Below are positions 1 through 64,000 of a stretch of DNA of 64,000 nucleotides, one piece after another (positions within the stretch are counted from its first letter, which is position 1; every line of letters begins with the position of its first letter). The position numbers were made by a program, and so were the translations under genes. The notes under the pieces were generated by a model that had not been told where the DNA came from, searched no databases, and worked only from the letters and a program-made list of their open reading frames with translations. The DNA comes from a virus, in the IMG/VR virus record IMGVR_UViG_3300043409_001318, positions 1 through 64,000 of that record; one strand, 5' to 3'.

Positions 1-2
1 AA

Positions 3-665
3 TCTCCTTTATATTCTGGTCTTGTTTTAGATTTAAAAAATGAAGATAAAACAAGTGATAGAACAAAACAAGTTAATTATTTAGAAGATCCAAACTTTGA
101 ATTCTTTGTTAAGAGAGTAGGGGAATATGGTTTTAAAGTAGACAAGAATATACCTTGGCGTATTGTATTTGATATTGAATCAATTAACGCAAGAAAGTAT
201 TTAGAACCATATGGATTAACAAACGTAAAACAATTTTTTGAAAAGTTCTATCAAAAAACAATTAATTTAGAATTACGATTAATACAAGAAGAAATCATAA
301 GAAGTTATAATGATTTTGTTAAATATAATCCAAAATACATAGAAGTAGTTAATTGCGAAGATATAGTAAAATATAGATTACCTTTAATAATAGAACAAGT
401 AAATATAGATGCTTATGAGTTAAGATGGAATAAATTTCATATGTTCTTAAAATTAAAAGAATTAAATATGATTAATAGTGAAGAAGAATACACTAAACAT
501 ATGAATAATCTTTCTCAAATATATTTTAGTGATAAAACAAGATTAACAGAATATGTTGAGAAAGAAACTAAATTTCTTAAAGCAAATGGATCAAATCCAA
601 AACTTTCTGCTGATTTTGGCTTGACCAGTTCCAAGGTTGATAGTAAACTCTACATCAAGTTCTAA
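3..665 (+). CDS. C-terminal part of a larger phage protein, possibly structural
   Basis: The reading frame is open from the left edge to a TAA at 663-665, so this is the C-terminal 220 residues of a gene that starts outside the window. A methionine at 441 is internal; the frame is continuous upstream of it. The visible sequence is Lys/Asn/Glu-rich and includes PWRIVFDIES followed by a long helical stretch. I associate that pattern with large virion-associated proteins of T4-like marine phages, but this is recall and not proof. No catalytic motif or membrane segment is seen. It lies 9 bases before the polymerase gene and may be co-transcribed with it. Confidence 0.6.
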   Translation, partial: SPLYSGLVLDLKNEDKTSDRTKQVNYLEDPNFEFFVKRVGEYGFKVDKNIPWRIVFDIESINARKYLEPYGLTNVKQFFEKFYQKTINLELRLIQEEIIRSYNDFVKYNPKYIEVVNCEDIVKYRLPLIIEQVNIDAYELRWNKFHMFLKLKELNMINSEEEYTKHMNNLSQIYFSDKTRLTEYVEKETKFLKANGSNPKLSADFGLTSSKVDSKLYIKF

Positions 666-674
666 GGATACTAA

Positions 675-1820
675 ATGCTTGTTGAACCGCTCGATAATAA
701 GAATGAGTGCGTTGGCTTTTATTGCGAAGGACAAATTGTAAAAGAACCACCAAGTTTTACTGAGACTTGGAGTTATCACCCAGCATTTGAAAGTGATAGT
801 GAATATGCTTATTTGTATTGTAAAGACGACATTAATAAGTTTTGTCCCGAACTATACAAAAAAGATTGGAAGTATGTAAACGAACATATGAAGGCTTATT
901 TCAAGTCATTCATCGCTGCTAAAATTAATCTCGATCATAATTGTATTTTTGATATGATCCCTCATGAATTTCTAATTGAATATTATGAAGTAAAAACACA
1001 AATTGTAAGTCATATTCTTTCTAACTTTCCAAAACCAAAAGATTATGATTATCTTGTTGCTTTGTCCGAAGTTCTTTGGGATATTAAGTCTCGTCCTTTG
1101 AATGTAGATACAACTTCTTTAACAGAGAAGAAACACATTCAAAAGTATAATGATTTAAACCCTTATGTAAAATATGATATCTTTGGAACTAAAACAGGTA
1201 GACTATCAACTCAACCAAAGTCATTCCCTATTCTTCAGCTTGATAAAACACATCGTTCTATACTTCATCCTACAAATGATTGGTTTGTTGAACTTGATTA
1301 CAACGGAGCAGAAGTAAGAACTTTCTTGGCTCTTGCTGGTGTTGAGCAACCAGAAATAGATATTCACCAATGGAACGCAGATCACATTTATAATGGATCA
1401 AAAGATCGTGAAGAAGCCAAACTTTCTTTTCTTGCTTGGTTATATGGAGAAACTAAAAATGAAAAAGCTGAAGTCATTTACAATAAGCAGAAAGTTATTC
1501 AAGAATATTGGGACGGACAGAAAATTACTACATTCTACGGCATGGAAATACCTGCTGATAGTAAGCACGCTGTTAATTATCTTATCCAATCTACTTTCGC
1601 TCAGTTATCTCTTCGCCAAATGATTAAAGTGTTTGACTTTCTAAGAAGTCGTAAGTCTTATATTGCTTTTACGGTTCACGATAATATTGTAATTGATTTG
1701 GCCCAAGAAGATAAAAAAGATCTAAAGCAAATAATTGATATTTATTCTAATACTGATCTTGGGAAGTTCAAAGTAAACCTAAAAGCAGGGACAAATTACG
1801 GAGAATTAAAGAAGTTTTAA
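675..1820 (+). CDS. Compact family A DNA polymerase (polymerase domain only)
   Basis: Template-directed DNA synthesis is expected. All three palm/finger motifs of family A polymerases are visible: motif A DYNGAEVR with the metal-binding Asp208; a motif B/O-helix in the form R245-x3-K249-x2-F252-x4-Y257-G258; and motif C VHDNI with His335 and Asp336. At 381 aa it is far shorter than Pol I (about 900 aa) or T7 polymerase (about 700 aa). There is no room for a 3'-5' exonuclease, and the thumb looks reduced. The separate 5'-nuclease at 8436 could supply the missing Pol I function. Because a full DnaE polymerase is also encoded (19689), this enzyme may act in repair, primer removal or special-base replication. 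The family is secure; the role is inferred. Confidence 0.88.
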   Translation: MLVEPLDNKNECVGFYCEGQIVKEPPSFTETWSYHPAFESDSEYAYLYCKDDINKFCPELYKKDWKYVNEHMKAYFKSFIAAKINLDHNCIFDMIPHEFLIEYYEVKTQIVSHILSNFPKPKDYDYLVALSEVLWDIKSRPLNVDTTSLTEKKHIQKYNDLNPYVKYDIFGTKTGRLSTQPKSFPILQLDKTHRSILHPTNDWFVELDYNGAEVRTFLALAGVEQPEIDIHQWNADHIYNGSKDREEAKLSFLAWLYGETKNEKAEVIYNKQKVIQEYWDGQKITTFYGMEIPADSKHAVNYLIQSTFAQLSLRQMIKVFDFLRSRKSYIAFTVHDNIVIDLAQEDKKDLKQIIDIYSNTDLGKFKVNLKAGTNYGELKKF

Positions 1821-1834
1821 CTATTTAAGTATGA
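1820..1834 (+). promoter_or_regulatory. ACTATTTAAGTAT motif, candidate late promoter
   Basis: One of a set of ACTATTTA-type motifs found just upstream of genes throughout the window. Here it lies 13 bases before the ATG of the Dps-like gene, with an AGGAG SD site in between. A late-promoter role is inferred from recurrence and position only. Confidence 0.35.
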
Positions 1835-1846
1835 CAGGAGTTAAAA

Positions 1847-2203
1847 ATGGATCAAATTGTAATGCAGCTTATCCAGATGGAACAACAAATGCGTATATTC
1901 CACTGGCAAACAAAATCACATGCTCGTCATAAAGCGTTTGGTAAAGTATACTCAAACCTTGGAGATCTTATAGATACATTTGCAGAAGCTTGGATGGGAA
2001 GAAATGGAAGAGTACGAGTTACTGGACCAATTGAACTTCAAGATATTGGTGGAGACGTAGAAGGTATTGTAGATGGGTATATAGATACTCTTGTTGGCTT
2101 TACCGATATACTTGATCCACAAAAAGATACAGACCTTTTAAACATTCGTGATGAAATTTTAGGAGAGTTCAATAAACTTAAATACCTTCTAACCCTCAAA
2201 TAA
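1847..2203 (+). CDS. Small ferritin-like (Dps/DUF5856-type) protein
   Basis: The N-terminal third has a Gln/Met-rich helix followed by FHWQTKSHARHKAFG, typical of the first helix pair of Dps-like ferritin folds (H-W-x-T near the start). A second helix follows with D-x-x-D-x-x-E spacing (DLIDTFAEAW). This suggests an iron- or DNA-binding helical bundle, as in the DUF5856 proteins of marine phages. At 118 aa it is shorter than bacterial Dps (about 160 aa), so the ferroxidase site may be incomplete. The ATG at 1847 follows GACAGGAG. No relation to the flanking polymerase or phosphoesterase genes is obvious. Confidence 0.5.
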   Translation: MDQIVMQLIQMEQQMRIFHWQTKSHARHKAFGKVYSNLGDLIDTFAEAWMGRNGRVRVTGPIELQDIGGDVEGIVDGYIDTLVGFTDILDPQKDTDLLNIRDEILGEFNKLKYLLTLK

Positions 2204-2217
2204 TGGATAACAAATAA

Positions 2218-3585
2218 ATGAAAAATACTATACTTCTTAAAGAAGGCAAAAATTATGCAGAGCTTACACTTCATTTTCCAGAAATGAAGGAACTTCAAAA
2301 ATTAATTGATCCACAAGATTTAGCTCCAAATGGTTTTGAAACTGAACCACATATAACTTTATTATATGGCTTTGATGATAGTGTAGTACCAGAAGATGTA
2401 CAGAAAATATTAGATAAAGTAAAGATATCATCGCTTAAAACAGATAAAATATCTTATTTTCCAGATTTTGGATCTGGAGAACCTTTAAAATTTGATATAA
2501 CTGATCCAGAAATAATGAATTTAAATAAACTATTACAAGCATTACCCCACCCAAGTACAACACACGAATATCGCCCTCATGTTACTATTGCTTACCTTAA
2601 AGCGGGTAGTGCTAAAAAATATGTTGAAGATCCAAGATTTAATTCATTAACGTTTGATTTAAAACCAAAAGAAGCAAAATACTCAAAAAATAAAGTAAAA
2701 ACTAAATTAAATTTAAATGAACAAAATAATACCCTAGTAATGGATAAAATACTTCAAAATTGGGATAAGTTCCTAAATGAGCAAACAGAGCCTTATCAAA
2801 GAAAGATGAAGGCAGGGCATAGTCGTAAAAAGAAAAGAGTTATAGGTCACGGAGGTCAAAAAGCTGGTCCTCCATATACCAAAAAACCTTCTATGGAACG
2901 TTCTAAATCTGCTCCTCCTATGGGAGAGGGTATATTAGATTTCTTTAAAAAAAAAGAAGAACCAATCACTATTCCTCCTTACACAGATTATAATGAAATA
3001 GGAAACACAGGAATATATGTTGGTAGATTTCCTATGGCTAAAGATAGTAAAGAAAATAGAGTATTCCAACCAGATGTATTAAAATTTGATAAAGTATATT
3101 TGGTTGCTGGTGAAGAAGTAGATTTCTTAAATGTAAGACAACCAAATGTTTTGAAAGAAAATGAAGGTAAAATAATTACTGGTAATTTTGATGATACTGC
3201 TACGCCAAAGTTAAACCAACTCCAAGAGATGGAAACTATGGCACAAGATATAGAAAAAGCAGAAGGACAAAAGATATTAGTTGCTTGTAGTGCTGGTAAA
3301 AATCGTTCATCAGCGGTAGCAGCAAGAGCAATAGTATTAAGAGAAGGTGGAATTAAAAGCGATCAAGACTTAGATCATATTGTTAATATGATAAGAAGCG
3401 CAAGAGGTCCAAGTGCCTTAGCTTATACTCACATGCATAAAACAGGTGCTGCAATTGATAAAAACAAACCACCTCAGCATGATGCCTTTATAAACTTTAT
3501 TAAGAATGGTCCATCTGCTCCCCTTGAAGAAGCCCTAAGAAGAGTTATAAGAAGATTGATTAGAGAGCAACATGGAAGAAAATGA
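2218..3585 (+). CDS. 2H phosphoesterase fused to a tyrosine-phosphatase-like domain
   Basis: Two enzyme modules lie in one 455-aa frame. Residues 1 to about 165 form a 2H (LigT-like) phosphoesterase with both H-x-T motifs, His45-Ile-Thr47 and His121-Val-Thr123. Relatives cut 2'-5' or cyclic nucleotides, including the phage anti-CBASS enzyme Acb1. Residues from about 265 carry a protein-phosphatase P-loop, Cys357-SAGKN-Arg363-S, of the dual-specificity phosphatase type. Between them, Met175 opens a stretch MDKILQNWDKFLNEQ that matches the N-terminal tag of other proteins here. The phosphatase part could therefore also be made from an internal start at 2740. A basic HSRKKKR stretch follows it. 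The C terminus RRVIRRLIREQ also recurs in other tagged proteins. The 3' end overlaps the Nudix gene. Confidence 0.75.
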   Translation: MKNTILLKEGKNYAELTLHFPEMKELQKLIDPQDLAPNGFETEPHITLLYGFDDSVVPEDVQKILDKVKISSLKTDKISYFPDFGSGEPLKFDITDPEIMNLNKLLQALPHPSTTHEYRPHVTIAYLKAGSAKKYVEDPRFNSLTFDLKPKEAKYSKNKVKTKLNLNEQNNTLVMDKILQNWDKFLNEQTEPYQRKMKAGHSRKKKRVIGHGGQKAGPPYTKKPSMERSKSAPPMGEGILDFFKKKEEPITIPPYTDYNEIGNTGIYVGRFPMAKDSKENRVFQPDVLKFDKVYLVAGEEVDFLNVRQPNVLKENEGKIITGNFDDTATPKLNQLQEMETMAQDIEKAEGQKILVACSAGKNRSSAVAARAIVLREGGIKSDQDLDHIVNMIRSARGPSALAYTHMHKTGAAIDKNKPPQHDAFINFIKNGPSAPLEEALRRVIRRLIREQHGRK

Positions 3586-3976
3586 TACACCTAATTCAGT
3601 ATTGGTTATAGTTCAAAAAGGCAAAAAAATTCTTGTAGTAGAAAGATCCAAAACAGATGCTTGGATGCCTCTTCATTGGTCTTATCCGGGTGGTCATATT
3701 CAAAAGAATGAAACGCCTTATTATGCTGCGAAAAGAGAACTTGAAGAAGAAACTGGTATTAAAGCAAAGCATGTTGTATATACTGGAATTCGTAATACAG
3801 CTAACGGCAAAATGTATATCTATCTTTGTGATGAATTTGATAATGAAGTAAAATTAAACTTTGAACATTCAGATCACAAATGGATTACTTATGATGAAAT
3901 TGAAGACTTAAACAAGAAAACACCATTTATGAAACAAATTGCTGCTACTGCTCTTGAAATTCCTATGGGATACTAA
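3572..3976 (+). CDS. Nudix hydrolase
   Basis: A full Nudix box is present at about residues 38-60: GG-H-x4-E-x7-RELEEETGI, with the metal-binding RE-x2-EE core intact. The 134-aa length is normal for the family. Such enzymes cleave nucleoside diphosphates linked to another group; the substrate (oxidised dNTP, NAD, capped RNA or alarmone) cannot be told from sequence. The start overlaps the end of the phosphatase gene by 14 bases, and the stop touches the next ATG. It therefore belongs to one operon of small-molecule enzymes. Confidence 0.9.
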   Translation: MEENDTPNSVLVIVQKGKKILVVERSKTDAWMPLHWSYPGGHIQKNETPYYAAKRELEEETGIKAKHVVYTGIRNTANGKMYIYLCDEFDNEVKLNFEHSDHKWITYDEIEDLNKKTPFMKQIAATALEIPMGY

Positions 3977-4782
3977 TGAATATAATTGGACTTGGTAAAA
4001 CAGGTTGTGTGATAGCAGAGAAATTTAGTAAGTATCCACAATATAAAGTATTTAAGTTATCAATAGAAGAGGGAAACATTGAAGAACAAACAACTCCAGA
4101 AGAATATGAGAGTAAAACAAGCCATGCTCCTTTTACTCTGGACGGTCCTATTGATTTTATTTTAAGTGGTGACGAAATTGTAATTGCTTCTTCCTTAAAA
4201 ATATTGGAGGGTTATAAAAATCATGAGATCAGAATTATATATATTAGACCTTCTCAACGCTTCACTACTGGATCTCAAAGAGCAACAGATAAGATTGTAT
4301 TTAATGTATTACAAGAGTATACACGTTCTAACAAGTTTGTCTCTTTCTATGTAATCAGTTATGAGATGGTAGCAAAAATGGTTGGTAAGATCCCGATTAT
4401 TGGATATTATGATAAACTAAATACGGTTATAGCAGATACAATCCATATGCTTAATTATCTCGATCATATTGAAGGTTCTATGGATACCTTTATGGATATG
4501 CCTACAACTTATTGTATGAAAACGATTGGTTTAATGGATATTGATACAGGAGTAGAAAACTTATTTTATGATCTTGACGAAGTAAGAGACAAGAGATACT
4601 ATTACTCCATCAACGAAGAGCAGTTAAACAATGATGGTGATTTGTTTGATAGTATAAACCAACAAGTAGAAGAAAGCATAACAGACCTTACCAAAGCGAT
4701 GTTCGGTGTTTATCCTTCTCAATACAAAGAAAATTATTGTTATGTTGTTTACTCTTCTCCACATATTCAAGGAATAAAATGA
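3976..4782 (+). CDS. Unknown protein with N-terminal nucleotide-binding-like loop
   Basis: The 268-aa protein begins NIIGLGKTGCVIA, a glycine-rich strand-loop-helix like the first loop of Rossmann or tubulin/FtsZ folds. A later helix, YDKLNTVIADTIHMLNYL, could correspond to the core helix of a tubulin-like protein. The diagnostic tubulin GGGTGSG loop is absent, so a cytoskeletal role is only a weak idea. It is tightly coupled to its neighbours: its ATG follows the Nudix stop and its TGA overlaps the next ATG. Confidence 0.55.
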   Translation: MNIIGLGKTGCVIAEKFSKYPQYKVFKLSIEEGNIEEQTTPEEYESKTSHAPFTLDGPIDFILSGDEIVIASSLKILEGYKNHEIRIIYIRPSQRFTTGSQRATDKIVFNVLQEYTRSNKFVSFYVISYEMVAKMVGKIPIIGYYDKLNTVIADTIHMLNYLDHIEGSMDTFMDMPTTYCMKTIGLMDIDTGVENLFYDLDEVRDKRYYYSINEEQLNNDGDLFDSINQQVEESITDLTKAMFGVYPSQYKENYCYVVYSSPHIQGIK

Positions 4783-5030
4783 AAGCGTATACAGGTATAT
4801 TTATGAAGAAAGATGGAAGTTCAAGGTCTATGAGTTTTGTTAAGGTAAAGGACTTGCCAGAAGCTTTCTTTGATGGTAAGATTAAAGGGACAGGGAAGCC
4901 AAGAACTCTGGCGGAAGGGTCCGAAATGGTTTATGATTTAGATGCTAAAGATTTTCGTGTCTTTAATCATAATACGGTCGTTGGCAACATTCTTGAAATA
5001 GAGCTTGACGATGATTTGCTAGTAGGATAG
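4779..5030 (+). CDS. Small phage protein, SH3-barrel-like (DUF2693-like?)
   Basis: The ATG at 4779 overlaps the TGA of the gene before it (ATGA), which supports this start over an upstream in-frame ATG at 4737 inside that gene. The 83-aa protein has TGIFMKKDGSSRSM and a YDLD-x5-FRVFN stretch. This pattern is typical of small beta-rich phage proteins annotated as SH3-fold or DUF2693. No catalytic motif is seen. It precedes the single-stranded DNA-binding protein gene. Confidence 0.55.
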   Translation: MKAYTGIFMKKDGSSRSMSFVKVKDLPEAFFDGKIKGTGKPRTLAEGSEMVYDLDAKDFRVFNHNTVVGNILEIELDDDLLVG

Positions 5031-5097
5031 AATAACAATACGGCAGTTGAAGAGATTTGTTCAACTGATCTTAAAACAAACAACAAGGGGTATTAAA

Positions 5098-5889
5098 ATG
5101 GCACTAGATATGAGCAAGATGAAGAACAAGCTTGATAAGCTTGCTAACAATGGTAAAGAGGCTTCTACATCAGTAAGGTGGAAGCTGGAAGAGGGTCAAC
5201 ACTCTGTTCGTATTATTCCTACTGAAGATGGTGATCCATTCAAGGAACTTTACTTCCACTACAAGGTTGGTGGTAAGACCGTTCTTTGTCCCAAGAAGAA
5301 CTTTAATGATGAATGTCCTGTGTGTAATTTTGCTACACAGCTTTGGAAGGAAGGAACCGCTAGTGAAGATAAGTCAAGCCAGAAAATGGCTAAGGAACTA
5401 TTCCCCAAACAACGTTTTATGTCTCCTGTTCTAGTTCGTGGGGAAGAGGCTAAGGGTGTTCAAGTATGGGAATATGGCAAGCGTGCTTATGAAACTATGG
5501 TTGGACTTGTTCTCAATCCAGAGTATGGTGATATTACTGATCCACAAGATGGTCTTGACCTTGTAATTGATTATTCCAAACCTCCAATTGGAGCCAAAGA
5601 TCAATTCCCAGAGACAAAGATTACTCCTCGTCGTAAGTCTTCAGCACTTTGTTCACCAGAATATGGTGGTCCAGCTAAGTGTAAAGAACTTCTGGATACT
5701 ATCCCAGATTTCAGTAAGCTCTATCCTCGTCAAACCACACAAGAAGTCCAGAAGATTCTTGATGCTGCTTTAGCAACTGACGATAGCGCGGAAGATAGTA
5801 GCCGTGAAGTAATTCGCGAAGGTAAGTCAAAAAAGACAACTACAGGTGCAGAGTCAGTTGATTCTGCCTTTCAAGAATTCGCCAGCTAA
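5098..5889 (+). CDS. Single-stranded DNA-binding protein, gp32-like
   Basis: This protein should coat single-stranded DNA at the replication fork and in recombination. A core beginning VRIIPTEDG-x-PF-x-EL leads into CPKKNFNDECPVC (about residues 62-74), the zinc-binding Cys cluster of T4 gp32-type proteins. The last 40 residues are Asp/Glu/Ser-rich and end in a short acidic-aromatic tail, as needed for contacts with helicase and recombinase. The ATG at 5098 follows CAAGGGG; an upstream in-frame ATG at 5047 lacks an SD site and adds 17 unrelated residues. At 263 aa it is close to gp32 (301 aa). It is followed by a terminator and then the recombinase gene. Confidence 0.85.
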   Translation: MALDMSKMKNKLDKLANNGKEASTSVRWKLEEGQHSVRIIPTEDGDPFKELYFHYKVGGKTVLCPKKNFNDECPVCNFATQLWKEGTASEDKSSQKMAKELFPKQRFMSPVLVRGEEAKGVQVWEYGKRAYETMVGLVLNPEYGDITDPQDGLDLVIDYSKPPIGAKDQFPETKITPRRKSSALCSPEYGGPAKCKELLDTIPDFSKLYPRQTTQEVQKILDAALATDDSAEDSSREVIREGKSKKTTTGAESVDSAFQEFAS

Positions 5890-5901
5890 TATACACTAAC
5901 T

Positions 5902-5937
5902 AAGCGGGTATATCTTTCGGGGTATGCCCGCTTTTTT
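5902..5937 (+). terminator. Intrinsic terminator after the SSB gene
   Basis: A 10-bp stem (AAGCGGGTAT with ATGCCCGCTT, one G-T pair) is followed by a run of T. It lies between the SSB stop and the recombinase ATG. Confidence 0.85.
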
Positions 5938-5955
5938 CATAAACAAAGGAACAAA

Positions 5956-7086
5956 ATGGCTAGAAAATCTACAACTCAAACAACGACAAATGGTAAGCTA
6001 TCAATAGCTCAGTTAAGAGAGGCAATTAATAAGAAAGCGGGAATTGAAGTATCTTTTGATCTTTTAGAACAAAACCCCTCGGAAGTAGTTGAATGGATAC
6101 CAACAGGATCAGATGTTCTAGACTCAATTATTTGTAGAGGTAAAAAAGCTGGTATACCTGTTGGACGTATTACAGAATTGGCTGGTATTGAATCATCTGG
6201 TAAATCTTATTTTGCCGCACAAATAGCAGCTAATGCACAAAAAATGGGAATGACGGTAGTATATTTTGATTCGGAGTCAGCATTAGATCCTGCCTTTCTT
6301 TCAAAAGCAGGTTGTAATGTTGGAGAAATCATTTACACTCAAGCGATGAACATAGAGTTTGTTCTTGAAACTATCGAACAACTTCTTGGAGAAGGAGAAC
6401 ATTTCTTATTTATTCTTGACTCATTTGCTTTTACTCCTTCTCTTGCCGATCTTGAAGGAGATTTTAATCCACAATCTTCTATGGCTGTAAAACCAAGAAT
6501 TATGGCTAAGGGTCTTGCTAAACTTATTCAACCAATCGCAAATAAGAAAAGTTCGTTTCTTGTTCTTAATCAATTAAAACAAAACATTGTAATGGGACCA
6601 ACCGCTCATGTAGAAATGATGATAAACCCATACATTACTCCGGGTGGAAAAGCATTATCTTATTCATATTCTCTTAGAATTTGGCTTACACCTAAGAAAA
6701 GCAAAGCAAGTTTTGTTGTATCGCCAACTGGTTTTAGAATTGGATCAGAAACAAAATGTGTGTTAAAGAAATCAAGGTTTGGTACAGAAGGAAGAGAATG
6801 TTCGCTTAAACTTTTGTGGGGTGGAGAAAAGATTGAAGTATCCGATCATGAAGCTTGGCTTGATGTTCTTTCTAAATCCGATAGAGCCACAAGTGGAGCA
6901 TGGTGGAAACTTACTCTTCTTGATGGAACTACCAAGCAATTTAGATCAGCAGACTTTTCTAATGAACTTCAAAACCAAGATTTTAGAAATGCTGTTTTAA
7001 GTATTGTAGAAGAAGAACTTATTACTAAATTTGATAAACAAACGGGTAATGCTTCTAACTATTATAATATAGAAACAGAAGATTAA
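5956..7086 (+). CDS. uvsX: RecA/UvsX-like recombinase
   Basis: An ATP-dependent strand-exchange protein. Walker A GIESSGKS lies at residues 77-84 (Lys83), followed by a RecA-type strand VVYFDSESALD. A Walker B-like FLFILDS and a later LNQLKQN segment match the DNA-binding loop L2 region. The length of 376 aa is close to RecA (353) and T4 UvsX (391). The spacing of motifs suits the UvsX branch of phage recombinases, and the gp32-like SSB next to it fits recombination-dependent replication. It sits alone between two hairpins, so it may be controlled separately. The start has AAAGGAA upstream. Confidence 0.9.
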   Translation: MARKSTTQTTTNGKLSIAQLREAINKKAGIEVSFDLLEQNPSEVVEWIPTGSDVLDSIICRGKKAGIPVGRITELAGIESSGKSYFAAQIAANAQKMGMTVVYFDSESALDPAFLSKAGCNVGEIIYTQAMNIEFVLETIEQLLGEGEHFLFILDSFAFTPSLADLEGDFNPQSSMAVKPRIMAKGLAKLIQPIANKKSSFLVLNQLKQNIVMGPTAHVEMMINPYITPGGKALSYSYSLRIWLTPKKSKASFVVSPTGFRIGSETKCVLKKSRFGTEGRECSLKLLWGGEKIEVSDHEAWLDVLSKSDRATSGAWWKLTLLDGTTKQFRSADFSNELQNQDFRNAVLSIVEEELITKFDKQTGNASNYYNIETED

Positions 7087-7090
7087 AACA

Positions 7091-7134
7091 AAGGCTCTCT
7101 AAGGGTTGACTCTCTTAGGGAGCCTTGTTATTAT
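7091..7134 (+). promoter_or_regulatory. Terminator hairpin carrying a promoter in its loop
   Basis: A 13-bp stem, AAGGCTCTCTAAG (7091-7103) with CTTAGGGAGCCTT (7114-7126), closes a short loop. That loop contains TTGACT (7106-7111). A TATTAT box follows exactly 17 bases later (7129-7134). This gives a near-consensus sigma70 promoter for the deaminase operon overlaid on the terminator of the recombinase gene. Confidence 0.75.
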
Positions 7135-7158
7135 CTTGGTGTTGGAGAGAAGAACATC

Positions 7159-7575
7159 ATGGAGCCAGACCCGAAGCTGTCTAAGAAGAAGCAGCGTTAT
7201 ATTGAACTTGCAGCGCGTATTGCCCAGCAAACTGAATTCAAGGAGTATAAGCATGGTGCTATCCTTGTTCGTGCTGGTGCCGTAATCAATACTTCCTGTA
7301 ATAAGAATAAGTATAAGGCTTGGGCTAATCAGTTTCGTAAGAAGCAACATGGTCACGCTACTATTCATGCTGAGATTGGAGCTATTCTTGGTCTTGATCG
7401 TTCTCTAACAGAGGGCTCGACCATTTATGTTGTTCGCGTTGGTAAGTGTGGTGATTTGAAGAACTCTAAGCCTTGTCCTATGTGCGAAGCTGCTATGCAG
7501 TATGTGGGTATCAAGAAGGTTGTTTATTCCTCCGAAGATGGTAAGATTGAAACTATGAGGATTTACAATGAATAA
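7159..7575 (+). CDS. dCMP/cytidine deaminase-family protein
   Basis: This zinc-dependent deaminase has HAEIGAI (about residues 70-76, zinc His and catalytic Glu) and PCPMCEAAM (two zinc Cys). These are the complete catalytic set of the cytidine/deoxycytidylate deaminase fold. At 138 aa it is shorter than T4 dCMP deaminase (193 aa). Conversion of dCMP to dUMP would feed the ThyX made from 16131, and dUTPase (25064) would feed the same pool; this role is inferred from context. Its base composition is richer in G+C than its neighbours. The stop overlaps the next ATG. Confidence 0.8.
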   Translation: MEPDPKLSKKKQRYIELAARIAQQTEFKEYKHGAILVRAGAVINTSCNKNKYKAWANQFRKKQHGHATIHAEIGAILGLDRSLTEGSTIYVVRVGKCGDLKNSKPCPMCEAAMQYVGIKKVVYSSEDGKIETMRIYNE

Positions 7576-7885
7576 GTATACTCCAAGCAAGTATGACCCT
7601 CACTCTTATCGTAATCCTTGGGAAACAGCCAAAGAGGGTTGCTGGGTTGTTAGAAAGAAAGATAATATAACTTCTACTCGCTACCTTAAAGATGAAGAAA
7701 TGATAGACGGCATGGAACAAATCCATTATGCTATGGCTGTTAGTAGTGATATAATGATGAACAAGATGTTAGATCTTCAAAATAGTGGTCGCTCTTTGTC
7801 TATTAGTGATATAGTGCTTGAAACTATCAATGAGATTGGAAAAGAAATCAACAGGAGGAAAAATGAGTTCAACGTGGGAAACTGA
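7568..7885 (+). CDS. Hypothetical phage protein
   Basis: A 105-aa protein not recognised. It begins MNKYTPSKYDPHSYRNPW and is helical in its second half, with many Asp/Glu/Met. It overlaps the deaminase gene by 8 bases and runs past the next start, so it is translationally coupled on both sides. No motif points to a function. Confidence 0.6.
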   Translation: MNKYTPSKYDPHSYRNPWETAKEGCWVVRKKDNITSTRYLKDEEMIDGMEQIHYAMAVSSDIMMNKMLDLQNSGRSLSISDIVLETINEIGKEINRRKNEFNVGN

Positions 7886-8234
7886 AATTACCGACAAGTA
7901 TCCAAAGACATTTGCCCGACTTAGGTATTTTGAATGTTCTGGTGGTTGGAAAGATCTTATTGCTGAAATCGCAGAAGTAAGCGAGAGACATAATAATACC
8001 CAGCAAAATAGTGATTATCATATTACAGCAGCACAAGTTAAGGAAAAGTTCGGAGGTCTTAGGTTTTATATTGATAGTGGAGAAGTATGCCCGGAAGAAG
8101 TTTATCTGGAAATCTCTAATGTTATTACCGAAGTAGAAGGTAGGTCTTATAAAACTTGTGAGGTTTGTGGAGAGCCAGCTATTAAAAGGAGAGAAAGGTC
8201 TTGGGTAAAAACACTTTGCGATAAGCATGTTTGA
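7863..8234 (+). CDS. Small phage protein with C-terminal zinc ribbon-like Cys pair
   Basis: The ATG at 7863 follows a perfect AGGAGG and is preferred over an in-frame ATG at 7818. The 123-aa protein holds QVKEKFGGLRFY, a pattern repeated in many phage hypothetical proteins. It ends with CEVCGEPA then C-D-K-H, which could bind one zinc. No enzyme motif is present. The role is unknown. Confidence 0.65.
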   Translation: MSSTWETEITDKYPKTFARLRYFECSGGWKDLIAEIAEVSERHNNTQQNSDYHITAAQVKEKFGGLRFYIDSGEVCPEEVYLEISNVITEVEGRSYKTCEVCGEPAIKRRERSWVKTLCDKHV

Positions 8235-8448
8235 AAAAGGTAATTTAGTATGGATTAATAAATATAGTCCATCATTTACTTCACATCTATTAGCGGATAC
8301 TCCAATAGGGCAACAAACCTTATTTAAGGAGTATTCGCTTTTAGGTGTTATTATGGAAGTATACCCAGATATGTGTTATGTTTATACTACCGAAACTCAA
8401 AAATATAAATATATATATAAGGAGGATATTATTAAATGCCAAGACTAA
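8227..8448 (+). CDS. Small SH3-like protein
   Basis: This 73-aa protein opens with F-x-x-GNLVWI and has GVIMEVYPDMCYVYT, the same layout (G-D/N-L-V, central G-I/V-I, Y-x-V-Y) as the small SH3/KOW-like family that fills 47-62.5 kb. It is the isolated member in the replication region. It overlaps genes on both sides. Confidence 0.6.
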   Translation: MFEKGNLVWINKYSPSFTSHLLADTPIGQQTLFKEYSLLGVIMEVYPDMCYVYTTETQKYKYIYKEDIIKCQD

Positions 8449-9398
8449 TGATCGTAGATGGATTAAATATGTTTATACGGGCTTATATAACAAATCCTTC
8501 ATTATCTCCAAACGGACAACCAGTTGGAGGAGTTATTGGAACAATTAATATTATCCAAAAACTTATTAAGCAAACTCAACCAGATCAAATTGTTATTTGT
8601 TGGGATGGTGAGAATGGTTCACAAAAACGTAAAAGTATGAATAAAGATTATAAAGAAGGTCGTAATCCTATTCGTCTTAATCGTGATGTAAGAAACTTAG
8701 ACGAAAACCAAGAAATTGAAAATAGGATTTGGCAGCAAACAAGAATAGCGCAATACTTTAATAATTTTCCTATTATTCAGTTTATGTATCCCAACATTGA
8801 AGCAGATGATTTAATTTCTTATGTTGCTACTCATTCTCATTATAGAGATTGGCAGAAAGTAATTGTATCCTCAGACAAAGATTTTATACAACTTGTTAAT
8901 GATAAAACTATTTTGTTTAGACCAATTCAAGAGCAAATTTTAACTACTAAGAAGATATTAACAGAATTTGGTGTTCATCCAAATAACTTTGCTTTGGCTA
9001 GGGCTGTTTCTGGTGATGCCTCCGACAATCTTAAAGGAGTTGGAGGGGTAGGAATGAAAACTCTTGCCAAGCGTGTTCCAATTCTTCAATCAAGTGAATT
9101 CTGCACGATAGATAAACTTGTTGAGTATTGTGCTAACCAAGATCAAAAGATTAAATGCTTTACCTCAATCGCATCAAACCGTGAGGCGATTAGCGACAAC
9201 TATCGCATCATGCAGTTAGCTTCTCCTCAAGTTTCATATCAAGTTAAAAGTCATATGAATGAAACGTTAGATACTTTTGAACCATTATTAAATCAATTAG
9301 AATATAAAAAAATGTCTATTCAAGATGGATTTGGAACGGTAGATCATACATTACTTATTACAACTATGAAGAGATTTGTGGCAAATGGAACTATATAA
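8436..9398 (+). CDS. 5'-3' exonuclease / RNase H-like flap nuclease
   Basis: Structure-specific 5'-nuclease of the FEN/T4 RNase H/Pol I N-domain family, expected to remove RNA primers and flaps. Visible motifs, in order: N-terminal LMIVDGLNMFIRAY (first metal Asp), a ICWDGENGSQKRK stretch in the DNA-clamp arch region, EADDLISY, VSSDKDFIQLV, and GDASDNLKGVGGVGMKT, the H2TH region with metal-binding Asp residues and the GVGGVG hairpin. The length (320 aa) matches T4 RNase H (305 aa). It complements the polymerase at 675, which lacks this domain. Confidence 0.9.
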   Translation: MPRLMIVDGLNMFIRAYITNPSLSPNGQPVGGVIGTINIIQKLIKQTQPDQIVICWDGENGSQKRKSMNKDYKEGRNPIRLNRDVRNLDENQEIENRIWQQTRIAQYFNNFPIIQFMYPNIEADDLISYVATHSHYRDWQKVIVSSDKDFIQLVNDKTILFRPIQEQILTTKKILTEFGVHPNNFALARAVSGDASDNLKGVGGVGMKTLAKRVPILQSSEFCTIDKLVEYCANQDQKIKCFTSIASNREAISDNYRIMQLASPQVSYQVKSHMNETLDTFEPLLNQLEYKKMSIQDGFGTVDHTLLITTMKRFVANGTI

Positions 9399-9401
9399 TG
9401 T

Positions 9402-10694
9402 ATGAACCAAAAATTAATATTAGAGAACTGGCGTAAATTTCTTAAAGAAGAATTAACCACAACACAACCAAGCGTATCAACAGCAAATGTTATTGATAAC
9501 AGTCAACAACAAGAAGAAGAAAAAATAGTAAGTGTCACGGCTGCAATAAATTCTAGTATAGAAACTGCTTTAAAATCACAAGAAGAAGTGATAAAAACAA
9601 TACCTAATAAACAAGCTGTAAAAGATTCTATTAAAAATTTAATAGATAAAATTCAACTAAGAGAAGAAAAGAATAAGAAAAATGCTGATGCCCAGCAACT
9701 TGATGTAAGAAATCCTAATTCAATACTTCCATTAATGAAAAAGTATTCTAAAATGCCTTCTGGTAGTCCCGGCCCAGATCAGATAACAAAGCAAAATTTA
9801 GCAAAAGACGAAACAAAAAAATTAATAGCTTCTTTACCTAGTACAAAAACAAATCCAACGCAAGCATTTATATCTTTGTTTAATATTTTTAATTCAGTTT
9901 TGTCTGAGGAAGATAAAGCTGAGGTTGCACAAGCATTAGAAAGATTACAACAAGCAGCATCCGAAACAACATCACAAGTTAAAGAAAATCTTGGAGTAAA
10001 AGCTTATCTTACGTTCCAAGATACTTTAAGTAAAATTGGAGGTGGTAGCGAAGCAAAAGGTATTGCTAAATTTGGTAACGGAGCTTTGATAATGGCTATA
10101 ACTGCTGGTATATTTTGTTTTATGAACGGTGATGCAGGCACAGCGGGCGGGATAGTAGCAGCAATACCTAAATTAATCTCCTCTTCAAAATCATCTGATA
10201 TACTTGGAATTATAGGTGCTGGTGCTGAAGCAGTTCAAGAAGCAAAGAAATCTAAATCTGGTGACCGCTGCACAAGAATAGCAAAACGTAAATATGATGT
10301 TTGGCCCTCTGCTTATGCTTCTGGAGCCGTTGTAAGGTGTCGTCAAGGAAAGATTTGGAAAGGCGTAAGCGAAAATGCCTCCAATCAAGAAATTGACGAC
10401 GCTTTATTATTAGAAGAAATAGAAGTAATAGAAGAAGCAAAAAAAAAAGCTTATAAACCAAACTTCTCAAAAGAAAAAGAACAAGGTCTTCACGGATGGT
10501 TTGCGAGAAATGATGGAAAAGGTTGGGTAAATTGTAGAACTGGTGGTCCTTGTGGAAGAGATAATGCTGATAAAGGTGGCAAATATCCAGCTTGCAGACC
10601 AACAAAAGCACAATGTAAATCTGCTGGTAAAGGCCCATTAAGAAAAAAGAAATCTTCTTCTCCAATATCGTGGACAAAAAAGAAAAAGGACTAA
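9402..10694 (+). CDS. Tagged protein with hydrophobic centre and DUF5872-like Cys modules
   Basis: The start LILENWRKFLKEE is the shared N-terminal tag with an L-x-E site. A long Gln/Lys/Glu-rich helical part follows, then a hydrophobic stretch at about residues 225-260 that may insert in a membrane. Two modules end the protein: CTRIAKRKYDVWPSAYASGA with a partner Cys, and GLHGWFARNDGKGW with several Cys and GGPCGR. Both occur in marine-phage proteins grouped as DUF5872. The function is unknown; packaging in the virion is inferred from the tag. The ATG lies immediately after an ACTATATAAT sequence. Confidence 0.6.
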   Translation: MNQKLILENWRKFLKEELTTTQPSVSTANVIDNSQQQEEEKIVSVTAAINSSIETALKSQEEVIKTIPNKQAVKDSIKNLIDKIQLREEKNKKNADAQQLDVRNPNSILPLMKKYSKMPSGSPGPDQITKQNLAKDETKKLIASLPSTKTNPTQAFISLFNIFNSVLSEEDKAEVAQALERLQQAASETTSQVKENLGVKAYLTFQDTLSKIGGGSEAKGIAKFGNGALIMAITAGIFCFMNGDAGTAGGIVAAIPKLISSSKSSDILGIIGAGAEAVQEAKKSKSGDRCTRIAKRKYDVWPSAYASGAVVRCRQGKIWKGVSENASNQEIDDALLLEEIEVIEEAKKKAYKPNFSKEKEQGLHGWFARNDGKGWVNCRTGGPCGRDNADKGGKYPACRPTKAQCKSAGKGPLRKKKSSSPISWTKKKKD

Positions 10695-10701
10695 TTATAA
10701 T

Positions 10702-11454
10702 ATGACTAAATTTTCATCATTCAAAGAACAACAATTATTAACAGAAAGTTGGAGAAGATACAATAATATATTGGAAGAACAGGGCGAACCAGTTAAACCA
10801 AGCACTTATAACTCTAATAATAACGAAGATGAAGAAGAAGAAATATCTAAACCAGCGCAAAAAGATTTAAAAGCTTTCCAAGATAGACAACCTCAAATAA
10901 GCAATTTTACTCCACAAATAATATCCCAAAAAATAATTGAATTTTTAAAAACATTAAAAGGATTTGATTTACAAAAAAATAATGCTGTTGTTTTGAACTC
11001 ATTAAGAATACTAACAAATGAATTCACAAATGTATCTTCAAATCAAACAAAAAAACCAGTAGACAAACAAGCAATAAAACAACAATACTCACTACAACCA
11101 GCAAAACCAGCATTAGAAGAATCAATTTATGACAATGCTACATTAGAAGATGGAACTCTTGCTTGCCCTGCTTGCTTGGAGGAGTTACTTGAAAGTGATA
11201 GAACCCTTATTCAAGAAGCTAAATATCAAGGTAAAACCGTTACGCTTAATAAACCAATGAAAGGTGATGTTAAGAAATCAAAAGTTTATGTAAAGAACGG
11301 AAAAGGTAATGTTGTAAAAGTAAACTTTGGCGACAAGAATATGACAATTAAAAAGAATATACCAGCAAGACGTAAATCTTTTAGAGCCAGACATAAGTGT
11401 GATCAAAAGAAAGATAAAACTTCCGCTGGTTACTGGTCTTGTAAAGCTTGGTAG
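10702..11454 (+). CDS. Tagged protein with Cys-rich C-terminal module
   Basis: The start contains LLTESWRRYNNILEEQ, a variant of the shared tag with L-x-E sites. A low-complexity Asn/Glu/Gln segment follows. The C-terminal 70 residues hold MTIKKNIPARRKSFRARH, then Cys and a final GYWSCKAW, a module repeated in DUF5872-type phage proteins. It is basic and Cys-containing, so nucleic acid binding is possible but unproven. The gene directly follows its relative at 9402, and ACTAATTATAATATG overlaps its start. Confidence 0.6.
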   Translation: MTKFSSFKEQQLLTESWRRYNNILEEQGEPVKPSTYNSNNNEDEEEEISKPAQKDLKAFQDRQPQISNFTPQIISQKIIEFLKTLKGFDLQKNNAVVLNSLRILTNEFTNVSSNQTKKPVDKQAIKQQYSLQPAKPALEESIYDNATLEDGTLACPACLEELLESDRTLIQEAKYQGKTVTLNKPMKGDVKKSKVYVKNGKGNVVKVNFGDKNMTIKKNIPARRKSFRARHKCDQKKDKTSAGYWSCKAW

Positions 11455-11483
11455 TTGACTTTCTTCCTTAGCCGTATTACTCT
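11455..11483 (+). promoter_or_regulatory. Possible promoter for the helicase/RNR operon
   Basis: TTGACT at 11455-11460 overlaps the stop of the gene before. TACTCT 17 bases later (11478-11483) is a weak -10 box; TATTAC at 11475 is a second candidate but too close. The helicase ATG follows at 11506. Confidence 0.45.
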
Positions 11484-11505
11484 CTAATTCCCAATAAGGT
11501 GTCTT

Positions 11506-12897
11506 ATGACAACAACAATCGAAAGAAACGATTTCAGTCGTTTTGGCCGCGCTTTTCAAGAAAATCTGGTTCAACTGATTTTGCTTGATCGTCCTTTTAG
11601 CGATCAAATTCGTGAAGTATTCTCAACAGAATTTCTTGAACTTAAATATCTACAATCTTTTGTAAATATTATCTTTAGTTATAAAGATAAATACAAGATC
11701 CATCCTACGTTTGATATTATGACTACGCTTGTTCGTACAGGTCTTGAAGATCAAAACGAAACAGTCCAAAAGCAAGTTCGTGACTTCTTTGCTCGTATTC
11801 ACGATAAGGAACCAGAGGGTGCCCAATTTATCAAAGAAACTTCACTTGATTTCTGTAAAAAACAGAAGTTGAAGGAAGCTATGTTGAAATCTGTTAAACT
11901 TCTTCAAACTGCTTCTTTTGATGAAATCTCAAAGACAATTAACGAAGCTCTAAAACTTGGCACTACCTCCGATTTTGGTTACGATTATCTTGTTGACTTT
12001 GAGAAAAGATTTCAACTTAAATCTCGTAATCCTCTATCAATGGGTTGGGCTGAGATTGATGAAATTTGTAAGGGTGGTCTTGGTTCTGGTGAGCTTGGAG
12101 TTGTAATTGCTCCTACAGGTGCTGGTAAATCAATGGTTCTTGTTCATCTTGGAACAGAAGCTATTAAAGCTGGTAAAACCGTTATTCATTATACCTTAGA
12201 ACTTGCTGACTCTGTTGTGGCTTCTCGCTATGATAGTTGCCTTACAGGTATTGAATTGAAAGATCTATTTTCATTCAAGGAACAAATTTTTCAATCAGTT
12301 CAAAATCTTGAAGGTAAATTGATTGTTAAGGAATATCCTACAAAATCAGCTTCTACCAATACTATCAAAATTCATCTTGAAAAGTTAAAGATGAAGGGCA
12401 TTAAGCCCGATATGATTATTGTTGACTACGGAGATCTTCTTCGTCCAATTTCAAACCAAAAAGAAAAAAGACAAGAACTTGAATCTATTTATGAAGAGTT
12501 GAGAGGATTAGCACAAGAAAATAGTTGCCCTGTTTGGACCGCATCACAAACAAATCGTTCTGGTCTAAACGCAGAAGTTATTACTATGGAAAGCATTAGC
12601 GAAGCATTTAATAAGTGCTTTGTAGCAGACTTTATTTGTTCTGTATCTCGCACAATAGAAGATAAGGCATCTAATACCGGTCGTATCTTTATTGCTAAAA
12701 ATCGTAATGGACCAGATGGAATTGTTTATCCAATCTTCATGGATACTTCTAATGTTAAGATTAAGATTTTACCATCGACAGGTGAGACACCATCGAGTAT
12801 ATTGGTAAAGAATTCAAAAGAACAAGAAGACAACTTGAAGAAGAAGTATTCAAAGTATAAGAAAAAATCTAAAACAGAAGGAGTAGAAGATGTTTAA
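11506..12897 (+). CDS. Replicative DNA helicase, DnaB/gp41-like
   Basis: A hexameric helicase that should unwind DNA ahead of the polymerase. The C-terminal RecA-like domain has Walker A APTGAGKS (residues 202-209, Lys208), a following HYTLELADSVVASRY (DnaB motif 1a region), IIVDYGDLL (Walker B) and a TASQTNRSG stretch (motif 3). The N-terminal 150 residues are helical and short, as in phage gp41 proteins. The length is 463 aa, against 475 for T4 gp41. A primase is not recognisable in this window. The gene overlaps the ribonucleotide reductase gene by 8 bases. Confidence 0.9.
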   Translation: MTTTIERNDFSRFGRAFQENLVQLILLDRPFSDQIREVFSTEFLELKYLQSFVNIIFSYKDKYKIHPTFDIMTTLVRTGLEDQNETVQKQVRDFFARIHDKEPEGAQFIKETSLDFCKKQKLKEAMLKSVKLLQTASFDEISKTINEALKLGTTSDFGYDYLVDFEKRFQLKSRNPLSMGWAEIDEICKGGLGSGELGVVIAPTGAGKSMVLVHLGTEAIKAGKTVIHYTLELADSVVASRYDSCLTGIELKDLFSFKEQIFQSVQNLEGKLIVKEYPTKSASTNTIKIHLEKLKMKGIKPDMIIVDYGDLLRPISNQKEKRQELESIYEELRGLAQENSCPVWTASQTNRSGLNAEVITMESISEAFNKCFVADFICSVSRTIEDKASNTGRIFIAKNRNGPDGIVYPIFMDTSNVKIKILPSTGETPSSILVKNSKEQEDNLKKKYSKYKKKSKTEGVEDV

Positions 12898-15295
12898 CAG
12901 AGAACAAGTAAACGCAGATAGCTTGTCATATTTTAATGGTGACGAACTTGCTGCTAATGTATTTACCACCAAATATGCTTTAAAAGCAAAAAATGGTAAG
13001 TATTTAGAATCAAATCCAAATCAAATGCACCAACGTATAGCCAAAGAATTTGCTCGTATTGAAGAAAAGTTTGGTGGCGATACTCAACTTGATTATGATA
13101 CAATTTACAATGATATTAAAAACTTTGGTTTTATCGTTCCACAAGGTTCGCCTATGTATGGAATTGGTAATAATGAGACGGTAGCATCACTATCAAATTG
13201 TGTTGTAGTTGCTTCACCAGAAGATAATGTTTCATCAATTATGGATTCTGGTAAGTATCTTGCTAATTTGTTTAAACGTCGTTGTGGAGTAGGTGTTGAT
13301 ATTTCAAACCTACGCCCAGAAGGAATGATTGTAAATAATTCAGCAGGCACCACAACAGGTGCTTGGTCTTTTGCTGACTTCTATTCTTATGTTTGTAGAA
13401 TGATCGGACAAAATGGTCGTCGTGGTGCTCTTATGATTTCTATTGATGTAAGACACCCAGATGTATTTAAATTCGTTAAGATGAAACAAGACTTAACAAA
13501 GGTAACAGGCGCAAATGTTTCAATTAAAATCTCAGACGACTTTATGGAAGCGGTGGAGCAAGATCAAGATTTTACTTTGCGATTTCCTGTTGATTCCATT
13601 ACTCCTACTTATTCTACGACTATTAGAGCCAGAGAGTTATGGAAGGATATTGTTGATTCCGCGACAAAAACAGCAGAACCCGGACTCTTAATGTGGGGAA
13701 ATATTGAGAAATATCTTCCAGCAGAAAGTTATAAAGATCATGGATTTAAAACACTTACAACTAATCCTTGTGGTGAAATCCCTCTTTCTGCTTATGACTC
13801 TTGCCGACTTATCTCAATAAATCTTAAATCATTTGTAGTAAATTCGTTCGATGATAATGCTTATTTTGATTTTGCTAAATTTGAAGTAGTTTCTAAACGT
13901 GCTATGCGCCTTTCGGACGATCTTATTGAACTTGAAATTGAAAAACTTACAAAGATTTTAAATGCTTGCGATACACCAGACGAAAAAGAACTTTGGACTA
14001 ACTTACTTAAAGCTTGTGTTAATGGACGTAGAACAGGTCTTGGAACACACGGATTAGCTGATGCCTTGGCTTGTATGAATATGCCTTATGATTCAGCAGA
14101 AGCACTTGTAATGATTGATAATATTTATCGCACTCTTAAAGAAACTGCTTATGAAGAGTCAGCTTCACTTGCTAAAGAACGTGGTTCCTTCCCTGTATTT
14201 GATTGGGAGCTTGAAAAAGATAATGCTTTTATTAAATCTCTCCCAATTCATATTCAAAATGGAATTAAGACATTTGGACGTAGAAATATCAGCATCCTAA
14301 CAAATGCTCCAACTGGTTCTGTTTCAATTATGTCTCAAACTTCTTCTGGACTTGAACCAGTATTCCGTAATTTCTATATTCGTCGTCGTAAACTTTCTCA
14401 TAACGAGCAAGATCAAATGGCAGCGTTTGTAGATGCTATGGGAGATAAATGGACTGAATATAAAGTTTATCATCATAACGTCCAACAATACTTAAAGAAC
14501 TTTGATACACAAAATATACCAGCATTTTTTACGGAGTCCGATGGTATTGATTGGAAACGTCGTGTTGAAATTCAAAGTGTAATTCAAAAACATATCGATC
14601 ACTCAATTTCTTCTACAATCAATCTTCCAAAAGGAACAAGTCCAGATGTAGTGTCGGAACTTTATCGTCTTGGATGGAAACTTGGACTTAAAGGGGTTAC
14701 CGTATATGTTGATGGTTCACGCGATGGTGTATTGATTACAGAAACAAAGAAAGAAGATTTCCCACAGCACAATGCTCCAAAACGTCCTCAAACACTTGAA
14801 ACTGATATTCACAATGTCACGGTAAAAGGCGAGAAGTGGACTATTCTTGTTGGTTTAATGAACGACAAGCCTTATGAAGTTCTTGGAGGATCAAATAAAA
14901 TTGTAGACCTTCCAAAGAACGCAAAGAAAGGAGAACTTGTAAAAGTATCTACTGGTAAAAATCAAGCTCGTTATGATTTGGTAGTTGATGATTTAACTAT
15001 TAAAGATGTATCCAAAGTCTTTGATAATCCAAATCATTCAGCCTTTACACGTTTGCTTTCTCTTTCACTTCGTCATGGTGCTCCAATCAATTATGTTGTA
15101 GAACAAATGCAGAAAGAGCAAGATGCTGATATGTTCTCATTTGCTCGTTCAATCGCAAGAGTTCTAAAACACTATGTTCCAGACGGTACAAAAGCCACAG
15201 GAAGCAAAACTTGTGGAGAATGTAATTCAACCAATTTAATTTATCAAGATGGTTGTGTTTCATGCTCGGATTGTGGAAATAGTAAATGCGGATAG
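12890..15295 (+). CDS. nrdJ: Class II (B12-dependent) ribonucleotide reductase
   Basis: Reduces ribonucleotides to deoxyribonucleotides. The conserved active-site segment NPCGE lies at residues 292-296, and SNCVVVA near residue 105 gives the first redox Cys. The glycyl-barrel core (RCGVGVDISNLRP, RRGALMISIDVRHPDV) is intact. The last 25 residues are a Cys-rich tail (C-x2-C, C-x2-C-x2-C, final C), typical of adenosylcobalamin-dependent NrdJ and absent from class I NrdA. No nrdB gene is near, which agrees with class II. At 801 aa it is a complete enzyme. It depends on host cobalamin. Confidence 0.9.
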   Translation: MFNREQVNADSLSYFNGDELAANVFTTKYALKAKNGKYLESNPNQMHQRIAKEFARIEEKFGGDTQLDYDTIYNDIKNFGFIVPQGSPMYGIGNNETVASLSNCVVVASPEDNVSSIMDSGKYLANLFKRRCGVGVDISNLRPEGMIVNNSAGTTTGAWSFADFYSYVCRMIGQNGRRGALMISIDVRHPDVFKFVKMKQDLTKVTGANVSIKISDDFMEAVEQDQDFTLRFPVDSITPTYSTTIRARELWKDIVDSATKTAEPGLLMWGNIEKYLPAESYKDHGFKTLTTNPCGEIPLSAYDSCRLISINLKSFVVNSFDDNAYFDFAKFEVVSKRAMRLSDDLIELEIEKLTKILNACDTPDEKELWTNLLKACVNGRRTGLGTHGLADALACMNMPYDSAEALVMIDNIYRTLKETAYEESASLAKERGSFPVFDWELEKDNAFIKSLPIHIQNGIKTFGRRNISILTNAPTGSVSIMSQTSSGLEPVFRNFYIRRRKLSHNEQDQMAAFVDAMGDKWTEYKVYHHNVQQYLKNFDTQNIPAFFTESDGIDWKRRVEIQSVIQKHIDHSISSTINLPKGTSPDVVSELYRLGWKLGLKGVTVYVDGSRDGVLITETKKEDFPQHNAPKRPQTLETDIHNVTVKGEKWTILVGLMNDKPYEVLGGSNKIVDLPKNAKKGELVKVSTGKNQARYDLVVDDLTIKDVSKVFDNPNHSAFTRLLSLSLRHGAPINYVVEQMQKEQDADMFSFARSIARVLKHYVPDGTKATGSKTCGECNSTNLIYQDGCVSCSDCGNSKCG

Positions 15296-15304
15296 TTTAA
15301 AAAC

Positions 15305-15333
15305 TTGACGATAGCCTCCATGTTGGTTATTTT
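15305..15333 (+). promoter_or_regulatory. Sigma70-like promoter
   Basis: TTGACG (15305-15310), 17-base spacer, TATTTT (15328-15333). The -10 box begins at the last base of the left arm of the hairpin described next and runs into its loop. Confidence 0.6.
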
Positions 15334-15360
15334 AATAGTAATCAATATGGAGGTTATTTT
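15313..15360 (+). terminator. Hairpin: terminator after nrdJ that also holds the next SD site
   Basis: A 16-bp stem with three G-T pairs (15313-15328 with 15340-15355) is followed by ATTTTTA. The right arm contains GGAGG (15349-15353), the SD site of the gene starting at 15362. The hairpin could therefore both end nrdJ transcripts and block translation of read-through RNA. Confidence 0.65.
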
Positions 15361-15361
15361 T

Positions 15362-15589
15362 ATGTCTATCAAATGCAATCATTTAGTTCCAAATGGAGAA
15401 CAATATGAAAAATGTAATGTTGGAGAACCAAATAGTAAAACACATTACTGGATACCAACAGGAAATATAGAAGCTAAATTTAATAACACAATTAAAATTG
15501 ATTTTATTTGTAAATATTGTGATAAAAGAACTACAAGTTTTTTAAATAAAGAAGAATATGAATTAAACAAAAGAATAATAGGTGCATAA
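15362..15589 (+). CDS. Small Cys/His protein, possible zinc finger
   Basis: The 75-aa protein starts MSIKCNHLVPNGEQYEKC and ends with C-K-Y-C, giving two Cys/His pairs that could hold a zinc ion. The ATG at 15362 is preferred because GGAGG lies 8 bases upstream; the frame extends further up but only into the promoter region. The stop overlaps the next ATG. The role is unknown. Confidence 0.65.
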   Translation: MSIKCNHLVPNGEQYEKCNVGEPNSKTHYWIPTGNIEAKFNNTIKIDFICKYCDKRTTSFLNKEEYELNKRIIGA

Positions 15590-15864
15590 TGTATTATCTA
15601 TCCCCACGAAACAACTACTTGCTAATAGAACCCTTAGAGGTTATAGAAGAGAAACCCCAGCAAGCTTTCCTTCTTCCAACTGATTACAAGCAAAAGGAAA
15701 GCCCATATAAAGTAATGCGGGTTATTGAAGATGCTAATGATAAATACGGACCAGAAAGTTTAATTTTGGTTCCTTCGCATATGATTGAGGAAGTTGAAAT
15801 AGAAAGCCAAAAGCACTACCTCATCCCACAGAATTATGTTATTGCTACCGTCACCAAGGAGTAG
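15589..15864 (+). CDS. Putative GroES-like co-chaperonin
   Basis: A 91-aa protein of the size of GroES (97 aa). It follows the GroES plan: an N-terminal strand (RNNYLLIEPLEV), a proline/Gln-rich mobile-loop-like section (EEKPQQAFLLP), then strands ending YLIPQNYVIATV. It lacks a clear GroES signature, but so does T4 gp31. A GroEL homologue in the same genome (32752) makes a partner role likely. This is an inference from length, pattern and the second gene; a structure prediction would settle it. Confidence 0.6.
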   Translation: MYYLSPRNNYLLIEPLEVIEEKPQQAFLLPTDYKQKESPYKVMRVIEDANDKYGPESLILVPSHMIEEVEIESQKHYLIPQNYVIATVTKE

Positions 15865-15866
15865 GA

Positions 15867-16130
15867 ATGTCACAACAAGTCGTAATGTCAAAAGAAGATA
15901 ATATTGGAAGTTATATCCGTCAGCTTGCTGCTATTGAAGAGTGTATCACCCCATTTAAGGAACAAGCAAAAGACCTTCGTAAAGATTATGTAGAAAAGGG
16001 TTGGCTTACCAAAGACGATATTAAATCAGCAGTTCGCGCTTTTAGACTTTCCAAAGCAAAGATCAATATGGATCAACTTGTAGAAAGTCATAATACACTT
16101 GTAAGTAAGAACCTTATTAGCGAGGAATAA
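15867..16130 (+). CDS. Small helical hypothetical protein
   Basis: An 87-aa, wholly helical and charged protein. The central part CITPFKEQAKDLRKDY followed by a helical turn is somewhat like the DUF2312/GapR DNA-binding family, but the match is too weak to name it. It sits 2 bases after the GroES-like gene and touches thyX (TAAATG). Confidence 0.55.
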   Translation: MSQQVVMSKEDNIGSYIRQLAAIEECITPFKEQAKDLRKDYVEKGWLTKDDIKSAVRAFRLSKAKINMDQLVESHNTLVSKNLISEE

Positions 16131-16844
16131 ATGAAATCGATTGATATTTATGGTGATGGAATTGGTAAAGTTGAACTTGTAGAAAGTATGGGTTCAGATC
16201 TTACCATTGTTAATTCAGCGCGTGTAAGTTTTGGAAAGCACAAAGAAGAGTTAGATGATAAGGATGAAAAACTTATTGATTATCTTATTCGCCATAAACA
16301 TACTTCTGTATTGGAACATTGTCTTGTAACTTTTAGATTTAAGGTTCCTTTATTTATTCGTTCTCAACATCACAGGCATCGCACTTGGTCTTACAATGAG
16401 ATTTCCAGACGATATACTGAAGAAAACTTACAATTCTATGAGCCAAAAGAATTTAGAACACAGCATAAATCAAATCGACAAGCAAGCAATACTGAACTAA
16501 TTAATCCTTGGGTAGAAGAACCAGATCAATGGATACAAGGTCGTAGAGTTGATGATGCTGTTAAAGACCACCATCAAGAAAGTGTTAACCTTTATAACAA
16601 GTTGATGGAACTTGGTGTTTGTCGTGAACAAGCAAGAGGTGTTCTTCCTCAAAATCTTTATACGGAATACTACGGAACAGCAAATTTAGGTAATCTACTT
16701 AAATTTATTGACCTTAGAACGCATGAAGGAGCACAATGGGAAATTCAAGTTGTAGCACAGGCTTGTTTAGAGATTATAAGTGATCTCTATCCAAAAACCG
16801 TAGCAGCTTATCGTCGCGTTCTTGATGAAAAAAGAAACACTTAA
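16131..16844 (+). CDS. thyX: Flavin-dependent thymidylate synthase
   Basis: Makes dTMP from dUMP using FAD, methylenetetrahydrofolate and NADPH. The ThyX signature RHRTWSYNEISRRY lies at residues 82-95 (R-H-R-x7-S). The C-terminal part has EQARGVLP and NLLKFIDLR, both typical of the nucleotide- and FAD-binding regions. The 237-aa length is normal. Together with the deaminase, dUTPase, RNR and thymidine kinase it gives the phage a complete dTTP route. The gene overlaps the next one. Confidence 0.93.
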   Translation: MKSIDIYGDGIGKVELVESMGSDLTIVNSARVSFGKHKEELDDKDEKLIDYLIRHKHTSVLEHCLVTFRFKVPLFIRSQHHRHRTWSYNEISRRYTEENLQFYEPKEFRTQHKSNRQASNTELINPWVEEPDQWIQGRRVDDAVKDHHQESVNLYNKLMELGVCREQARGVLPQNLYTEYYGTANLGNLLKFIDLRTHEGAQWEIQVVAQACLEIISDLYPKTVAAYRRVLDEKRNT

Positions 16845-17754
16845 ATACGATAAAATAGTAATAGGTTCAACCCTTGAAGGTTTGCTTTATGCTTATCTTC
16901 ATGGGTTGCCTTTATTTTATGCGGTTGCTAAAACTCCTACTGATTTTGAGACTTTGGATATTGATGATAATTTTTGGGGTTCCTTAAACCATGAAAATAT
17001 ATCAACAACAATTAAAACCAATAAAGGTGAGATTACAATAGGTTCCAGCAAGTTAGAAGTATGGAATAAATTATTCTTTTCTTTATCTATGGCTGGTTTA
17101 ATTCCATGCACAAACGTTCAATCTTTAAGAATAGATGATGAATTAGTAAAAATAACTACAAAAAATAATAGATTAATTAAAATACAACCAAAAAACATTT
17201 TGTTATTTGATGATGAAGGTGTAGAAGGTTTAACAAGAGCTTATAAAACGAATAAAAGGCTTATTGTTTATGATTGGATAATATTTCACCATTTTATGCT
17301 TAACTTTGATTTTACTATGGTTCAAACAGAATGGGATTATTGTAATAAACTTTGGTTTCTAAATCCATTAGACGCACATAGACCTTGTGATGCTTGTTTA
17401 GTATCTTATGTAAGCGGTCAAACAGAATTACAAAATGACTTGACCGATTACATATTACGGTTTACATTAAAAAATATCTTTAAAGAACACAATATGAAAG
17501 GTTCTCTTAATGGTTTTCGTCCAAATGGAGCACAAAATTATAGACCCGTAAGTTATGAATTTGTAGCAAGACAAGTTGTAAAAGAAAAACCACACTTATA
17601 TTATGATTGGGATAACGTTAAGTCTATGACCCATCTAACTATCGAAGATATACTTAAAGATAAAAATAATACCAACTATGTGATGTATAAAACATGCTCG
17701 AAATTGACACAGAAAACAGGACAAATAAAGGAAGTTTTCATCTCGCAGGTATAG
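16825..17754 (+). CDS. Unknown protein, N-terminal dinucleotide-binding-like motif
   Basis: The start YDKIVIGSTLEGLLYAY resembles the beta-alpha-beta dinucleotide-binding fold of FAD/NAD enzymes (G-x4-G), so an oxidoreductase-like origin is possible. The remaining 280 residues show no recognisable domain. ATG 16825 is used; a TTG lies one codon before. The gene overlaps thyX by 20 bases and the next gene by about 60, so the three are translationally linked. Confidence 0.55.
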   Translation: MKKETLKYDKIVIGSTLEGLLYAYLHGLPLFYAVAKTPTDFETLDIDDNFWGSLNHENISTTIKTNKGEITIGSSKLEVWNKLFFSLSMAGLIPCTNVQSLRIDDELVKITTKNNRLIKIQPKNILLFDDEGVEGLTRAYKTNKRLIVYDWIIFHHFMLNFDFTMVQTEWDYCNKLWFLNPLDAHRPCDACLVSYVSGQTELQNDLTDYILRFTLKNIFKEHNMKGSLNGFRPNGAQNYRPVSYEFVARQVVKEKPHLYYDWDNVKSMTHLTIEDILKDKNNTNYVMYKTCSKLTQKTGQIKEVFISQV

Positions 17755-18569
17755 TTCCTGTATCTGGTGAAGCCTTAGATTTTAAAATGCCTTGGCACGA
17801 TAGTATGATGCCTATTGGACCAGATTATACGATGGTTGAAAGAGCAATATTAGAATGTGCTTGGGCTGGTTGTGAAACAATATGGGTTGTTTGTTATCCA
17901 GATGTTATGCCTCTTTTAAAACATAAAATAGGCAACTTTGTATATGAACCAGTAAATTCTTTTTATACAGGATATAACCCAGCAATAGGAGTTGTTAGAT
18001 CGGTTGAAAGGGTGCCTATCTTCTATGTGTCGGTTATGTCTAAGCATATCGGTAGAAGAGATAGTTTAGGCTTCTCAGCCTTACAGGGAGCTTACCACGC
18101 CTTTTATATTGGTTGGGTAATGTCTCGTTGGTATATCCCTCATATGTATTATGTTGCTTTCCCCTACGGTGTTTATCATCCAAAGCAATTAAAATATCAC
18201 AGAAAAGATCTTTCTGTAATTGATAAAAACTATTTAGTCACTTCCCCAGAAGGTAAAACCGTAATGGATGGAGAATATTTAGGATTTACATTTTCCAGAA
18301 GTCAATTTAAATTATTTAGAGATAGAATAAAACGTAAAATACCGGGACCAGATCCAAGAACTTATACCCTTGACGATATTTTTGTAAGTGATATCATTAC
18401 TGAACACGAACCAATACCCATCAAGAGTTACCACAATGTAGGAAGTTGGAAAACATATTGTGAGTATATGGGATCGGACCAAAGTAAATTCTATACTGCT
18501 GACGTTATAAAAAAGTATTTTAAAGATTTTAAACACACTATAATTGGAGAAACTGATGGGAATGTATGA
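17694..18569 (+). CDS. Putative nucleotidyltransferase-like protein
   Basis: The N-terminal third (HLAGIVPVSGEALDF, then an Asp-rich loop and CAWAGCETIWVVCYPD) follows the pattern of sugar-phosphate nucleotidyltransferases, GT-A fold: a first strand with a Gly-rich loop, then a strand after an A-x-x-G-x-x-x-I helix. The usual G-x-G-x-R/K-x5-K signature is not clear, so the call is tentative. The protein is rich in Tyr, Trp and His. It overlaps its neighbour genes on both sides. Confidence 0.5.
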   Translation: MLEIDTENRTNKGSFHLAGIVPVSGEALDFKMPWHDSMMPIGPDYTMVERAILECAWAGCETIWVVCYPDVMPLLKHKIGNFVYEPVNSFYTGYNPAIGVVRSVERVPIFYVSVMSKHIGRRDSLGFSALQGAYHAFYIGWVMSRWYIPHMYYVAFPYGVYHPKQLKYHRKDLSVIDKNYLVTSPEGKTVMDGEYLGFTFSRSQFKLFRDRIKRKIPGPDPRTYTLDDIFVSDIITEHEPIPIKSYHNVGSWKTYCEYMGSDQSKFYTADVIKKYFKDFKHTIIGETDGNV

Positions 18570-18999
18570 TACCGTTGAGATTGTTGAAAATATTGAAAAT
18601 GGGCCTCTTGTTGGAGAATATCAAACTAAATCTCTTGAAAATTCCCTATATACCTATTATATCAAGGATAATAGGCTTATCCTAAAAATGTATAAGTATG
18701 AAACCGTACCAGAGGAAGAACGAACACATCCTATTTTTGGTATACTTCGTAGTGTATATATTGGTGATAAAGACACAAATTATCATGGATGGATTGATAT
18801 TTATGGTGTTGATGAAACTTGGAAACTTAAATTTACTGATGGAGAATTAATGAAAAGCGAATTTGTAGAAGCACATACCAGAGATCCAGATAATTCAACT
18901 ATCGGATCTTTAGGAGAGAATAGTCAAGATCAAGAAGTTGAATACTGGACGGGTGAAGGTTATGTAGTGGAAGACGATAACGACAACTACGAGGGTTAA
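18556..18999 (+). CDS. Phage protein beginning MGMYDTV
   Basis: The 147-aa protein begins MGMYDTVEIV and has YQTKSLENSLYTYYI. This opening occurs in many small phage proteins of unknown role that are predicted to be beta-rich. The start at 18556 fits this family better than a TTG four codons upstream. The C terminus is acidic. It is the last gene before the homing endonuclease. Confidence 0.6.
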   Translation: MGMYDTVEIVENIENGPLVGEYQTKSLENSLYTYYIKDNRLILKMYKYETVPEEERTHPIFGILRSVYIGDKDTNYHGWIDIYGVDETWKLKFTDGELMKSEFVEAHTRDPDNSTIGSLGENSQDQEVEYWTGEGYVVEDDNDNYEG

Positions 19000-19008
19000 A
19001 ATGCTTTT

Positions 19009-19047
19009 GATGCCTTTGCTTACTATTTATATATAAGTGGAGGCATC
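19009..19047 (+). promoter_or_regulatory. RBS-blocking hairpin with candidate late promoter in the loop
   Basis: GATGCCT (19009-19015) pairs with AGGCATC (19041-19047). The loop holds TACTATTTATATATAAG (19021-19037). The SD site GGAGG (19039-19043) lies partly in the right arm, 7 bases before the ATG at 19051. Transcripts from upstream would hide the SD; transcripts starting in the loop would not. T4 late genes such as e, soc and the I-TevI ORF use this arrangement. Confidence 0.6.
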
Positions 19048-19050
19048 GAA

Positions 19051-19692
19051 ATGAAAAAATTTAGTATTGATAATCAAATTGTAGACAAAGTTGGAGAATT
19101 TAAACTTACTAAAAGGTTTAATGATAAAACTGGATTTACTAATGGTTATTTGGTTGTTAAAGAATTAGCAGGTAGGAACAAACATTCGCAAGTAATTTGG
19201 AAATGTATGTGTAATGCTTGCGGCAGAGAAGATGTTTATGTTGTGAGTGGTGATTTAAAAAGAAATATTAGTTGTGGATGTTCAAGAAACAATACTAATA
19301 AACTTTCTACTAATCCACATCATCAATCAAACCAACAAAGTCCATATTGGAAAGGATATGGAGAGATTTCTGGTTATAAATTTTCTAAAATTATTCATAC
19401 AGCATCAAGAAGAAACATAGAATTCAATATAACAATTGAAGAAATATGGGAACTTTTCTTAAAGCAAAACAGAACTTGCACCCTATCTGGCGTTAAGTTA
19501 TACTTTGGAGCGAAAGGAAACGAGCTTGGCACGGCTTCCCTAGACAGAATAGATAGTAATAAAGGTTATCTATCTGGTAATATTCAGTGGGTTCATAAAC
19601 ATATTAACTCTATGAAGTTAGATCTCCAACAAGATCACTTCATAGAGTTATGTTGTATGGTAGCAAATACTAAAAGGAGTTTATTGGAATGA
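19051..19692 (+). CDS. HNH homing endonuclease
   Basis: A free-standing mobile endonuclease. The N-terminal part (GYLVVKELAGRNKHSQVIW, then C-x-C-x2-C and CGC) is the zinc/DNA-binding region seen in phage HNH homing enzymes. The nuclease part has CTLSGVKL, TASLDRIDSNKGYLSGNIQWV and a final HINSMK, which fit the H-N-H fold (His of the first motif appears replaced or displaced). It lies between an operon end and dnaE, touching the dnaE start by 4 bases, a common insertion site for such genes. Translation seems to be delayed by the hairpin upstream. Confidence 0.85.
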   Translation: MKKFSIDNQIVDKVGEFKLTKRFNDKTGFTNGYLVVKELAGRNKHSQVIWKCMCNACGREDVYVVSGDLKRNISCGCSRNNTNKLSTNPHHQSNQQSPYWKGYGEISGYKFSKIIHTASRRNIEFNITIEEIWELFLKQNRTCTLSGVKLYFGAKGNELGTASLDRIDSNKGYLSGNIQWVHKHINSMKLDLQQDHFIELCCMVANTKRSLLE

Positions 19693-22600
19693 CGACTAGC
19701 ACTATCCCGTTTGTAGGTCTACACGCTCATACTGGAATTGGAAGCATTTTTGATGGACTAGGAAAGCCAGAAGAGCATTTTGATTTTGCTTATTCTAACG
19801 GTGCAGATGCTATGGCTATCACAGAGCATGGTAATTGTAATTCCTTACCTTATGCTGTTGCTCACGTTAAGAAAATGCGTAAAGAAGGCAAAAACTTCAA
19901 ATACATTATGGGTGTTGAAGCTTACTTTATTCCTTCTATTACCGATTGGCGGGTAGAATATGAAAAGAACAAGCTTGAAAAGAAAGCAGTAAAAGATGAT
20001 GAAGCAGTTTCTGGTGCTACCGTTGAAGATGAAAATGCTTCCAAGAAAGAAATTAAATCACTTCTAAATCGCCGTCGTCACCTTGTTCTTTTGGCTCAAA
20101 ATCAAAAGGGTCTTAATAATATCTTCAAGCTTATTTCGGAGAGTTATAAGACTGAAAACTATTATCGTTATCCTCGTATGGATTTCGATATGTTGGAGAA
20201 GTATAACGAAGGTGTAATTGCGCTTTCTGCTTGCCTTGGTGGCGTTTATGCTGGTTGTTATTGGGAGAATAAGGACAAGGGTGAAGAAGCTATCCTTGAT
20301 GCTTTCCGTAATACAACTAAGCGTATGAATTCGATCTTTGGTGATCGTTGGTATGGTGAACTACAATGGAATAATGTTCCAGAACAACATATTCTAAATA
20401 AGTATATTATAAAAATGCAGGAAGAGTTTGGTATTGGGCTTGTTTCTACTTGTGATAGCCATTACCCAAATCCTAATGCTTGGAAGGACCGTGAGCTTTA
20501 TAAACGTCTTGGTTGGTTAGGAAAAGGTAAACCAGAGTGGGCCGAGGGTAATTCCGAGCTTCCTGCTGGTGTTGATGAAATTGGTTACGAGCTTTATCCA
20601 AAGAACGGCGATCAAATGTTTCAATCTTACCAAAAGTATTCTAAGGAATGTAATACAAATTATCAGCAAAGTTTAGTTCTTGAAAGTATTACAAATACTT
20701 ATAAGATCGCACACGAACGTATTGAAAACTTCATGCCAGATACAACGGTTCGTCTTCCAGAATTTGTTGTTCCTGCTGGTTTTACTGCTGGTGAAGCACT
20801 TAAAGAATATTCCCTTGAAGGTCTTCGTAAACTAAATCTTATGAAGCCAGATTATATTAAGCAATTAGAACAAGAACTTGAAGTTATTGAAGGTCGTGGT
20901 TTTAGTAAGTATTTCCTTACTATGAAAGCGATTAGTGATAAAGCACAAGGAATTCAATTAGTTGGTCCCGGTCGTGGTTCTGCTGCTGGTTCACTTGTTT
21001 CTTATGCTCTTGGAATTACACAAGTAGATCCAATTAAGCATGGGCTTCTATTTGAGCGATTTATGACGAAGAACCAAGAAGGTTTCCCAGATATCGATTA
21101 TGACGTAAGTGATCCTATGATACTTAAAGATCTTCTAATTAAGGAATGGGGTGATACTACCGTAGTTCCAATTTCTAACTGGAATACACTTCAACTAAAA
21201 TCTCTTGTTAAGGATATTAGTAAGTTCTATAATATTGAGTTCAAGGAAGTAAACGAAGTTACATCTAAAATGATGATTGAAGCAACACCTCTTGCCAAGA
21301 AAGAACATGGTATTAAGTCTGGTGTTTATACGCCTACATTTGAGGAAGTAAAGAAATATTCAGCAACTCTACAAACATTCTTGAAGAAGTATCCAAATAT
21401 CGCAGAACACGTTAATGCTCTTTACGGACAAGTTCGTTCTTGTTCTCGTCATGCTGGTGGTGTTGTAGTTGGTGAAAACTTAGACAAATACATGCCACTC
21501 ATTAACTCCGATGGTGTACGTCAAACTCCTTGGTCCGAAGGTCAAAACGTTCGTCATTTAGAGCCTATGGGTTTTATTAAATTCGATATTCTTGGTATTG
21601 CTTCTTTGCGAATGATTGAAGGTTCTATTCGTCATATTCTAAAACGTCATAAGGGTATTAAAAACCCAACTTTTGATGATGTAAAGACTTTCTATAATGA
21701 AAACCTCCATCCAGACGTTATTGATATGAACGACGCAAAGGTTTACAAGAATGTATTTGATGATGGTAATTTTGCTGGAGTATTTCAATTTACAGAGCGT
21801 CCCGTTCAAGAATTTGCGAGAAAGGTAAAGCCACGCAATATTATCGATTTATCAGCAATTACTTCTATTTATCGTCCCGGTCCTCTTGGAGCAGACGTAG
21901 ATAAAGATTATATTAAAGCAGTTGAAGAACCAGAAAGCATTAAATATATTCATCCAATCGCAAAAGAAGTTACAAAGCAAACTCATGGCTTTTTGATCTT
22001 CCAAGAGCAAATTGCTATTTTGGCTCACAAACTTGGTAAAGATGTTGATCTTGATGAAGGAAATAAACTTCGCAAACTTCTAACCAAGAAAGGAACAGGT
22101 AAAGGATTTGAAGAAAAGGACAAAATTCATGCTAAGTTTATCGAAGGTTGTACTGAAAAAGGTGTTGCCAAGCTTGAGGCACAGAGAATGTGGGAAACCT
22201 TTGAATATTTTTCGGGCTACGGTTTCAATAAATCTCATGCCGTTTGTTATTCGATCCTTTCATATCAATGTGCTTGGCTACTGACTTATTATAAAGCAGA
22301 ATGGTTTGCTGCTTTCTTGGATAAAGAAGATGCGAAGAACAAAGAATATGCTATCAATCTTGCTAAATCTATGGGTTTCAAAATTGAAAAACTAAACGTC
22401 AATACTTCTGGTTTGGTATGGGAAATTGGTGATGATGGAGAAACCCTAATTCAACCACTTTCTTCTATTAAAGGACTTGGTGATGTAGCAGTTCAGCAAA
22501 TCTTTAATAATCGTCCATTTAAAACAATTGAGGAGTTTTTGTTTAACGAGAATATTACATACAGCAAACTAAACAAGAAATCTATTGATGTTCTTGTTCG

Positions 22601-23108
22601 TTCTGGGGCTATGGATACATTAGTCGATAATCGATTTACAGGTGTTAAACATTTCTGGTCAGCGGTAGCAGTAGATCGCCCTCGTAAACTTAAAAACTTA
22701 ATTGATAATATTGAACTTTACAAACCAGAGGGAGATTTTAGCCAAGAAGAGAAGATCCAGTATTTAACAGAACTTACAGGTGTTTATCCAGTAAATCTTG
22801 TAGTTCCTGTTGAAATTATGATTAGGCTTGAAGAAAAGTTTGTTCCACCTCTTTCGGAGTACGATCATGAACTTGGACTTGCTTGGTTTATTGTTCGCGA
22901 GATTGTAAAGAAGAAAACTGCTAATGGTAAAGATTATTGGGTATTAAATGGTATTGATAGCACAAATACAGAAACCCAAGTTAAATGTTGGGGTATTAGA
23001 GAAAAAGATGTTGTGTTTCTAAATCGTCCTTACATGATTAAACCAAATCACGATGAATGGGGATTTAGTATTAACAATATAGCAAAGCAACTTAAATTGT
23101 TAGCATAA
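19689..23108 (+). CDS. dnaE: DNA polymerase III alpha subunit (DnaE-like)
   Basis: Family C replicative DNA polymerase of 1139 aa, close to bacterial DnaE (1160). The N-terminal PHP domain has GLHAHTG and AITEHGN metal-binding His residues. The palm has GRGSAAGSLVSY (nucleotide-binding), PDIDYD with Asp468 and Asp470, and KFDILG with Asp633, the three catalytic acidic residues. The fingers, helix-hairpin-helix (SIKGLGDVAVQQIF) and C-terminal OB-like region follow. A phage-encoded DnaE is less common than family A or B enzymes; here it coexists with the short family A polymerase at 675. No beta clamp or clamp loader is recognised in this window. Confidence 0.93.
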   Translation: MTTSTIPFVGLHAHTGIGSIFDGLGKPEEHFDFAYSNGADAMAITEHGNCNSLPYAVAHVKKMRKEGKNFKYIMGVEAYFIPSITDWRVEYEKNKLEKKAVKDDEAVSGATVEDENASKKEIKSLLNRRRHLVLLAQNQKGLNNIFKLISESYKTENYYRYPRMDFDMLEKYNEGVIALSACLGGVYAGCYWENKDKGEEAILDAFRNTTKRMNSIFGDRWYGELQWNNVPEQHILNKYIIKMQEEFGIGLVSTCDSHYPNPNAWKDRELYKRLGWLGKGKPEWAEGNSELPAGVDEIGYELYPKNGDQMFQSYQKYSKECNTNYQQSLVLESITNTYKIAHERIENFMPDTTVRLPEFVVPAGFTAGEALKEYSLEGLRKLNLMKPDYIKQLEQELEVIEGRGFSKYFLTMKAISDKAQGIQLVGPGRGSAAGSLVSYALGITQVDPIKHGLLFERFMTKNQEGFPDIDYDVSDPMILKDLLIKEWGDTTVVPISNWNTLQLKSLVKDISKFYNIEFKEVNEVTSKMMIEATPLAKKEHGIKSGVYTPTFEEVKKYSATLQTFLKKYPNIAEHVNALYGQVRSCSRHAGGVVVGENLDKYMPLINSDGVRQTPWSEGQNVRHLEPMGFIKFDILGIASLRMIEGSIRHILKRHKGIKNPTFDDVKTFYNENLHPDVIDMNDAKVYKNVFDDGNFAGVFQFTERPVQEFARKVKPRNIIDLSAITSIYRPGPLGADVDKDYIKAVEEPESIKYIHPIAKEVTKQTHGFLIFQEQIAILAHKLGKDVDLDEGNKLRKLLTKKGTGKGFEEKDKIHAKFIEGCTEKGVAKLEAQRMWETFEYFSGYGFNKSHAVCYSILSYQCAWLLTYYKAEWFAAFLDKEDAKNKEYAINLAKSMGFKIEKLNVNTSGLVWEIGDDGETLIQPLSSIKGLGDVAVQQIFNNRPFKTIEEFLFNENITYSKLNKKSIDVLVRSGAMDTLVDNRFTGVKHFWSAVAVDRPRKLKNLIDNIELYKPEGDFSQEEKIQYLTELTGVYPVNLVVPVEIMIRLEEKFVPPLSEYDHELGLAWFIVREIVKKKTANGKDYWVLNGIDSTNTETQVKCWGIREKDVVFLNRPYMIKPNHDEWGFSINNIAKQLKLLA

Positions 23109-23113
23109 AGAAA

Positions 23114-23150
23114 GGTTCCTTACTATTTATTTGGTAAGGAACCATTTTTA
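23114..23150 (+). terminator. Terminator after dnaE with ACTATTTAT motif in the loop
   Basis: A perfect 10-bp stem, GGTTCCTTAC (23114-23123) with GTAAGGAACC (23134-23143), is followed by ATTTTTATT. TACTATTTATTT (23121-23132) spans the left arm end and loop. The same motif-in-hairpin design occurs at 19009. Confidence 0.8.
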
Positions 23151-23152
23151 TT

Positions 23153-23704
23153 ATGAGAATAACAGAAGCACAATTAAGAAAAATCATTAGACAAAAAATA
23201 CAAGAAGTTATAAAACCCTATAGTAATGATCCTAATCCACCAAAAACATTTTCAGGTTCAGGAAGACAAGAAGCACAACCATTAGCTACATTTAAACTTG
23301 GAGAAATTTTAAAAGCTGTTATTCCAACTAACGATAAACATAAAGAAGAATTATCATCTTTTATAGCTTCATTAACTCAAGAACTTCAAAGATTAGGTGC
23401 AAAAAGTGCCCAAGAAGCTGTTAACATAATAAAAACAAATAAAGATACTGATGCAACTATAATAGAAAAAGGAGGCAAATATTATGTTAAAGCTCCAAAA
23501 TTTAATAATATTTTTATTGGGGATAAAAAACAAATTGTAGATTTTGCCAGAGTAACTGGTATTCAAGTTAAAAATTTACCAAAAGAAACTAAAGTTTATT
23601 CTGGATTACCACCAAAATCAAATGAGATGGGAGCACTTACAAATAAAATTCAAGGTGGAACCTACGGATTAGGAAAAGGGGTTAGAGAAAACAAAAGAAA
23701 GTAA
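23153..23704 (+). CDS. Tagged hypothetical protein (ITEAQLRKIIR start)
   Basis: The 183-aa protein begins MRITEAQLRKIIRQKIQEV, a start pattern found repeatedly in proteins of large marine phages, and related in feel to the other tags in this genome. The middle is Lys/Glu-rich and helical; a small beta part follows (GGKYYVKAPKFNNIFIGDK). No enzyme motif is seen. It is a single-gene unit between the dnaE terminator and the uvdE hairpin, with the candidate late motif just upstream. Confidence 0.6.
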   Translation: MRITEAQLRKIIRQKIQEVIKPYSNDPNPPKTFSGSGRQEAQPLATFKLGEILKAVIPTNDKHKEELSSFIASLTQELQRLGAKSAQEAVNIIKTNKDTDATIIEKGGKYYVKAPKFNNIFIGDKKQIVDFARVTGIQVKNLPKETKVYSGLPPKSNEMGALTNKIQGGTYGLGKGVRENKRK

Positions 23705-23713
23705 GATATCCAG

Positions 23714-23756
23714 TTGACTTCTCAGCCCTCCTTGGATAATCTGTCCTTGGAGGGTT
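23714..23756 (+). promoter_or_regulatory. Promoter and hairpin before the UV endonuclease gene
   Basis: TTGACT (23714-23719) precedes an 8-bp hairpin, AGCCCTCC (23724-23731) with GGAGGGTT (23749-23756). The loop holds GATAAT (23735-23740), a -10 candidate with a short 15-base spacer. GGAGGG in the right arm is also the SD site for the TTG start at 23761. Confidence 0.55.
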
Positions 23757-23760
23757 TCTC

Positions 23761-24681
23761 TTGTCTACTAACCTTGGTTACGCCTGCATCAACATGCGTC
23801 TTTCTGAGCGTCCTGCTAAGCTTCGTGTGACTACCAATCGCACCATGATCCGCAAGACCTTTGACGAGCGTGGTATCAATTATGCCGCTCAGCTTGCTTA
23901 CCAGAATATTTGTGACCTTTATACCATCCTTGTTTGGAATACTGCTAACAATATCAAGTTTTATCGTATGTCGTCCGATATGATCCCTTGGGCTTCCGAA
24001 TATGGTGTTCGCAATCTTCCTAATATCGAACAAGTTGCTGCTATGCTTCGCAAGTGTGGTGATTATGCTACGTCTGTTGGTCAGCGTCTTACTTTTCATC
24101 CCGGTCCTTTCAACAAGCTTACTTCCTCCAATCCTTCTGTGACTTCTAATACTATTAGGGATCTTACTATTCACGCAGATATTCTTGATCTTATGGGTCT
24201 TTCTAATACTCATTACAACAAGATCAATATTCATGTTGGTGCGACCTACAAGGATAAGCCTATGGCTATTGCTCAATTCCTTAATAATTGGGATCTTGTT
24301 CCCGACAATGTTAAGTCCCGCTTTACTTTGGAGAACGATGATAAGCCCTCTCTCTACACTACTGAAGAGCTTTATAATCTCATTCACAAGCACACCAACA
24401 TTCCAATTGTATTTGATCACCATCATCATTCACTTCACAATGATGGTATGTCTTCTGCTGATGCACTTGCTATTGCCGTTTCTACTTGGGGTAATGTAAA
24501 GCCTGTTGTTCACTATTCACAATCGCGAGCAGTAGAACAAAATATCAAGTGCCCAGCACAAGCTCACTCCGATAGTTATTGGGAAACTATGGATATTCAC
24601 GGGCATGATGTAGATATTATGCTTGAGGCTAAGTTCAAGGAAATCGCACTATTTAAGTATCGCGATCTTCTTACTATTTAG
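23761..24681 (+). CDS. UV-damage endonuclease (UvdE-like)
   Basis: Nicks DNA 5' of UV photoproducts and other lesions using a TIM-barrel metal site. The family start LGYACINMRL, then the LTFHPGPFNKL segment, INIHVGATYKDK, FTLENDDK, PIVFDHHHH and PVVHYSQSR are all present and carry the metal-binding His, Glu and Asp residues. The length (306 aa) is normal. The start is TTG at 23761, because the conserved N terminus lies upstream of the first ATG and an SD GGAGGG is correctly placed. The first 700 bases are clearly richer in G+C than the surrounding genes, which may show recent transfer or high expression. Confidence 0.88.
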   Translation: MSTNLGYACINMRLSERPAKLRVTTNRTMIRKTFDERGINYAAQLAYQNICDLYTILVWNTANNIKFYRMSSDMIPWASEYGVRNLPNIEQVAAMLRKCGDYATSVGQRLTFHPGPFNKLTSSNPSVTSNTIRDLTIHADILDLMGLSNTHYNKINIHVGATYKDKPMAIAQFLNNWDLVPDNVKSRFTLENDDKPSLYTTEELYNLIHKHTNIPIVFDHHHHSLHNDGMSSADALAIAVSTWGNVKPVVHYSQSRAVEQNIKCPAQAHSDSYWETMDIHGHDVDIMLEAKFKEIALFKYRDLLTI

Positions 24682-24684
24682 TAT
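24672..24684 (+). promoter_or_regulatory. ACTATTTAGTAT motif
   Basis: TACTATTTAGTAT overlaps the end of uvdE and abuts the ATG at 24685. It belongs to the recurring ACTATTTA set; from this position it would give a leaderless message or serve the start at 24772. Confidence 0.3.
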
Positions 24685-25080
24685 ATGGAAATAATACCTC
24701 TTATAATACTTGCTGCTGTGCCTATAATCATGTTAATATATATTGCTAGAAACGAAACAATAAGGAGCGATATGAGCACCAAAGTAAGTTTAAACTATGG
24801 TAAGCAACATCATCTTTACCAAGAAGTATTTGATGAGAAGCATGTATATTTAAAAGTTTATGGATGCGACTTTGAAGTATCCAAAGATAATGCTATGATC
24901 CAAATTCCTATTGAGTTATGGGAAAAGTTAGTAGCAGAATGGCCCGAATCTAAAAAGCGATGGATAGAAGATAATTCACATGAAGATTTTAGTGATGTAT
25001 CTTGGTTAGAATTTGGGTCTAATGCTAAATCAAGTGACGAAACAACTATTTTTGAGAGGAAAAATGAGCCTAAATCTTAA
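24685..25080 (+). CDS. Small protein with optional N-terminal membrane segment
   Basis: Two starts are possible in one frame. ATG 24685 gives a 131-aa protein whose residues 2-21 (PLIILAAVPIIMLIYI) form a membrane helix, but it has no SD site. ATG 24772 has a good AAGGAG and gives a soluble 102-aa form beginning MSTKVSLNYG. Both may be made. The soluble part has ELWEKLVAEWPESKKRW, no known motif. The 3' end overlaps the dUTPase start. Confidence 0.55.
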   Translation: MEIIPLIILAAVPIIMLIYIARNETIRSDMSTKVSLNYGKQHHLYQEVFDEKHVYLKVYGCDFEVSKDNAMIQIPIELWEKLVAEWPESKKRWIEDNSHEDFSDVSWLEFGSNAKSSDETTIFERKNEPKS

Positions 25081-25489
25081 AGTTATTAAAATGAATGGAT
25101 TTGTTAATTTCAAGAACAGAGATAATGGTAATGCTGGATTTGATTTATATGCTACCGAAGAAGGTTCTATTGCGCCAAACGAAAGAATGATGGTTCCTGT
25201 GGGTATTTGTACTTCATTTGATCCAGAGTATTATATGCGTGTTGCTCCTCGTTCTGGATTAGCAGTAAAGAGTGGTATTAATGTTCTTGCTGGTGTTATT
25301 GATGCAAGTTACAGAGGAGAATGGAAGGTCATTCTTCATAATACAAGCACTACTTATTTTCATTTTGAAATTGGAGATAGAATTGCTCAAGCTATTCCAG
25401 AGAAGATTAGTACCGAAGAATTTACATTTGTGGAGAGGTTAAGTGAAACAAAACGTGCAGATGGTGGGTTTGGTTCAACAGGAACTTAA
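25064..25489 (+). CDS. dut: dUTPase
   Basis: Hydrolyses dUTP to dUMP and pyrophosphate, protecting DNA from uracil and feeding ThyX. All five trimeric dUTPase motifs are visible in 141 aa: NAGFDLYA, APRSGLAVKSG, NVLAGVIDASYRGE (catalytic Asp), GDRIAQ and RADGGFGSTG (the P-loop-like tail). The ATG at 25064 follows AGAGGAAAA; an in-frame ATG at 25013 lies inside the previous gene. The end overlaps the next frame. Confidence 0.95.
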   Translation: MSLNLKVIKMNGFVNFKNRDNGNAGFDLYATEEGSIAPNERMMVPVGICTSFDPEYYMRVAPRSGLAVKSGINVLAGVIDASYRGEWKVILHNTSTTYFHFEIGDRIAQAIPEKISTEEFTFVERLSETKRADGGFGSTGT

Positions 25490-25694
25490 ATGCGGTGATC
25501 TGGTTCAATATCGTTTTTACGACCACCAGCCTTATATAGAAAATGGTATTTTTCTTCGTAAATTTTATGACACCAGAAGAGTAGGCGAAGAATTTGAAGA
25601 AGAACCAGTAGAAATGCATGAAGTTTATCTTTTTAATAGTGCTACATGCGAGAATGTTTTTTCCTTTGAATTGGAAGGGGTACTTAATGAATAA
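25443..25694 (+). CDS. Small SH3-like protein
   Basis: The frame starts at GTG 25443 (after GAGAGG) or ATG 25461. The core CGDLVQYRFYDHQPY with a later EVYLFN matches the small SH3/KOW-like family of this genome. It is 83 aa at most, overlaps dut by 47 bases and touches the methyltransferase gene. Role unknown. Confidence 0.55.
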   Translation: MKQNVQMVGLVQQELKCGDLVQYRFYDHQPYIENGIFLRKFYDTRRVGEEFEEEPVEMHEVYLFNSATCENVFSFELEGVLNE

Positions 25695-26160
25695 AATTGT
25701 ATGGTCTGCTGATAAAGATGAGTGGGCTACAAGTCAAGATTTTTATGATGGACTAAATGCTAAATATAATTTTACATTAGATCCATGTGCCGATATTATA
25801 AATGCGAAATGTCCCAAGTTTTACAATACGAATGATGATGGACTTTCTAAGGATTGGGGAGGAGAAATTGTATTTTGTAATCCTCCTTACTCAAAAGTTA
25901 AAGAATGGACGCATAAAGCACTTGAAGAAAGTAAAAAACCAAATACAAAAGTTGTTTTGTTAGTAGCAGCAAGAACAGATACTAAATTCTTTCATGATTA
26001 TTGCATGAAAGCCAATGAAATCCTTTTTGTTAAAGGAAGACTTAAATTTGGTGGCTCTACTAATTCAGCACCATTTCCATCTATGATTGTTGTTTTTGAC
26101 TCTTCACGATTTGGTCTTATGTTTGGACAGATGGATACCAAAGGAAAGGTAATTAGATGA
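25687..26160 (+). CDS. Phage-type DNA N6-adenine methyltransferase
   Basis: The pattern WATSQDFYDGLNAKY, LDPCAD and FCNPPYS (catalytic NPPY) matches the phage Dam family (DNA N-6-adenine-methyltransferase). It would transfer a methyl group from S-adenosylmethionine to adenine. At 157 aa it is compact, as usual for this family, which lacks an obvious target-recognition domain. ATG 25687 has GGAAGGGG upstream and is preferred over the longer frame from 25618. It overlaps the PurA-like gene by 4 bases. No matching nuclease is adjacent; it may protect phage DNA from host enzymes. Confidence 0.85.
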   Translation: MNKIVWSADKDEWATSQDFYDGLNAKYNFTLDPCADIINAKCPKFYNTNDDGLSKDWGGEIVFCNPPYSKVKEWTHKALEESKKPNTKVVLLVAARTDTKFFHDYCMKANEILFVKGRLKFGGSTNSAPFPSMIVVFDSSRFGLMFGQMDTKGKVIR

Positions 26161-27194
26161 AATCAGTTAAAAATGTTGATATTGTTTATGGTGCTTCTTG
26201 GGGCGATGAAGGCAAGGGTAAGATTACTCATGTTTTAGCATCAAAGAAAACTCATACGAGAAAAAACTATTATAATTTTGTTTGTAGGTTTCAAGGTGGT
26301 TCAAACGCGGGCCACACAATTTATCACGATGGTAAAAAGTATTCTACTCACATTGTTCCTGCTGGTGTATTTTACGGTATTACATCAGTTATCGGTCCTA
26401 ATTGCGTTGTAAATATTGATGCTTTTTATAAAGAAGTTGAAGAGTTAAAAACTGGTGGAATTGATACTTCACTTATTAAAATTCATCCTTTAGCACATAT
26501 CGTAACAAACGATCATATTGCTGAAGATAAAGCTACATTAGGGCACCTTGGCACAACTTCACAAGGTATTGCACCAGCATATCGAGACAAAGCCGCCAGA
26601 AAGGGTTTACTTGCCAAAGACAGCACAATAGATAAAAGTTATATCTTAACCGAAAAACTATATGGTAATATCTTATGCGAAGGGGCACAAGGATACCATC
26701 TTGACATAAATTATGGAAATTATCCATTTGTAACTTCAAGTGAATGTTTACCATACGGAGCTTGTTCATTAGGATTTGCACCACAGAGGATCAAAAGTAT
26801 ATATGCTTGTGCTAAGATTTATGACACAAGATCCGGTGAAGATCCTTTATTTCCAGCAACTTTACTTGAAGATCAAACCTTAAAATTTATTGGTGATTTA
26901 GGACAAGAATATGGAGTTACCACAGGACGTAGACGTAAAGTAAATTGGCTTAATCTTGATAAGTTAATTGAAGCAGTTGAAGTAGGTGGTGCTACTGATC
27001 TAATCGTTAATAAATGTGATATTTTACAGAAAGTTGGGGTATATCGCTTATTCCACAACTCTAATCTTGTAGAATTTGAGAGCCTTGAACAAATGAAAGA
27101 ATATATACAAATTTACTTATTTAAATCAAGCACTTTACTTAAAAGAGTGTTATTTAGTGGTAATCCAGAACTAATAGAAGGATTTGACCCATGA
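26157..27194 (+). CDS. purA: Short adenylosuccinate synthetase homologue (PurA/PurZ family)
   Basis: Couples aspartate to a purine 6-oxo group with GTP or ATP. Conserved parts are WGDEGKGK (Asp17, Lys20), GGSNAGHT (His53), GTTSQGIAPAYRDKAARKG, CEGAQGYHLD, and TTGRRRK, the aspartate-binding loop. At 345 aa it is much shorter than PurA (about 430) and matches PurZ enzymes (about 340-370), which make the 2-aminoadenine precursor from dGMP in Z-genome phages. Classical PurZ enzymes have lost the Asp equivalent to Asp17; this protein keeps it, so it could be a PurA-like enzyme or a PurZ0-type intermediate. An IMP dehydrogenase/GMP reductase homologue follows within 1 kb. The family is certain, the substrate is not. 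Confidence 0.88.
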   Translation: MKSVKNVDIVYGASWGDEGKGKITHVLASKKTHTRKNYYNFVCRFQGGSNAGHTIYHDGKKYSTHIVPAGVFYGITSVIGPNCVVNIDAFYKEVEELKTGGIDTSLIKIHPLAHIVTNDHIAEDKATLGHLGTTSQGIAPAYRDKAARKGLLAKDSTIDKSYILTEKLYGNILCEGAQGYHLDINYGNYPFVTSSECLPYGACSLGFAPQRIKSIYACAKIYDTRSGEDPLFPATLLEDQTLKFIGDLGQEYGVTTGRRRKVNWLNLDKLIEAVEVGGATDLIVNKCDILQKVGVYRLFHNSNLVEFESLEQMKEYIQIYLFKSSTLLKRVLFSGNPELIEGFDP

Positions 27195-27442
27195 GTTCAC
27201 CAGCAAAAAAGATTAAAAAACAAAATCAACTTATCCAAGATAAAGTTATGTTATTTGATGCCCTACCAAATAAGTGTAATGGTTGTCAAGAAGACTATAA
27301 TAAACTTAATAAAGAGCAAGCCACAAATTGGTCTGTAATGGTGTTTAATGAAAGCAAGACCGTTAGATTATACTGCCCAACATGCTATAAAAATGTTCAA
27401 GCTTGGGCAGAGGATTTTGTTAAGGAGACGGAAAATGAGTAA
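27191..27442 (+). CDS. Small protein with two CxxC pairs
   Basis: An 83-aa protein with CNGCQEDYNK and YCPTCYKN, four Cys in two pairs that could form a zinc ribbon. It overlaps the PurA-like gene by 4 bases and the next gene by 8. No further domain is recognised. Confidence 0.6.
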   Translation: MSSPAKKIKKQNQLIQDKVMLFDALPNKCNGCQEDYNKLNKEQATNWSVMVFNESKTVRLYCPTCYKNVQAWAEDFVKETENE

Positions 27443-27671
27443 CTATGATTACAGAGTTCCACCAGAAATGGTAGATCATCCAAAGCATTATAACGCTGGC
27501 ACTATTGAAGCTATTGCTCTAATCGAAGATCAAGGCTTAGGTGAAGCTTTTTGTGCTGGTAATGTTATGAAATATATTATGCGGTATAAACTTAAAGGAA
27601 CTCCACTTGAAGACCTTAAAAAAGTTAAATGGTATACAGAAAGGTTAATTAGTTATTATGAAAACAAATAA
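27435..27671 (+). CDS. DUF3310-type nucleotide kinase-like small protein
   Basis: The pattern DHPKHYNAGTIEAIALIED, FCAGNVMKYIMRYKLKG and KVKWYTERLI is the DUF3310 (SaV-like) family, widespread in phage nucleotide and replication clusters; its biochemical role is not established. The start at 27435 follows AAGGAGACG and gives the expected 78 aa. Confidence 0.85.
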   Translation: MSNYDYRVPPEMVDHPKHYNAGTIEAIALIEDQGLGEAFCAGNVMKYIMRYKLKGTPLEDLKKVKWYTERLISYYENK

Positions 27672-28023
27672 ATCAGTTAAAGAGCTTAGTTATGAAGATT
27701 TTAATGAGATTACAAAATCAGACAAACCATATGTAATTAAATTTACAAATCCAACTTGTCACCTTTGTAAAGCTTTAGATCCAATCTTCAATGATATAGC
27801 AGAAGAATATAATGATAAATTTAAATTTGGGAACATTAATTCAAAAGCACAAAGAAAACTATTTCAACTATTTGGGATTGATGGTGTCCCAGAAATCTTC
27901 ATTATTGATGGTGATGATTTATACCATGTTGAATACCCAGACGATAATCCAGATCCAAAGTCGGGATATTCAAGAGATTATATTACTGAACACTTGGAAG
28001 GATATTTAAATGAACAATCTTGA
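27658..28023 (+). CDS. Thioredoxin-like protein
   Basis: A thioredoxin fold with redox motif CHLC (PTCHLCKALDP, about residues 35-38) and the cis-proline strand GVPEIFII. The 121-aa length is normal. It could reduce the class II ribonucleotide reductase, whose Cys tail needs a dithiol partner; this link is inferred. It overlaps genes on both sides. Confidence 0.8.
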   Translation: MKTNKSVKELSYEDFNEITKSDKPYVIKFTNPTCHLCKALDPIFNDIAEEYNDKFKFGNINSKAQRKLFQLFGIDGVPEIFIIDGDDLYHVEYPDDNPDPKSGYSRDYITEHLEGYLNEQS

Positions 28024-28201
28024 TAGAGCAGATATAAGAGAAGAAATCCTTTATTTCTTGGAGAAGGCATGGGTTAAAAATCCACATTTAAGGATTATGC
28101 AACTTCTTGGTAATGGTTTTACAGAAGGAGATAATTACTACGTTGACGATCAAGCAGTATTAGATTATCTTGTAAAGGTTGCTAACGAAGTGGAGGATTA
28201 A
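28010..28201 (+). CDS. Small phage protein (DREEILYFLEKAW... type)
   Basis: This 63-aa protein has a helical first half, NPHLRIMQLLGNGF and a final acidic helix with a YVDD turn. Similar small proteins (K-N-P-x-L-R-x-x-Q-L) are common in phages and have no known function. The stop TAATG overlaps the next start. Confidence 0.6.
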   Translation: MNNLDRADIREEILYFLEKAWVKNPHLRIMQLLGNGFTEGDNYYVDDQAVLDYLVKVANEVED

Positions 28202-29235
28202 TGTTTCGTGAAGCCGTAACTTATGATGATGTATTAATGGTTCCTCAATTCAGTGATATTCAAAGTCGTAAAGAAGTAAACATCGGTAATTGGTTAGATG
28301 AAGAAAGAGGTTTATGGTTTAGCCTTCCTATTATATCTTCTCCTATGGATACGGTCACAGAAGACCAAATGGCTATTTTACTTAGTGGAATGGGTGGTCT
28401 TGGAATTATCCATCGGTATAATACTATCCAAAGACAATGCGAAATAGTAAAAATAGTTTCTAATGAAATTGTTGCTAATCAATTTGGTTGTGCTATTGGA
28501 ATTACAGGAGATTATATTGAAAGAGCAGAAGCATTATATAAAGAAGGTGTTAAAATTCTTTGCTTAGATGTTGCTCATGGTGACCATATTTTAATGAAAA
28601 AAGCCCTAATTACTCTTAGGGAGAGATTAGGCGATGGACCGCACCTTATGGCAGGAAATGTTGCGACGATTGATGGATTTAACAATCTCGCTTCTTGGGG
28701 TGCTAATTCAATTCGTGTCGGTATTGGTGGTGGTAGCATTTGTTCTACTCGTATTCAAACTGGTCACGGGGTTCCTTCTTTGGATTCTGTTATAGATTGT
28801 GCGAGGACGCCTTATAATGTTACGATTATTGCAGACGGTGGTATTAGAAATTCTGGTGATATGGTTAAAGCTCTTGGTGTGGGTGCTGATTTTTGTATGT
28901 TGGGTTCAGTTCTCGCTGGAAGCTCTAAAACTCCGGGTGAAATATATAATAACTCAATAACAGGAGAAGCTACTAAAATTTATCGTGGTATGGCTTCAAA
29001 AGACGCACAAATGGATTGGAGAGGTAAAACATCTTCACTTGAAGGGATCTCTACAATTATTAAATATAAAGGTGAGACAAATGCTATTATTAAACAAGTT
29101 GAAAATGGTATTCGCTCTGGCTTTTCTTATAGCGGAGCAAGAACTATTAACGAACTATGGGCTAAAGCTCGTTTTGTTAGACAAACCTCCTCTGGCGCGA
29201 GAGAAAGTGACACTCATATTTTAGCGAGAGCTTAA
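28201..29235 (+). CDS. IMP dehydrogenase / GMP reductase family enzyme
   Basis: A TIM-barrel NAD(P)-linked purine enzyme. Substrate motifs DDVLMVPQFSDI, ISSPMDTVTE and the catalytic loop GGGSICSTR (Cys181) are present, as is the nucleotide-binding DGGIRNSGD. The CBS pair of bacterial IMP dehydrogenase is absent; at 344 aa the size equals GMP reductase. The C-terminal part, KARFVRQTSSGARESDTH, looks more like IMP dehydrogenase, while the flap (YRGMASKDAQ) is like GMP reductase, so direction is uncertain. With the PurA-like enzyme upstream it should shift the phage purine pool toward either guanine (IMPDH) or adenine (reductase). Confidence 0.85.
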   Translation: MFREAVTYDDVLMVPQFSDIQSRKEVNIGNWLDEERGLWFSLPIISSPMDTVTEDQMAILLSGMGGLGIIHRYNTIQRQCEIVKIVSNEIVANQFGCAIGITGDYIERAEALYKEGVKILCLDVAHGDHILMKKALITLRERLGDGPHLMAGNVATIDGFNNLASWGANSIRVGIGGGSICSTRIQTGHGVPSLDSVIDCARTPYNVTIIADGGIRNSGDMVKALGVGADFCMLGSVLAGSSKTPGEIYNNSITGEATKIYRGMASKDAQMDWRGKTSSLEGISTIIKYKGETNAIIKQVENGIRSGFSYSGARTINELWAKARFVRQTSSGARESDTHILARA

Positions 29236-29579
29236 TGGAAGTAGTTAAACGACCAAGAACAGAAGTAGATAAATCTATTTTCAAAATAATTGCTTTTTAT
29301 GAGAGAATAGAAAATTCTGTTGAATTACTTGTTCGTCTTAAAAATGATGGCTTCAATGGTGCTCAATTTTTTCGTAGTATTATTGAAGCTTATTTATCAC
29401 ATGACCCTAAATTTATGGAATGGTTTAACACAAAACGTAAAACTCCTAAAAATAGAATTAAAAAAGTTCAAAAATTAGCAGAAGAAGGTAAAAGATTAGA
29501 AAGTGAATACTACTTATCTATTGAAGAAGTTGAAAATATTTTTGATATTATAGAAAATATTGAAGATATTGAATACTAA
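29235..29579 (+). CDS. Helical hypothetical protein
   Basis: A 114-aa, mostly helical and charged protein with no known motif. It is coupled to the gene before by a TAATG overlap and is the last gene of the nucleotide cluster. Confidence 0.55.
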   Translation: MEVVKRPRTEVDKSIFKIIAFYERIENSVELLVRLKNDGFNGAQFFRSIIEAYLSHDPKFMEWFNTKRKTPKNRIKKVQKLAEEGKRLESEYYLSIEEVENIFDIIENIEDIEY

Positions 29580-29601
29580 AATAGGATTTTTGTAATTTAG
29601 A

Positions 29602-29613
29602 TACTATTTAATT
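29602..29613 (+). promoter_or_regulatory. TACTATTTAATT motif, candidate late promoter
   Basis: Lies 19 bases before the ATG of the acidic protein, with TTAGGAG as SD site between. It opens a new gene block after a short gap. Confidence 0.45.
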
Positions 29614-29632
29614 TTGTTAGGAGCAAAACAAC

Positions 29633-30229
29633 ATGAGCAGAAAGCCTTTATTATCCGAGAGTCAAGTAGCAAAGTGGATGAAACTTGCTAATATTGATAA
29701 GAATGCAACAAAGAATTTTCTTAATGAATCTAAATCAAATAAAAAAGTATTGAAAGAAAACTATGGTTCAATGGGTGCCCGTGAAGACGACGGTATGGGC
29801 ATGGAAGATGGAATGGGCGAAGAAGAAGAAGGTGGAATGGATATTGGCGACGGATCTATGGATGAAGATCCCTCCGTTGTCGGTGACGAAGAAATGGATA
29901 TGGATATGGAAGCCGGAGGAGACGAAGGCGAAGTAGAATTTGATTCAGTTGATGATCTTAAAACAGTCATTAAAGATGCCGTTAAATCAGCCCTAGAAGA
30001 ATTAGGTCTTGCCGATGATATGGGTGGCGACGAAGAGCCCGAAATGGATATGGAACAACCAGCAGAAGAAGAGGACAGCATGGAGGGAGGCGATGAAGGG
30101 GGTGATGAACCTGCCGAACCCGCTGAAGACGAGGAACAACTCGCAGAAGGTCTAGAAAACCTTGAAATCCTCACGGATAATGAAATAATTAACGAAGTAT
30201 TGAAAAGAGTTATACGCAGATTAGTTTGA
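29633..30229 (+). CDS. Highly acidic, tagged protein (possible head core/scaffold)
   Basis: The 198-aa protein is extremely rich in Glu, Asp, Gly and Met between residues 45 and 165. The N terminus holds KNFLNES and KKVLKEN, both with an L-x-E site as in the shared tag. A short helix (VDDLKTVIKDAVKSALEEL) interrupts the acidic part, and the C terminus NEVLKRVIRRLV matches the C termini of other tagged proteins. Composition and position just before a ClpP-like protease would suit a head core or scaffold protein, but no homologue is recognised and this is inference. Confidence 0.65.
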   Translation: MSRKPLLSESQVAKWMKLANIDKNATKNFLNESKSNKKVLKENYGSMGAREDDGMGMEDGMGEEEEGGMDIGDGSMDEDPSVVGDEEMDMDMEAGGDEGEVEFDSVDDLKTVIKDAVKSALEELGLADDMGGDEEPEMDMEQPAEEEDSMEGGDEGGDEPAEPAEDEEQLAEGLENLEILTDNEIINEVLKRVIRRLV

Positions 30230-30270
30230 TAATTGTCTCCTAGATAAAAAAATAAAGGTTGCTCTTTTGG

Positions 30271-30310
30271 CTACGCAGGATTATAATGATCCTGCGTAGT
30301 TTTTTTATTT
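30271..30310 (+). terminator. Strong intrinsic terminator
   Basis: A perfect 11-bp stem, CTACGCAGGAT (30271-30281) with ATCCTGCGTAG (30289-30299), is followed by seven T. It separates the acidic protein gene from the membrane protein gene. Confidence 0.92.
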
Positions 30311-30319
30311 GGAGTATTA

Positions 30320-30700
30320 ATGTATCTCTCATGGATTTTATTTTTCGTAGCAGGTATTCTATTCTCAAAGATATTTTCTGGTTTTTTAGATATTGGAATT
30401 ACAACTCAATTTTCAAGATTAATGTTAGATCGTATTTTAATTCCCTTGATTATGATAGCACAGGAGTTAGAATACCTACGAGAGCTTAAGAAAGAAGTTC
30501 TCAAAGAAAAAGGTCTTGATGAACAACAGATACAATTTCAATTATCTTTGTTTGATAAGTGGTTTACAAACTGGAAGGAATCGATTATAGTATCATTCAT
30601 CATCGAAGCCCCACAACCAATCAAGGAGGATTTACCTTTTCATGATTGGGCTTCCACAACGAAGTATGTAGAAAAATTAATTAAACAAAAACGCATCTAG
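30320..30700 (+). CDS. Small membrane protein
   Basis: The first 30 residues (YLSWILFFVAGILFSKIF) form a membrane helix. The 126-aa protein continues with an amphipathic helical part (IAQELEYLRELKKEVLKEKG) and a soluble C terminus. The ATG at 30320 follows TGGAG. It stands between two terminator/protease features and could be a membrane partner of the protease; its function is unknown. Confidence 0.65.
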   Translation: MYLSWILFFVAGILFSKIFSGFLDIGITTQFSRLMLDRILIPLIMIAQELEYLRELKKEVLKEKGLDEQQIQFQLSLFDKWFTNWKESIIVSFIIEAPQPIKEDLPFHDWASTTKYVEKLIKQKRI

Positions 30701-30708
30701 GAGACAAC

Positions 30709-31404
30709 ATGCTATTCAATAAAGGCAAGAAAGTTAACGACGACCACGAGCACGAAGATGAAGCAGAAGACGCAGAAGAAGAAAAGGGTAAGAAGCAATC
30801 TGCTTTCTCCCTTATTATGCCTTCGTCTGCTGGGGATAAACCAGATAGTCGCACAATTGGATTATTTGGAGAAGTAGAAGAAGGTAAAATTGCTCTTATT
30901 ATTAGTGCTATGATTGGATTGGCAGAAGACGCAGAAGTAGAAAATCCAATTAATCCAGATGATCCAGAAAGTGAAGTAGAAGTAATTAATCAACCAATTG
31001 AACTTCTACTAAATACTCCCGGTGGATCAGCCGACGATATGTTTGCTCTGTATGATATTATGCGAGTAATTAAGAATAAATGTGATATTGAAACCTTTGG
31101 TATTGGTAAAGTAATGTCTGCTGGAGTTCTTATTTTGGCAGCAGGAACAAAGGGTAAACGTAAGATTGGAAAGAATTGTCGTGTAATGATCCATTCTGTT
31201 ATTGGTGGAAATGTTGGACCTCTTCACAATCTTGAAAACGAAATGAACGAGATTAGATATGTTCAAACTGCTTATCTTAAAGCCTTAGCAGACGAAACCA
31301 ATATGACTTATCAGCAACTACGCAGAATGATTAATCGTAAAGTAAATGTTTATCTTTCAGCAGAAGAAGCAGTTAAGCTTGGTATTGCTGATATTGTCAT
31401 TTAA
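30709..31404 (+). CDS. ClpP-like serine protease
   Basis: The ClpP fold is shown by LLLNTPGGSADDMFALYD, the nucleophile elbow GKVMSAG (Ser137) and MIHSV (His162). In the usual third catalytic position before L-S-A there is Asn213 instead of Asp, which may weaken or change activity. The N-terminal 35 residues are an acidic, His-rich extension not found in bacterial ClpP. The length is 231 aa. No ClpX-like ATPase is in the window. Its place beside an acidic tagged protein makes a head-maturation role possible; host ClpP interference is another option. Confidence 0.85.
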   Translation: MLFNKGKKVNDDHEHEDEAEDAEEEKGKKQSAFSLIMPSSAGDKPDSRTIGLFGEVEEGKIALIISAMIGLAEDAEVENPINPDDPESEVEVINQPIELLLNTPGGSADDMFALYDIMRVIKNKCDIETFGIGKVMSAGVLILAAGTKGKRKIGKNCRVMIHSVIGGNVGPLHNLENEMNEIRYVQTAYLKALADETNMTYQQLRRMINRKVNVYLSAEEAVKLGIADIVI

Positions 31405-31416
31405 TACTATTTATTA
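31405..31416 (+). promoter_or_regulatory. TACTATTTATTA motif
   Basis: Lies between the protease stop and the ATG at 31419, only two bases before that ATG. It belongs to the recurring ACTATTTA set. Confidence 0.4.
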
Positions 31417-31418
31417 TC

Positions 31419-32708
31419 ATGAATAATCATAATGAATTAGACCAAATTGTAGAAAGCTTTTTAAGCCCTGCTCCTGTAAAAAAGAGTATGGGTCTTAAAG
31501 AGCTTTTTGCTCTATTTGAAGAAGTTGAAAGATTAAATGAAATACAAATAGGTGGTATGTTCCCAACCACTCCCGCAGACGAAAAACAATACGAAAAAGA
31601 GCCTCAAGCCATAACAGATTTTTATGAAATATTACAAAAAGTTCTTGGAGATGTAATAAACGTATCGTCCGCAGAAAGAGCTGAGACTAAAATAATTAAA
31701 TTAATTGATTATGTTAAACAGTTAAAAACTAAACGTATTAGTGGTGAAGAATTTTCTAAATCATTTGCTACAATTTTATTCGTTACTTCATTACACAAAA
31801 TGATTGAAAATATGTTCCCAGATACTCCATCAGTAGCTGGCTTTTCTTATGAAAAATTTATTTCCTTTGTTTTATCTGGTAATACTTCTATTTCTAACAA
31901 AGAGGATAGACACCCAATTTTTGATGTTTATCTACCCTCAACAAATGAATATTTATCTTTAAAGTTAAAAGCTAGAATAGAATTAGAAGGTTCTATTTCT
32001 AATCTATATAAATTTTTTACAGATACAAAATCTTATACTGTTATAAATCTTAACTCAAATAACGAAATCATTGATAGTGATGGAAAAATTTTAAGTTCTT
32101 CTAAAAAAATTACTTATATTGTTAGTATAAAACAACCAAATGAAGTTCTATATTATTCATATACTTTTGGTTTAAAAGAATTTATAAATATGTTAGGTAA
32201 AGAAAAAATAGAAGATTATAATTATCAAATTGAAAGACCCCAGCTTATTAAAAGGCTCAAAAATGAATATGACAACGCAACAAGAAAAATAATTTCACTT
32301 GAGGCAACAACCCCAATAGATCAAGAAAAAATAAATACGCAAAAAGATTTACAACTTCAAATATTAGGACAAATGAATAGAGTTTCAAAAGAAGGAGCAT
32401 TACAATTTAGATTTGGTTCAACCGTATTAAACAATACCGAAGGTATTGAGAAAATATTAAAAGGTAATATTTTATCAATATCAGCCGAAGATAAAGATAA
32501 AATTGTTGAAAATAATCAAAATATTTTCAATATAAACATTAAAAATATTATCGAACAATCAAATTTAGTATATTATAAAGTAAATAATTTCTTACTTACT
32601 CAAGGTGCAGAAACAGAAGCTAAGGATGCTTATAGTTCTGTTAAAATTTTAGAAACCAGCTTATTGAATTATTTACCTAAGAGAAAAGAAAATATTAAAC
32701 CTTCTTGA
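31419..32708 (+). CDS. Tagged protein, possible nuclease-like core
   Basis: The N terminus LFALFEEVERLNE fits the tag pattern with an L-x-E site. Residues about 145-190 (GFSYEKFISFVLSG, then PIFDVYLPSTNEYLSLKLK) have the order E, D, K-x-K seen in some PD-(D/E)xK nuclease-like phage proteins, but the fit is weak. The rest of the 429 aa is helical and Asn/Lys-rich. There is no SD site at the ATG, which lies next to the motif at 31405. Function unknown. Confidence 0.55.
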   Translation: MNNHNELDQIVESFLSPAPVKKSMGLKELFALFEEVERLNEIQIGGMFPTTPADEKQYEKEPQAITDFYEILQKVLGDVINVSSAERAETKIIKLIDYVKQLKTKRISGEEFSKSFATILFVTSLHKMIENMFPDTPSVAGFSYEKFISFVLSGNTSISNKEDRHPIFDVYLPSTNEYLSLKLKARIELEGSISNLYKFFTDTKSYTVINLNSNNEIIDSDGKILSSSKKITYIVSIKQPNEVLYYSYTFGLKEFINMLGKEKIEDYNYQIERPQLIKRLKNEYDNATRKIISLEATTPIDQEKINTQKDLQLQILGQMNRVSKEGALQFRFGSTVLNNTEGIEKILKGNILSISAEDKDKIVENNQNIFNINIKNIIEQSNLVYYKVNNFLLTQGAETEAKDAYSSVKILETSLLNYLPKRKENIKPS

Positions 32709-32732
32709 CTTTTCCTAAAACAATATTATAAT
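32705..32732 (+). promoter_or_regulatory. Sigma70-type promoter of groEL
   Basis: TTGACT (32705-32710), a 16-base spacer and a perfect TATAAT (32727-32732), 20 bases before the groEL ATG. The -35 box overlaps the stop codon of the gene before. It is one of the best host-type promoters in the window. Confidence 0.8.
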
Positions 32733-32751
32733 ACCCATATACGGAGTTTTT

Positions 32752-34320
32752 ATGAGTAAGCAATACTGCGATGGTCGCTCTTTAAGTGAAGCAATCCTAA
32801 AAGGCGCAAATATATTAGCAGATAACGTTTCTTCTACATTAGGACCAAGAGGAAGAACGGTTATTCTACATGAAAAAGGAAAAACACCAATCATTACGAA
32901 AGATGGTGTCACGGTAAGCAATTATGTTGAACTTTCAGATCCATTTGAGAATTTGGGAGCACAAGTAATTAAACAAGCTTCTCAACAAACTGCTACTCTT
33001 GCTGGTGATGGAACAACAACATCAGTCGTTCTTTCACGCGCAATTCTTCGTGAAGCACAGAAATATCTAATTGCTGGTGTTTCTCCTACCGAATTAAAAA
33101 GAGGAATAGATTTAGCCGTTGACGCTTTGGTAATTAGAATTGGAGAAATAGCACAACCAATTTCGTCCGAAGAAGAAATCGAACATATTGCTTCTATCTC
33201 TGCTAATAACGATAGAACAATTGGTAAATTAATTGCTACTGCGGTAGATAAGGTAGGTAAGGATGGTTCTATCACTATTGAAGAAGCACGGTCAGTCGAT
33301 ACTTCTCTTGATATTGTTGAAGGCTTTCGTTTCGATGCGGGATACCTTGCAGGAGCGTTCATCAACGACGAGAGACGAGGGGTAGTAAAATATGAAGACC
33401 CTTATATTCTTGTAACAGATCATAAATTTGACTCCGTTCAAGATATGTTGCCTGTTCTTGAATTAATCGCAAGAGAAGGAAAACCATTTGTAATTGTAGC
33501 AGATGAAATTGAAGGTCAAGCTCTTGCTGCTCTTATTATGAACGCTATGAGAGGCACAATGAAAGTTGCAGCCGTTAAAGCTCCTCGTTATGGTGAAGAG
33601 CGTAAAAACATTCTTAAAGACCTTGCTATTTCAGTAGGAGCAACTTTTGTTTCTCTTGAAAATAGTATGAAGATTGGCGATGTAAAACTCAAAGATTTTG
33701 GTCGTTCAAAGAAAATTGAAATTGCTAAAAACCTTACCACTATCGTAGGTGGAAAAGGTGATATGGAACAAGTTGACCAAAGAATTGAAACAATTAAAGC
33801 TGAACTTCAACAAACTGAATCAATTTACGAGTGTGAACGTCTACAAGAAAGAATTACTCGTCTTGCTTCTGGTATTGCGATTATTCGTGTAGGTGCTCCA
33901 ACTGAAATTGAAATGATTGAGAAGAAGCACCGTATTGAAGATGCCTTAGAAGCCGTCCGTAGTGCCCAACAGGAAGGTATAGTTGCTGGGGGTGGCGTAG
34001 CCCTCCTTAGAGCAGCAGAAGGGATTGTAGACCCAACAGGGAACGAAGAACAAGCACTTGGTTTCAAGATCATAATGAAGGCTATTGAAGAGCCTGTAAG
34101 ACAAATGGCCCTAAATTCTGGTGAGTCGCCAGACATTATTATTAGTATGATTAAAACAGAACATTCTAATTTTGGTTATGATTTCTTGGGTCGTTCTATG
34201 ATTAATATGGTTGAGAAGGGCATTATTGATCCAGCAAAGGTTACAAGATGTGCTCTTCAAAATGCAGCTTCAGCAGCAGGAACTCTAATCACAACTAACT
34301 ATGCTATTGTCCAAATTTGA
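32752..34320 (+). CDS. groEL: GroEL-like chaperonin
   Basis: A 522-aa group I chaperonin, ATP-driven folding chamber. Conserved parts are LGPRGRTVILH, ITKDGVTV, AGDGTTTSVVL (ATP site with catalytic Asp), SANNDRTIG, GGGVALLRA and a C-terminal region ending without the Gly-Met tail of bacterial GroEL. The apical domain (AGAFINDERR) is recognisable. It has its own strong promoter. A GroES-like gene lies at 15589. Phage-encoded GroEL is uncommon and suggests folding of large or many virion proteins. Confidence 0.95.
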   Translation: MSKQYCDGRSLSEAILKGANILADNVSSTLGPRGRTVILHEKGKTPIITKDGVTVSNYVELSDPFENLGAQVIKQASQQTATLAGDGTTTSVVLSRAILREAQKYLIAGVSPTELKRGIDLAVDALVIRIGEIAQPISSEEEIEHIASISANNDRTIGKLIATAVDKVGKDGSITIEEARSVDTSLDIVEGFRFDAGYLAGAFINDERRGVVKYEDPYILVTDHKFDSVQDMLPVLELIAREGKPFVIVADEIEGQALAALIMNAMRGTMKVAAVKAPRYGEERKNILKDLAISVGATFVSLENSMKIGDVKLKDFGRSKKIEIAKNLTTIVGGKGDMEQVDQRIETIKAELQQTESIYECERLQERITRLASGIAIIRVGAPTEIEMIEKKHRIEDALEAVRSAQQEGIVAGGGVALLRAAEGIVDPTGNEEQALGFKIIMKAIEEPVRQMALNSGESPDIIISMIKTEHSNFGYDFLGRSMINMVEKGIIDPAKVTRCALQNAASAAGTLITTNYAIVQI

Positions 34321-34367
34321 TACTAATTAAAGTATACAAATTTACTTTGTGATGGAGGGTCTTATCT

Positions 34368-34655
34368 ATGGCTACAGGTTCCGAACTTAACGAGCTAAAA
34401 GAAGCCATAACGGCACTTGATAAAAAAGTAGATAGAATGATGAGTTCTATTGAAAATCTTAAAGAAAAGCAAGATGATGTAGCCAAAGACATAAGCAAAA
34501 TAAAAGAAGCGGTATACCATCCAGATGAAGGTTTATACGCAAGAATAAAGATATTAGAAACGTGGAAAGAAACCCAATCAAAGGTTAGTTGGATTGCTAT
34601 AACTACCGTATTTGGTTTAGCAGTTAAGCAATTATGGGATATACTAACAAATTAA
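34368..34655 (+). CDS. Holin-like protein (XhlA-type layout)
   Basis: The 95-aa protein has a coiled coil (residues 5-45, LDKKVDRMMSSIENLKEKQ) and one C-terminal membrane helix (WIAITTVFGLAVKQLW). This is the layout of haemolysin XhlA-type holin accessory proteins. The ATG follows GATGGAGGG. ATACTAATTAAAGTAT, a variant of the candidate late motif, lies 33 bases upstream. No endolysin is near, so the lysis role is tentative. Confidence 0.6.
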   Translation: MATGSELNELKEAITALDKKVDRMMSSIENLKEKQDDVAKDISKIKEAVYHPDEGLYARIKILETWKETQSKVSWIAITTVFGLAVKQLWDILTN

Positions 34656-34667
34656 TAGAGGTGTTAA

Positions 34668-34958
34668 TTGAAAGTAAAAATTTCTTATACAGTAGAACTT
34701 GATGAAGTCCCCAATCAAGTTTATAAGTATTTGTTTAACCAAAGTGATATGTCTTTGGATAAAACGTTAGAAGGTGTATTAAAATTAATCCGTGAAGGTA
34801 ATGTTGAAAGTGCCTTGGAAGATATAGATCTTTTTAGAAAAGATCTTGCTAAATTAGATCTTAAGTTAGACGACGCACAATCGATCCTTGACGGCTACAT
34901 GAAGACGCGCTATGGTAATAACGTAGCAGAGAGCCCCGATGAACAACACAAAGTATGA
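34668..34958 (+). CDS. Hypothetical helical protein (TTG start)
   Basis: The 96-aa protein begins at TTG 34668 with GAGGTG upstream. The first strand KISYTVELDEVP is followed by helices rich in Asp/Leu. No motif is known. It overlaps the next start. Confidence 0.55.
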   Translation: MKVKISYTVELDEVPNQVYKYLFNQSDMSLDKTLEGVLKLIREGNVESALEDIDLFRKDLAKLDLKLDDAQSILDGYMKTRYGNNVAESPDEQHKV

Positions 34959-35166
34959 AATAGGACAGCCAATAACTGTTCTGGCTTCATGCGATCTGTT
35001 TTACCCAACCATTAAAAACCCCAATAATTATAAAAAGTCCGAAGCTCCTTTGCTTGGATGGTTTGTTGAGGGTAATGATACAACCGTGACTATTATGACG
35101 GTTGATGATGGACGATATTGGCAAACTCAGTTAGATAGTATTAGAAACTACATGGAGACAAAATGA
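34939..35166 (+). CDS. Small beta-rich hypothetical protein
   Basis: This 75-aa protein starts NNTKYEIGQPITVLAS and has a WQTQLDSIRNY end. The Y-x-I-G-x-x-I opening is like the small SH3-type proteins of this phage. Its start overlaps the gene before, and its stop overlaps the next ATG. Confidence 0.55.
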   Translation: MNNTKYEIGQPITVLASCDLFYPTIKNPNNYKKSEAPLLGWFVEGNDTTVTIMTVDDGRYWQTQLDSIRNYMETK

Positions 35167-35438
35167 TTCAACTTACAGAAGTAATTGAGAACACAGCAGG
35201 TAAGTATATGGTTAGATCAGTTTATATTAATCCTACCCAAGTTGTTATGGTTCGTGAAGACGTTAGATTGGGATCTATTATGGCCGAAGGTAAACTTGAT
35301 CTTGGGTTTACTCCAAATATGCGTTTTTCTCGCATTACGGTAAGAGGCGGAACAAGTAATTATGATGTTGTTGTTGCTGGTGACCCTACAATAGTATATG
35401 AGAAGGTAAATACTTCTAAAACTCTGCTAAAGGGTTAA
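35163..35438 (+). CDS. Small beta-rich hypothetical protein
   Basis: A 91-aa protein with a repeated strand pattern (YINPTQVVMVRED, FSRITVRGG). Such proteins resemble small phage proteins that place a residue string N-P-x-x-V between strands (flagellar-regulator FlbD-like shape). No function can be named. Confidence 0.5.
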   Translation: MIQLTEVIENTAGKYMVRSVYINPTQVVMVREDVRLGSIMAEGKLDLGFTPNMRFSRITVRGGTSNYDVVVAGDPTIVYEKVNTSKTLLKG

Positions 35439-35441
35439 ACC

Positions 35442-35705
35442 ATGCACATAGCTTATTATCATATTCATGCTCTTGGAGATTGTGAATATTGCCTTGATGC
35501 ACTTAAACTTCTTCAAGATAATGGTTATCAATATGTTTTAACTCTTTATGATAAATCACCAGAAGCTTTGAATTTCATTAAATATACTATGGATCATCCA
35601 ACGGTTCCAATTATTTATGAGTATCGAAAAGATAAAAGTATTAGGAAAATTGGTGGTTATACAGAGTTGAAGAAGGAGCTTGACAGCCTCCACGAACAGG
35701 AATAG
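35442..35705 (+). CDS. Glutaredoxin-like protein
   Basis: An 87-aa thioredoxin-fold protein with redox motif CEYC (residues 14-17), the cis-proline TVPIIY and the end GGYTEL, which is typical of glutaredoxins. It could reduce the phage ribonucleotide reductase alongside the thioredoxin-like protein at 27658. The start is an ATG after AAGGG. Confidence 0.85.
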   Translation: MHIAYYHIHALGDCEYCLDALKLLQDNGYQYVLTLYDKSPEALNFIKYTMDHPTVPIIYEYRKDKSIRKIGGYTELKKELDSLHEQE

Positions 35706-35731
35706 AATACTAAACAAAGGTAGGAGATAGC

Positions 35732-36340
35732 ATGGGTCGCCCAAAGGGTTCTAAGAACAAGCCTAAGAATGTTGAAGTTGAGGTTGAAACTAAGCAAGAA
35801 GAGGTTAAGGTAGTGGCAAGCGAAGAGCCAAAGAAGGAACGCAAGCCAAGGATCACCAAGAGGGTTAAGAATGAAGAAGAAGACGATGGTAATACTATCG
35901 TTGATGAAGGGGCCGCTCAAGCTCGTAAGAACCTTGATGATAGAACACTTGATCCTTTTGCGATGCTTACACTTGAAAAGTTTGAATGTGAATTTGTTGC
36001 CCTCACAGAGCGTCTAACTCCTGTTGAGGAAAATAGTGAGATTAAGAATGGCCGCTATTCAAGTTCTTATTACCCTATTAAGAATTGTAATTACACCGTT
36101 TGGCCTGTTTTGGCTTATATCAATGTTGACGTTGACGCGCTAAGAACAAAGGGTTATGTTGATAAGGTAATCTACGCTGGTTGTATTAATCACCTTTCTT
36201 CCCAAATGAATGGTAAGAAGCGCAAGTATGGTAATCTTTTCCCATTTAGTTTTGCTTTTAAGGAAGATAAGATTATTGCTACTTTCATTACAGACGACCG
36301 AAAGAATAAGAACTTTTGGGGAGAAGGCGTAGGTTCTTAG
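35732..36340 (+). CDS. AT-hook-bearing hypothetical protein
   Basis: The start GRPKGSKNKPKN is an AT-hook-like DNA minor-groove motif. A Lys/Glu-rich linker to residue 65 follows. The 140-residue C-terminal part (FECEFVALTERLTPVEENSE, then YTVWPVLAYINVD) is beta-rich and not recognised. A DNA-linked role is plausible. The base composition of the 5' half is richer in G than the neighbours. Confidence 0.6.
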   Translation: MGRPKGSKNKPKNVEVEVETKQEEVKVVASEEPKKERKPRITKRVKNEEEDDGNTIVDEGAAQARKNLDDRTLDPFAMLTLEKFECEFVALTERLTPVEENSEIKNGRYSSSYYPIKNCNYTVWPVLAYINVDVDALRTKGYVDKVIYAGCINHLSSQMNGKKRKYGNLFPFSFAFKEDKIIATFITDDRKNKNFWGEGVGS

Positions 36341-36383
36341 ATTATAGAAAGTAAAGATAAAATCATTTTATAAGGAGAAATAA

Positions 36384-36770
36384 ATGAAATGCGTTAAAGA
36401 GCACATAGTAGCCCCTTGGGGTTGGCAAGAAATCATCCAAAAGAATGATAAATATGTTATGAAGCAAATTCATATTAATCCGGGTAAGCGTTTGTCTCTC
36501 CAATACCATGAGAACAAAACAGAAACGATTTTCTGTATGTCCGACGAAGCAATCGTGTGGACGAAACGCTCAGCAGAGGATACAGAAACAAAGAAGATAA
36601 CGCTTAAGTATGGCGAAGCCTTCCACGTTCAAGCCGGACAAATTCATCGCTTTACGGCAGGATTTAAAGCAGTTGATTTGATTGAAGTATCTACACCAGA
36701 ACTTGATGATATAGTTCGTCTTGAAGATGATTATAACCGTATTTCTACAACCACCACAACACAGGAGTAA
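36384..36770 (+). CDS. Cupin, mannose-6-phosphate isomerase-like
   Basis: The PWGWQEII start, then NPGKRLSLQYHENKTE and FHVQAGQIHRF, is the type II phosphomannose isomerase cupin with two His/Glu metal sites. At 128 aa it is a single-domain cupin. It might act on sugar phosphates for surface or DNA modification, but no pathway partner is seen except the loosely similar nucleotidyltransferase at 17694. Confidence 0.8.
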   Translation: MKCVKEHIVAPWGWQEIIQKNDKYVMKQIHINPGKRLSLQYHENKTETIFCMSDEAIVWTKRSAEDTETKKITLKYGEAFHVQAGQIHRFTAGFKAVDLIEVSTPELDDIVRLEDDYNRISTTTTTQE

Positions 36771-36773
36771 TTA

Positions 36774-37061
36774 ATGACTTTCGCACACACCGCTATCCAG
36801 ACCACCGATATTGAGAATAATATTGATGTAGACGTTAATCGTTCTTATTCTACATTTGACGTTCGCATTGTTCGTAATTCAGTTAGTAAGCGTAAGTTCT
36901 CTAATCGCCTTAGTGTGACTATTCCCGATGGACGTAGTGAAAGCACTTTCCATCTTACTATTCGTGAGGCAAATGCTCTTCGTAAGTTTTTGAATGAAAA
37001 TCTTGATGAAGGTGTTAATGGTTCTGCTATGGTTTCCATGAGTATGCGTGAGGCAAGCTGA
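36774..37061 (+). CDS. Hypothetical beta-rich protein
   Basis: A 95-aa protein with alternating strands (TFDVRIVRNSVSKRKFSN) and a helix with FHLTIREANALRKFL. It has CAGGAG before the ATG. The F-H-L-T-I-x-E-A pattern recurs in phage proteins of unknown role. It lies directly before the Hsp20-like gene. Confidence 0.55.
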   Translation: MTFAHTAIQTTDIENNIDVDVNRSYSTFDVRIVRNSVSKRKFSNRLSVTIPDGRSESTFHLTIREANALRKFLNENLDEGVNGSAMVSMSMREAS

Positions 37062-37089
37062 AATGACAACACCACAAGGAGAAACCTAT

Positions 37090-37458
37090 ATGAATATCGC
37101 ACAAGCAATTGATCGTCTTTATGCTGATACTTTCCCTCTTGCTTCTTATCCTCCACCAAGGGCTACACTTAGTAATGTAGACTTTGTATATAACGAAAAG
37201 AGCAGGGTTTATACAGCCACTATTGATGCAGCGGGAGCAGATAAGACAAAGTTTAATGTAAGTATTTCTAATAGAACACTTACCGTTTCTTATCGTGCTA
37301 CCGAAGGGTTCCGTTGTCGTTCCTTTAACTATTCCTTCAGCCTTGGACGAGATATCAACGTCTCGGAGTCAGTTGGAGAGTATAAGGATGGGGTTTTGAG
37401 AGTTGACGTTCATACAACCACAGAACGTAATGATACAGTCAACGTCACCATTCATTAA
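37090..37458 (+). CDS. Small heat-shock protein (Hsp20-like)
   Basis: The 122-aa protein has the alpha-crystallin beta sandwich: YTATIDAAGADKTKFNVSI, NRTLTVSY, a central F-S-x-x-L-G-R-D stretch and the signature GEYKDGVLRV. Hsp20 proteins hold unfolded proteins ready for refolding. ATG 37090 is used because AAGGAG lies 9 bases upstream; an earlier in-frame start overlaps the previous gene. With GroEL and a GroES-like protein it forms a phage chaperone set. T4-like cyanophages also often carry Hsp20. Confidence 0.85.
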   Translation: MNIAQAIDRLYADTFPLASYPPPRATLSNVDFVYNEKSRVYTATIDAAGADKTKFNVSISNRTLTVSYRATEGFRCRSFNYSFSLGRDINVSESVGEYKDGVLRVDVHTTTERNDTVNVTIH

Positions 37459-37472
37459 GTAATTATATAATT

Positions 37473-37507
37473 AAGCCGTCAAAGGGTTCGCCTTTTGGCG
37501 GTTTTCT
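37473..37507 (+). terminator. Intrinsic terminator with TTCG loop
   Basis: A long stem of about 14 bp including G-T pairs closes a TTCG tetraloop at 37487-37490 and is followed by TTTT. It ends the Hsp20 operon. Confidence 0.85.
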
Positions 37508-37545
37508 TGTATTTAAAACTAATTAATTGGTAAGGAAAAGTATAA

Positions 37546-40500
37546 ATGTCAAACTTTAATAATCTTTGGAATAACTGGTATAGTACAAAAGTTTTAACTG
37601 AGATGAAGAAGAGAACAAGAGATAGAGTTGTAGCAATATCTAAAAAAATAAAAGAAGAAGCTGGATTAGAAGGACTTAATGATAGTTATACAAGAATGGC
37701 AGCTTTTCCAGAGATATTTGGTGATAAATTAAGAATAGTTGTTGAATCTCAAGATAGTGAACTTGTAATTATGTCTAAATATCTTGGCAGTCTTCAACAA
37801 TTAGTTGCCGCCAGTTTAAAAGATAAAAAAGAAAAGGGTTTTTTAAAACCACCTTACTTTGGAAGTTCTTTTATTACCGATCAAACAATTGCTAAAGAAA
37901 CTAAAAGAAGATTACAAGAAGATGGTGGTGGAACATACGAAATTGACGTTGTATATTACCAACCAACTTTAATAATTCAATATGTTAACATGCAAGAACA
38001 ACAAAAGAAAGAAATTTTTTCTCTTCTTAAAGCGTTTAACAAATTTAAAATGAAAGAAGCAGCAGATTATTGGGGTAAAATTCAATCTAAATATACAAAA
38101 GATAAAGATTTTATAAATAATTTAACAACACAATGGTTTGCAATTAATAAAAGCGATCAAGAACGAAAAATGAAATACGGAGGTGAAAGAAAAGCTATTG
38201 TTTATTCCCGTGCTCCTATTGACGTTTTAAGAATGTCTGACCATCCCATGATTTCTTCTTGTCACTCCCAAGGTGGAGGTTACTTTCAATGCGCTGTTCA
38301 AGAAGCGATTAGAGGAGGTGCTATTGCTTATTCAGTTAATCAAGAAGACATACAAAAAATTATTGATGAAGATAGATTACAAGACATAGAAATATTTGAA
38401 GATAATGAAAGAGGGGTAAAAGGTATTAATCCAGATGGTAGAATTAGAATTAGAAGAATGTTTGATACTGATACCAAACAAGAGTATGCCTTACCAGAGA
38501 TAAGAATATACGGTACTCCACCTGCTTCTTTCCAAAATAGTGTTTTAAGTTGGTCAGCAGAAAATCAAAAATCTAAATTTACAAATTTAGAAACTGGTGA
38601 ATTTCAATTACCAGAGATTAAAAATGCTATAAGAGTTGGTGGTTCTTATGAAGATAATTACGCACCAGATCTTTATAATAGATTAGCTAAGAAAGTTGCT
38701 AATTCTTTTGGAATTAAAGATGAAGATGTTCCAAATTCCAATGTTTATATTCAAAGTGTCACCGTTGATGAAGGCTTGGATTTAATGAGTAATTGCGAAA
38801 GAATTTCAAGAAATATACGAAACGAAATGGTAACTTTTGATATGACAAGACTAGCAGATTATAAAATTATATGTAAAAATAATGGTAAGACAGGTATCGC
38901 ATTTACAAGAGAAGGTCGTACAGAAGAATTTAATGATGAATTCAATGATGAATTTGTTGCGATAGAATTTAATTTCAAATATGAAATACATCAAAATAAT
39001 ATTAAAGGAAAACTTAAAACTGAATTAAACAACGATATAATAAAACAAATAATTAATAAAGGTGGTGAGATATCACCGGATTTTTATTTCTATAAATTAT
39101 ATAAATTACTAAATTTAGAAGGAACAGAATTCAAACCACGCAGAAACGGTCCACACTTGGTTTTTGAAGCAGATGCAAATTTAACCTTTAAAACCGTAGA
39201 AGAATTACGAACATTAAAAAATGAAATATTTAATTACGATAATGATGATAATAATTATCGTAATTTTGAAAGAACTGGTATAGCATTAGATTTTATAGAA
39301 ATGCAGCCATTTGACACAGCATACGCTAAACGTTTATTTAGAGATGTAAAAAATAGTGATTATATGTTCTATTATGAGAGTTCTTATGGTTCTTATAATG
39401 GTTCTACGGTATTATTGGCTCCACCAAGCGAATCTTCACGATCTGAAAGAACAAAAGCATATGATCGTGGTAATCTTAAACAAACAGATATGTTCCCTAC
39501 AATATATAATGGTTTTCTTGAAGGTATAGTGGAATATTTTTATGTTTATTCAATTCCAAAAGAAGCTTTAAGAGCTTCTTTAAAATATCCTACAAAAGAA
39601 AGACACCCAGATGGAGTAGTTTATCGCGCTTTGAAAATAGAGGCTAATCGAAAGAAAGAAGAAATAATGAGAGATATTCAAAAAGTTGTTTATGATATGC
39701 CAGACAAAATTATTAATAGTTTTGGTAGATTAGCACAATCAATTATAGAATTTGGCCCAACGGTAAGAAACCCAGAAGTTATAATCAACAATGAAACTGG
39801 TGAAGCTGATATTGAGAGAGATATTCAAATTGCCTTTACCCTTAAAATAAATCTTTCCACAAGCCTTAGTTCTGATCAACAAGAACAAGCTTTAAAACTT
39901 GTTGAATATTTTTACAATAACTTTTATAAATTTAGAGACAATTTAGAAGAACAATTAATTAATGATCTAAAACAAAAGGGTAGTCAGTTAGTAAAAAGTC
40001 TTATGTCCGATGCTTATCTCAAAGGTATAAAGGGTGAAAAACCTTTAGCAGACCCAATAGCAGAGATAAGACAATTAGACATACCAAACATAATGAAACA
40101 ATTAGAACAACCAGTTATCCAACAAGCAAGAGAAAGTTGGGAAAATTCAAATGGGATAACTACTGATTTAAAAGTTCCTTTTTTTGCTACGACTACAGAC
40201 GAACAAATGATAAGAGTTTATTATTCTTCTACCACTAACTACAAAAAAGTAAATCCATTAGAAGAAAACCTTTTTTATCTGGATTTTAAAATAGAGTATT
40301 TTAAATCAGGTACTAGCACTTATTTAATGATTAAATGTCCTATGATATTTCAACATACTTCTATAAGTGATATGAATGTTCAAGCTCTAACTATGGAAGA
40401 AATAATAGCTGATTTAGCATCGTCTATAGTGACTACTAATTATCGTGCTAAGGCTTCTAAAACAACTTACCAAGAACAAGAAAAGTATTTAGCTGGTAAA

Positions 40501-40704
40501 GAAAGCCAGATGGTATTTGATATAAGTAAGGAAACAAAAGAATTAATACAAACAAGACAAAAAGCAAAGGCAACAAAGGCAGATAAAGATGCGGCTATTG
40601 CTGCAACCACAGAAGACGAAAAACAAATGAAAATGTTTGAACGTAAGATGAATAAGAAACTAATTAAGGAAAGACTTATTAAGTGGTATAAAAGGAATTC
40701 ATAA
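37546..40704 (+). CDS. Large tagged protein, SCHS family copy 1
   Basis: First of three tandem paralogues. The N terminus LWNNWYSTKVLTEM carries the shared L-x-E tag. A conserved block near residues 217-345 has RAPIDVLRMSDHPM, then S-Cys239-His240-S with a glycine loop, FQCAVQEAIRGGAIAY and IRIRRMFD. The rest of the 1052 residues is unique, beta-rich and helical by turns. The C terminus KKLIKERLIKWYKRN recurs in copies 2 and 3. The block looks enzymatic (Cys-His-Ser, then a second Cys), and recalls the S-C-H region of PcfJ-like proteins, but no family is known to me. It is probably packaged in the virion. ACTAATTAATTGG lies before the SD. Confidence 0.65.
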   Translation: MSNFNNLWNNWYSTKVLTEMKKRTRDRVVAISKKIKEEAGLEGLNDSYTRMAAFPEIFGDKLRIVVESQDSELVIMSKYLGSLQQLVAASLKDKKEKGFLKPPYFGSSFITDQTIAKETKRRLQEDGGGTYEIDVVYYQPTLIIQYVNMQEQQKKEIFSLLKAFNKFKMKEAADYWGKIQSKYTKDKDFINNLTTQWFAINKSDQERKMKYGGERKAIVYSRAPIDVLRMSDHPMISSCHSQGGGYFQCAVQEAIRGGAIAYSVNQEDIQKIIDEDRLQDIEIFEDNERGVKGINPDGRIRIRRMFDTDTKQEYALPEIRIYGTPPASFQNSVLSWSAENQKSKFTNLETGEFQLPEIKNAIRVGGSYEDNYAPDLYNRLAKKVANSFGIKDEDVPNSNVYIQSVTVDEGLDLMSNCERISRNIRNEMVTFDMTRLADYKIICKNNGKTGIAFTREGRTEEFNDEFNDEFVAIEFNFKYEIHQNNIKGKLKTELNNDIIKQIINKGGEISPDFYFYKLYKLLNLEGTEFKPRRNGPHLVFEADANLTFKTVEELRTLKNEIFNYDNDDNNYRNFERTGIALDFIEMQPFDTAYAKRLFRDVKNSDYMFYYESSYGSYNGSTVLLAPPSESSRSERTKAYDRGNLKQTDMFPTIYNGFLEGIVEYFYVYSIPKEALRASLKYPTKERHPDGVVYRALKIEANRKKEEIMRDIQKVVYDMPDKIINSFGRLAQSIIEFGPTVRNPEVIINNETGEADIERDIQIAFTLKINLSTSLSSDQQEQALKLVEYFYNNFYKFRDNLEEQLINDLKQKGSQLVKSLMSDAYLKGIKGEKPLADPIAEIRQLDIPNIMKQLEQPVIQQARESWENSNGITTDLKVPFFATTTDEQMIRVYYSSTTNYKKVNPLEENLFYLDFKIEYFKSGTSTYLMIKCPMIFQHTSISDMNVQALTMEEIIADLASSIVTTNYRAKASKTTYQEQEKYLAGKESQMVFDISKETKELIQTRQKAKATKADKDAAIAATTEDEKQMKMFERKMNKKLIKERLIKWYKRNS

Positions 40705-43283
40705 TGAACGATAAAAAAGATTACCAAGTATTATGGGAAGGCTTTATTTCCAATAAAAAAATGTTATTGAATGAAATGGAAGGGCAGTATATGAATTTAA
40801 TTTCTAATGCTACTGCCTATGCCGAAAGCCACCCAGAATTACTACCATTCAAAGAAGTGTTTGGTAATGATTTAAGAAAAGTTATTCCATTCCAACAAAA
40901 GAATGTAGATAAAATTGCTTATCTTTTAAGTATATTTAAATTATTTTCAAGAACAACAGAAGGGAAGCAATATTTAGTACCACAAGTTCAACCAACCACC
41001 GTAAAAGTTAAAAGACAACGCCAAGGTGGTGGTGAAACTTACGAACAAGAACAAACCTTAAATCAACTTGTAGCGGTACATACCTTTATAGATCAAATGG
41101 GTAATTCAAAAACAAGAAATTTGACGATTGTTAATAGTCTAAAATTATTAAATGGTGCTTATAAAAAGTATTTAGAAAAGTCAAATCAAGATCCAAATTC
41201 TGTAAATGTCTCCCAATTTACTATATTAAAAGTATTAGATACTATACCAAGAATGATAGATTGGTGGCAGAAAAATCAATCAAAAATTAATCAAGATCCA
41301 GAAATAGCACAATTATCAAAAGATCTTTCTGACGATATGAGCCAAGAAGCTTGGAAAATGTTTGATACGATTGATGAAAATGAAGGTGCTGGCGAGATAA
41401 CTTCTAAATATTCTATTGTTCTTTCAAGAGTTCCTGTTGATGTGTTAAGAATGTCGGACCATGAAGGGATTAGTTCATGCCATTCTCAACCAAAGAACTA
41501 TGGATCAAATGGATACTTTTATTGTGCTATAGCAGAAGCACAAAATCAAGGTGCTATTGCTTATGTTGTTAATACAGAAGATTTGGAGAATATAGATTTA
41601 AAATCAAAGGAAATCTTTGTAGACCGTGAAAGATCAATAGGAGGAATTAGACCATTATCTCGTATTCGTCTTAGAACTTTAAAAGATACTTCCACAGATC
41701 AAACTATTGCTGTTCCAGAACAAAAGATATATGGTTTATTAATTAATGGTTTTCAAGAATTTATAGATAAATATACGGCTCAATCTCAAAAAGAAATGTT
41801 TGTAGAGCAAGACGAAGATGGAACAAAACAATTAAAACTTCCAATACAAAGAAATCTTACTTATGTTGGTGGTTCTTGGCAAGATAGTCAAATAGGTAGA
41901 AACTTTAAAAGAATGTTAGATTATATAACTGGTTTAGGTGAAGTTAAACCAACCGAAGAACAAAAATTATTGATTAATGATTTTGCTGCGATAAGTGTTA
42001 GATACTCTGGAAATGATACTCAATACGAAGATGATGATGAAGATTATGATGAAGACAATAATGATGAAGACGATCAAAGAGAAGCAGCAGAACAAGAATA
42101 TTACGATCAAATAAGACGAGGAGCTTTTAATACAGATAATTCTTTTATATTTAGAAGTTCTAATTTTAATTGGGTTTGGGGTGAGGGAGTTGAACTAAAA
42201 CTTGTAGCATATACAAAAATTCCAATAGAAACATCTTCATTAAGTAAGAAATATTTTGTTAACGGAGAAGTAGATACAGAAACATTATGTAGTGATATTT
42301 TATCCGCAATAGTAGATAAAGCAGATAAATCTGAAGTAAAAGTTCAACTTGATTACCCAGACGTTGCTATTGATGAAAGTGAAACATATATACAAGGCGA
42401 TAAAGATGATAAATATTTAACACTTAATTTATTTTATATTGAAGATGATATATCAGATATAGGAACATTTGGTTCTCACATATCGGACTTTATCCAATTT
42501 TATAATTCAATAGATAGTTTAGAAGATATATTAAAAGTCTATTTAATAGATAATGGTATTATTAGTGATGGAACATTTAGTATAAGTCAAAGAATAGCAA
42601 ACTTAAAAAATTCTTTTGATCGTGATAAACAAAGAAACTTTACTTATATTGGTGGTGATAAATTTGAGTTTCGTCCTATAACTAATACACAACTTGTTGA
42701 TAGTTCTAAAACTGGAGTATTGTTAACAAAAATTAATGTAGAAGATTATAGAGATATTCGTCATAATTTTGATAGTAGTTTTAATGAAGATATAGTAAGA
42801 TCTTTTGTTAGGGAACAAGAGAAAACACTATCAAGTGCCTATAATAGTTTACAACGAAATTTATTCGATAATATACCAGCTAATTATTTATCTGAATTTA
42901 CAGAACAGGAAAAATTTTCTTTCCTTGGTATTACTGGTGCTTTTAGTGTTGAACTTAAATTTGTTTATATGACCGAAGATATGAAAACAGCAATAGTAAT
43001 GAAAGATAGCGAAGAAGCTAAAATAGTTGGTATTTATGCGGTTCCTGTTATAACAATTGATAGTAAGAAATCACCAGAAGCATTATTGGGACTTATAAAT
43101 TATATGTATATGGTTGATGAAGACCCAGAACAATTTATAGATTTATTATACCTCTCATTTAAGATAGCAGCAAGTCAATATTCTGATCTTAATAATGCTA
43201 TTTCTAAATTGACTGAAAGAAGAAAAAGAGTTATTAAAGAAAGGCTGAAGAATTGGTATAGAAAGAATAAAGGAATTATTTAA
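40704..43283 (+). CDS. Large tagged protein, SCHS family copy 2
   Basis: Second paralogue, 859 aa, joined to copy 1 by a TAATG overlap. The N terminus VLWEGFISNKKMLLNEME holds the tag. The conserved block runs SRVPVDVLRMSDHEG, S-Cys259-His-S, FYCAIAEAQNQGAIAY, DRERSIGGI and RIRLRTLKD. A very acidic insert follows (near residue 445, D/E/N-rich). The C terminus is KRVIKERLKNWYRKN. Outside the block it differs strongly from copies 1 and 3, so the copies are old or evolve fast. Confidence 0.65.
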   Translation: MNDKKDYQVLWEGFISNKKMLLNEMEGQYMNLISNATAYAESHPELLPFKEVFGNDLRKVIPFQQKNVDKIAYLLSIFKLFSRTTEGKQYLVPQVQPTTVKVKRQRQGGGETYEQEQTLNQLVAVHTFIDQMGNSKTRNLTIVNSLKLLNGAYKKYLEKSNQDPNSVNVSQFTILKVLDTIPRMIDWWQKNQSKINQDPEIAQLSKDLSDDMSQEAWKMFDTIDENEGAGEITSKYSIVLSRVPVDVLRMSDHEGISSCHSQPKNYGSNGYFYCAIAEAQNQGAIAYVVNTEDLENIDLKSKEIFVDRERSIGGIRPLSRIRLRTLKDTSTDQTIAVPEQKIYGLLINGFQEFIDKYTAQSQKEMFVEQDEDGTKQLKLPIQRNLTYVGGSWQDSQIGRNFKRMLDYITGLGEVKPTEEQKLLINDFAAISVRYSGNDTQYEDDDEDYDEDNNDEDDQREAAEQEYYDQIRRGAFNTDNSFIFRSSNFNWVWGEGVELKLVAYTKIPIETSSLSKKYFVNGEVDTETLCSDILSAIVDKADKSEVKVQLDYPDVAIDESETYIQGDKDDKYLTLNLFYIEDDISDIGTFGSHISDFIQFYNSIDSLEDILKVYLIDNGIISDGTFSISQRIANLKNSFDRDKQRNFTYIGGDKFEFRPITNTQLVDSSKTGVLLTKINVEDYRDIRHNFDSSFNEDIVRSFVREQEKTLSSAYNSLQRNLFDNIPANYLSEFTEQEKFSFLGITGAFSVELKFVYMTEDMKTAIVMKDSEEAKIVGIYAVPVITIDSKKSPEALLGLINYMYMVDEDPEQFIDLLYLSFKIAASQYSDLNNAISKLTERRKRVIKERLKNWYRKNKGII

Positions 43284-46108
43284 TGTCGAAGAACACTCAT
43301 CATTATAACTGGAATTTGTGGTCAAGCAAGAACAAAAAGTTAACAGAAAGAAAGAAAGTTTTGTTAAAAGAGATGGACGAGCAGTTTATTGATATGATAG
43401 AACCAGCTATTATTGCTGCTGGTTCGGGAGCAAATAAAAACTTTGCTCCTTATTTTAATAACAAGAATAGACTTGTAATTAATTATGATGAATCAAAAGT
43501 TAATTATATTGCTACATTAGGCGCATTATGTAGTAATTACATTAAAGAAACAATAGCAAGACAATCCAAATCTTATCAAGCTACTGATGTTTATAAACAA
43601 GATAGACAACAAGTAGATGATATATTAGCAAAAGTAAGAGAGGATGATCCCCACTCTCATTACAGAGAAGAAAGGTTATTTGGTTATGTGAGATATCCAG
43701 TATTAGATTCTATTAACTTTAATATATCACAAAAAGAAACTATACAAACTGGTGTGGGCGTTGGTGGTGTTGGAACAATAGAGAAAAAAATAACTATATA
43801 TGAACCTGTTCTTGAATATAAAGTCACTAAACCAATATTAATTGGAAGTGAAAAGTATTCAGATCTAAATAGACAAAGCACTACTACTTTTGTTTCTACT
43901 TTTGGAGAAATTCTTAACAGGAATAAAGAAAAAGAATTGTTTAATGAATGGAATGGAGCAAAAGGTATAAGTTCACTTAGAGAAAGTATTTGTCAAGATG
44001 GTGAGGTTGTTAAACAAGCTAAAAAAGAATTTCTTAAAATAAATGAAAGTACAGAAACTTTAAAATTATCATTAAGTAAAAGTTTAGAAGCAAAAGCAAG
44101 TGAATATTCTATTGTTATTTCAAGAGCACCTATCGATGTTTTAAGAATGTCCGACTTTGTTGGTATGGAGTCATGCCATTCTACTGGTCGTGAATATTTT
44201 TATTGTGCTCTTGCTGAATCAAGAAATCAAGGGGCTGTTGCTTATCTTGTAAAGACAGAAGATCTTAAAAAAGTAAATCTAAATGATGAAGAAATATTTA
44301 ATGACCGTCAAAGAAGGGTAGGAGGTATAAATCCAATATCAAGAGTTAGACTTAGAAGAATTTATGATGAAGCATTGAAAAGCGATTATATGGTTGTAGA
44401 AGACGCAATTTATGGTTCCAGAAAAGCTTTCTTTGTTGATACAATAAAAAAATGGGCTTCAAATATTCAAAAAGATGTGTTTGCTTTGGGAAACACACCA
44501 GAAGATATTTATATTCCAGATCCAGATGATATAACTTTAAAGGGTGGAAGTTATACTGACTTGGACCAAAGTGGTTTAGCAAAAGAAATAAGAGATATTA
44601 TTTCTAATTCTATTAAATTAAAATTTGGAAATGAGGTATTAGAACAATATAAAACACAAATTGAATCAATTCGATATATTCAATATACAGGTCAAGAAAA
44701 TGAAAATGAATTAAGTACAGATTGTAGTGATGCTGAAAACCTTAAAGATAGTTGGGAAGACACGGTAAGTAGAGTAGGATATGTTAGTAGTGTTGCGTTT
44801 GATGTAATTTGTAATGGTAGTGGTTTAGATCGTATAGAAATGAATATTGAATTAGAAAGTATTGTAATTGGTAATGGTGAAGAATATAATAATAAGAAAC
44901 GTCGTTTTAATATGACGAAAGTAAAAGAATTATTACAAGGTGGTCATTACCATACTTCATATAGAACCGATGCGATGTTAACAGAAAAGTTGGAAAAATA
45001 CTTTAATAAAATTCCTCACTTTAAAGATCTGGTAGGATATGATGTTGAAGGAAATGTTGTTATAAGTGATGATAGAATAGAGTATACAATAAAATTTATA
45101 GGTAATTATCCAACCTCAAGTGAAGCAGAATATTTATCCGGTAGATTTTATAATGTATTAAAGAAATATGATCTTTATGAATTTGAAGAAGTTTGTTTAG
45201 AATTTGCTGAAGAAATGGGATTGCTTGAAGACCAACCATTTGATATAGCAAACGAATATTCCTTAGAAAAATTTGCTGAAGATCTTTTTAAATCAAGAAA
45301 TCATTTTAGATATAATGAAGGAGAAAGTGAAGAAGGTACAAAAGACGTATATTCTTTAATGGGAAATCCAGAAGGACAAGGACCATCTACAAACAATTCT
45401 CCAATAATAGGAATTATTCCATTTGAATATGAACTTAGAGAGAAGTTTATGGAACTATTCCAATATGGCTCTACTAACTTTCAAGTTTCTTTTAGAAATA
45501 AATTTAGTAATAAAATGTATAAATTAAATTCTTCTGTTGATGAACTTGCTTTACCAAGAGAATATAGTAGTAGACAATATCAAATTCCTATGGGTAAACA
45601 AGGAGACTACGGAAAAGCACTAAGAGCCGTAGCACCATCAGCAAGGATGCCGGATGATGAAAGCTTAAGCATTGTTTTAACTGCTGGAGAAGAAAATACA
45701 TTCCAACAAGCACGAAATACAAAACAAATTGAAGTTAAATTATTGTTAGACATACACATAAATGAAGAAATGCAGTCCGAAAACGAAATTATGAGTACCA
45801 TGAACTTTATGGATATATATGGTGGCGAGAAGTATGATGAACTTATAGGCTTAGCCACAGAAGCATTTAAAGAAGCTTGGAAACAATTTGGATTTGAGAT
45901 GGATAGACTTATTTCTAAATTAAGTGAACCAAAACAAAAGAAACCAGATGATTTTTCTTCATTAGAAGCTGGTGTTCAAACAGGTAATCTTCCGCTTTAT
46001 ACTATGAAGTCTGTTGAACAACCAGAAGATAAGAACGAAGCAAAGAAGAATAAGAAACTACTTATTAATGAAAGATTTAAGCGTTTGCTAAGGAACATGA
46101 AAAAATGA
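43283..46108 (+). CDS. Large tagged protein, SCHS family copy 3
   Basis: Third paralogue, 941 aa, again in a TAATG overlap. The N terminus KKLTERKKVLLKEMDEQ is a tag variant. The block is SRAPIDVLRMSDFVG, S-Cys298-His-S, FYCALAESRNQGAVAY, DRQRRVGGI and RVRLRRIYD. The C terminus KKLLINERFKRLLRNM matches the end of the other copies. No enzyme family is recognised. The overlap at its end couples it to the phosphatase gene. Confidence 0.65.
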   Translation: MSKNTHHYNWNLWSSKNKKLTERKKVLLKEMDEQFIDMIEPAIIAAGSGANKNFAPYFNNKNRLVINYDESKVNYIATLGALCSNYIKETIARQSKSYQATDVYKQDRQQVDDILAKVREDDPHSHYREERLFGYVRYPVLDSINFNISQKETIQTGVGVGGVGTIEKKITIYEPVLEYKVTKPILIGSEKYSDLNRQSTTTFVSTFGEILNRNKEKELFNEWNGAKGISSLRESICQDGEVVKQAKKEFLKINESTETLKLSLSKSLEAKASEYSIVISRAPIDVLRMSDFVGMESCHSTGREYFYCALAESRNQGAVAYLVKTEDLKKVNLNDEEIFNDRQRRVGGINPISRVRLRRIYDEALKSDYMVVEDAIYGSRKAFFVDTIKKWASNIQKDVFALGNTPEDIYIPDPDDITLKGGSYTDLDQSGLAKEIRDIISNSIKLKFGNEVLEQYKTQIESIRYIQYTGQENENELSTDCSDAENLKDSWEDTVSRVGYVSSVAFDVICNGSGLDRIEMNIELESIVIGNGEEYNNKKRRFNMTKVKELLQGGHYHTSYRTDAMLTEKLEKYFNKIPHFKDLVGYDVEGNVVISDDRIEYTIKFIGNYPTSSEAEYLSGRFYNVLKKYDLYEFEEVCLEFAEEMGLLEDQPFDIANEYSLEKFAEDLFKSRNHFRYNEGESEEGTKDVYSLMGNPEGQGPSTNNSPIIGIIPFEYELREKFMELFQYGSTNFQVSFRNKFSNKMYKLNSSVDELALPREYSSRQYQIPMGKQGDYGKALRAVAPSARMPDDESLSIVLTAGEENTFQQARNTKQIEVKLLLDIHINEEMQSENEIMSTMNFMDIYGGEKYDELIGLATEAFKEAWKQFGFEMDRLISKLSEPKQKKPDDFSSLEAGVQTGNLPLYTMKSVEQPEDKNEAKKNKKLLINERFKRLLRNMKK

Positions 46109-46950
46109 TAATGGAAAGCATATTAAATAATTGGAAAGGCTTTCTCAAAGAAGGCTTTACAGAAGAAGGAACCCCAGACCTTAAATACTATGCTTTCGAT
46201 TGGGATGATAATATAGCCTTTATGCCTACCAAAATTATTCTTCTTGATACAGAGGGTAATGAAGTAGGGATGGCTACCGATCATTTTGCGGAGTATAGAA
46301 CAGAGATAGGTAAGAAAGAGTTTGAATATGAGGGGCACACAATAAAAGACTTTGCTCCATTCCCATTTAGAAATTTTAGAGTTGAAGGTGATACTCAATT
46401 CTTACAAGACGTTATGACTGCTAAATTAGGACCATCATTTCCAGACTTTAAAGAATGTGTTGAAGGTGCTTCTATATTTGCTATAATTACAGCAAGAGGT
46501 CATAATCCAGAAACTCTTAAAGAAGCTTGTAAAAAGTATATTCTTTCTGGTTATGGTGGAATTAATACAGAACAAGTTATATCAAATATTAAAAAATATA
46601 ATGAATTGTATAAATCTTCTGGCTCAACAGATAATTCTAAATTAGTAGATGATTATTTACAAATTTGTAAATTTCATCCTGTAACGTTTGGAGAAGGAAG
46701 CGCAGCAAACCCAGAGCAATTAAAAGTAGTTGCTTTAAATAACTTTATTCAATATGTTAATACAGAAGTAAAGAAAGTTAAAAAACACGCTCAAAAAGGT
46801 TCTAAAATTAAAATAGGTTTCTCCGACGATGATTTCAAGAATATTGAAGCGATGATATCTCACTTTGGGTCAAGAGACGAAAAAGGTAAATTTAAAGCTG
46901 GACGACCACAATCATTAAAGATAAAGTATACAGGCAAACCCCGTGGATAA
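46105..46950 (+). CDS. HAD-like phosphatase with N-terminal tag
   Basis: The tag ESILNNWKGFLKEG precedes a haloacid dehalogenase-type core: YAFDWDDN (motif I, nucleophile Asp), IITARG (motif II), a Lys-rich helix, and KIGFSDDD (motif IV). HAD enzymes hydrolyse phosphate esters; the substrate may be a DNA 3' end, nucleotide or protein. At 281 aa it has a large cap insert between motifs I and II. Similar proteins occur in T4-like marine phages. The tag suggests it is carried in the virion with the three large proteins before it. Confidence 0.75.
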   Translation: MIMESILNNWKGFLKEGFTEEGTPDLKYYAFDWDDNIAFMPTKIILLDTEGNEVGMATDHFAEYRTEIGKKEFEYEGHTIKDFAPFPFRNFRVEGDTQFLQDVMTAKLGPSFPDFKECVEGASIFAIITARGHNPETLKEACKKYILSGYGGINTEQVISNIKKYNELYKSSGSTDNSKLVDDYLQICKFHPVTFGEGSAANPEQLKVVALNNFIQYVNTEVKKVKKHAQKGSKIKIGFSDDDFKNIEAMISHFGSRDEKGKFKAGRPQSLKIKYTGKPRG

Positions 46951-47146
46951 GGATAAGCAAATCCAATTACTTCAAAATAAAATAAAGTTGTTAGAGGATT
47001 TGCTTACTGAGTCAAATGAAGAATGTAAATTACTTTGGGATTATTTGGATGAAGTAAGGGAAAATGAAAAAGCCCTTATGAAAGAAATACAAATTGCCGT
47101 AGATCACTATATTGTGACTAAAATGAAACCTGTTGGTGACGCTTAA
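46943..47146 (+). CDS. Small coiled-coil protein (GTG start)
   Basis: A 67-aa protein starting at GTG 46943 inside the end of the phosphatase gene. It is a single leucine-rich coiled coil (IQLLQNKIKLLEDLL). Small coiled-coil proteins of this kind are common in phages and have no set role. Confidence 0.55.
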   Translation: MDKDKQIQLLQNKIKLLEDLLTESNEECKLLWDYLDEVRENEKALMKEIQIAVDHYIVTKMKPVGDA

Positions 47147-47221
47147 ATAACTTTGTCTAACTTTGTCTATGCTTTTACCCTCTTATCAAAACTAATTACT
47201 TTCCTATGGGGGTAATATGAA

Positions 47222-47551
47222 TTGTCTAAACATAAGAAAAGAGGTATACAGGTAGGTGACCCTGTAAAACTAAAAATAAGCAGATCATCAAGACCACCAA
47301 GAAGAGTGGAAACCCCAGAAGAATTAGGGATAGGAACCGTTGTTGAAAAACTAACAGGACTTTTTCTATATCCTCACGAAAAAAATATTATATTTGAATA
47401 TGATAGCGAATTAGATCCTAATTATATTAGTTATAAAAGTTCCAAAGAAAAAGAAGTAGAACAAACTTCAATATGTAAAGTTTATTGGTTTGGAATAGAT
47501 AAAGACAAATGGGAATATGAAAAAGATTTAGAAGTCTTGACGGATAACTGA
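47222..47551 (+). CDS. Small SH3-like protein (TTG start)
   Basis: A 109-aa protein starting at TTG 47222 after TGGGGGT. It has IQVGDPVKLK and a central GIGTVVEKLTG with a Y-W-F end, which fits the small SH3/KOW-like family. It opens the accessory region. The preceding 75 bases hold a direct repeat of AACTTTGTCT and nothing else clear. Confidence 0.6.
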   Translation: MSKHKKRGIQVGDPVKLKISRSSRPPRRVETPEELGIGTVVEKLTGLFLYPHEKNIIFEYDSELDPNYISYKSSKEKEVEQTSICKVYWFGIDKDKWEYEKDLEVLTDN

Positions 47552-47570
47552 AAGGGGTTAAAGTGTGGCT

Positions 47571-47744
47571 ATGGAAAAGACTACAAGAAGCACTCAAAAG
47601 GGCTCTGCTCGTCGGGAACACTTTAAGAGGGGCAATACCCCATCTATGTGGAGAGGTTCAGCCAAGACCTTTACAGATAGGCGCAAGCAGGATAATAGAA
47701 ACAAGTGTCGTCGCAGAGGCCAAGAAAGAAATGAAGATATTTAG
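47571..47744 (+). CDS. Very basic 57-aa protein
   Basis: The frame from ATG 47571 (or GTG 47565, closer to the SD AAAGGGG) to TAG 47742 encodes a small protein with 20 Lys/Arg residues (for example TFTDRRKQDNRNKCRRRG). A longer frame covering the same bases (47563-47979) is only genuine from 47731 on. The basic charge suggests binding to nucleic acid or to an acidic partner. Not recognised. Confidence 0.55.
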   Translation: MEKTTRSTQKGSARREHFKRGNTPSMWRGSAKTFTDRRKQDNRNKCRRRGQERNEDI

Positions 47745-47979
47745 AACAGGTGATCTTGTAAGAACAATAGGTCATTGGGATGGTTGGGTTACCCTTGGAA
47801 TTGCTTATAGTTATGAAGATTGGTTAGAAGCTTCAAAAGAACAAGACAGCGAACACAATAGGCGTTATGTGTATATACAAACCATTTCGGGCAAGCAAGT
47901 AGAAAAACACCCAGAGTCCGGTTATGAATTAGGTGGGTTTTACCCAGATAATCTTGAAAGAATTTCCACAACGGAGTAA
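47731..47979 (+). CDS. Small SH3-like protein
   Basis: ATG 47731 gives an 82-aa protein, MKIFRTGDLVRTIGHWDGW, with a Y-V-Y-I-Q strand and a C-terminal G-F-Y-P-D-N-L-E-R-I-S. This is the common layout of the family (G-D-L-V, central beta, L-x-x-I/V-S end). It overlaps the basic protein by 14 bases. Confidence 0.65.
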   Translation: MKIFRTGDLVRTIGHWDGWVTLGIAYSYEDWLEASKEQDSEHNRRYVYIQTISGKQVEKHPESGYELGGFYPDNLERISTTE

Positions 47980-47981
47980 AA

Positions 47982-48107
47982 ATGGAAAAGAAGATGCGCG
48001 GATCTTATGTAGATGGTTCTTATGTTCCAGCACAAGAGGAGCAGGTAGTTGTTAAGGTTATTAGTCTTAAAAATCCAAAGACGCTTGACAATAAAGATAA
48101 GAAGTAA
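47982..48107 (+). CDS. 41-aa hypothetical protein
   Basis: Starts two bases after the previous stop, ATG 47982, stop TAA 48105-48107. The sequence begins MEKKMRGSYVDGSYVP and ends Lys/Asp-rich. It keeps the operon spacing and has a GGAG SD, so it is probably made; no function is visible. Confidence 0.45.
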   Translation: MEKKMRGSYVDGSYVPAQEEQVVVKVISLKNPKTLDNKDKK

Positions 48108-48119
48108 TAAGAGGGATTG

Positions 48120-48575
48120 ATGGAAAGAGAAGAATGGAAAAGTAATTTCACAGAAGAAATGAGAGAATATTTTTATCGTGCTCTCTTTTTCCATAAGAAG
48201 GACCATAGAAATAAGAAGAATTCACTTAACAGAATTGTATATAAATATATAATTCCTAAACATGAATTAGAAAACATAGAATATTATAGTATAATCCCAA
48301 CTGAAGGCGAATATAAAAGAGTAATAACAAATCGTAATTTTGTTAAATACTGCGAAAGAAGAAACAAAAGATTTAATGTTGGCGATTTGGTTTGGTATAT
48401 GTTACACTATGGTCCAAGTAAAGAACGTGTCGCTATCGTTACAAATATACGAGATTATTCAAGTGGTTGGATATACACCATTAAATATATTGCTAATGGT
48501 GATGAAGTATCAGTATCCTCCGATGGAGTTATAGGTGTTGAAGCCAGAAATCTTGATAAAGAAAATGACTATTAG
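48120..48575 (+). CDS. SH3-like protein with helical N-terminal extension
   Basis: The 151-aa protein has a charged helical N-terminal half and a C-terminal SH3-like part, FNVGDLVWYMLHYGPSKE, IVTNIRDYSSGWIY, then a final V-E-A-R-N-L. ATG 48120 is used after AAGAGGGAT. It is the largest family member and the last gene before the structured RNA region. Confidence 0.6.
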   Translation: MEREEWKSNFTEEMREYFYRALFFHKKDHRNKKNSLNRIVYKYIIPKHELENIEYYSIIPTEGEYKRVITNRNFVKYCERRNKRFNVGDLVWYMLHYGPSKERVAIVTNIRDYSSGWIYTIKYIANGDEVSVSSDGVIGVEARNLDKENDY

Positions 48576-48583
48576 AAACTCCT

Positions 48584-48614
48584 TGACTTTGTTAATAAAA
48601 GTGTTATATATAAT
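48584..48614 (+). promoter_or_regulatory. Strong sigma70-like promoter before the RNA element
   Basis: TTGACT (48584-48589) with TATATA at 48607 (17-base spacer) or TATAAT at 48609 (19-base). It would start RNA near 48620, just before the structured region and the tdk gene. Confidence 0.7.
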
Positions 48615-48652
48615 TGTTGGCTATTTGATAGGTTTGGCTTATAGAGGTTTTG

Positions 48653-48880
48653 TGGGTTAGGGATTAGATAGACTTTAAATATATATTTGTTTAGGTTGTA
48701 GGCTACTATCAACCTTGTTACCTCCAAACACTAGGTTTAAATCTAAGGGATTACCTATTAATTCCTGTTTGACGATTTAAACTGAAGTTGGGTTTGTGTG
48801 GAAGGGCAGTAACGTAAATTAGAATGTAGCTAGTCCGAGAGTAACAAAGATACTCTTACTTTTATCTAATCCCTAATCCA
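48653..48880 (+). ncRNA. Candidate structured RNA of about 230 nt (leader or small RNA)
   Basis: No open frame fills the 325 bases between 48576 and 48900. An 18-bp helix with one G-T pair joins 48653-48670 (TGGGTTAGGGATTAGATA) with 48863-48880 (TATCTAATCCCTAATCCA). Inside it are at least three local helices: AGGTTG 48693-48698 with CAACCT 48710-48715; GTTTAAATC 48735-48743 with GATTTAAAC 48774-48782; AGAGTA 48838-48843 with TACTCT 48851-48856. A strong promoter precedes it, and the thymidine kinase ATG lies 20 bases after it. It does not look like tmRNA, RNase P RNA or a known riboswitch to me. It may be a riboswitch-like leader, a stable small RNA, or both. Confidence 0.6.
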
Positions 48881-48900
48881 TTTTACTACATGAGGTTTAA

Positions 48901-49425
48901 ATGCTGGAAGTTATTTGTGGTGGAATGTTTGCCGGTAAATCCGAACTTCTTATCCAAAGACTAAATCGAGCTGGATATGCGAAGAAGAATATTATTGCTT
49001 TTAAGCCAGCAATAGATAATCGATATTCAATAACCGAAATTGCTTCTCATTCGGGACATACCTATAAATCAGTAGCAGTTAAATCGGCTACTGATATTAC
49101 CGATTACATTACAAATGATATTGATGTAATTGGAATTGATGAAGCACAATTCTTTGATGATTATATTATTGAACTTGTTGAGATATTATCCAGCAAAGTT
49201 GATATTTATGTAGCAGGATTAGATTTAGATAGTGCTGGTAAGCCGTTTGGTAGTATGCCTTACTTGCTTGCTATCGCTGATAAGGTTACTAAGGTATCTG
49301 CCGTCTGTATGAAGTGTGGTGCTGATGCTACACGTTCTCAAAGACTTGTTGATAGTAAAGAACAGGTTATGGTAGGAGCAAATGGAACCTATGAAGCAAG
49401 ATGCCGAAAGTGTTGGACCCCCTAA
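48901..49425 (+). CDS. tdk: Thymidine kinase (type II)
   Basis: Phosphorylates thymidine to dTMP. The P-loop GGMFAGKSE is at residues 7-15, DEAQFF gives the Mg/Walker B motif, GLDLDSAGKPFG the lasso region, and two Cys pairs (CMKCG and CRKC) the structural zinc. The 174-aa length is slightly short of the 190-200 aa usual for this family, mostly at the C terminus. It complements the ThyX route for dTTP. It follows the candidate RNA element. Confidence 0.93.
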   Translation: MLEVICGGMFAGKSELLIQRLNRAGYAKKNIIAFKPAIDNRYSITEIASHSGHTYKSVAVKSATDITDYITNDIDVIGIDEAQFFDDYIIELVEILSSKVDIYVAGLDLDSAGKPFGSMPYLLAIADKVTKVSAVCMKCGADATRSQRLVDSKEQVMVGANGTYEARCRKCWTP

Positions 49426-49639
49426 ATATTCTCTTGGTCAAATAGTTGTAGCAGATCTTTCACTTGATAAGGTTATTGGTTATGTTATTGAAGTCCAAGA
49501 AGATAACTTTGGAAACTTTAATGGATGGTATAAAATATATGATCTTTATGCTGGAACATTTCCTCCACAATTTGAAGCAAAAGAGGATTGGATAGAAACC
49601 TATGAAGAATTTTCAGATCGGAGACATTCTAAAATATAA
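49382..49639 (+). CDS. Small SH3-like protein
   Basis: An 85-aa protein, start ATG 49382 with TAGGAG upstream inside tdk. YSLGQIVVADL, GYVIEVQEDN and W-Y-K-I-Y-D give the family pattern. It overlaps the genes on both sides by about 40 bases each. Confidence 0.6.
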   Translation: MEPMKQDAESVGPPKYSLGQIVVADLSLDKVIGYVIEVQEDNFGNFNGWYKIYDLYAGTFPPQFEAKEDWIETYEEFSDRRHSKI

Positions 49640-49817
49640 TAAGGGAGAGTATATTATTAATTACTTTCTTGTTGTTAATAGAACAGAAATCAAATCTAAT
49701 CTTCATCATGCTGGATATCTTGTCGAGTATAAGATAAAGAACATGGAAACAGATGGAATTAATATTATATTTAGTGATGATAAAGTTATAAGCAGATTTG
49801 TGAGGCAAAATGAATAA
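49602..49817 (+). CDS. Small SH3-like protein
   Basis: The 71-aa protein starts KNFQIGDILKYNKGEY and ends with SRFVRQNE. The FQIGDI opening is nearly the same as in the members at 55459, 62044 and 62393. Confidence 0.65.
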   Translation: MKNFQIGDILKYNKGEYIINYFLVVNRTEIKSNLHHAGYLVEYKIKNMETDGINIIFSDDKVISRFVRQNE

Positions 49818-50013
49818 TCAAATTAAACTTGGTGATATCGTTCATGTTGCGATGAACCCGGATATTATGGCTTACGTCACAGATATTCGTAGTCAAAAAG
49901 ATACACAAGAAGCATTTAAAAATCTATACTATGTTGAGTTTTTTAGTGGTCCCCTTACAGAAGGAAAGCATGTAACTTATTATTATGCTCACGAAATTAG
50001 AAAGGTTACTTAA
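49810..50013 (+). CDS. Small SH3-like protein
   Basis: The 67-aa protein has IKLGDIVHVAMNPDIMAYV, then YYVEFFSGP and HEIRKVT. It fits the family well, including the K-V-T/S end. It overlaps its neighbours by 8 and 1 bases. Confidence 0.65.
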   Translation: MNNQIKLGDIVHVAMNPDIMAYVTDIRSQKDTQEAFKNLYYVEFFSGPLTEGKHVTYYYAHEIRKVT

Positions 50014-50303
50014 TGCGCTGGAGATATGGAATAATTAAAGATACAAAAAAGCATAAATCAAAAGAATACACAGAATATTTTATTGGTGAAGTATATTATA
50101 CTGATGATCCAAATAAAGCAACAATGTGTTCCGGTGAAGGATATTTCCCCAGCATTGAAGAAGAAGCAATACCTCAAACAGAAGAACAAATTATTGAAGG
50201 ATTTAAGAAAGAAATCCAAAAGATTTTAAATGATATTGAAGGCAACAAAATAATTGATGCTGATGGTCCATTTGATAGATTGAAGAAGAAAGAAAGACCT
50301 TGA
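50013..50303 (+). CDS. Hypothetical protein
   Basis: A 96-aa protein with a beta-rich first half (WRYGIIKDTKKH, YFIGEVYYT) and a helical, acidic second half. The TGA stop overlaps the -35 box of the next promoter. Not recognised. Confidence 0.55.
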   Translation: MRWRYGIIKDTKKHKSKEYTEYFIGEVYYTDDPNKATMCSGEGYFPSIEEEAIPQTEEQIIEGFKKEIQKILNDIEGNKIIDADGPFDRLKKKERP

Positions 50304-50327
50304 CGATCTCTCTAAACTGATTAAGTA
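50300..50327 (+). promoter_or_regulatory. Phage promoter, TTGACG-16-TAAGTA
   Basis: TTGACG (50300-50305), 16-base spacer, TAAGTA (50322-50327). The -35 box contains the TGA of the gene before. Member of the set found across 50-64 kb. Confidence 0.65.
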
Positions 50328-50347
50328 GAAGAAGAAGGAGAAAGAAA

Positions 50348-50650
50348 ATGACCATTGACCTTGAGGATATCGAGTCACGCATCAAGCACACTTCCGAGAA
50401 CGACTATGCGTGGTTGCTGGGCACGCACGGGGGGGCTGCGCTCGTCGCGGAGGTGGAGCGTCTACGTCTTGACCTTGCTGATATTGAGCACGCCTATAAA
50501 TTTGCTTGCGATAAGGCAAAGTTGCTGGAGCGTCAAGCCGTGGTGGCGTGGCTGCGGGAGGAAGGTTCGATCAACAGTATACTATCACCGCTGAAAGGTG
50601 CAGCCGACGAGATCGAACGCGGCGACCACCTTAGAGAGAATGAAAAATGA
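50348..50650 (+). CDS. Hypothetical protein from a G+C-rich patch
   Basis: A 100-aa helical protein, MTIDLEDIESRIKH, with VAEVERLRLDLADIEHAYK and a C-terminal ERQAVVAWLREEG and ADEIERGDH. The last part recurs in many phage proteins and in the next gene. The middle of this gene is far richer in G+C than anything nearby, including a run of seven G, which suggests recent transfer from a G+C-rich phage or host. Confidence 0.65.
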   Translation: MTIDLEDIESRIKHTSENDYAWLLGTHGGAALVAEVERLRLDLADIEHAYKFACDKAKLLERQAVVAWLREEGSINSILSPLKGAADEIERGDHLRENEK

Positions 50651-50811
50651 ACATCGACAACACCGAACAGATTGGGGCTGATCGTGAACGTCAAGCAATT
50701 GTAATATTTCTGCGAGCAAGTGCGAAAAGCCGTGCAACAGGATCAGAAATAAGATTACTTCAAGATCAAGCAACGCGAATTGAACGAGGAGAACACCAAA
50801 ATGAAAGTTAA
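50647..50811 (+). CDS. 54-aa protein, paralogue of the previous gene's C terminus
   Basis: ATG 50647 overlaps the previous TGA. The product has ERQAIVIFLRASAKS and TRIERGEHQNE, matching ERQAVVAWLRE and DEIERGDHLREN of the gene before. It is likely a shortened copy that has lost the N-terminal helix and regained local A+T content. It overlaps the next gene by 11 bases. Confidence 0.6.
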   Translation: MNIDNTEQIGADRERQAIVIFLRASAKSRATGSEIRLLQDQATRIERGEHQNES

Positions 50812-51016
50812 AGCAACTCTATATATTCAAAAGATAATTTGGATTGAACATCAAGTAGAAGTAGAAGCATATAATAAAGATGAAATCAATAATGTAATTG
50901 AAGATGCTTTTGGTGATTGGTCCGATAAACAAGAAGATAATAATGATCCAGCAGTATCTTATGAACTTGATGATTATGGTTGGGAAGACCTTGACGAGAA
51001 CTTCAGCAAGGGATAA
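50801..51016 (+). CDS. Small acidic protein
   Basis: A 71-aa protein starting KVKATLYIQKIIWIEHQVEVEA, one strand pair and an acidic C terminus (DDYGWEDLDENF). ATG 50801 follows CGAGGAG. A strand-helix layout like phage HicB-like or ferredoxin-like small proteins is possible, not certain. Confidence 0.55.
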   Translation: MKVKATLYIQKIIWIEHQVEVEAYNKDEINNVIEDAFGDWSDKQEDNNDPAVSYELDDYGWEDLDENFSKG

Positions 51017-51039
51017 GATAGAAACATGAAGGAGAGAAG

Positions 51040-51129
51040 ATGCTGATCCTAATGATGTTTGCTTGTCTTATCCAAGATCGTTATATAAATCACGATACAA
51101 CAGAATTTGAGGATACCGCGACTGAATAA
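51040..51129 (+). CDS. 29-aa peptide
   Basis: ATG 51040 with AAGGAGAG ahead, stop TAA 51127-51129. The sequence LILMMFACLIQD is hydrophobic. It may be a true micro-protein because of its strong SD, but nothing else supports it. Confidence 0.35.
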   Translation: MLILMMFACLIQDRYINHDTTEFEDTATE

Positions 51130-51147
51130 AGAAAGTTAAAGAAACCC

Positions 51148-51176
51148 TTGACGAGAGACAACGAAGAGGGTACATT
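51148..51176 (+). promoter_or_regulatory. Phage promoter, TTGACG-17-TACATT
   Basis: TTGACG (51148-51153), 17-base spacer, TACATT (51171-51176), followed by GGGTGAGGAG and the ATG at 51196. Confidence 0.65.
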
Positions 51177-51195
51177 GAAAGGGTGAGGAGAAGAA

Positions 51196-51408
51196 ATGAC
51201 CGCTATCCAAATCGCAGACCTAATTGACCTTGTTGTTGAAACTTCTGTTGATGGTGCTAAATGGACTGATACTGAAATTCAACGATTTTCAAATCTTAAT
51301 CGTGCTCTATGGGATTTAGCGCATAAAAATAATATTAAGAAAGAGGTTGATTTTATTTTATATGAACGCTCTGTGCTTAAAGTGATAAAATCTCTTGACG
51401 CTCCTTGA
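51196..51408 (+). CDS. Small helical hypothetical protein
   Basis: A 70-aa helical protein, MTAIQIADLIDLVVE, ending LKVIKSLDAP. Its last codons (CTT GAC) are the -35 box of the tRNA promoter that follows. Not recognised. Confidence 0.6.
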   Translation: MTAIQIADLIDLVVETSVDGAKWTDTEIQRFSNLNRALWDLAHKNNIKKEVDFILYERSVLKVIKSLDAP

Positions 51409-51423
51409 TAGAGTGGTTAAGAT
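51395..51423 (+). promoter_or_regulatory. Promoter with downstream T-arm-like hairpin (copy 1)
   Basis: TTGACG (51395-51400), 17-base spacer, TAAGAT (51418-51423). A hairpin identical in shape to a tRNA T-arm begins 14 bases later (51437-51455). Confidence 0.65.
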
Positions 51424-51436
51424 AGAGAAGGAAGCA

Positions 51437-51455
51437 GAGAGGTTCAAGTCCTCTC
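51437..51455 (+). repeat. Orphan tRNA T-arm-like hairpin, copy 1
   Basis: GAGAGG, loop TTCAAGT, CCTCTC: a canonical T-arm without the rest of a tRNA. The surrounding bases GCAGAGAGGTTCAAG recur at 51910. This copy is also the 3' end of the HNH gene on the other strand. Confidence 0.6.
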
Positions 51456-51800
51456 AACTGAATAATGCCTGTGCCTATGACAGTTAGAACAGAGAAGAAC
51501 ACACTTATCAAGTTCTGCTATCATAGTTTCAAGCTTAACAATTCTCATTTTGCTCCAATCAATATCTTTTGAAGCAGGATCTAAATGATGAAAATCGTAA
51601 ACATATGGAGGATAAACTTGGTTACAATCCAAACATTTTCCTCCTTTGTAATTAATAGCCCATTCGCGTCTTTGTTTCCACTTATCGTTTGAAACTTTGT
51701 CTTTACAAACTTTACAGTGACTATAAACACCTTTTTTTCTATCTTTTTGTTTATAGAATTCGTTAATATCTTTTTCTTGATTACATTTAGTGCATAGCAT
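51444..51800 (-). CDS. HNH endonuclease, the only - strand gene
   Basis: A 118-aa protein from ATG at 51800 (reading leftwards) with GGAGG upstream; a longer frame to 51890 adds an unlikely hydrophobic start. It has two N-terminal Cys pairs (CTKC and CKVC), CLDCNQVY, then FHHLDP and CSNCHRHRH, the H-N-H nuclease site with structural zinc. Such genes are mobile and cut an allele lacking them. It lies at the left edge of the tRNA array between two copies of a short repeat. An ACTATTTATT motif (51816-51826 on this strand) lies 16 bases before its start. Confidence 0.85.
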   Translation of the reverse strand: MLCTKCNQEKDINEFYKQKDRKKGVYSHCKVCKDKVSNDKWKQRREWAINYKGGKCLDCNQVYPPYVYDFHHLDPASKDIDWSKMRIVKLETMIAELDKCVLLCSNCHRHRHYSVERT

Positions 51801-51815
51801 TTTATTGCCTCCACT

Positions 51816-51826
51816 AATAAATAGTA
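51816..51826 (-). promoter_or_regulatory. TACTATTTATT motif on - strand
   Basis: Read on the - strand, TACTATTTATT lies 16 bases upstream of the HNH start, as the same motif does for + strand genes. This turn with the gene supports a directional promoter role. Confidence 0.45.
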
Positions 51827-51869
51827 GGATAGAAAGAAAACTTCTCTCCAAGAAAAGAAAAAAAGACAC

Positions 51870-51898
51870 TTGACAAGCGAAACGAGACACAATAGATT
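51870..51898 (+). promoter_or_regulatory. Promoter of the tRNA array (copy 2)
   Basis: TTGACA (51870-51875), 17-base spacer, TAGATT (51893-51898). The T-arm-like hairpin of copy 2 follows 15 bases later, the same spacing as in copy 1. Confidence 0.6.
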
Positions 51899-51912
51899 AG
51901 ATAGTGAAAGCA

Positions 51913-51931
51913 GAGAGGTTCAAGCCCTCTC
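51913..51931 (+). repeat. Orphan tRNA T-arm-like hairpin, copy 2
   Basis: GAGAGG, loop TTCAAGC, CCTCTC, seven bases before the first tRNA gene. It differs from copy 1 by one loop base. Confidence 0.6.
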
Positions 51932-51937
51932 GTTAAT

Positions 51938-52014
51938 GTGGGGATAGCTCAAATGGATAGAGCAAAAGTTTTCTACACTTTAGGTTGAAGGTTCAAGTCC
52001 TTCTCTCCACGCCA
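51938..52014 (+). tRNA. tRNA-Arg (TCT)
   Basis: Cloverleaf complete: acceptor GTGGGGA/TCTCCAC with one G-T pair, D arm GCTC/GAGC, anticodon stem AAAGT/ACTTT with loop TTTCTAC, T loop TTCAAGT, discriminator G and encoded CCA. It reads AGA/AGG. Confidence 0.93.
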
Positions 52015-52081
52015 CTTTAACAATATGCTATACCGATTATGATGCTTTTAAAAGCTCGTTTAAACCAACTGTAAACATTAT

Positions 52082-52158
52082 CCACCTTTAGCTCAGTTGG
52101 TCAGAGCAATAAGCTTATATCTTATCGGTCCCCCGTTCAAATCGGGGAAGGTGGACCA
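52082..52158 (+). tRNA. tRNA-Ile (TAT)
   Basis: Acceptor CCACCTT/AAGGTGG, anticodon stem ATAAG/CTTAT with loop CTTATAT, T stem CCCCG/CGGGG, encoded CCA. Anticodon TAT reads the AUA codon, which is rare in many bacteria but frequent in this AT-rich genome. Confidence 0.92.
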
Positions 52159-52174
52159 ATCAGCTTGAAACTAC

Positions 52175-52202
52175 TTGACACCTTTGCGAAGCGTGTTAAA
52201 GT
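52175..52202 (+). promoter_or_regulatory. Promoter inside the tRNA array
   Basis: TTGACA (52175-52180), 16-base spacer, TAAAGT (52197-52202), 20 bases before tRNA-Leu. It may drive the last nine tRNAs. Confidence 0.6.
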
Positions 52203-52221
52203 ATAGGCAAGCAAACAGTAC

Positions 52222-52307
52222 GGCTCCTTGGTGGAATGGTATACACAGCAGACTTAAAATCTGTCGCCCTCACGGGCTTGCGAGTTCAAGTCTCGCAGGA
52301 GCCACCA
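52222..52307 (+). tRNA. tRNA-Leu (TAA)
   Basis: Class II tRNA with acceptor GGCTCCT/AGGAGCC, anticodon loop CTTAAAA, long variable arm GCCCTCACGGGC, T loop TTCAAGT, encoded CCA. Confidence 0.93.
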
Positions 52308-52313
52308 CTTTTT

Positions 52314-52400
52314 GGGAAGATGGTGTAATGGTAGCCACGACAGACTCAAAATCTGTTGCTTAACGTAAGCGTAAGGGTTCAAGTCCCTTTCTTCCCACCA
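52314..52400 (+). tRNA. tRNA-Leu (CAA)
   Basis: Class II tRNA, acceptor GGGAAGA/TCTTCCC, anticodon loop CTCAAAA, variable arm GCTTAACGTAAGC, encoded CCA. Together with the TAA tRNA it covers UUA and UUG. Confidence 0.92.
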
Positions 52401-52406
52401 CATTAC

Positions 52407-52492
52407 GGAGAATTAGTCTAATTGGTAAGGCAACGGATTTGAAATCCGTCGAGGTAAAACTCTTACACGTTCAAGTCGTGTATTCTCCGCCA
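52407..52492 (+). tRNA. tRNA-Ser (TGA)
   Basis: Class II tRNA, acceptor GGAGAAT/ATTCTCC, anticodon loop TTTGAAA, variable arm GAGGTAAAACTC, T loop TTCAAGT, encoded CCA. Confidence 0.92.
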
Positions 52493-52497
52493 TTTTA

Positions 52498-52573
52498 GGG
52501 ACGGTAGCTCAGTTGGTAGAGCAAGGGCCTTTTAAGCCCAAGGTCGTGGGATCGTGCCCCACCCGTCCCACCA
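52498..52573 (+). tRNA. tRNA-Lys (TTT), unusual T loop
   Basis: Acceptor GGGACGG/CCGTCCC, D arm GCTC/GAGC, anticodon loop CTTTTAA, T stem GTGGG/CCCAC and encoded CCA. The T loop is ATCGTGC instead of TTCRANY, so positions 54-55 and 58 are changed, and the first anticodon-stem pair is A-A. Confidence 0.85.
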
Positions 52574-52579
52574 CTTTTT

Positions 52580-52655
52580 GCCTGTATAGCTCAGTTGGTA
52601 GAGCACTATCTTTGTAAGCTAGTGGTCACCCGTTCAAATCGGGTTACAGGCTCCA
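52580..52655 (+). tRNA. tRNA-Thr (TGT)
   Basis: Acceptor GCCTGTA/TACAGGC, anticodon loop TTTGTAA, T stem ACCCG/CGGGT with TTCAAAT, discriminator T, encoded CCA. One mismatch lies in the anticodon stem. Confidence 0.92.
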
Positions 52656-52660
52656 CATAC

Positions 52661-52735
52661 GGTCCCATCGTCTAGTGGTTAAGACTCCAGCTTTTCACGC
52701 TGGCAATCGGAGTTCAATTCTCCGTGGGACTACCA
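52661..52735 (+). tRNA. tRNA-Glu (TTC)
   Basis: Acceptor GGTCCCA/TGGGACT with a G-T first pair, anticodon stem CCAGC/GCTGG with loop TTTTCAC, T loop TTCAATT, encoded CCA. Confidence 0.92.
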
Positions 52736-52739
52736 TTTT

Positions 52740-52815
52740 GGCACTATAGCTCAGTTGGTAGAGCAAGCGTTTCATACACGTTCGGTCACTTGTTCAAATC
52801 AAGTTAGTGCCACCA
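52740..52815 (+). tRNA. tRNA-Met (CAT), elongator type
   Basis: Acceptor GGCACTA/TAGTGCC fully paired, so not an initiator by the usual C-A first pair rule. Anticodon loop TTCATAC, T loop TTCAAAT, encoded CCA. It could alternatively be a lysidine-modified Ile tRNA; the window already has tRNA-Ile(TAT). Confidence 0.88.
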
Positions 52816-52828
52816 TAAAGTTAATTAG

Positions 52829-52913
52829 GGGAGCATCGCATAGCGGCAATTGCAAGGGACTGTAAATCCTTTCTCATACGAGTTCGTTGGTTCGAGTCCA
52901 ACTGTTCCCACCA
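52829..52913 (+). tRNA. tRNA-Tyr (GTA)
   Basis: Class II tRNA, acceptor GGGAGCA/TGTTCCC, anticodon loop CTGTAAA, variable arm with TCTCATACGAGT, T loop TTCGAGT, encoded CCA. Confidence 0.92.
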
Positions 52914-52919
52914 TTTTAT

Positions 52920-52996
52920 TCCCGATTAGCTCAGTTGGTTAGAGCAACGGACTGTTAATCCGTGGGTCGTGTGTTCAAATCACACATCGGGAGCCA
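52920..52996 (+). tRNA. tRNA-Asn (GTT)
   Basis: Acceptor TCCCGAT/ATCGGGA, anticodon stem ACGGA/TCCGT with loop CTGTTAA, T stem GTGTG/CACAC with TTCAAAT, discriminator G, encoded CCA. Confidence 0.93.
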
Positions 52997-53016
52997 TTTA
53001 GAAAAAGAGAAATAAA

Positions 53017-53652
53017 ATGTATGAATTTCTTAAAGAAGTTAGGGAACTTAAATATACTTCTAATTCATATTCGGACGCAAAGCATGAAAATGAAGTAAAA
53101 AACTTGTTAATTAAGCATGGATTTTCTGAAAAAATCATAGATACTAAAAAGCTACCTGTTATGGCTATTCGTGACTCTTTACTTGAAGAAGAACAAACAT
53201 ATATTGATATTATACAAAATAATGAATTTGTATATCAATTTTGTGGTAAGAATGATTCACCAGATTTTATTTTAAAGTTAAATGATAAATTTTATTTTAT
53301 AGAATGTAAAACTAATAAAAGTGCTTCGTTCCCTGTATACAATAGCGGAAAACCAAAGCAAAAATATATATATATTTTTAGTAGTGGTAAATATAATCAA
53401 ACAACTTTCTTTTGGGGTAGAGATATAATAACAAAAGAAAAAGATCGTCTGTTTTCAAACCTAATAGAAAAAATAAATAAAACGATCAAAGAGACTGAGT
53501 TAGATCCTGCTTGGGAAGATGATGTTGGACTTGGTTTCTATTGTAGAGCGATGTATCATCATATTGGTAAATCTGATAAAACTGATTATATTAAACATAA
53601 GTATAGAACAACCCGTGAGGAAAACGTACTAAATGAATTCTTACAAAATTGA
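53017..53652 (+). CDS. Restriction endonuclease, PD-(D/E)xK type
   Basis: The 211-aa protein has an N-terminal Glu helix (KHENEVKNLL) and SPDFILKLN with Pro82-Asp83, then FIECK with Glu96 and Lys98. This is the metal site of PD-(D/E)xK nucleases. The size and its overlap by 20 bases with a DNA methyltransferase indicate a type II restriction-modification pair. It starts 20 bases after the last tRNA. Its target site cannot be read from sequence. It might cut host or rival phage DNA. Confidence 0.8.
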   Translation: MYEFLKEVRELKYTSNSYSDAKHENEVKNLLIKHGFSEKIIDTKKLPVMAIRDSLLEEEQTYIDIIQNNEFVYQFCGKNDSPDFILKLNDKFYFIECKTNKSASFPVYNSGKPKQKYIYIFSSGKYNQTTFFWGRDIITKEKDRLFSNLIEKINKTIKETELDPAWEDDVGLGFYCRAMYHHIGKSDKTDYIKHKYRTTREENVLNEFLQN

Positions 53653-54481
53653 AAATGGTAACTGTTTGGAAGTTATTAAAAATCATCAAGATGAAAGTTT
53701 TGATGCCTGTATAACTGATCCGCCATATGGTATGGGAATGGAATTTTGGGATCATTCAGTACCATCTGTAGATATTTGGAAAGAAATTTATAGGGTATTA
53801 AAACCCGGTTCTTTTTGTCTAGCTTTTTGTAGCCCTCAATTATACCATAGACTAGCTCTTAACATAGAAGATGCTGGTTTCAAAATTCAAGATCAAATTA
53901 TGTGGATGAGCACTACCAAAATGCCAAAAGTAAATAAGCTAAAACCAGCTCATGAACCTATTGTTGTAGCTCAAAAACTTTTTAGTGGAACTATAGAAAG
54001 CAACTTTAATAAATATGGAGTTGGTAAAATAGATATTGAAAGTGTTAGAATACCTTGGGATAAAGAACCTCCTAAAAATTGGGTAGCACAAGGTTCTAAA
54101 CGTAGAACTTTTGGGAAGCAAGGTAATACAAAAGGTGGTGCTGATATCTATGGAAAGGTGGATGCTAATATTAACGGAAGATACCCTTCTAATATTGTTG
54201 GCGAAACTCTGTCTGAACATCAAAAATATTTTTATGCTCCAAGAGTAACATCAAAAGAAAGACTAGAGTTTAACGATCATCCAACTCCAAAACCAATTAG
54301 CTTAATGGAATATCTAATAAAGATTTATTGTCCAAAAGATAAACTAGTATTAGATCCTTTCTGTGGTAGTGGCTCCACAGGTATTGCCGCTCTCTTAAAT
54401 GAAAGAAATTTTCATGGTATTGAAATGGAACAGAAATATTGTGAAATAGCAGAAAAGAGAATAGAAAACTATCTAAATTAA
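53633..54481 (+). CDS. DNA methyltransferase of a type II restriction-modification pair
   Basis: Motif IV DPPY is at residues 29-32 and motif I DPFCGSGSTG at 241-250, with PTPKPISLMEYL (motif X region) before it. This order (IV, then I) is that of beta-class N4-cytosine/N6-adenine methyltransferases. The part between, residues 85-200, would be the target-recognition domain. At 282 aa it is full-length. It protects the sites cut by the nuclease encoded just upstream. A terminator follows. Confidence 0.9.
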   Translation: MNSYKIENGNCLEVIKNHQDESFDACITDPPYGMGMEFWDHSVPSVDIWKEIYRVLKPGSFCLAFCSPQLYHRLALNIEDAGFKIQDQIMWMSTTKMPKVNKLKPAHEPIVVAQKLFSGTIESNFNKYGVGKIDIESVRIPWDKEPPKNWVAQGSKRRTFGKQGNTKGGADIYGKVDANINGRYPSNIVGETLSEHQKYFYAPRVTSKERLEFNDHPTPKPISLMEYLIKIYCPKDKLVLDPFCGSGSTGIAALLNERNFHGIEMEQKYCEIAEKRIENYLN

Positions 54482-54542
54482 AAGAAGATTTAATTAAAAC
54501 ACCCCATTTAAAATCTGTTTAATATAAATTTAAATTAATAAT

Positions 54543-54584
54543 AAAACCCCTTAATCACAAAATGGTTAAGGGGTTTTTCTTTTT
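54543..54584 (+). terminator. Intrinsic terminator after the restriction-modification pair
   Basis: A perfect 12-bp stem, AAAACCCCTTAA (54543-54554) with TTAAGGGGTTTT (54566-54577), is followed by T-rich sequence. It is the strongest terminator in the accessory region. Confidence 0.92.
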
Positions 54585-54591
54585 ATCCCCC

Positions 54592-54619
54592 TTGACTTCT
54601 TCTTCAGCCACGATAAGAT
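54592..54619 (+). promoter_or_regulatory. Phage promoter, TTGACT-16-TAAGAT
   Basis: TTGACT (54592-54597), 16-base spacer, TAAGAT (54614-54619), directly after the terminator and just 7 bases before the ATG at 54626, so the message would be almost leaderless or the true start is ATG 54629. Confidence 0.65.
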
Positions 54620-54625
54620 TGAAGC

Positions 54626-54826
54626 ATGATGAAAAGAAAGAACAGGTTTGATGTTGGAGACATTATCAAATTTAATTCTACACATGATTTGTCTAGTTAT
54701 TATTATCTAATTGTAGGAGAAGAAACAGAGAATTATTCAGACAATTATTTAGTTCTTTGCTTTGGTGATGGTTATGAATATCCTCTTGAAAAAAGCAACT
54801 CTCACTTCTATGATAAGGTGTCCTAA
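54626..54826 (+). CDS. Small SH3-like protein
   Basis: 66 aa, NRFDVGDIIKFNSTHD, YYLIVGEE, ending H-F-Y-D-K-V-S. First of a five-gene run of this family in which each TAATG overlaps the next start. Confidence 0.7.
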   Translation: MMKRKNRFDVGDIIKFNSTHDLSSYYYLIVGEETENYSDNYLVLCFGDGYEYPLEKSNSHFYDKVS

Positions 54827-55050
54827 TGCTTCAAATTGGTGATTTGGTTGAATTAGTAAAACATATTGCTCTAAAAAATCAAGACCGCTATAAGGCTGAC
54901 CAACTCTATAAACCTTCTAATGTTTATGGACTTATTACTAAAATCTCCAGCGGTTATTATGATAACAAAGTAAACTATTATACCGTTATGTGGCTTACAA
55001 CGGGCGATAGTTATAAGTATGAAGCAGAAGAATTAGTAAAGGTATCATAA
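54826..55050 (+). CDS. Small SH3-like protein
   Basis: 74 aa, LQIGDLVELVKHIALKN, GLITKISSGYYDN, YTVMWLTTGDSYKYEAEELVKVS. A clear member: G-D-L-V, G-x-I-x-x-I, Y-x-V-x-W, L-V-K-V-S. Confidence 0.75.
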   Translation: MLQIGDLVELVKHIALKNQDRYKADQLYKPSNVYGLITKISSGYYDNKVNYYTVMWLTTGDSYKYEAEELVKVS

Positions 55051-55253
55051 TGAAGTATAAAATTGGTGATATTCTTTGTTATGAAGATAAATTTGAAAAT
55101 ACTATTGTTGGTTCAGTACATTTTCTTATTACTGATGTGGATGTGGACGAAGTGCTATATTATTTTATGTGTCTTGATGAAGAAGTTGATCCAAATGCGT
55201 CATATAGTATAACTTTTGTTGATAGTTCCCCAAAATGGAGGAAGGTATCATAA
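55050..55253 (+). CDS. Small SH3-like protein
   Basis: 67 aa, KYKIGDILCYEDKFENT, HFLITDVDVD, ending KWRKVS. The opening KYKIGDI is shared with the next gene. Confidence 0.7.
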   Translation: MKYKIGDILCYEDKFENTIVGSVHFLITDVDVDEVLYYFMCLDEEVDPNASYSITFVDSSPKWRKVS

Positions 55254-55459
55254 TGAAGTATAAAATCGGAGATATCTGCTATTATCGTGGATATCTCGCA
55301 AAAATTCCAAAATATGTTTTAATTGTTGATGAAGTAAGAGAGGGTCTTAAAGAAATGATATTTTTGGAAGATGGTTATAGATTTGTCGGCAAAGAACTTT
55401 ATTTATTGCCCCTTGACTTCCTTCGAAAGATTGATAAGGTAGAAGAAGAGGAAGCCTAA
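55253..55459 (+). CDS. Small SH3-like protein
   Basis: 68 aa from ATG 55253 (overlapping the previous stop). KYKIGDICYYRGYLAK, YVLIVDEV, ending PLDFLRKIDKVEEEEA. The codons for L-D near the end are the TTGAC of a promoter-like sequence at 55413. Confidence 0.7.
   Translation: MKYKIGDICYYRGYLAKIPKYVLIVDEVREGLKEMIFLEDGYRFVGKELYLLPLDFLRKIDKVEEEEA
55413..55440 (+). promoter_or_regulatory. Promoter-like sequence inside a coding region
   Basis: TTGACT (55413-55418), 16 bases, TAAGGT (55435-55440). It lies within the 3' end of the gene at 55253 and precedes the ATG at 55459. Confidence 0.5.
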
Positions 55460-55683
55460 TGTTCCAAATTGGTGACCTTGTTCAAGTGAAAACACGCCTC
55501 AAAAACGATGCAGATAATCGACAATTAGTAGGAATTGTTGAAAGTGTTGTAGACGGTAAAGTTGGCGTTCGTTATTTAAATACTAATGACTTTGGATTTC
55601 ATATTTATAGTGGTATTACAGTTTACACAAATCCCCTTGACTATCTTCGAAAGATTGATAGTATTGTTGAAAAGGTAAAGTAA
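55459..55683 (+). CDS. Small SH3-like protein
   Basis: 74 aa, FQIGDLVQVKTRLKND, LVGIVESVVDGKVGVRYL, ending NPLDYLRKIDSIVEKVK. The end is nearly the same as in the previous gene, because both contain the promoter-like DNA. Confidence 0.72.
   Translation: MFQIGDLVQVKTRLKNDADNRQLVGIVESVVDGKVGVRYLNTNDFGFHIYSGITVYTNPLDYLRKIDSIVEKVK
55637..55664 (+). promoter_or_regulatory. Promoter-like sequence inside a coding region
   Basis: TTGACT (55637-55642), 16 bases, TAGTAT (55659-55664), before the gene at 55685. It is an imperfect copy of the element at 55413. Confidence 0.5.
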
Positions 55684-55684
55684 A

Positions 55685-56011
55685 ATGGAAATCCCCCTTA
55701 CTTATTCTTCGCAAGCAGTTAAGGCCCGTGGAAATAATATTAATGAGAAACTACAATATCTTATTAATTGGTATACAAAAACAGGTAAGGATATTGAACC
55801 TTCTTGGGAATTTCAACGAGAACTTATGGAGTTTACAAAGCATTGGACTTTTGGACTTATCCAGCTTATGCGCGAAACTCCCGAAGAAACAAAGGAAGAA
55901 ATTATTAATCATCTACCGGATATTGAATATGTAATAATGAATTCTAAAAAGTCAGCTAATACGGTAGGTGCTATGTATCTTTATTGTGAACTACAAAATA
56001 TTGTGAGGTAA
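55685..56011 (+). CDS. Helical hypothetical protein
   Basis: A 108-aa helical protein, EIPLTYSSQAVKARGNNI, with HWTFGLIQLMRETPEETKEE. It is unlike its SH3-type neighbours and is not recognised. It sits in the same operon. Confidence 0.6.
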   Translation: MEIPLTYSSQAVKARGNNINEKLQYLINWYTKTGKDIEPSWEFQRELMEFTKHWTFGLIQLMRETPEETKEEIINHLPDIEYVIMNSKKSANTVGAMYLYCELQNIVR

Positions 56012-56012
56012 T

Positions 56013-56210
56013 ATGATTTTTTCTCTTTTAATTATGTCTATTGGTTTTACCGCTTTTTGTATTCTCCATGAGGAAATCCCACCAAAAAAGCAAATTGTTC
56101 TTAAAATTCCAATCATTCCTGTTGTTGTCGATTTGATAGAAGATGATTATGTTTCAGATCCCGAAGAGATTGATCCTCCAACAATGATAATGCCAAGGAA
56201 GCAAAAATGA
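56013..56210 (+). CDS. Small membrane-anchored protein
   Basis: 65 aa with an N-terminal membrane helix (IFSLLIMSIGFTAFCIL) and a proline-rich, acidic tail. It might be a secreted or inner-membrane peptide. Not recognised. Confidence 0.55.
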   Translation: MIFSLLIMSIGFTAFCILHEEIPPKKQIVLKIPIIPVVVDLIEDDYVSDPEEIDPPTMIMPRKQK

Positions 56211-56434
56211 AGTTGACTGAATATCTAAATAATTCTATCACCGATGAAACTTCTGTAATTTTTGGAAAGTTTGGAGCAATTGAAAGTTTTAATTTAAATC
56301 CTAATGAAAAAGTAAAAGTTCTTACTCAAAAGATTATGAGGGACAAAAAGTATTTCTCAATCGATACCTTGACGGTCAACAAGAGTGGAGATATCTTGTT
56401 GATTGAAAGCGGAGATAAGAAGTGGGTGCCGTAA
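56207..56434 (+). CDS. Small hypothetical protein
   Basis: 75 aa, KLTEYLNNSITDETSVIFG, ending GDILLIESGDKKWVP. The 3' end holds the promoter-like element at 56369, and the end overlaps the next gene by 13 bases. Confidence 0.6.
   Translation: MKLTEYLNNSITDETSVIFGKFGAIESFNLNPNEKVKVLTQKIMRDKKYFSIDTLTVNKSGDILLIESGDKKWVP
56369..56397 (+). promoter_or_regulatory. Promoter-like sequence, TTGACG-17-TATCTT
   Basis: TTGACG (56369-56374), 17-base spacer, TATCTT (56392-56397), inside the gene at 56207 and ahead of the GTG start at 56422. Confidence 0.55.
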
Positions 56435-56634
56435 AGTTTAATTATGGGGATCTTGTCACCATTCAAGTAAATTATAGTAAATCTAATACTAATTTTGCGC
56501 GTCAAGGCTCCATAGGAATTATTATTGAACCAACAAAAGATTATACTCGCGGTTCTAATGTTGTGAAGGTATTTGGTAGTGATGATGAATGGTATCTTAG
56601 AAATAATGAAATGGATCTTCTTCATCGTGCTTGA
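56422..56634 (+). CDS. Small SH3-like protein (GTG start)
   Basis: 70 aa from GTG 56422 with GGAG 12 bases upstream. VKFNYGDLVTIQVNYSKS, GSIGIIIEPTKDYTRG, NVVKVFGSDDEWYL. Good match to the KOW-like layout. Confidence 0.68.
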   Translation: MGAVKFNYGDLVTIQVNYSKSNTNFARQGSIGIIIEPTKDYTRGSNVVKVFGSDDEWYLRNNEMDLLHRA

Positions 56635-56660
56635 CGGCTAAACGATAATGGTGATATACT
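56631..56660 (+). promoter_or_regulatory. Phage promoter, TTGACG-18-TATACT
   Basis: TTGACG (56631-56636) overlaps the upstream stop; TATACT (56655-56660) follows after 18 bases, ahead of the ATG at 56685. Confidence 0.6.
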
Positions 56661-56684
56661 TTTGGTTGAGAGTGGAGAACAAAG

Positions 56685-56909
56685 ATGAGTTCCCTAAAAT
56701 ATGCTGCTGGTGATATTGTTGTAAACTTTAATATTGGTGATATTGTTATTGTTAACTCCGAAGCATATGAAGAAGCTTTTGTAGGTGAAATAGGATATGT
56801 AGCATCAATGCCTTATCTATCTTTTTCATATATTACGTTTTTTAGTGATCCAGAACAAGAGATATTGTTTAAGAACTCCGAAATCTTTCTTAAACCTCTT
56901 GACGGCTAA
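56685..56909 (+). CDS. Small SH3-like protein
   Basis: 74 aa with a doubled opening: AAGDIVVNFNIGDIVIVNS. Then FVGEIGYVASM and a final FLKPLDG, whose codons hold the next -35 box. Confidence 0.68.
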   Translation: MSSLKYAAGDIVVNFNIGDIVIVNSEAYEEAFVGEIGYVASMPYLSFSYITFFSDPEQEILFKNSEIFLKPLDG

Positions 56910-56927
56910 ACAACAACAGGCTAAGGT
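56899..56927 (+). promoter_or_regulatory. Phage promoter, TTGACG-17-TAAGGT
   Basis: TTGACG (56899-56904), 17-base spacer, TAAGGT (56922-56927), then ATAAGCATCGGAGGAAATG. The same block from TAAGGT to the SD is repeated at 61502. Confidence 0.65.
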
Positions 56928-56943
56928 ATAAGCATCGGAGGAA

Positions 56944-57258
56944 ATGATGATGAATAACCGTCCCGAAATTGGCGATATGATTATGCTTCTTCGTCCCGAA
57001 ATCCGCGAACTTCCTCCCAAGGTTCGTCGTGGTCGTCCTCCCAAGGTTCCGCGTATTGAAACGGAAACTACTTGGCACGACGACGTTGAAGCAATCATTC
57101 TTAGTGGTCCTACGCAGGGAATTTCGTCCGATGGTGAAGATTATTGGCTGGAGTGGTTGACCCAGCGACTTGACAACGGAAAGAAGTGTGTTATTAGTAG
57201 TGGCGGCAGAGGATACATGAGTAATACCTTCCGTATTGTGCGAAGGGCAAATGAGTGA
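56944..57258 (+). CDS. SH3-like protein with AT-hook-like insert
   Basis: 104 aa, NRPEIGDMIMLLRPEIRE, then VRRGRPPKVPR (AT-hook-like) inserted before the beta part (DYWLEWLTQRLDNGKK) and a C-terminal RIVRRANE. It is richer in G+C than its neighbours and may bind DNA. It overlaps the next start. Confidence 0.65.
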   Translation: MMMNNRPEIGDMIMLLRPEIRELPPKVRRGRPPKVPRIETETTWHDDVEAIILSGPTQGISSDGEDYWLEWLTQRLDNGKKCVISSGGRGYMSNTFRIVRRANE

Positions 57259-57455
57259 AGAAATTTGTAAAGAATAGTGTATGGTTTGCTTCACCAACCA
57301 ACGAAACCAAACCATTTTATTTTATTGTAATTCGTCCTCGCCCTATGGATATGAAGATTTCTATTTACAATTTTGATAGTGGCGAAATCAAAGAAAACTA
57401 TTATTTTAAATATGAAGAGATGGACCTAAATTATATCTTGACGAGGATTGACTAA
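57255..57455 (+). CDS. Small SH3-like protein (GTG start)
   Basis: 66 aa, KKFVKNSVWFASPTNETK, FYFIVIRPRP, ending LNYILTRID. It is a divergent member whose G-D is replaced by K-N. It overlaps the next ATG by one base. Confidence 0.55.
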   Translation: MKKFVKNSVWFASPTNETKPFYFIVIRPRPMDMKISIYNFDSGEIKENYYFKYEEMDLNYILTRID

Positions 57456-57655
57456 TGCGAAAGTTCTTTAAGGATGTTGTGCTTGGCGATATTCTAATTT
57501 CAAAGCAGAGTATCAGCGGTATTAACTTTGTTGGAGTTGTTGAAACTATCGAACATGCACCAAAGCAATCTGTATCGATTAGAACTTTTCGCGAAGGCAA
57601 GACTTATATTATTCATGGTTCTTCAATTGGAGATACATGGGAAATTGTGACGTAA
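57455..57655 (+). CDS. Small SH3-like protein
   Basis: 66 aa, FKDVVLGDILISKQSIS, NFVGVVETIEHA, ending SSIGDTWEIVT. Family pattern with a shorter C-terminal strand. Confidence 0.62.
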   Translation: MRKFFKDVVLGDILISKQSISGINFVGVVETIEHAPKQSVSIRTFREGKTYIIHGSSIGDTWEIVT

Positions 57656-57673
57656 ACAATAAAGGAAATTAAC

Positions 57674-57880
57674 ATGAAACTAATGCATGGTGATATACTT
57701 GTATACAAAAGTAATTTGTTCTTCGTTCTAAACCCTTCTCGTTTAGTATATGATGATGGTTCTTTTTTAGTGCTCGTCCAAAATTTAGAAGATAGTGGAG
57801 ATTTTAGAAACATTAATTCTACATACCATCTTGACAGCGGTATGTGGACCCGATACAATAACCAAACAAAGGAGAACTAA
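57674..57880 (+). CDS. Small SH3-like protein
   Basis: 68 aa, KLMHGDILVYKSNLFFVL, ending YHLDSGMWTRYNN. Its last codons contain a near-consensus promoter (57831-57859). Confidence 0.62.
   Translation: MKLMHGDILVYKSNLFFVLNPSRLVYDDGSFLVLVQNLEDSGDFRNINSTYHLDSGMWTRYNNQTKEN
57831..57859 (+). promoter_or_regulatory. Near-consensus sigma70 promoter inside a gene end
   Basis: TTGACA (57831-57836), 17-base spacer, TACAAT (57854-57859), wholly inside the coding end of the previous gene, before the TTG start at 57882. Confidence 0.75.
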
Positions 57881-57881
57881 A

Positions 57882-58088
57882 TTGACTTTCCGTGGCTTTT
57901 TCAATGATGATGCGAAGAGTGATAATGATAGTGATGTGATTATTTGTTCCGTTCATGGAGAATACCCAGCTTCTATGAAGGCTTTTGGGTGTCCCGAATG
58001 TGTTAAGGAAGCAGAAGACGAAGAGCAAGAAGAAGAAATGCTTAATAAGTCTAAAATTGCTCGCTTTAATACTCCAAGGAAGCGATAA
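57882..58088 (+). CDS. Small zinc-ribbon-like protein (TTG start)
   Basis: 68 aa from TTG 57882 with AAGGAG upstream. CSVHGEYPASMKAFGCPEC gives a C-x2-H/C-x2-C zinc site; a Glu-rich helix and a basic tail follow. A longer frame from 57795 lies in the previous gene and promoter. Confidence 0.65.
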   Translation: MTFRGFFNDDAKSDNDSDVIICSVHGEYPASMKAFGCPECVKEAEDEEQEEEMLNKSKIARFNTPRKR

Positions 58089-58252
58089 TGCCTATTTACA
58101 ATGATTTAACTGAAAAAGAAATAATCCAAAATCTTGTTGAAGATAAGATTTTACTTGAAGCAAAAGTAAAGCAGTTAGAAGCAGAAGTAAAAGGTCTTAA
58201 ACAAACAGACAGAAAATCTAAAATTATTCCTATCTACAATTTGGGAGATTAA
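58088..58252 (+). CDS. 54-aa coiled-coil protein
   Basis: ATG 58088 overlaps the previous stop; TAA at 58250-58252. One heptad coil (LLEAKVKQLEAEVKGL) fills the centre. Not recognised. Confidence 0.55.
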   Translation: MPIYNDLTEKEIIQNLVEDKILLEAKVKQLEAEVKGLKQTDRKSKIIPIYNLGD

Positions 58253-58292
58253 TCAAAAGCATCAAATATTTAATTGATTTTGATGCTTTTGA
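58253..58292 (+). terminator. Intrinsic terminator
   Basis: A perfect 12-bp stem, AAAAGCATCAAA (58255-58266) with TTTGATGCTTTT (58279-58290). The right arm ends in TTGAC and is followed by an ACTATTTATTT motif. Confidence 0.8.
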
Positions 58293-58303
58293 CGTAGTTT
58301 AAA

Positions 58304-58314
58304 ACTATTTATTT
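58304..58314 (+). promoter_or_regulatory. ACTATTTATTT motif, candidate late promoter
   Basis: Sits between the terminator and the endonuclease VII-like gene, 16 bases before its ATG, with AGGAG between. TTGACG at 58289 could instead be a -35 box. Confidence 0.45.
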
Positions 58315-58330
58315 CATAGGAGAAAATTCT

Positions 58331-59035
58331 ATGGAAGAAAATATAAAACTAAAAGAACAAAAAAAAAGATGGTATCAAGCCAATAAAGAACGGCTCAATC
58401 AAAAACAAAAAGAGCGTAACGAAGTCAATAAAGAACTAATAAGAGAAAGAAAAAAAAGATACGGGCAAGAAAATAAAGAAAAGATTTCAAATTTTAAAAA
58501 AGAGTGGTATCTTAAAAACAAAGAGAGAATTTTAGAAAATAGAAAAGAATATTATGAAAGTAATAAAGAACAAATAACTAAATATAAAAAAGAGTGGCAT
58601 CTAAAAAATAGACCAAAACGCTTGTTAGAGTTTAAAAGATATAATGAAGAAAACCAAGATAAAATTAAACAACAAAAAGCAATTTACAAAAGTAAATATC
58701 CAAACAAAAACAAAGAAAGTTCTTCTGCGTACAGACGTAAATATTTTGATAAGTTTAAAAGATATAGTATTACAAAATATGGGATTACGATTAAACAATA
58801 TCAAGATTTATTAGATAAACAATTACATAAATGCTATATATGTAAAATTGAAACCAAGAAGAACGGAAGAAGGTTATGTATAGACCACGATCATATTAAT
58901 GGTAAAGTTAGGGGTTTGTTGTGTAATCTTTGTAATTCCATATTAGGCTACGCAAAAGATAATATTGAAATATTACAAAACGCAATAAAATATTTACAAG
59001 AACCTCCATTCCAATCGGTTGACGAGGTAAAGTAA
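58331..59035 (+). CDS. Endonuclease VII-like HNH protein with long coiled-coil N terminus
   Basis: The C-terminal 80 residues match recombination endonuclease VII: CYICKIETKKNG, then CIDHDHINGKVRGLLC and NLCNSILGYA, with DHDH as the metal-binding core and four zinc Cys. The N-terminal 140 residues are a Lys/Glu/Asn-rich repeat (YQANKER, YLKNKERILENRKEYYE, HLKNRPKR) forming a long helix. T4 endonuclease VII (157 aa) has no such extension, so this is more likely a mobile HNH enzyme of the same family than a dedicated Holliday-junction enzyme. Confidence 0.8.
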   Translation: MEENIKLKEQKKRWYQANKERLNQKQKERNEVNKELIRERKKRYGQENKEKISNFKKEWYLKNKERILENRKEYYESNKEQITKYKKEWHLKNRPKRLLEFKRYNEENQDKIKQQKAIYKSKYPNKNKESSSAYRRKYFDKFKRYSITKYGITIKQYQDLLDKQLHKCYICKIETKKNGRRLCIDHDHINGKVRGLLCNLCNSILGYAKDNIEILQNAIKYLQEPPFQSVDEVK

Positions 59036-59053
59036 ACAGATTAAGAGGTTTCT

Positions 59054-59254
59054 ATGAACGACCGAACCCTTTATGAATTCCAAATTGGGGATATTGTAGC
59101 CCATCGCATGAATGAGAATTTGACGGGGATCGTTCTTGAAACCAAATTTCTAAATCATAAAGATAGAGAAATTCTTTATATTTGTTGGTTTGCCGAAGGT
59201 CCAGCATCTAAAAAGCGTTATCCAGCCGCACATATCGTAAAGGTATCGTCGTGA
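59054..59254 (+). CDS. Small SH3-like protein
   Basis: 66 aa, LYEFQIGDIVAHRMNENLTGIV, ILYICWFAEGP, ending AHIVKVSS. A textbook family member. It overlaps the next start by 4 bases. Confidence 0.72.
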   Translation: MNDRTLYEFQIGDIVAHRMNENLTGIVLETKFLNHKDREILYICWFAEGPASKKRYPAAHIVKVSS

Positions 59255-59448
59255 AATATGAAATTGGGGATATTGTAAGATTGAAAGATACTAAGTTAAT
59301 TGGTATTGTTTTAGATTTTCACTTAGAACCAAATTCATCTTCAATTTTTGACGCTCAATCTTATCTTGAAATTCTTTTATTTCATAATAATATTTCCATG
59401 AAATATACATATTTTCCCCATTATGATAATTTTGAGAAGATATCATAA
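59251..59448 (+). CDS. Small SH3-like protein (GTG start)
   Basis: 65 aa from GTG 59251, KYEIGDIVRLKDTKLIGIV, LEILLFHNN, ending DNFEKIS. Confidence 0.7.
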   Translation: MKYEIGDIVRLKDTKLIGIVLDFHLEPNSSSIFDAQSYLEILLFHNNISMKYTYFPHYDNFEKIS

Positions 59449-59469
59449 ATTTTTATAGGAGAAACTAAA

Positions 59470-59550
59470 ATGTCTGTTGATCCTTTTTTGATTGTAGTTT
59501 TTTTAGGTTTTTTCTTCGCTATCTATTCTGCTGCGAAACTTCGTCTTTAA
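59470..59550 (+). CDS. 26-aa membrane peptide
   Basis: ATG 59470 after ATAGGAG, stop TAA 59548-59550. The product is almost one membrane helix (FLIVVFLGFFFAIYSAA) ending K-L-R-L. The strong SD makes expression plausible. Confidence 0.5.
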   Translation: MSVDPFLIVVFLGFFFAIYSAAKLRL

Positions 59551-59553
59551 CCC

Positions 59554-59581
59554 TTGCGCTCTTCCTACAACCCGTTAAGAT
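59554..59581 (+). promoter_or_regulatory. Phage promoter, TTGCGC-16-TAAGAT
   Basis: TTGCGC (59554-59559), 16-base spacer, TAAGAT (59576-59581) in an ACCCGTTAAGA context repeated at 63247. It drives the first zinc-knuckle gene. Confidence 0.6.
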
Positions 59582-59602
59582 TAGTTTGAAGAGAGGAAGA
59601 AA

Positions 59603-60223
59603 ATGAAAGGCTATCGTCGTCAGTCTAAATGCTCTTTCTGCTCCACCGTGGGTCATAATCGACGGGGCTGCGAATTATTTAAAAGTTCCAGAAACCAAAT
59701 TGTAGAGAAATATAAGATTTTCCGTGCAAAATGGTGGGAAGCTTACAAAGATCTTCCTTATGGCTATGGAACTATTTACGAACACGCGCTTGGAAGTTAT
59801 TGCCACAACGAAAAAGGACAATGGACCCGTTGCGAAGTTAATAATCTACTTACCGATACCATTGTGGGTATTATGCTTCCAAGCCTTATTAATGAAAGCG
59901 GAAATCTTATTGTTTCGGCTTTTTCTAATATTGAAGATAAAAGTAAGCACAATTATATTGAACTTCCTTTTGTTAAGGGATACATTACGGAATACTCCCG
60001 CAGAATAAACTCTCATGGATTTACTTATTGCGCTTTTCAAGAACCTTTTGAGAAGAATATTCTTTCTTTTGGAGCGACCCTTGCGGAAAGTGTAGACCGG
60101 GATAAGCTGAAGGAGTGGTTGGAAGCCGAAGATCTTCACAAGTCTTATAGGTTTATGGACCCTTCAACTTCTTACGATAATCTTATGGAAGGTTATGGAA
60201 TGAATACTGAAATCGTCGGGTAA
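59603..60223 (+). CDS. CCHC zinc-knuckle protein, copy 1
   Basis: The 206-aa protein starts with a C-x2-C-x4-H-x4-C knuckle, CSFCSTVGHNRRGC (residues 10-23), a fold used to bind single-stranded RNA or DNA. The C-terminal 150 residues (YGYGTIYEHALGS, IVGIMLPSLINESGN) are beta-rich and shared in outline with copy 2. It is unlike the usual phage zinc proteins. Own promoter upstream. An RNA-related role in host takeover is possible. Confidence 0.75.
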   Translation: MKGYRRQSKCSFCSTVGHNRRGCELFKSSRNQIVEKYKIFRAKWWEAYKDLPYGYGTIYEHALGSYCHNEKGQWTRCEVNNLLTDTIVGIMLPSLINESGNLIVSAFSNIEDKSKHNYIELPFVKGYITEYSRRINSHGFTYCAFQEPFEKNILSFGATLAESVDRDKLKEWLEAEDLHKSYRFMDPSTSYDNLMEGYGMNTEIVG

Positions 60224-60242
60224 AAGAAACTTGAAATCGTCC

Positions 60243-60270
60243 TTGACGGTGGACTTCAACGGGTTAATAG
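60243..60270 (+). promoter_or_regulatory. Phage promoter, TTGACG-16-TAATAG
   Basis: TTGACG (60243-60248), 16-base spacer, TAATAG (60265-60270), before the ATG at 60289. Confidence 0.62.
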
Positions 60271-60288
60271 TAGAAGACAAGGGAGGAA

Positions 60289-61023
60289 ATGATGGGATCG
60301 TGCCGTTTCTGTGGAAGCAAAGGACATAATCGTAATGGTTGCCCCGATGTTGCGGCTCACGCTGCCAGCGGCAAGGCAAAGATCGTAGAAGGACAGGATC
60401 GCTATTCTCTTGATTGGAGGGAGCGTTTCGCGGTTTCTATCCAAGAGAACAAGGCTACCCGTTCTGCTCGTGTATCTACTTCTCCTCGCAAGTGTTCCTA
60501 TTGCTCCGTAGCGGGTCATACGCGCGCAACCTGCACTACTCTTGTTGAGGATCGGCAAGCAGCTTTCAATCACGAAAAGACGTTCCGCACTAATTTTGTG
60601 AATTGGGTTGCTAATAGCGGAATTGGTATTGGAACAATTCTAACTCGTCAAATGTGGGATAATACAGAGTTTTCGCTGCTTGTGCTTGGTGTGGATTACA
60701 AAACAATCAATATTTTGAATACTCATGGAAGTAATGTTATTCGCGCGCAGTATCTTAATCGTGTTGGTTGGGAAAATGAGGTAGGAAATTACAATATTGC
60801 TCCAATTAAATCTTTTGGGTTTGAAATTTCCGCTCCTGCTTCTTCCGTTCCTGTTCCCGAAAGTTTCCTAAATGAAGAAGTAATTAAGAATTTGGTTGAT
60901 GGTTGGTTTGATGGAAAAAGCACGCGCTCTTCTCGTTGGGATAATTATAACGCTGGTTGTTTCCGCGTAGGTCGGCCCGATCTTACGGATTTGAGCGAGA
61001 AGGCAAAGATTTACGCAGTTTAG
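60289..61023 (+). CDS. CCHC zinc-knuckle protein, copy 2 (two knuckles)
   Basis: 244 aa with two knuckles, CRFCGSKGHNRNGC (residues 5-18) and CSYCSVAGHTRATC (about 71-84), separated by an Ala/Gly/Lys-rich linker. The C-terminal part has WVANSGIGIGTILTRQMWD, comparable with YGYGTIYEHA of copy 1. G+C is above the local average. Its end runs into the composite hairpin at 61032. Confidence 0.75.
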   Translation: MMGSCRFCGSKGHNRNGCPDVAAHAASGKAKIVEGQDRYSLDWRERFAVSIQENKATRSARVSTSPRKCSYCSVAGHTRATCTTLVEDRQAAFNHEKTFRTNFVNWVANSGIGIGTILTRQMWDNTEFSLLVLGVDYKTINILNTHGSNVIRAQYLNRVGWENEVGNYNIAPIKSFGFEISAPASSVPVPESFLNEEVIKNLVDGWFDGKSTRSSRWDNYNAGCFRVGRPDLTDLSEKAKIYAV

Positions 61024-61031
61024 AAATTATT

Positions 61032-61069
61032 TAGCCCTCCTTGACTTCCGGGTCTTGGAGGGCTAATCA
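61032..61069 (+). promoter_or_regulatory. Terminator hairpin carrying a promoter
   Basis: A perfect 9-bp stem, TAGCCCTCC (61032-61040) with GGAGGGCTA (61057-61065). The loop begins TTGACT (61041-61046), and TAATCA (61064-61069) follows after 17 bases. It has the same design as at 7091. Confidence 0.68.
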
Positions 61070-61086
61070 TTAGTGGGAGACGAAAA

Positions 61087-61299
61087 ATGAAGTTCGATGT
61101 TGAAGAAGCAATTGAAGAAATCCTTGTCGAAGGTTTTAGCGAGGGAGATCTTTTGCGAGCGGTCCTTGCAGTTCTTCCAAAAAGTGATATTGCTGAAATT
61201 CTAAATTCAGCCGAAGAACACCTTTTTGCTGGTAAGGAAGAAGAGGAAGAAGATTGGGATAGCGACGAAGATCAAATTGACGAGGAAGAAGAATTCTAA
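61087..61299 (+). CDS. Small acidic protein
   Basis: 70 aa: a helical first part (VEEAIEEILVEGFSEGDLLRA) and a tail of 20 mostly Glu/Asp residues. Acidic mimics of DNA are a known anti-host strategy, but nothing here proves it. The stop overlaps the next ATG. Confidence 0.6.
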   Translation: MKFDVEEAIEEILVEGFSEGDLLRAVLAVLPKSDIAEILNSAEEHLFAGKEEEEEDWDSDEDQIDEEEEF

Positions 61300-61490
61300 T
61301 GCTTAACGTCGGAGATCTTGTTGAAGTAATTTACAGGCAAAATAAACCTGCGATCATAATCTCCATTTTTAAGGAAAGAGACAATAAAGATAAATTTAAA
61401 GAACTGAAAACTTATTATGTCGTTAAACATTTTGAGGATGAAGGAACAGGAGAATGGTTGGAAACTTCGCTCCGACGCTTGACGGCTTGA
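61299..61490 (+). CDS. Small SH3-like protein
   Basis: 63 aa, LNVGDLVEVIYRQNKPAII, YYVVKHFEDEG, ending SLRRLTA, whose last codons form the next -35 box. Confidence 0.68.
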   Translation: MLNVGDLVEVIYRQNKPAIIISIFKERDNKDKFKELKTYYVVKHFEDEGTGEWLETSLRRLTA

Positions 61491-61507
61491 AAGCACAAGG
61501 ATAAGGT
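61479..61507 (+). promoter_or_regulatory. Phage promoter, TTGACG-17-TAAGGT
   Basis: TTGACG (61479-61484), 17-base spacer, TAAGGT (61502-61507), followed by ATAAGCATCGGAGGAAA, the same as downstream of the promoter at 56899. Confidence 0.65.
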
Positions 61508-61527
61508 ATAAGCATCGGAGGAAAGAA

Positions 61528-61824
61528 ATGGCTGGTGAAAGACTTTGCGGGAATTGTGGTGAGCCTAACCATAACCGGCGCACTTGTAAAAACCTCGCAA
61601 AAGCTCCAGCCGTAAGGGAGGTCGCCCCTTTTCCCCAAATCCCTGCTATTCCTTTTAAGCAGGTTGAACGGGTAGAATATGAGGGTGACCTCCCGATAGT
61701 CGATATGACGCCTTGCCTTCTTCGACTAAAAGGTTATACCCAAATCTGTTCGGGGTCGTTCCGTATGACCGTTCCCGATGATACCACCTTCGATCAAATC
61801 TCTAACTATGTCTTTTGGAGATAA
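61528..61824 (+). CDS. CCHC zinc-knuckle protein, copy 3
   Basis: 98 aa with one N-terminal knuckle, CGNCGEPNHNRRTC (residues 7-20), a Pro-rich linker and a beta part (DMTPCLLRLKGYTQICSG). It lacks the larger C-terminal domain of copies 1 and 2. Confidence 0.7.
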   Translation: MAGERLCGNCGEPNHNRRTCKNLAKAPAVREVAPFPQIPAIPFKQVERVEYEGDLPIVDMTPCLLRLKGYTQICSGSFRMTVPDDTTFDQISNYVFWR

Positions 61825-61825
61825 T

Positions 61826-62044
61826 ATGCGAGAATACCAGCGGTTCAACCTTGGAGATATTGTCAAGCATAAGTATCAAAATAATCATGGTTATATTTTT
61901 AAGGTTCATAGTCCATATTATGCCGTGCTTAACCCTCACAACGAAGCTTATACGGTTATATGGTTTAACGAAGACCTTAACGACCGTCTAAGGTATGGAT
62001 ACGATCAAATCGAACTTGGCGATATTATCGTAAAGGTGTCCTAA
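61826..62044 (+). CDS. Small SH3-like protein
   Basis: 72 aa from ATG 61826 with TTGGAG upstream. QRFNLGDIVKHKYQNNHGYI, AYTVIWFNEDLND, ending DIIVKVS. First of four coupled members (each TAATG). Confidence 0.72.
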   Translation: MREYQRFNLGDIVKHKYQNNHGYIFKVHSPYYAVLNPHNEAYTVIWFNEDLNDRLRYGYDQIELGDIIVKVS

Positions 62045-62235
62045 TGTTCCAAATCGGTGATATTGTTGAACTTTATAACTCCGAAGAAGATAAAGTTCAT
62101 ACAGGTATGATATCTTCCAATATTATGGCTTCTACTTGGCATGATGAAGAAGAAGAATATTATAAAGTTGTTTGGTTTGATGAAAAAAATTCCTTGACGG
62201 AAGAACATTATTCTAATCTTGAAAAGGTATCCTAA
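62044..62235 (+). CDS. Small SH3-like protein
   Basis: 63 aa, FQIGDIVELYNSEEDKVHTG, YYKVVWFDEKNS, ending NLEKVS. Confidence 0.75.
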   Translation: MFQIGDIVELYNSEEDKVHTGMISSNIMASTWHDEEEEYYKVVWFDEKNSLTEEHYSNLEKVS

Positions 62236-62393
62236 TGCTCCAAATTGGCGATATCGTAAATTTTAGTTATCTTACGGGTTTTGTAGTAAAACTTGACAAA
62301 GATCATTTTTGGATTAAGTGGTTTGATCTGGAAGAAGAATATGCTTATCATCTTTCCCAAGAAACACTTTTTCTAATCAAAAAGGTATCGTAA
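62235..62393 (+). CDS. Small SH3-like protein (52 aa)
   Basis: ATG 62235 and TAA 62391-62393, both in TAATG overlaps. LQIGDIVNFSYLTGFVV, FWIKWFDLEEEYAY, ending LIKKVS. It is among the shortest members, and shows the minimal family unit. Confidence 0.7.
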   Translation: MLQIGDIVNFSYLTGFVVKLDKDHFWIKWFDLEEEYAYHLSQETLFLIKKVS

Positions 62394-62563
62394 TGTTTCA
62401 AATTGGTGATATTGTAATGATGGAGGAAGATAAACAAGAGGGAGAAATTTACGGATATGTGACCGAATTTGAAGAAGAAACCCTTTATCTTTGCGTTTCT
62501 TGGTTTGACGGGCAAAAAAGCATAGAATTCCCTAATCATGTGAAAAAGGTAGAAAATGGCTAA
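62393..62563 (+). CDS. Small SH3-like protein (56 aa)
   Basis: ATG 62393, TAA 62561-62563. FQIGDIVMMEEDKQEGEIYG, LYLCVSWFDGQKS, ending HVKKVENG. It overlaps the next gene by 8 bases. Confidence 0.7.
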   Translation: MFQIGDIVMMEEDKQEGEIYGYVTEFEEETLYLCVSWFDGQKSIEFPNHVKKVENG

Positions 62564-62804
62564 ACTTCCCGATTACATCGACAAAACCGATAAACGTGCT
62601 ATTGCTGAATACTTCATAAAGCAACGAGAACTTCAAGAATATGAGAAATATTATCTTGAAGCAATAAATAATCTTGAAAAGCCATATATCGACCTTTATG
62701 GAGATTTTAACCGGTATACTACCGAAATTGGGGATCATCTTATCTCGCAAGGCTGGAAGGTTGAGAATATAGCCCTTCTTACTTGGAGAATTTGGAAACC
62801 TTGA
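62556..62804 (+). CDS. Helical hypothetical protein
   Basis: 82 aa, KLPDYIDKTDKRAIAEYFIK, then a Tyr/Glu-rich helix and LTWRIWKP at the end. Not recognised. A promoter follows. Confidence 0.6.
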   Translation: MAKLPDYIDKTDKRAIAEYFIKQRELQEYEKYYLEAINNLEKPYIDLYGDFNRYTTEIGDHLISQGWKVENIALLTWRIWKP

Positions 62805-62812
62805 AAAGTTCC

Positions 62813-62840
62813 TTGACGCTTTAGAACAACAGGTTAAGTA
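62813..62840 (+). promoter_or_regulatory. Phage promoter, TTGACG-16-TAAGTA
   Basis: TTGACG (62813-62818), 16-base spacer, TAAGTA (62835-62840), then CCAAGGAG and the ATG at 62861. Confidence 0.68.
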
Positions 62841-62860
62841 GAAAACCCCAAGGAGAACAA

Positions 62861-63016
62861 ATGACCGACCTTTTCATGGAAATCCTCAACCCTACGCTTG
62901 AACCTGTTTCCTCCGATTATCAGTTGACGGACGAAGAAGCAGATGCTATGGTGAATGATGATGATGCCCTGCTAATCTTCGCTGCTTCTGTCTACCCTCA
63001 CATTTTGTGGAATTAA
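62861..63016 (+). CDS. 51-aa acidic protein
   Basis: ATG 62861 with AAGGAG, TAA 63014-63016. The product MTDLFMEILNPTLEPVSS continues acidic (TDEEADAMVNDDDA) and ends hydrophobic. Own promoter, so it is probably real. Not recognised. Confidence 0.6.
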   Translation: MTDLFMEILNPTLEPVSSDYQLTDEEADAMVNDDDALLIFAASVYPHILWN

Positions 63017-63041
63017 ACTAACAACTTTTTTTGGAGTTAAA

Positions 63042-63176
63042 ATGTCTGCTATCGAACGCTATTATTCTACACTTTCTCCTATGGGACCGTGGTGCGCTGA
63101 AGATGAAGATGATACTACCCCTATGAGCGAGGAAGAAATCGCTATTGCCTATGAAGTAGCGATGCAAGACTTCTAA
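63042..63176 (+). CDS. 44-aa acidic protein
   Basis: ATG 63042 with TTGGAG, TAA 63174-63176. MSAIERYYSTLSPMGPWC, then an acidic run and MSEEEIAIAYEVAMQ. It resembles the previous small protein in composition only. Confidence 0.55.
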   Translation: MSAIERYYSTLSPMGPWCAEDEDDTTPMSEEEIAIAYEVAMQDF

Positions 63177-63230
63177 ATGAAAAATCCACCTAATTCAACG
63201 GGGCCTCCCTAACTTTCTTGAGTTTAGCCC

Positions 63231-63258
63231 TTGCACCCTTTCAGCAACCCGTTAAGAG
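63231..63258 (+). promoter_or_regulatory. Phage promoter, TTGCAC-16-TAAGAG
   Basis: TTGCAC (63231-63236), 16-base spacer, TAAGAG (63253-63258), in the ACCCGTTAAGA context shared with 59554. Confidence 0.6.
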
Positions 63259-63279
63259 GAAGAAGAGGAGAAAAGAGAA

Positions 63280-63519
63280 ATGTGGACGAGAAAGCAAATT
63301 GAGACTATGCTTCAACAGGACGGAGCGGTCAATCAAGCCGTTATATCCCTTGCGAGGAACGTCGATCTTCTTCCCGAAAAGACCCGTTCTTACGTTATTA
63401 ATTGGGGAAATTGGGTAGCAAGCGGCAAAACCCTTAGCGGGAAGCACCTTGTAAACGCCCGTCGAACTTGCATTTTCAACTCCAAGACCCTTACCGCAAT
63501 CGCAAATAAGGAGGTTTAA
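63280..63519 (+). CDS. Small hypothetical protein
   Basis: 79 aa, MWTRKQIETMLQQDGAVNQA, with YVINWGNWVASGKTLSGKHL and NARRTCIFNSKTL. It has AGGAG before the ATG. Not recognised; it is helical. Confidence 0.62.
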   Translation: MWTRKQIETMLQQDGAVNQAVISLARNVDLLPEKTRSYVINWGNWVASGKTLSGKHLVNARRTCIFNSKTLTAIANKEV

Positions 63520-63520
63520 T

Positions 63521-63655
63521 ATGGATAATTGGGAAGAGCAGAAAAAGAAAGATATTGAATTCATGGATAAGCTTACTTTTGTCCTTGCTTCTGCCGCAAG
63601 TTGCTATATAGTCTTTTACTTTATCCCTATGGTTATCCATAAGATTTTCTTCTAA
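63521..63655 (+). CDS. 44-aa membrane protein
   Basis: ATG 63521 with AAGGAGG, TAA 63653-63655. A charged start (DNWEEQKKKDIEFMDK) is followed by one membrane helix (VLASAASCYIVFYFIPMV). Coupled to the gene before. Confidence 0.6.
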   Translation: MDNWEEQKKKDIEFMDKLTFVLASAASCYIVFYFIPMVIHKIFF

Positions 63656-63662
63656 AAGTTCC

Positions 63663-63690
63663 TTGACGCTCTTTGTAGATCGGTTAATCT
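63663..63690 (+). promoter_or_regulatory. Phage promoter, TTGACG-16-TAATCT
   Basis: TTGACG (63663-63668), 16-base spacer, TAATCT (63685-63690), then GAAGGAG and the ATG at 63712. Confidence 0.65.
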
Positions 63691-63711
63691 CTAAAACGAA
63701 GGAGAAAGAAA

Positions 63712-63867
63712 ATGTTCATCGTCGCGGTTCACGATTGGAATACTAACGAGGTCAAATACGCTGGTCCCTTTGACTTCGTAAACGCTGCTATAGTATGGAT
63801 TGACGAGCAAGCAAAAAACGATAACGAAGATATTGATTACGAGATTTGCCCGCTTAAGGCTCCGTAG
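63712..63867 (+). CDS. 51-aa hypothetical protein
   Basis: ATG 63712, TAG 63865-63867. FIVAVHDWNTNEVKYAGPFD, then an acidic helix and a YEICPL end. Strand-strand-helix layout. Not recognised. Confidence 0.6.
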   Translation: MFIVAVHDWNTNEVKYAGPFDFVNAAIVWIDEQAKNDNEDIDYEICPLKAP

Positions 63868-63889
63868 TTCAAAAATCTTGAAAACTTCC

Positions 63890-63917
63890 TTGACGGCTCC
63901 CCGAAACGCATTAAGTG
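63890..63917 (+). promoter_or_regulatory. Phage promoter, TTGACG-16-TAAGTG
   Basis: TTGACG (63890-63895), 16-base spacer, TAAGTG (63912-63917), then GAAGGAG and the ATG at 63938. Confidence 0.65.
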
Positions 63918-63937
63918 GATGAAGAAGGAGAAAGAAA

Positions 63938-64000
63938 ATGGCTGGTAATTCTGCTTGGGTCCGCATGGAACGGCTTCTTGAGATTGGTTTTACTCACGAA
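63938..64000 (+). CDS. Start of a gene cut by the window edge
   Basis: ATG 63938 with AAGGAG upstream. The first 21 residues begin MAGNSAWVRMERLLEIGFTH. Nothing more can be said from this fragment. Confidence 0.55.
   Translation, partial: MAGNSAWVRMERLLEIGFTHE

Follow-up and report, generated by a model that had tools for sequence, protein, structure and literature searches.

The thymidine kinase gene (tdk) of a phage known only from environmental sequence is preceded by a block of DNA that poses two questions: does it encode a structured RNA, and what would such an RNA do in front of tdk? The window analysed here comprises the first 64,000 nucleotides of the phage's 184-kb IMG/VR record (IMGVR_UViG_3300043409_001318; G000). 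A sequence-only reading of this window had proposed a 325-base gap free of ORFs, a near-consensus promoter, and a new structured RNA closed by a long helix shortly before tdk. A tdk protein search yields ten IMG/VR loci; related loci carry L numbers below.

Locus and upstream ORF

The gap is smaller than proposed. Its first 85 bases lie inside an ORF (48565–48660), and the rest, 240 bases at 48661–48900, is non-coding as claimed. The ATG of this ORF overlaps the stop codon of the preceding gene, an arrangement repeated in L002, and its own stop codon falls within the closing helix of the RNA (P1; Table 1). Hydrophobic ORFs of 26–35 codons occupy a conserved position upstream of tdk in L002–L005; their homology is argued from position, length, and hydrophobicity, with weak sequence similarity. 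The product is probably a single-pass membrane micro-protein.

The strong promoter is not supported. Its TTGACT (48583) and TATAAT (48609–48614) strings are separated by a poor, 20-base spacer, lie inside the small ORF, and are absent from the list returned by a promoter scan. No equivalent is seen at the corresponding position in L002. The position of tdk was read correctly, with the ATG (48901) 20 bases past the end of the closing helix as first described (48880).

Table 1. Features of the tdk leader region (window coordinates)
Feature	Position	Strand	Remarks
31-codon ORF, hydrophobic peptide MTIRNSLTLLIKVLYIIVGYLIGLAYRGFVG	48565..48660	+	short hydrophobic ORFs in the same place in L002, L003, L004, L005
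P1 closing helix, 5' strand	48652..48672	+	21 bp with 48861-48881 in the window phage
P2 hairpin GGTTG/CAACC, 11-nt loop TAGGCTACTAT	48694..48714	+	stem invariant in three phages
Pseudoknot 5' strand TAG(G)CTAC, in P2 loop	48699..48706	+	pairs with 48826-48832
P3 long arm	48717..48813	+	GTTAC 48717-48721/GTAAC 48809-48813; from fold and three-sequence comparison
Junction J3/4, conserved, GTAAATTAGAAT-GTAGCTA-GTCC	48814..48836	+	contains pseudoknot 3' strand 48826-48832
P4 hairpin GAGAGTA/TACTCTT	48837..48857	+	5/7 pairs changed on both sides
P1 closing helix, 3' strand, then short U-rich stretch	48861..48881	+	
Shine-Dalgarno of tdk, GAGG, probable	48892..48895	+	read from sequence; 10 bases after P1
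tdk, thymidine kinase	48901..49425	+	Pfam PF00265 (TK family), E 3.6e-51

Fold of the RNA

The 18-bp helix originally described (48653–48670 with 48863–48880) is confirmed, at 94% complementarity with one G-T pair, and extends to 21 bp with three G-U pairs. A closing stem of equal score arises in 0 of 1000 flank shuffles. The RNA it delimits (48652–48881, plus strand) has a folding energy of -81.4 kcal/mol against -56.3 +/- 4.2 kcal/mol for dinucleotide shuffles (z -5.9), and its energy per base (-0.281 kcal/mol) is the lowest among window stretches that span 120 bases or more and hold neither a tRNA nor an ORF on the plus strand. The copy in L002 folds with a z of -4.4, and that in L003 moderately (z -1.7).

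Across these three phages, the element is about 210–230 bases long. The equivalents of P1 differ in sequence, with 14 bp in L002 and, in L003, 9 bp followed by a 2x2 loop and 3 bp. A junction of about 20–25 nt leads from P1 to P2, a 5-bp stem with a loop of 11–12 nt. The P2 loop forms a pseudoknot with the P3/P4 junction through seven pairs around a one-base bulge; all seven are kept in the three sequences, two of them by compensatory change (G-C/U-A and A-U/G-C). Beyond its outer stem, P3 continues through CT/GG with a 2-nt bulge, an internal loop, and ACAC/GTGT (48728–48731/48796–48799); its L003 counterparts are GCACC/GGTGC and ATAG/CTAT. The distal arm (48732–48795) is variable, and its outer part is unalignable between the window phage and L003. 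Although the arms diverge, AAATTARAATGYAGNTAGYCC in the unpaired junction is common to all three phages. The 7-bp stem of P4 differs in each phage under a similar apical loop, and the hairpin almost abuts the 3' strand of P1. The plus strand is preferred as the RNA strand because the five G-U pairs of the element would turn into A-C mismatches on the opposite strand.

Covariation and recovery of a held-out homologue

Covariation was assessed among the tdk-upstream homologues. MAFFT put a one-base insertion in a loop of L003 in the wrong place, so the core was aligned by hand (alignment A4: three sequences, 110 columns), with a trimmed P3 outer arm and without single loop insertions. In A4, 12 of 30 pairs are changed on both sides; the pseudoknot contributes two of them (columns 10-81 and 14-78), and 98.9% of cells are paired. 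Values this high occur in none of 500 shuffles, and 0–1 such pairs remain once the partners are slid by 1–3 columns. On the hand-trimmed alignment, RNAalifold drops P2 for an extended pseudoknot helix; both P2 and the pseudoknot are retained here since they share no nucleotides except G3G4 with C86C87.

A covariance test points the same way. A model built from the window and L002 sequences (R2) recovers the native, unedited L003 element, which was held out, at 50 bits (E 1.7e-7) and in the same alignment, with the caution that the structure supplied to R2 was drawn after L003 had been seen. The sequence-only model (R3) gives L003 19 bits, so roughly 30 bits come from structure. The weakest point is P1 in L003, since its 9-bp stem alone is equalled in 86 of 1000 flank shuffles; the L002 stem is equalled in none of 1000. 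Between the window phage and L003, tdk is 77% identical in DNA and 59% identical at third codon positions, and the junction core is nearly identical. The segment at 48652–48881 is thus a structured RNA whose shape is conserved while much of its sequence has changed.

Distribution

The element stands directly upstream of tdk, in the same orientation, in the two closest IMG/VR contigs, L002 and L003 (tdk identity 91% and 76%), and the distance from the end of P1 to the tdk ATG is 17–19 nt in all three phages. Upstream of tdk in L004–L007 (68–70% identical), no such RNA is found. A model search finds a single copy in the 184-kb record, with none at thyX or the nrd genes of the same phage.

Wider searches add no member. 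Model R1 finds none in about 160 other viral records, picked by tdk, terminase, or a 281-aa neighbour, or in further loci; these records are mostly fragments, which makes absence weak evidence. The element is not found in INPHARED, and BLASTN with the three RNAs against phages and plasmids returns chance matches only. Pattern scans with three core motifs return only the L002 and L003 contigs and chance matches in IMG/VR, and no member among GTDB contigs. In the space searched, matches to the model score up to about 21 bits by chance. A match in L303 (14.2 bits) was rejected because it overlies coding sequence, as was one in L307 (21.4 bits) that is antisense to coding sequence. Another in L302 (17.2 bits; 1501–1585 of G102, contig 3300008952_000004) scores at chance level and is not counted. 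The L302 match lies just upstream of a phage-borne tmRNA (1613–1920), and its loop GGTTC complements GAACC in the pseudoknot register.

Comparison with known RNA families

That no known family could be recognised at this site is upheld by a search of the 4227 families of Rfam 15, none of which matches the element at its gathering score; over the whole window, only tRNAs pass that threshold. At E<=10, the search returns only Ref55 (20 of 43 bits) and ceN30 (15.5 of 65 bits), both at E>=1 and neither credible. A group I intron was considered and rejected: no Rfam model matches, and the P7-like GGCTA/TAGTC pairing of the window is lost in L002.

The likeness to SAM riboswitches is one of topology. 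In the SAM-I and SAM-IV riboswitches, P1 closes a domain in which the P2 loop is pseudoknotted to J3/4, and P3 and P4 follow, with P4 beside P1. The present element shares only this topology, having a P1–P4 junction and a P2-loop/J3-4 pseudoknot with two compensatory pairs. It differs from SAM-I and SAM-IV in its short P2 hairpin, in a J3/4 of about 23 nt, and in its position before tdk. The SAM-clan models of Rfam, which describe the SAM-binding core, do not match at gathering score or at E<=10.

The leader of T4 gene 32 contains a pseudoknot. In T4, gene 32 protein autogenously represses translation of the mRNA that encodes it, and the likeness is that of a leader RNA targeted to control translation of a phage gene for DNA metabolism (PMC535899). 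Whereas the gene 32 operator is small and binds gp32, the element here comprises several helices over about 230 nt in front of tdk; the window phage has its gp32-like gene elsewhere (5047–5889).

Other phage RNAs offer further parallels. The manA and wcaG RNAs occur in T4-like cyanophages; manA is often found in potential 5' UTRs, including those of nucleotide-synthesis genes, and may contain a pseudoknot (PMC2864571). The manA model (RF01745) has no match at E<=10 in the window phage or its two relatives (G001 and G002), and wcaG matches in none of the Rfam searches. ROOL and GOLLD, found in phages and often close to tRNA islands, are ornate RNAs whose function is unknown (PMC12286853). GOLLD RNAs are often longer than 800 nt, and both families have Rfam models, neither of which matches here. 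With homologues, covariation, and no Rfam match behind it, the proposal of a new structured RNA stands. The element is judged to be a new RNA family of a general kind already known, that of phage structured leaders or non-coding RNAs.

Gene content of the phage

The phage invests heavily in nucleotide supply, as it encodes ThyX (16131–16844), adenylosuccinate synthetase (26157–27194), IMP dehydrogenase (28201–29235), and ribonucleotide reductase. Clp protease (30709–31404) and GroEL (32752–34320) widen this to a broad set of nucleotide and protein-quality genes. Positions 37546–46108 are taken up by three ORFs in a row, all very large (1052, 859, and 941 aa); the 1052-aa ORF has no match in PHROGs, and the 941-aa ORF none in Pfam. 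The 941-aa protein matches several adjacent ORFs in G001 and G002, which suggests tandem paralogues. A 281-aa protein (46105–46950) looks HAD-phosphatase-like by eye from its FDWDDN and FAIITARGH motifs; it has no Pfam match above cut-off, yet IMG/VR phage contigs contain at least 578 of its relatives. Small proteins of about 60–110 aa that contain VGDIV-like stretches and look KOW/SH3-like by eye form arrays at 47222–50300 and in L303, and such arrays recur around tdk in several related phages. A cluster of 11 tRNA genes (51938–52996) is preceded by an ORF on the minus strand that is HNH-endonuclease-like by eye (51444–51890).

Possible roles of the RNA

The favoured reading, at a probability of about 0.45, is that the domain acts in cis as a leader of tdk. 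It would be a self-contained domain of the plus-strand transcript, between the ORF for the small hydrophobic peptide and tdk. By its look, with conserved unpaired junction bases tied by a pseudoknot, the domain appears to be of a binding type; the junction may bind a small ligand or a protein, and the folded or bound state could alter ribosome loading at the Shine-Dalgarno about 10 bases downstream of P1. The element lies before tdk in every known case, and precedents for such a role are manA, with its common location in 5' UTRs (PMC2864571), and the autogenous repression by T4 gene 32 protein (PMC535899). Several observations weigh against a leader. No intrinsic terminator is found, and pairing of the tdk Shine-Dalgarno and start region with the RNA has a duplex energy no better than shuffles in three of three phages. 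Masking by the P3 arm, where 48775–48782 complements 48895–48902 by eye, likewise does not rise above shuffles and was set aside. With neither a terminator nor Shine-Dalgarno masking above shuffles, no expression platform is found. The 21-bp P1 of the window phage is very stable, unlike a switching helix, and the tdk genes of L004 and L005 (about 70% identical) lack such an RNA. As all three loci are syntenic, the linkage to tdk counts as one observation, not three.

The missing platform and the closed, very stable domain with its long P1 speak for an RNA of about 230–240 nt, cut from the transcript or transcribed separately, that partners a protein or RNA during infection and is merely adjacent to tdk. 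This trans-acting role is a possible, more tentative reading than the cis-acting leader, which is preferred to it. Like a gene, the RNA fills its gap, from a stop codon up to the following Shine-Dalgarno, and a U-rich stretch follows P1 directly in all three phages, although this stretch is short in the window phage and L002. Ornate phage RNAs such as ROOL and GOLLD are precedents, and the tRNA genes of this phage lie 3 kb downstream. Set against this, no good promoter or terminator was found for the RNA itself, which sits directly before tdk at all three loci. The cis-acting leader has a special case in which the ligand is named: the RNA would be a new aptamer class sensing thymidine, dTMP, or dTTP in feedback on tdk. 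Its place before tdk and its loop-junction pseudoknot with a conserved unpaired core, typical of aptamers, suit such a riboswitch, and feedback on salvage would make sense in a phage that also makes dTMP de novo through ThyX; yet the lack of a platform and the absence of the RNA from thyX and the nrd genes make this improbable, and no thymidine riboswitch is reported in the open literature searched. Similarly improbable is a processing or stability element, in which the fold would shield the 5' end of a tdk transcript or determine where it lies. The stable closing helix, flanked by two genes in the same orientation, is consistent with this role, but the conserved junction and pseudoknot would not be needed for it, and the variable length of P1 (21, 14, and 9+3 bp) does not describe a uniform RNase III site. 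Least probable by far is chance folding or a feature of the DNA itself, for instance a small mobile element with inverted repeats at its ends. The long inverted repeat and its absence from the corresponding site in L004 and L005 could be read this way, but the would-be terminal repeats of P1 differ between phages while pairing is kept, the covariation largely refutes this reading, and the interior holds compensatory changes and G-U pairs in an element present once per genome.

Significance

The tdk-upstream element is a covariation-supported RNA family absent from Rfam 15; its core has four helices and a pseudoknot, and the phages that carry it are known from environmental sequence alone. Action in trans would make it a novel phage RNA. 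Action on tdk would make it a new point at which RNA controls phage nucleotide supply, and, should the thymidine-nucleotide riboswitch prove true, it would set the synthesis of thymidine kinase during infection.
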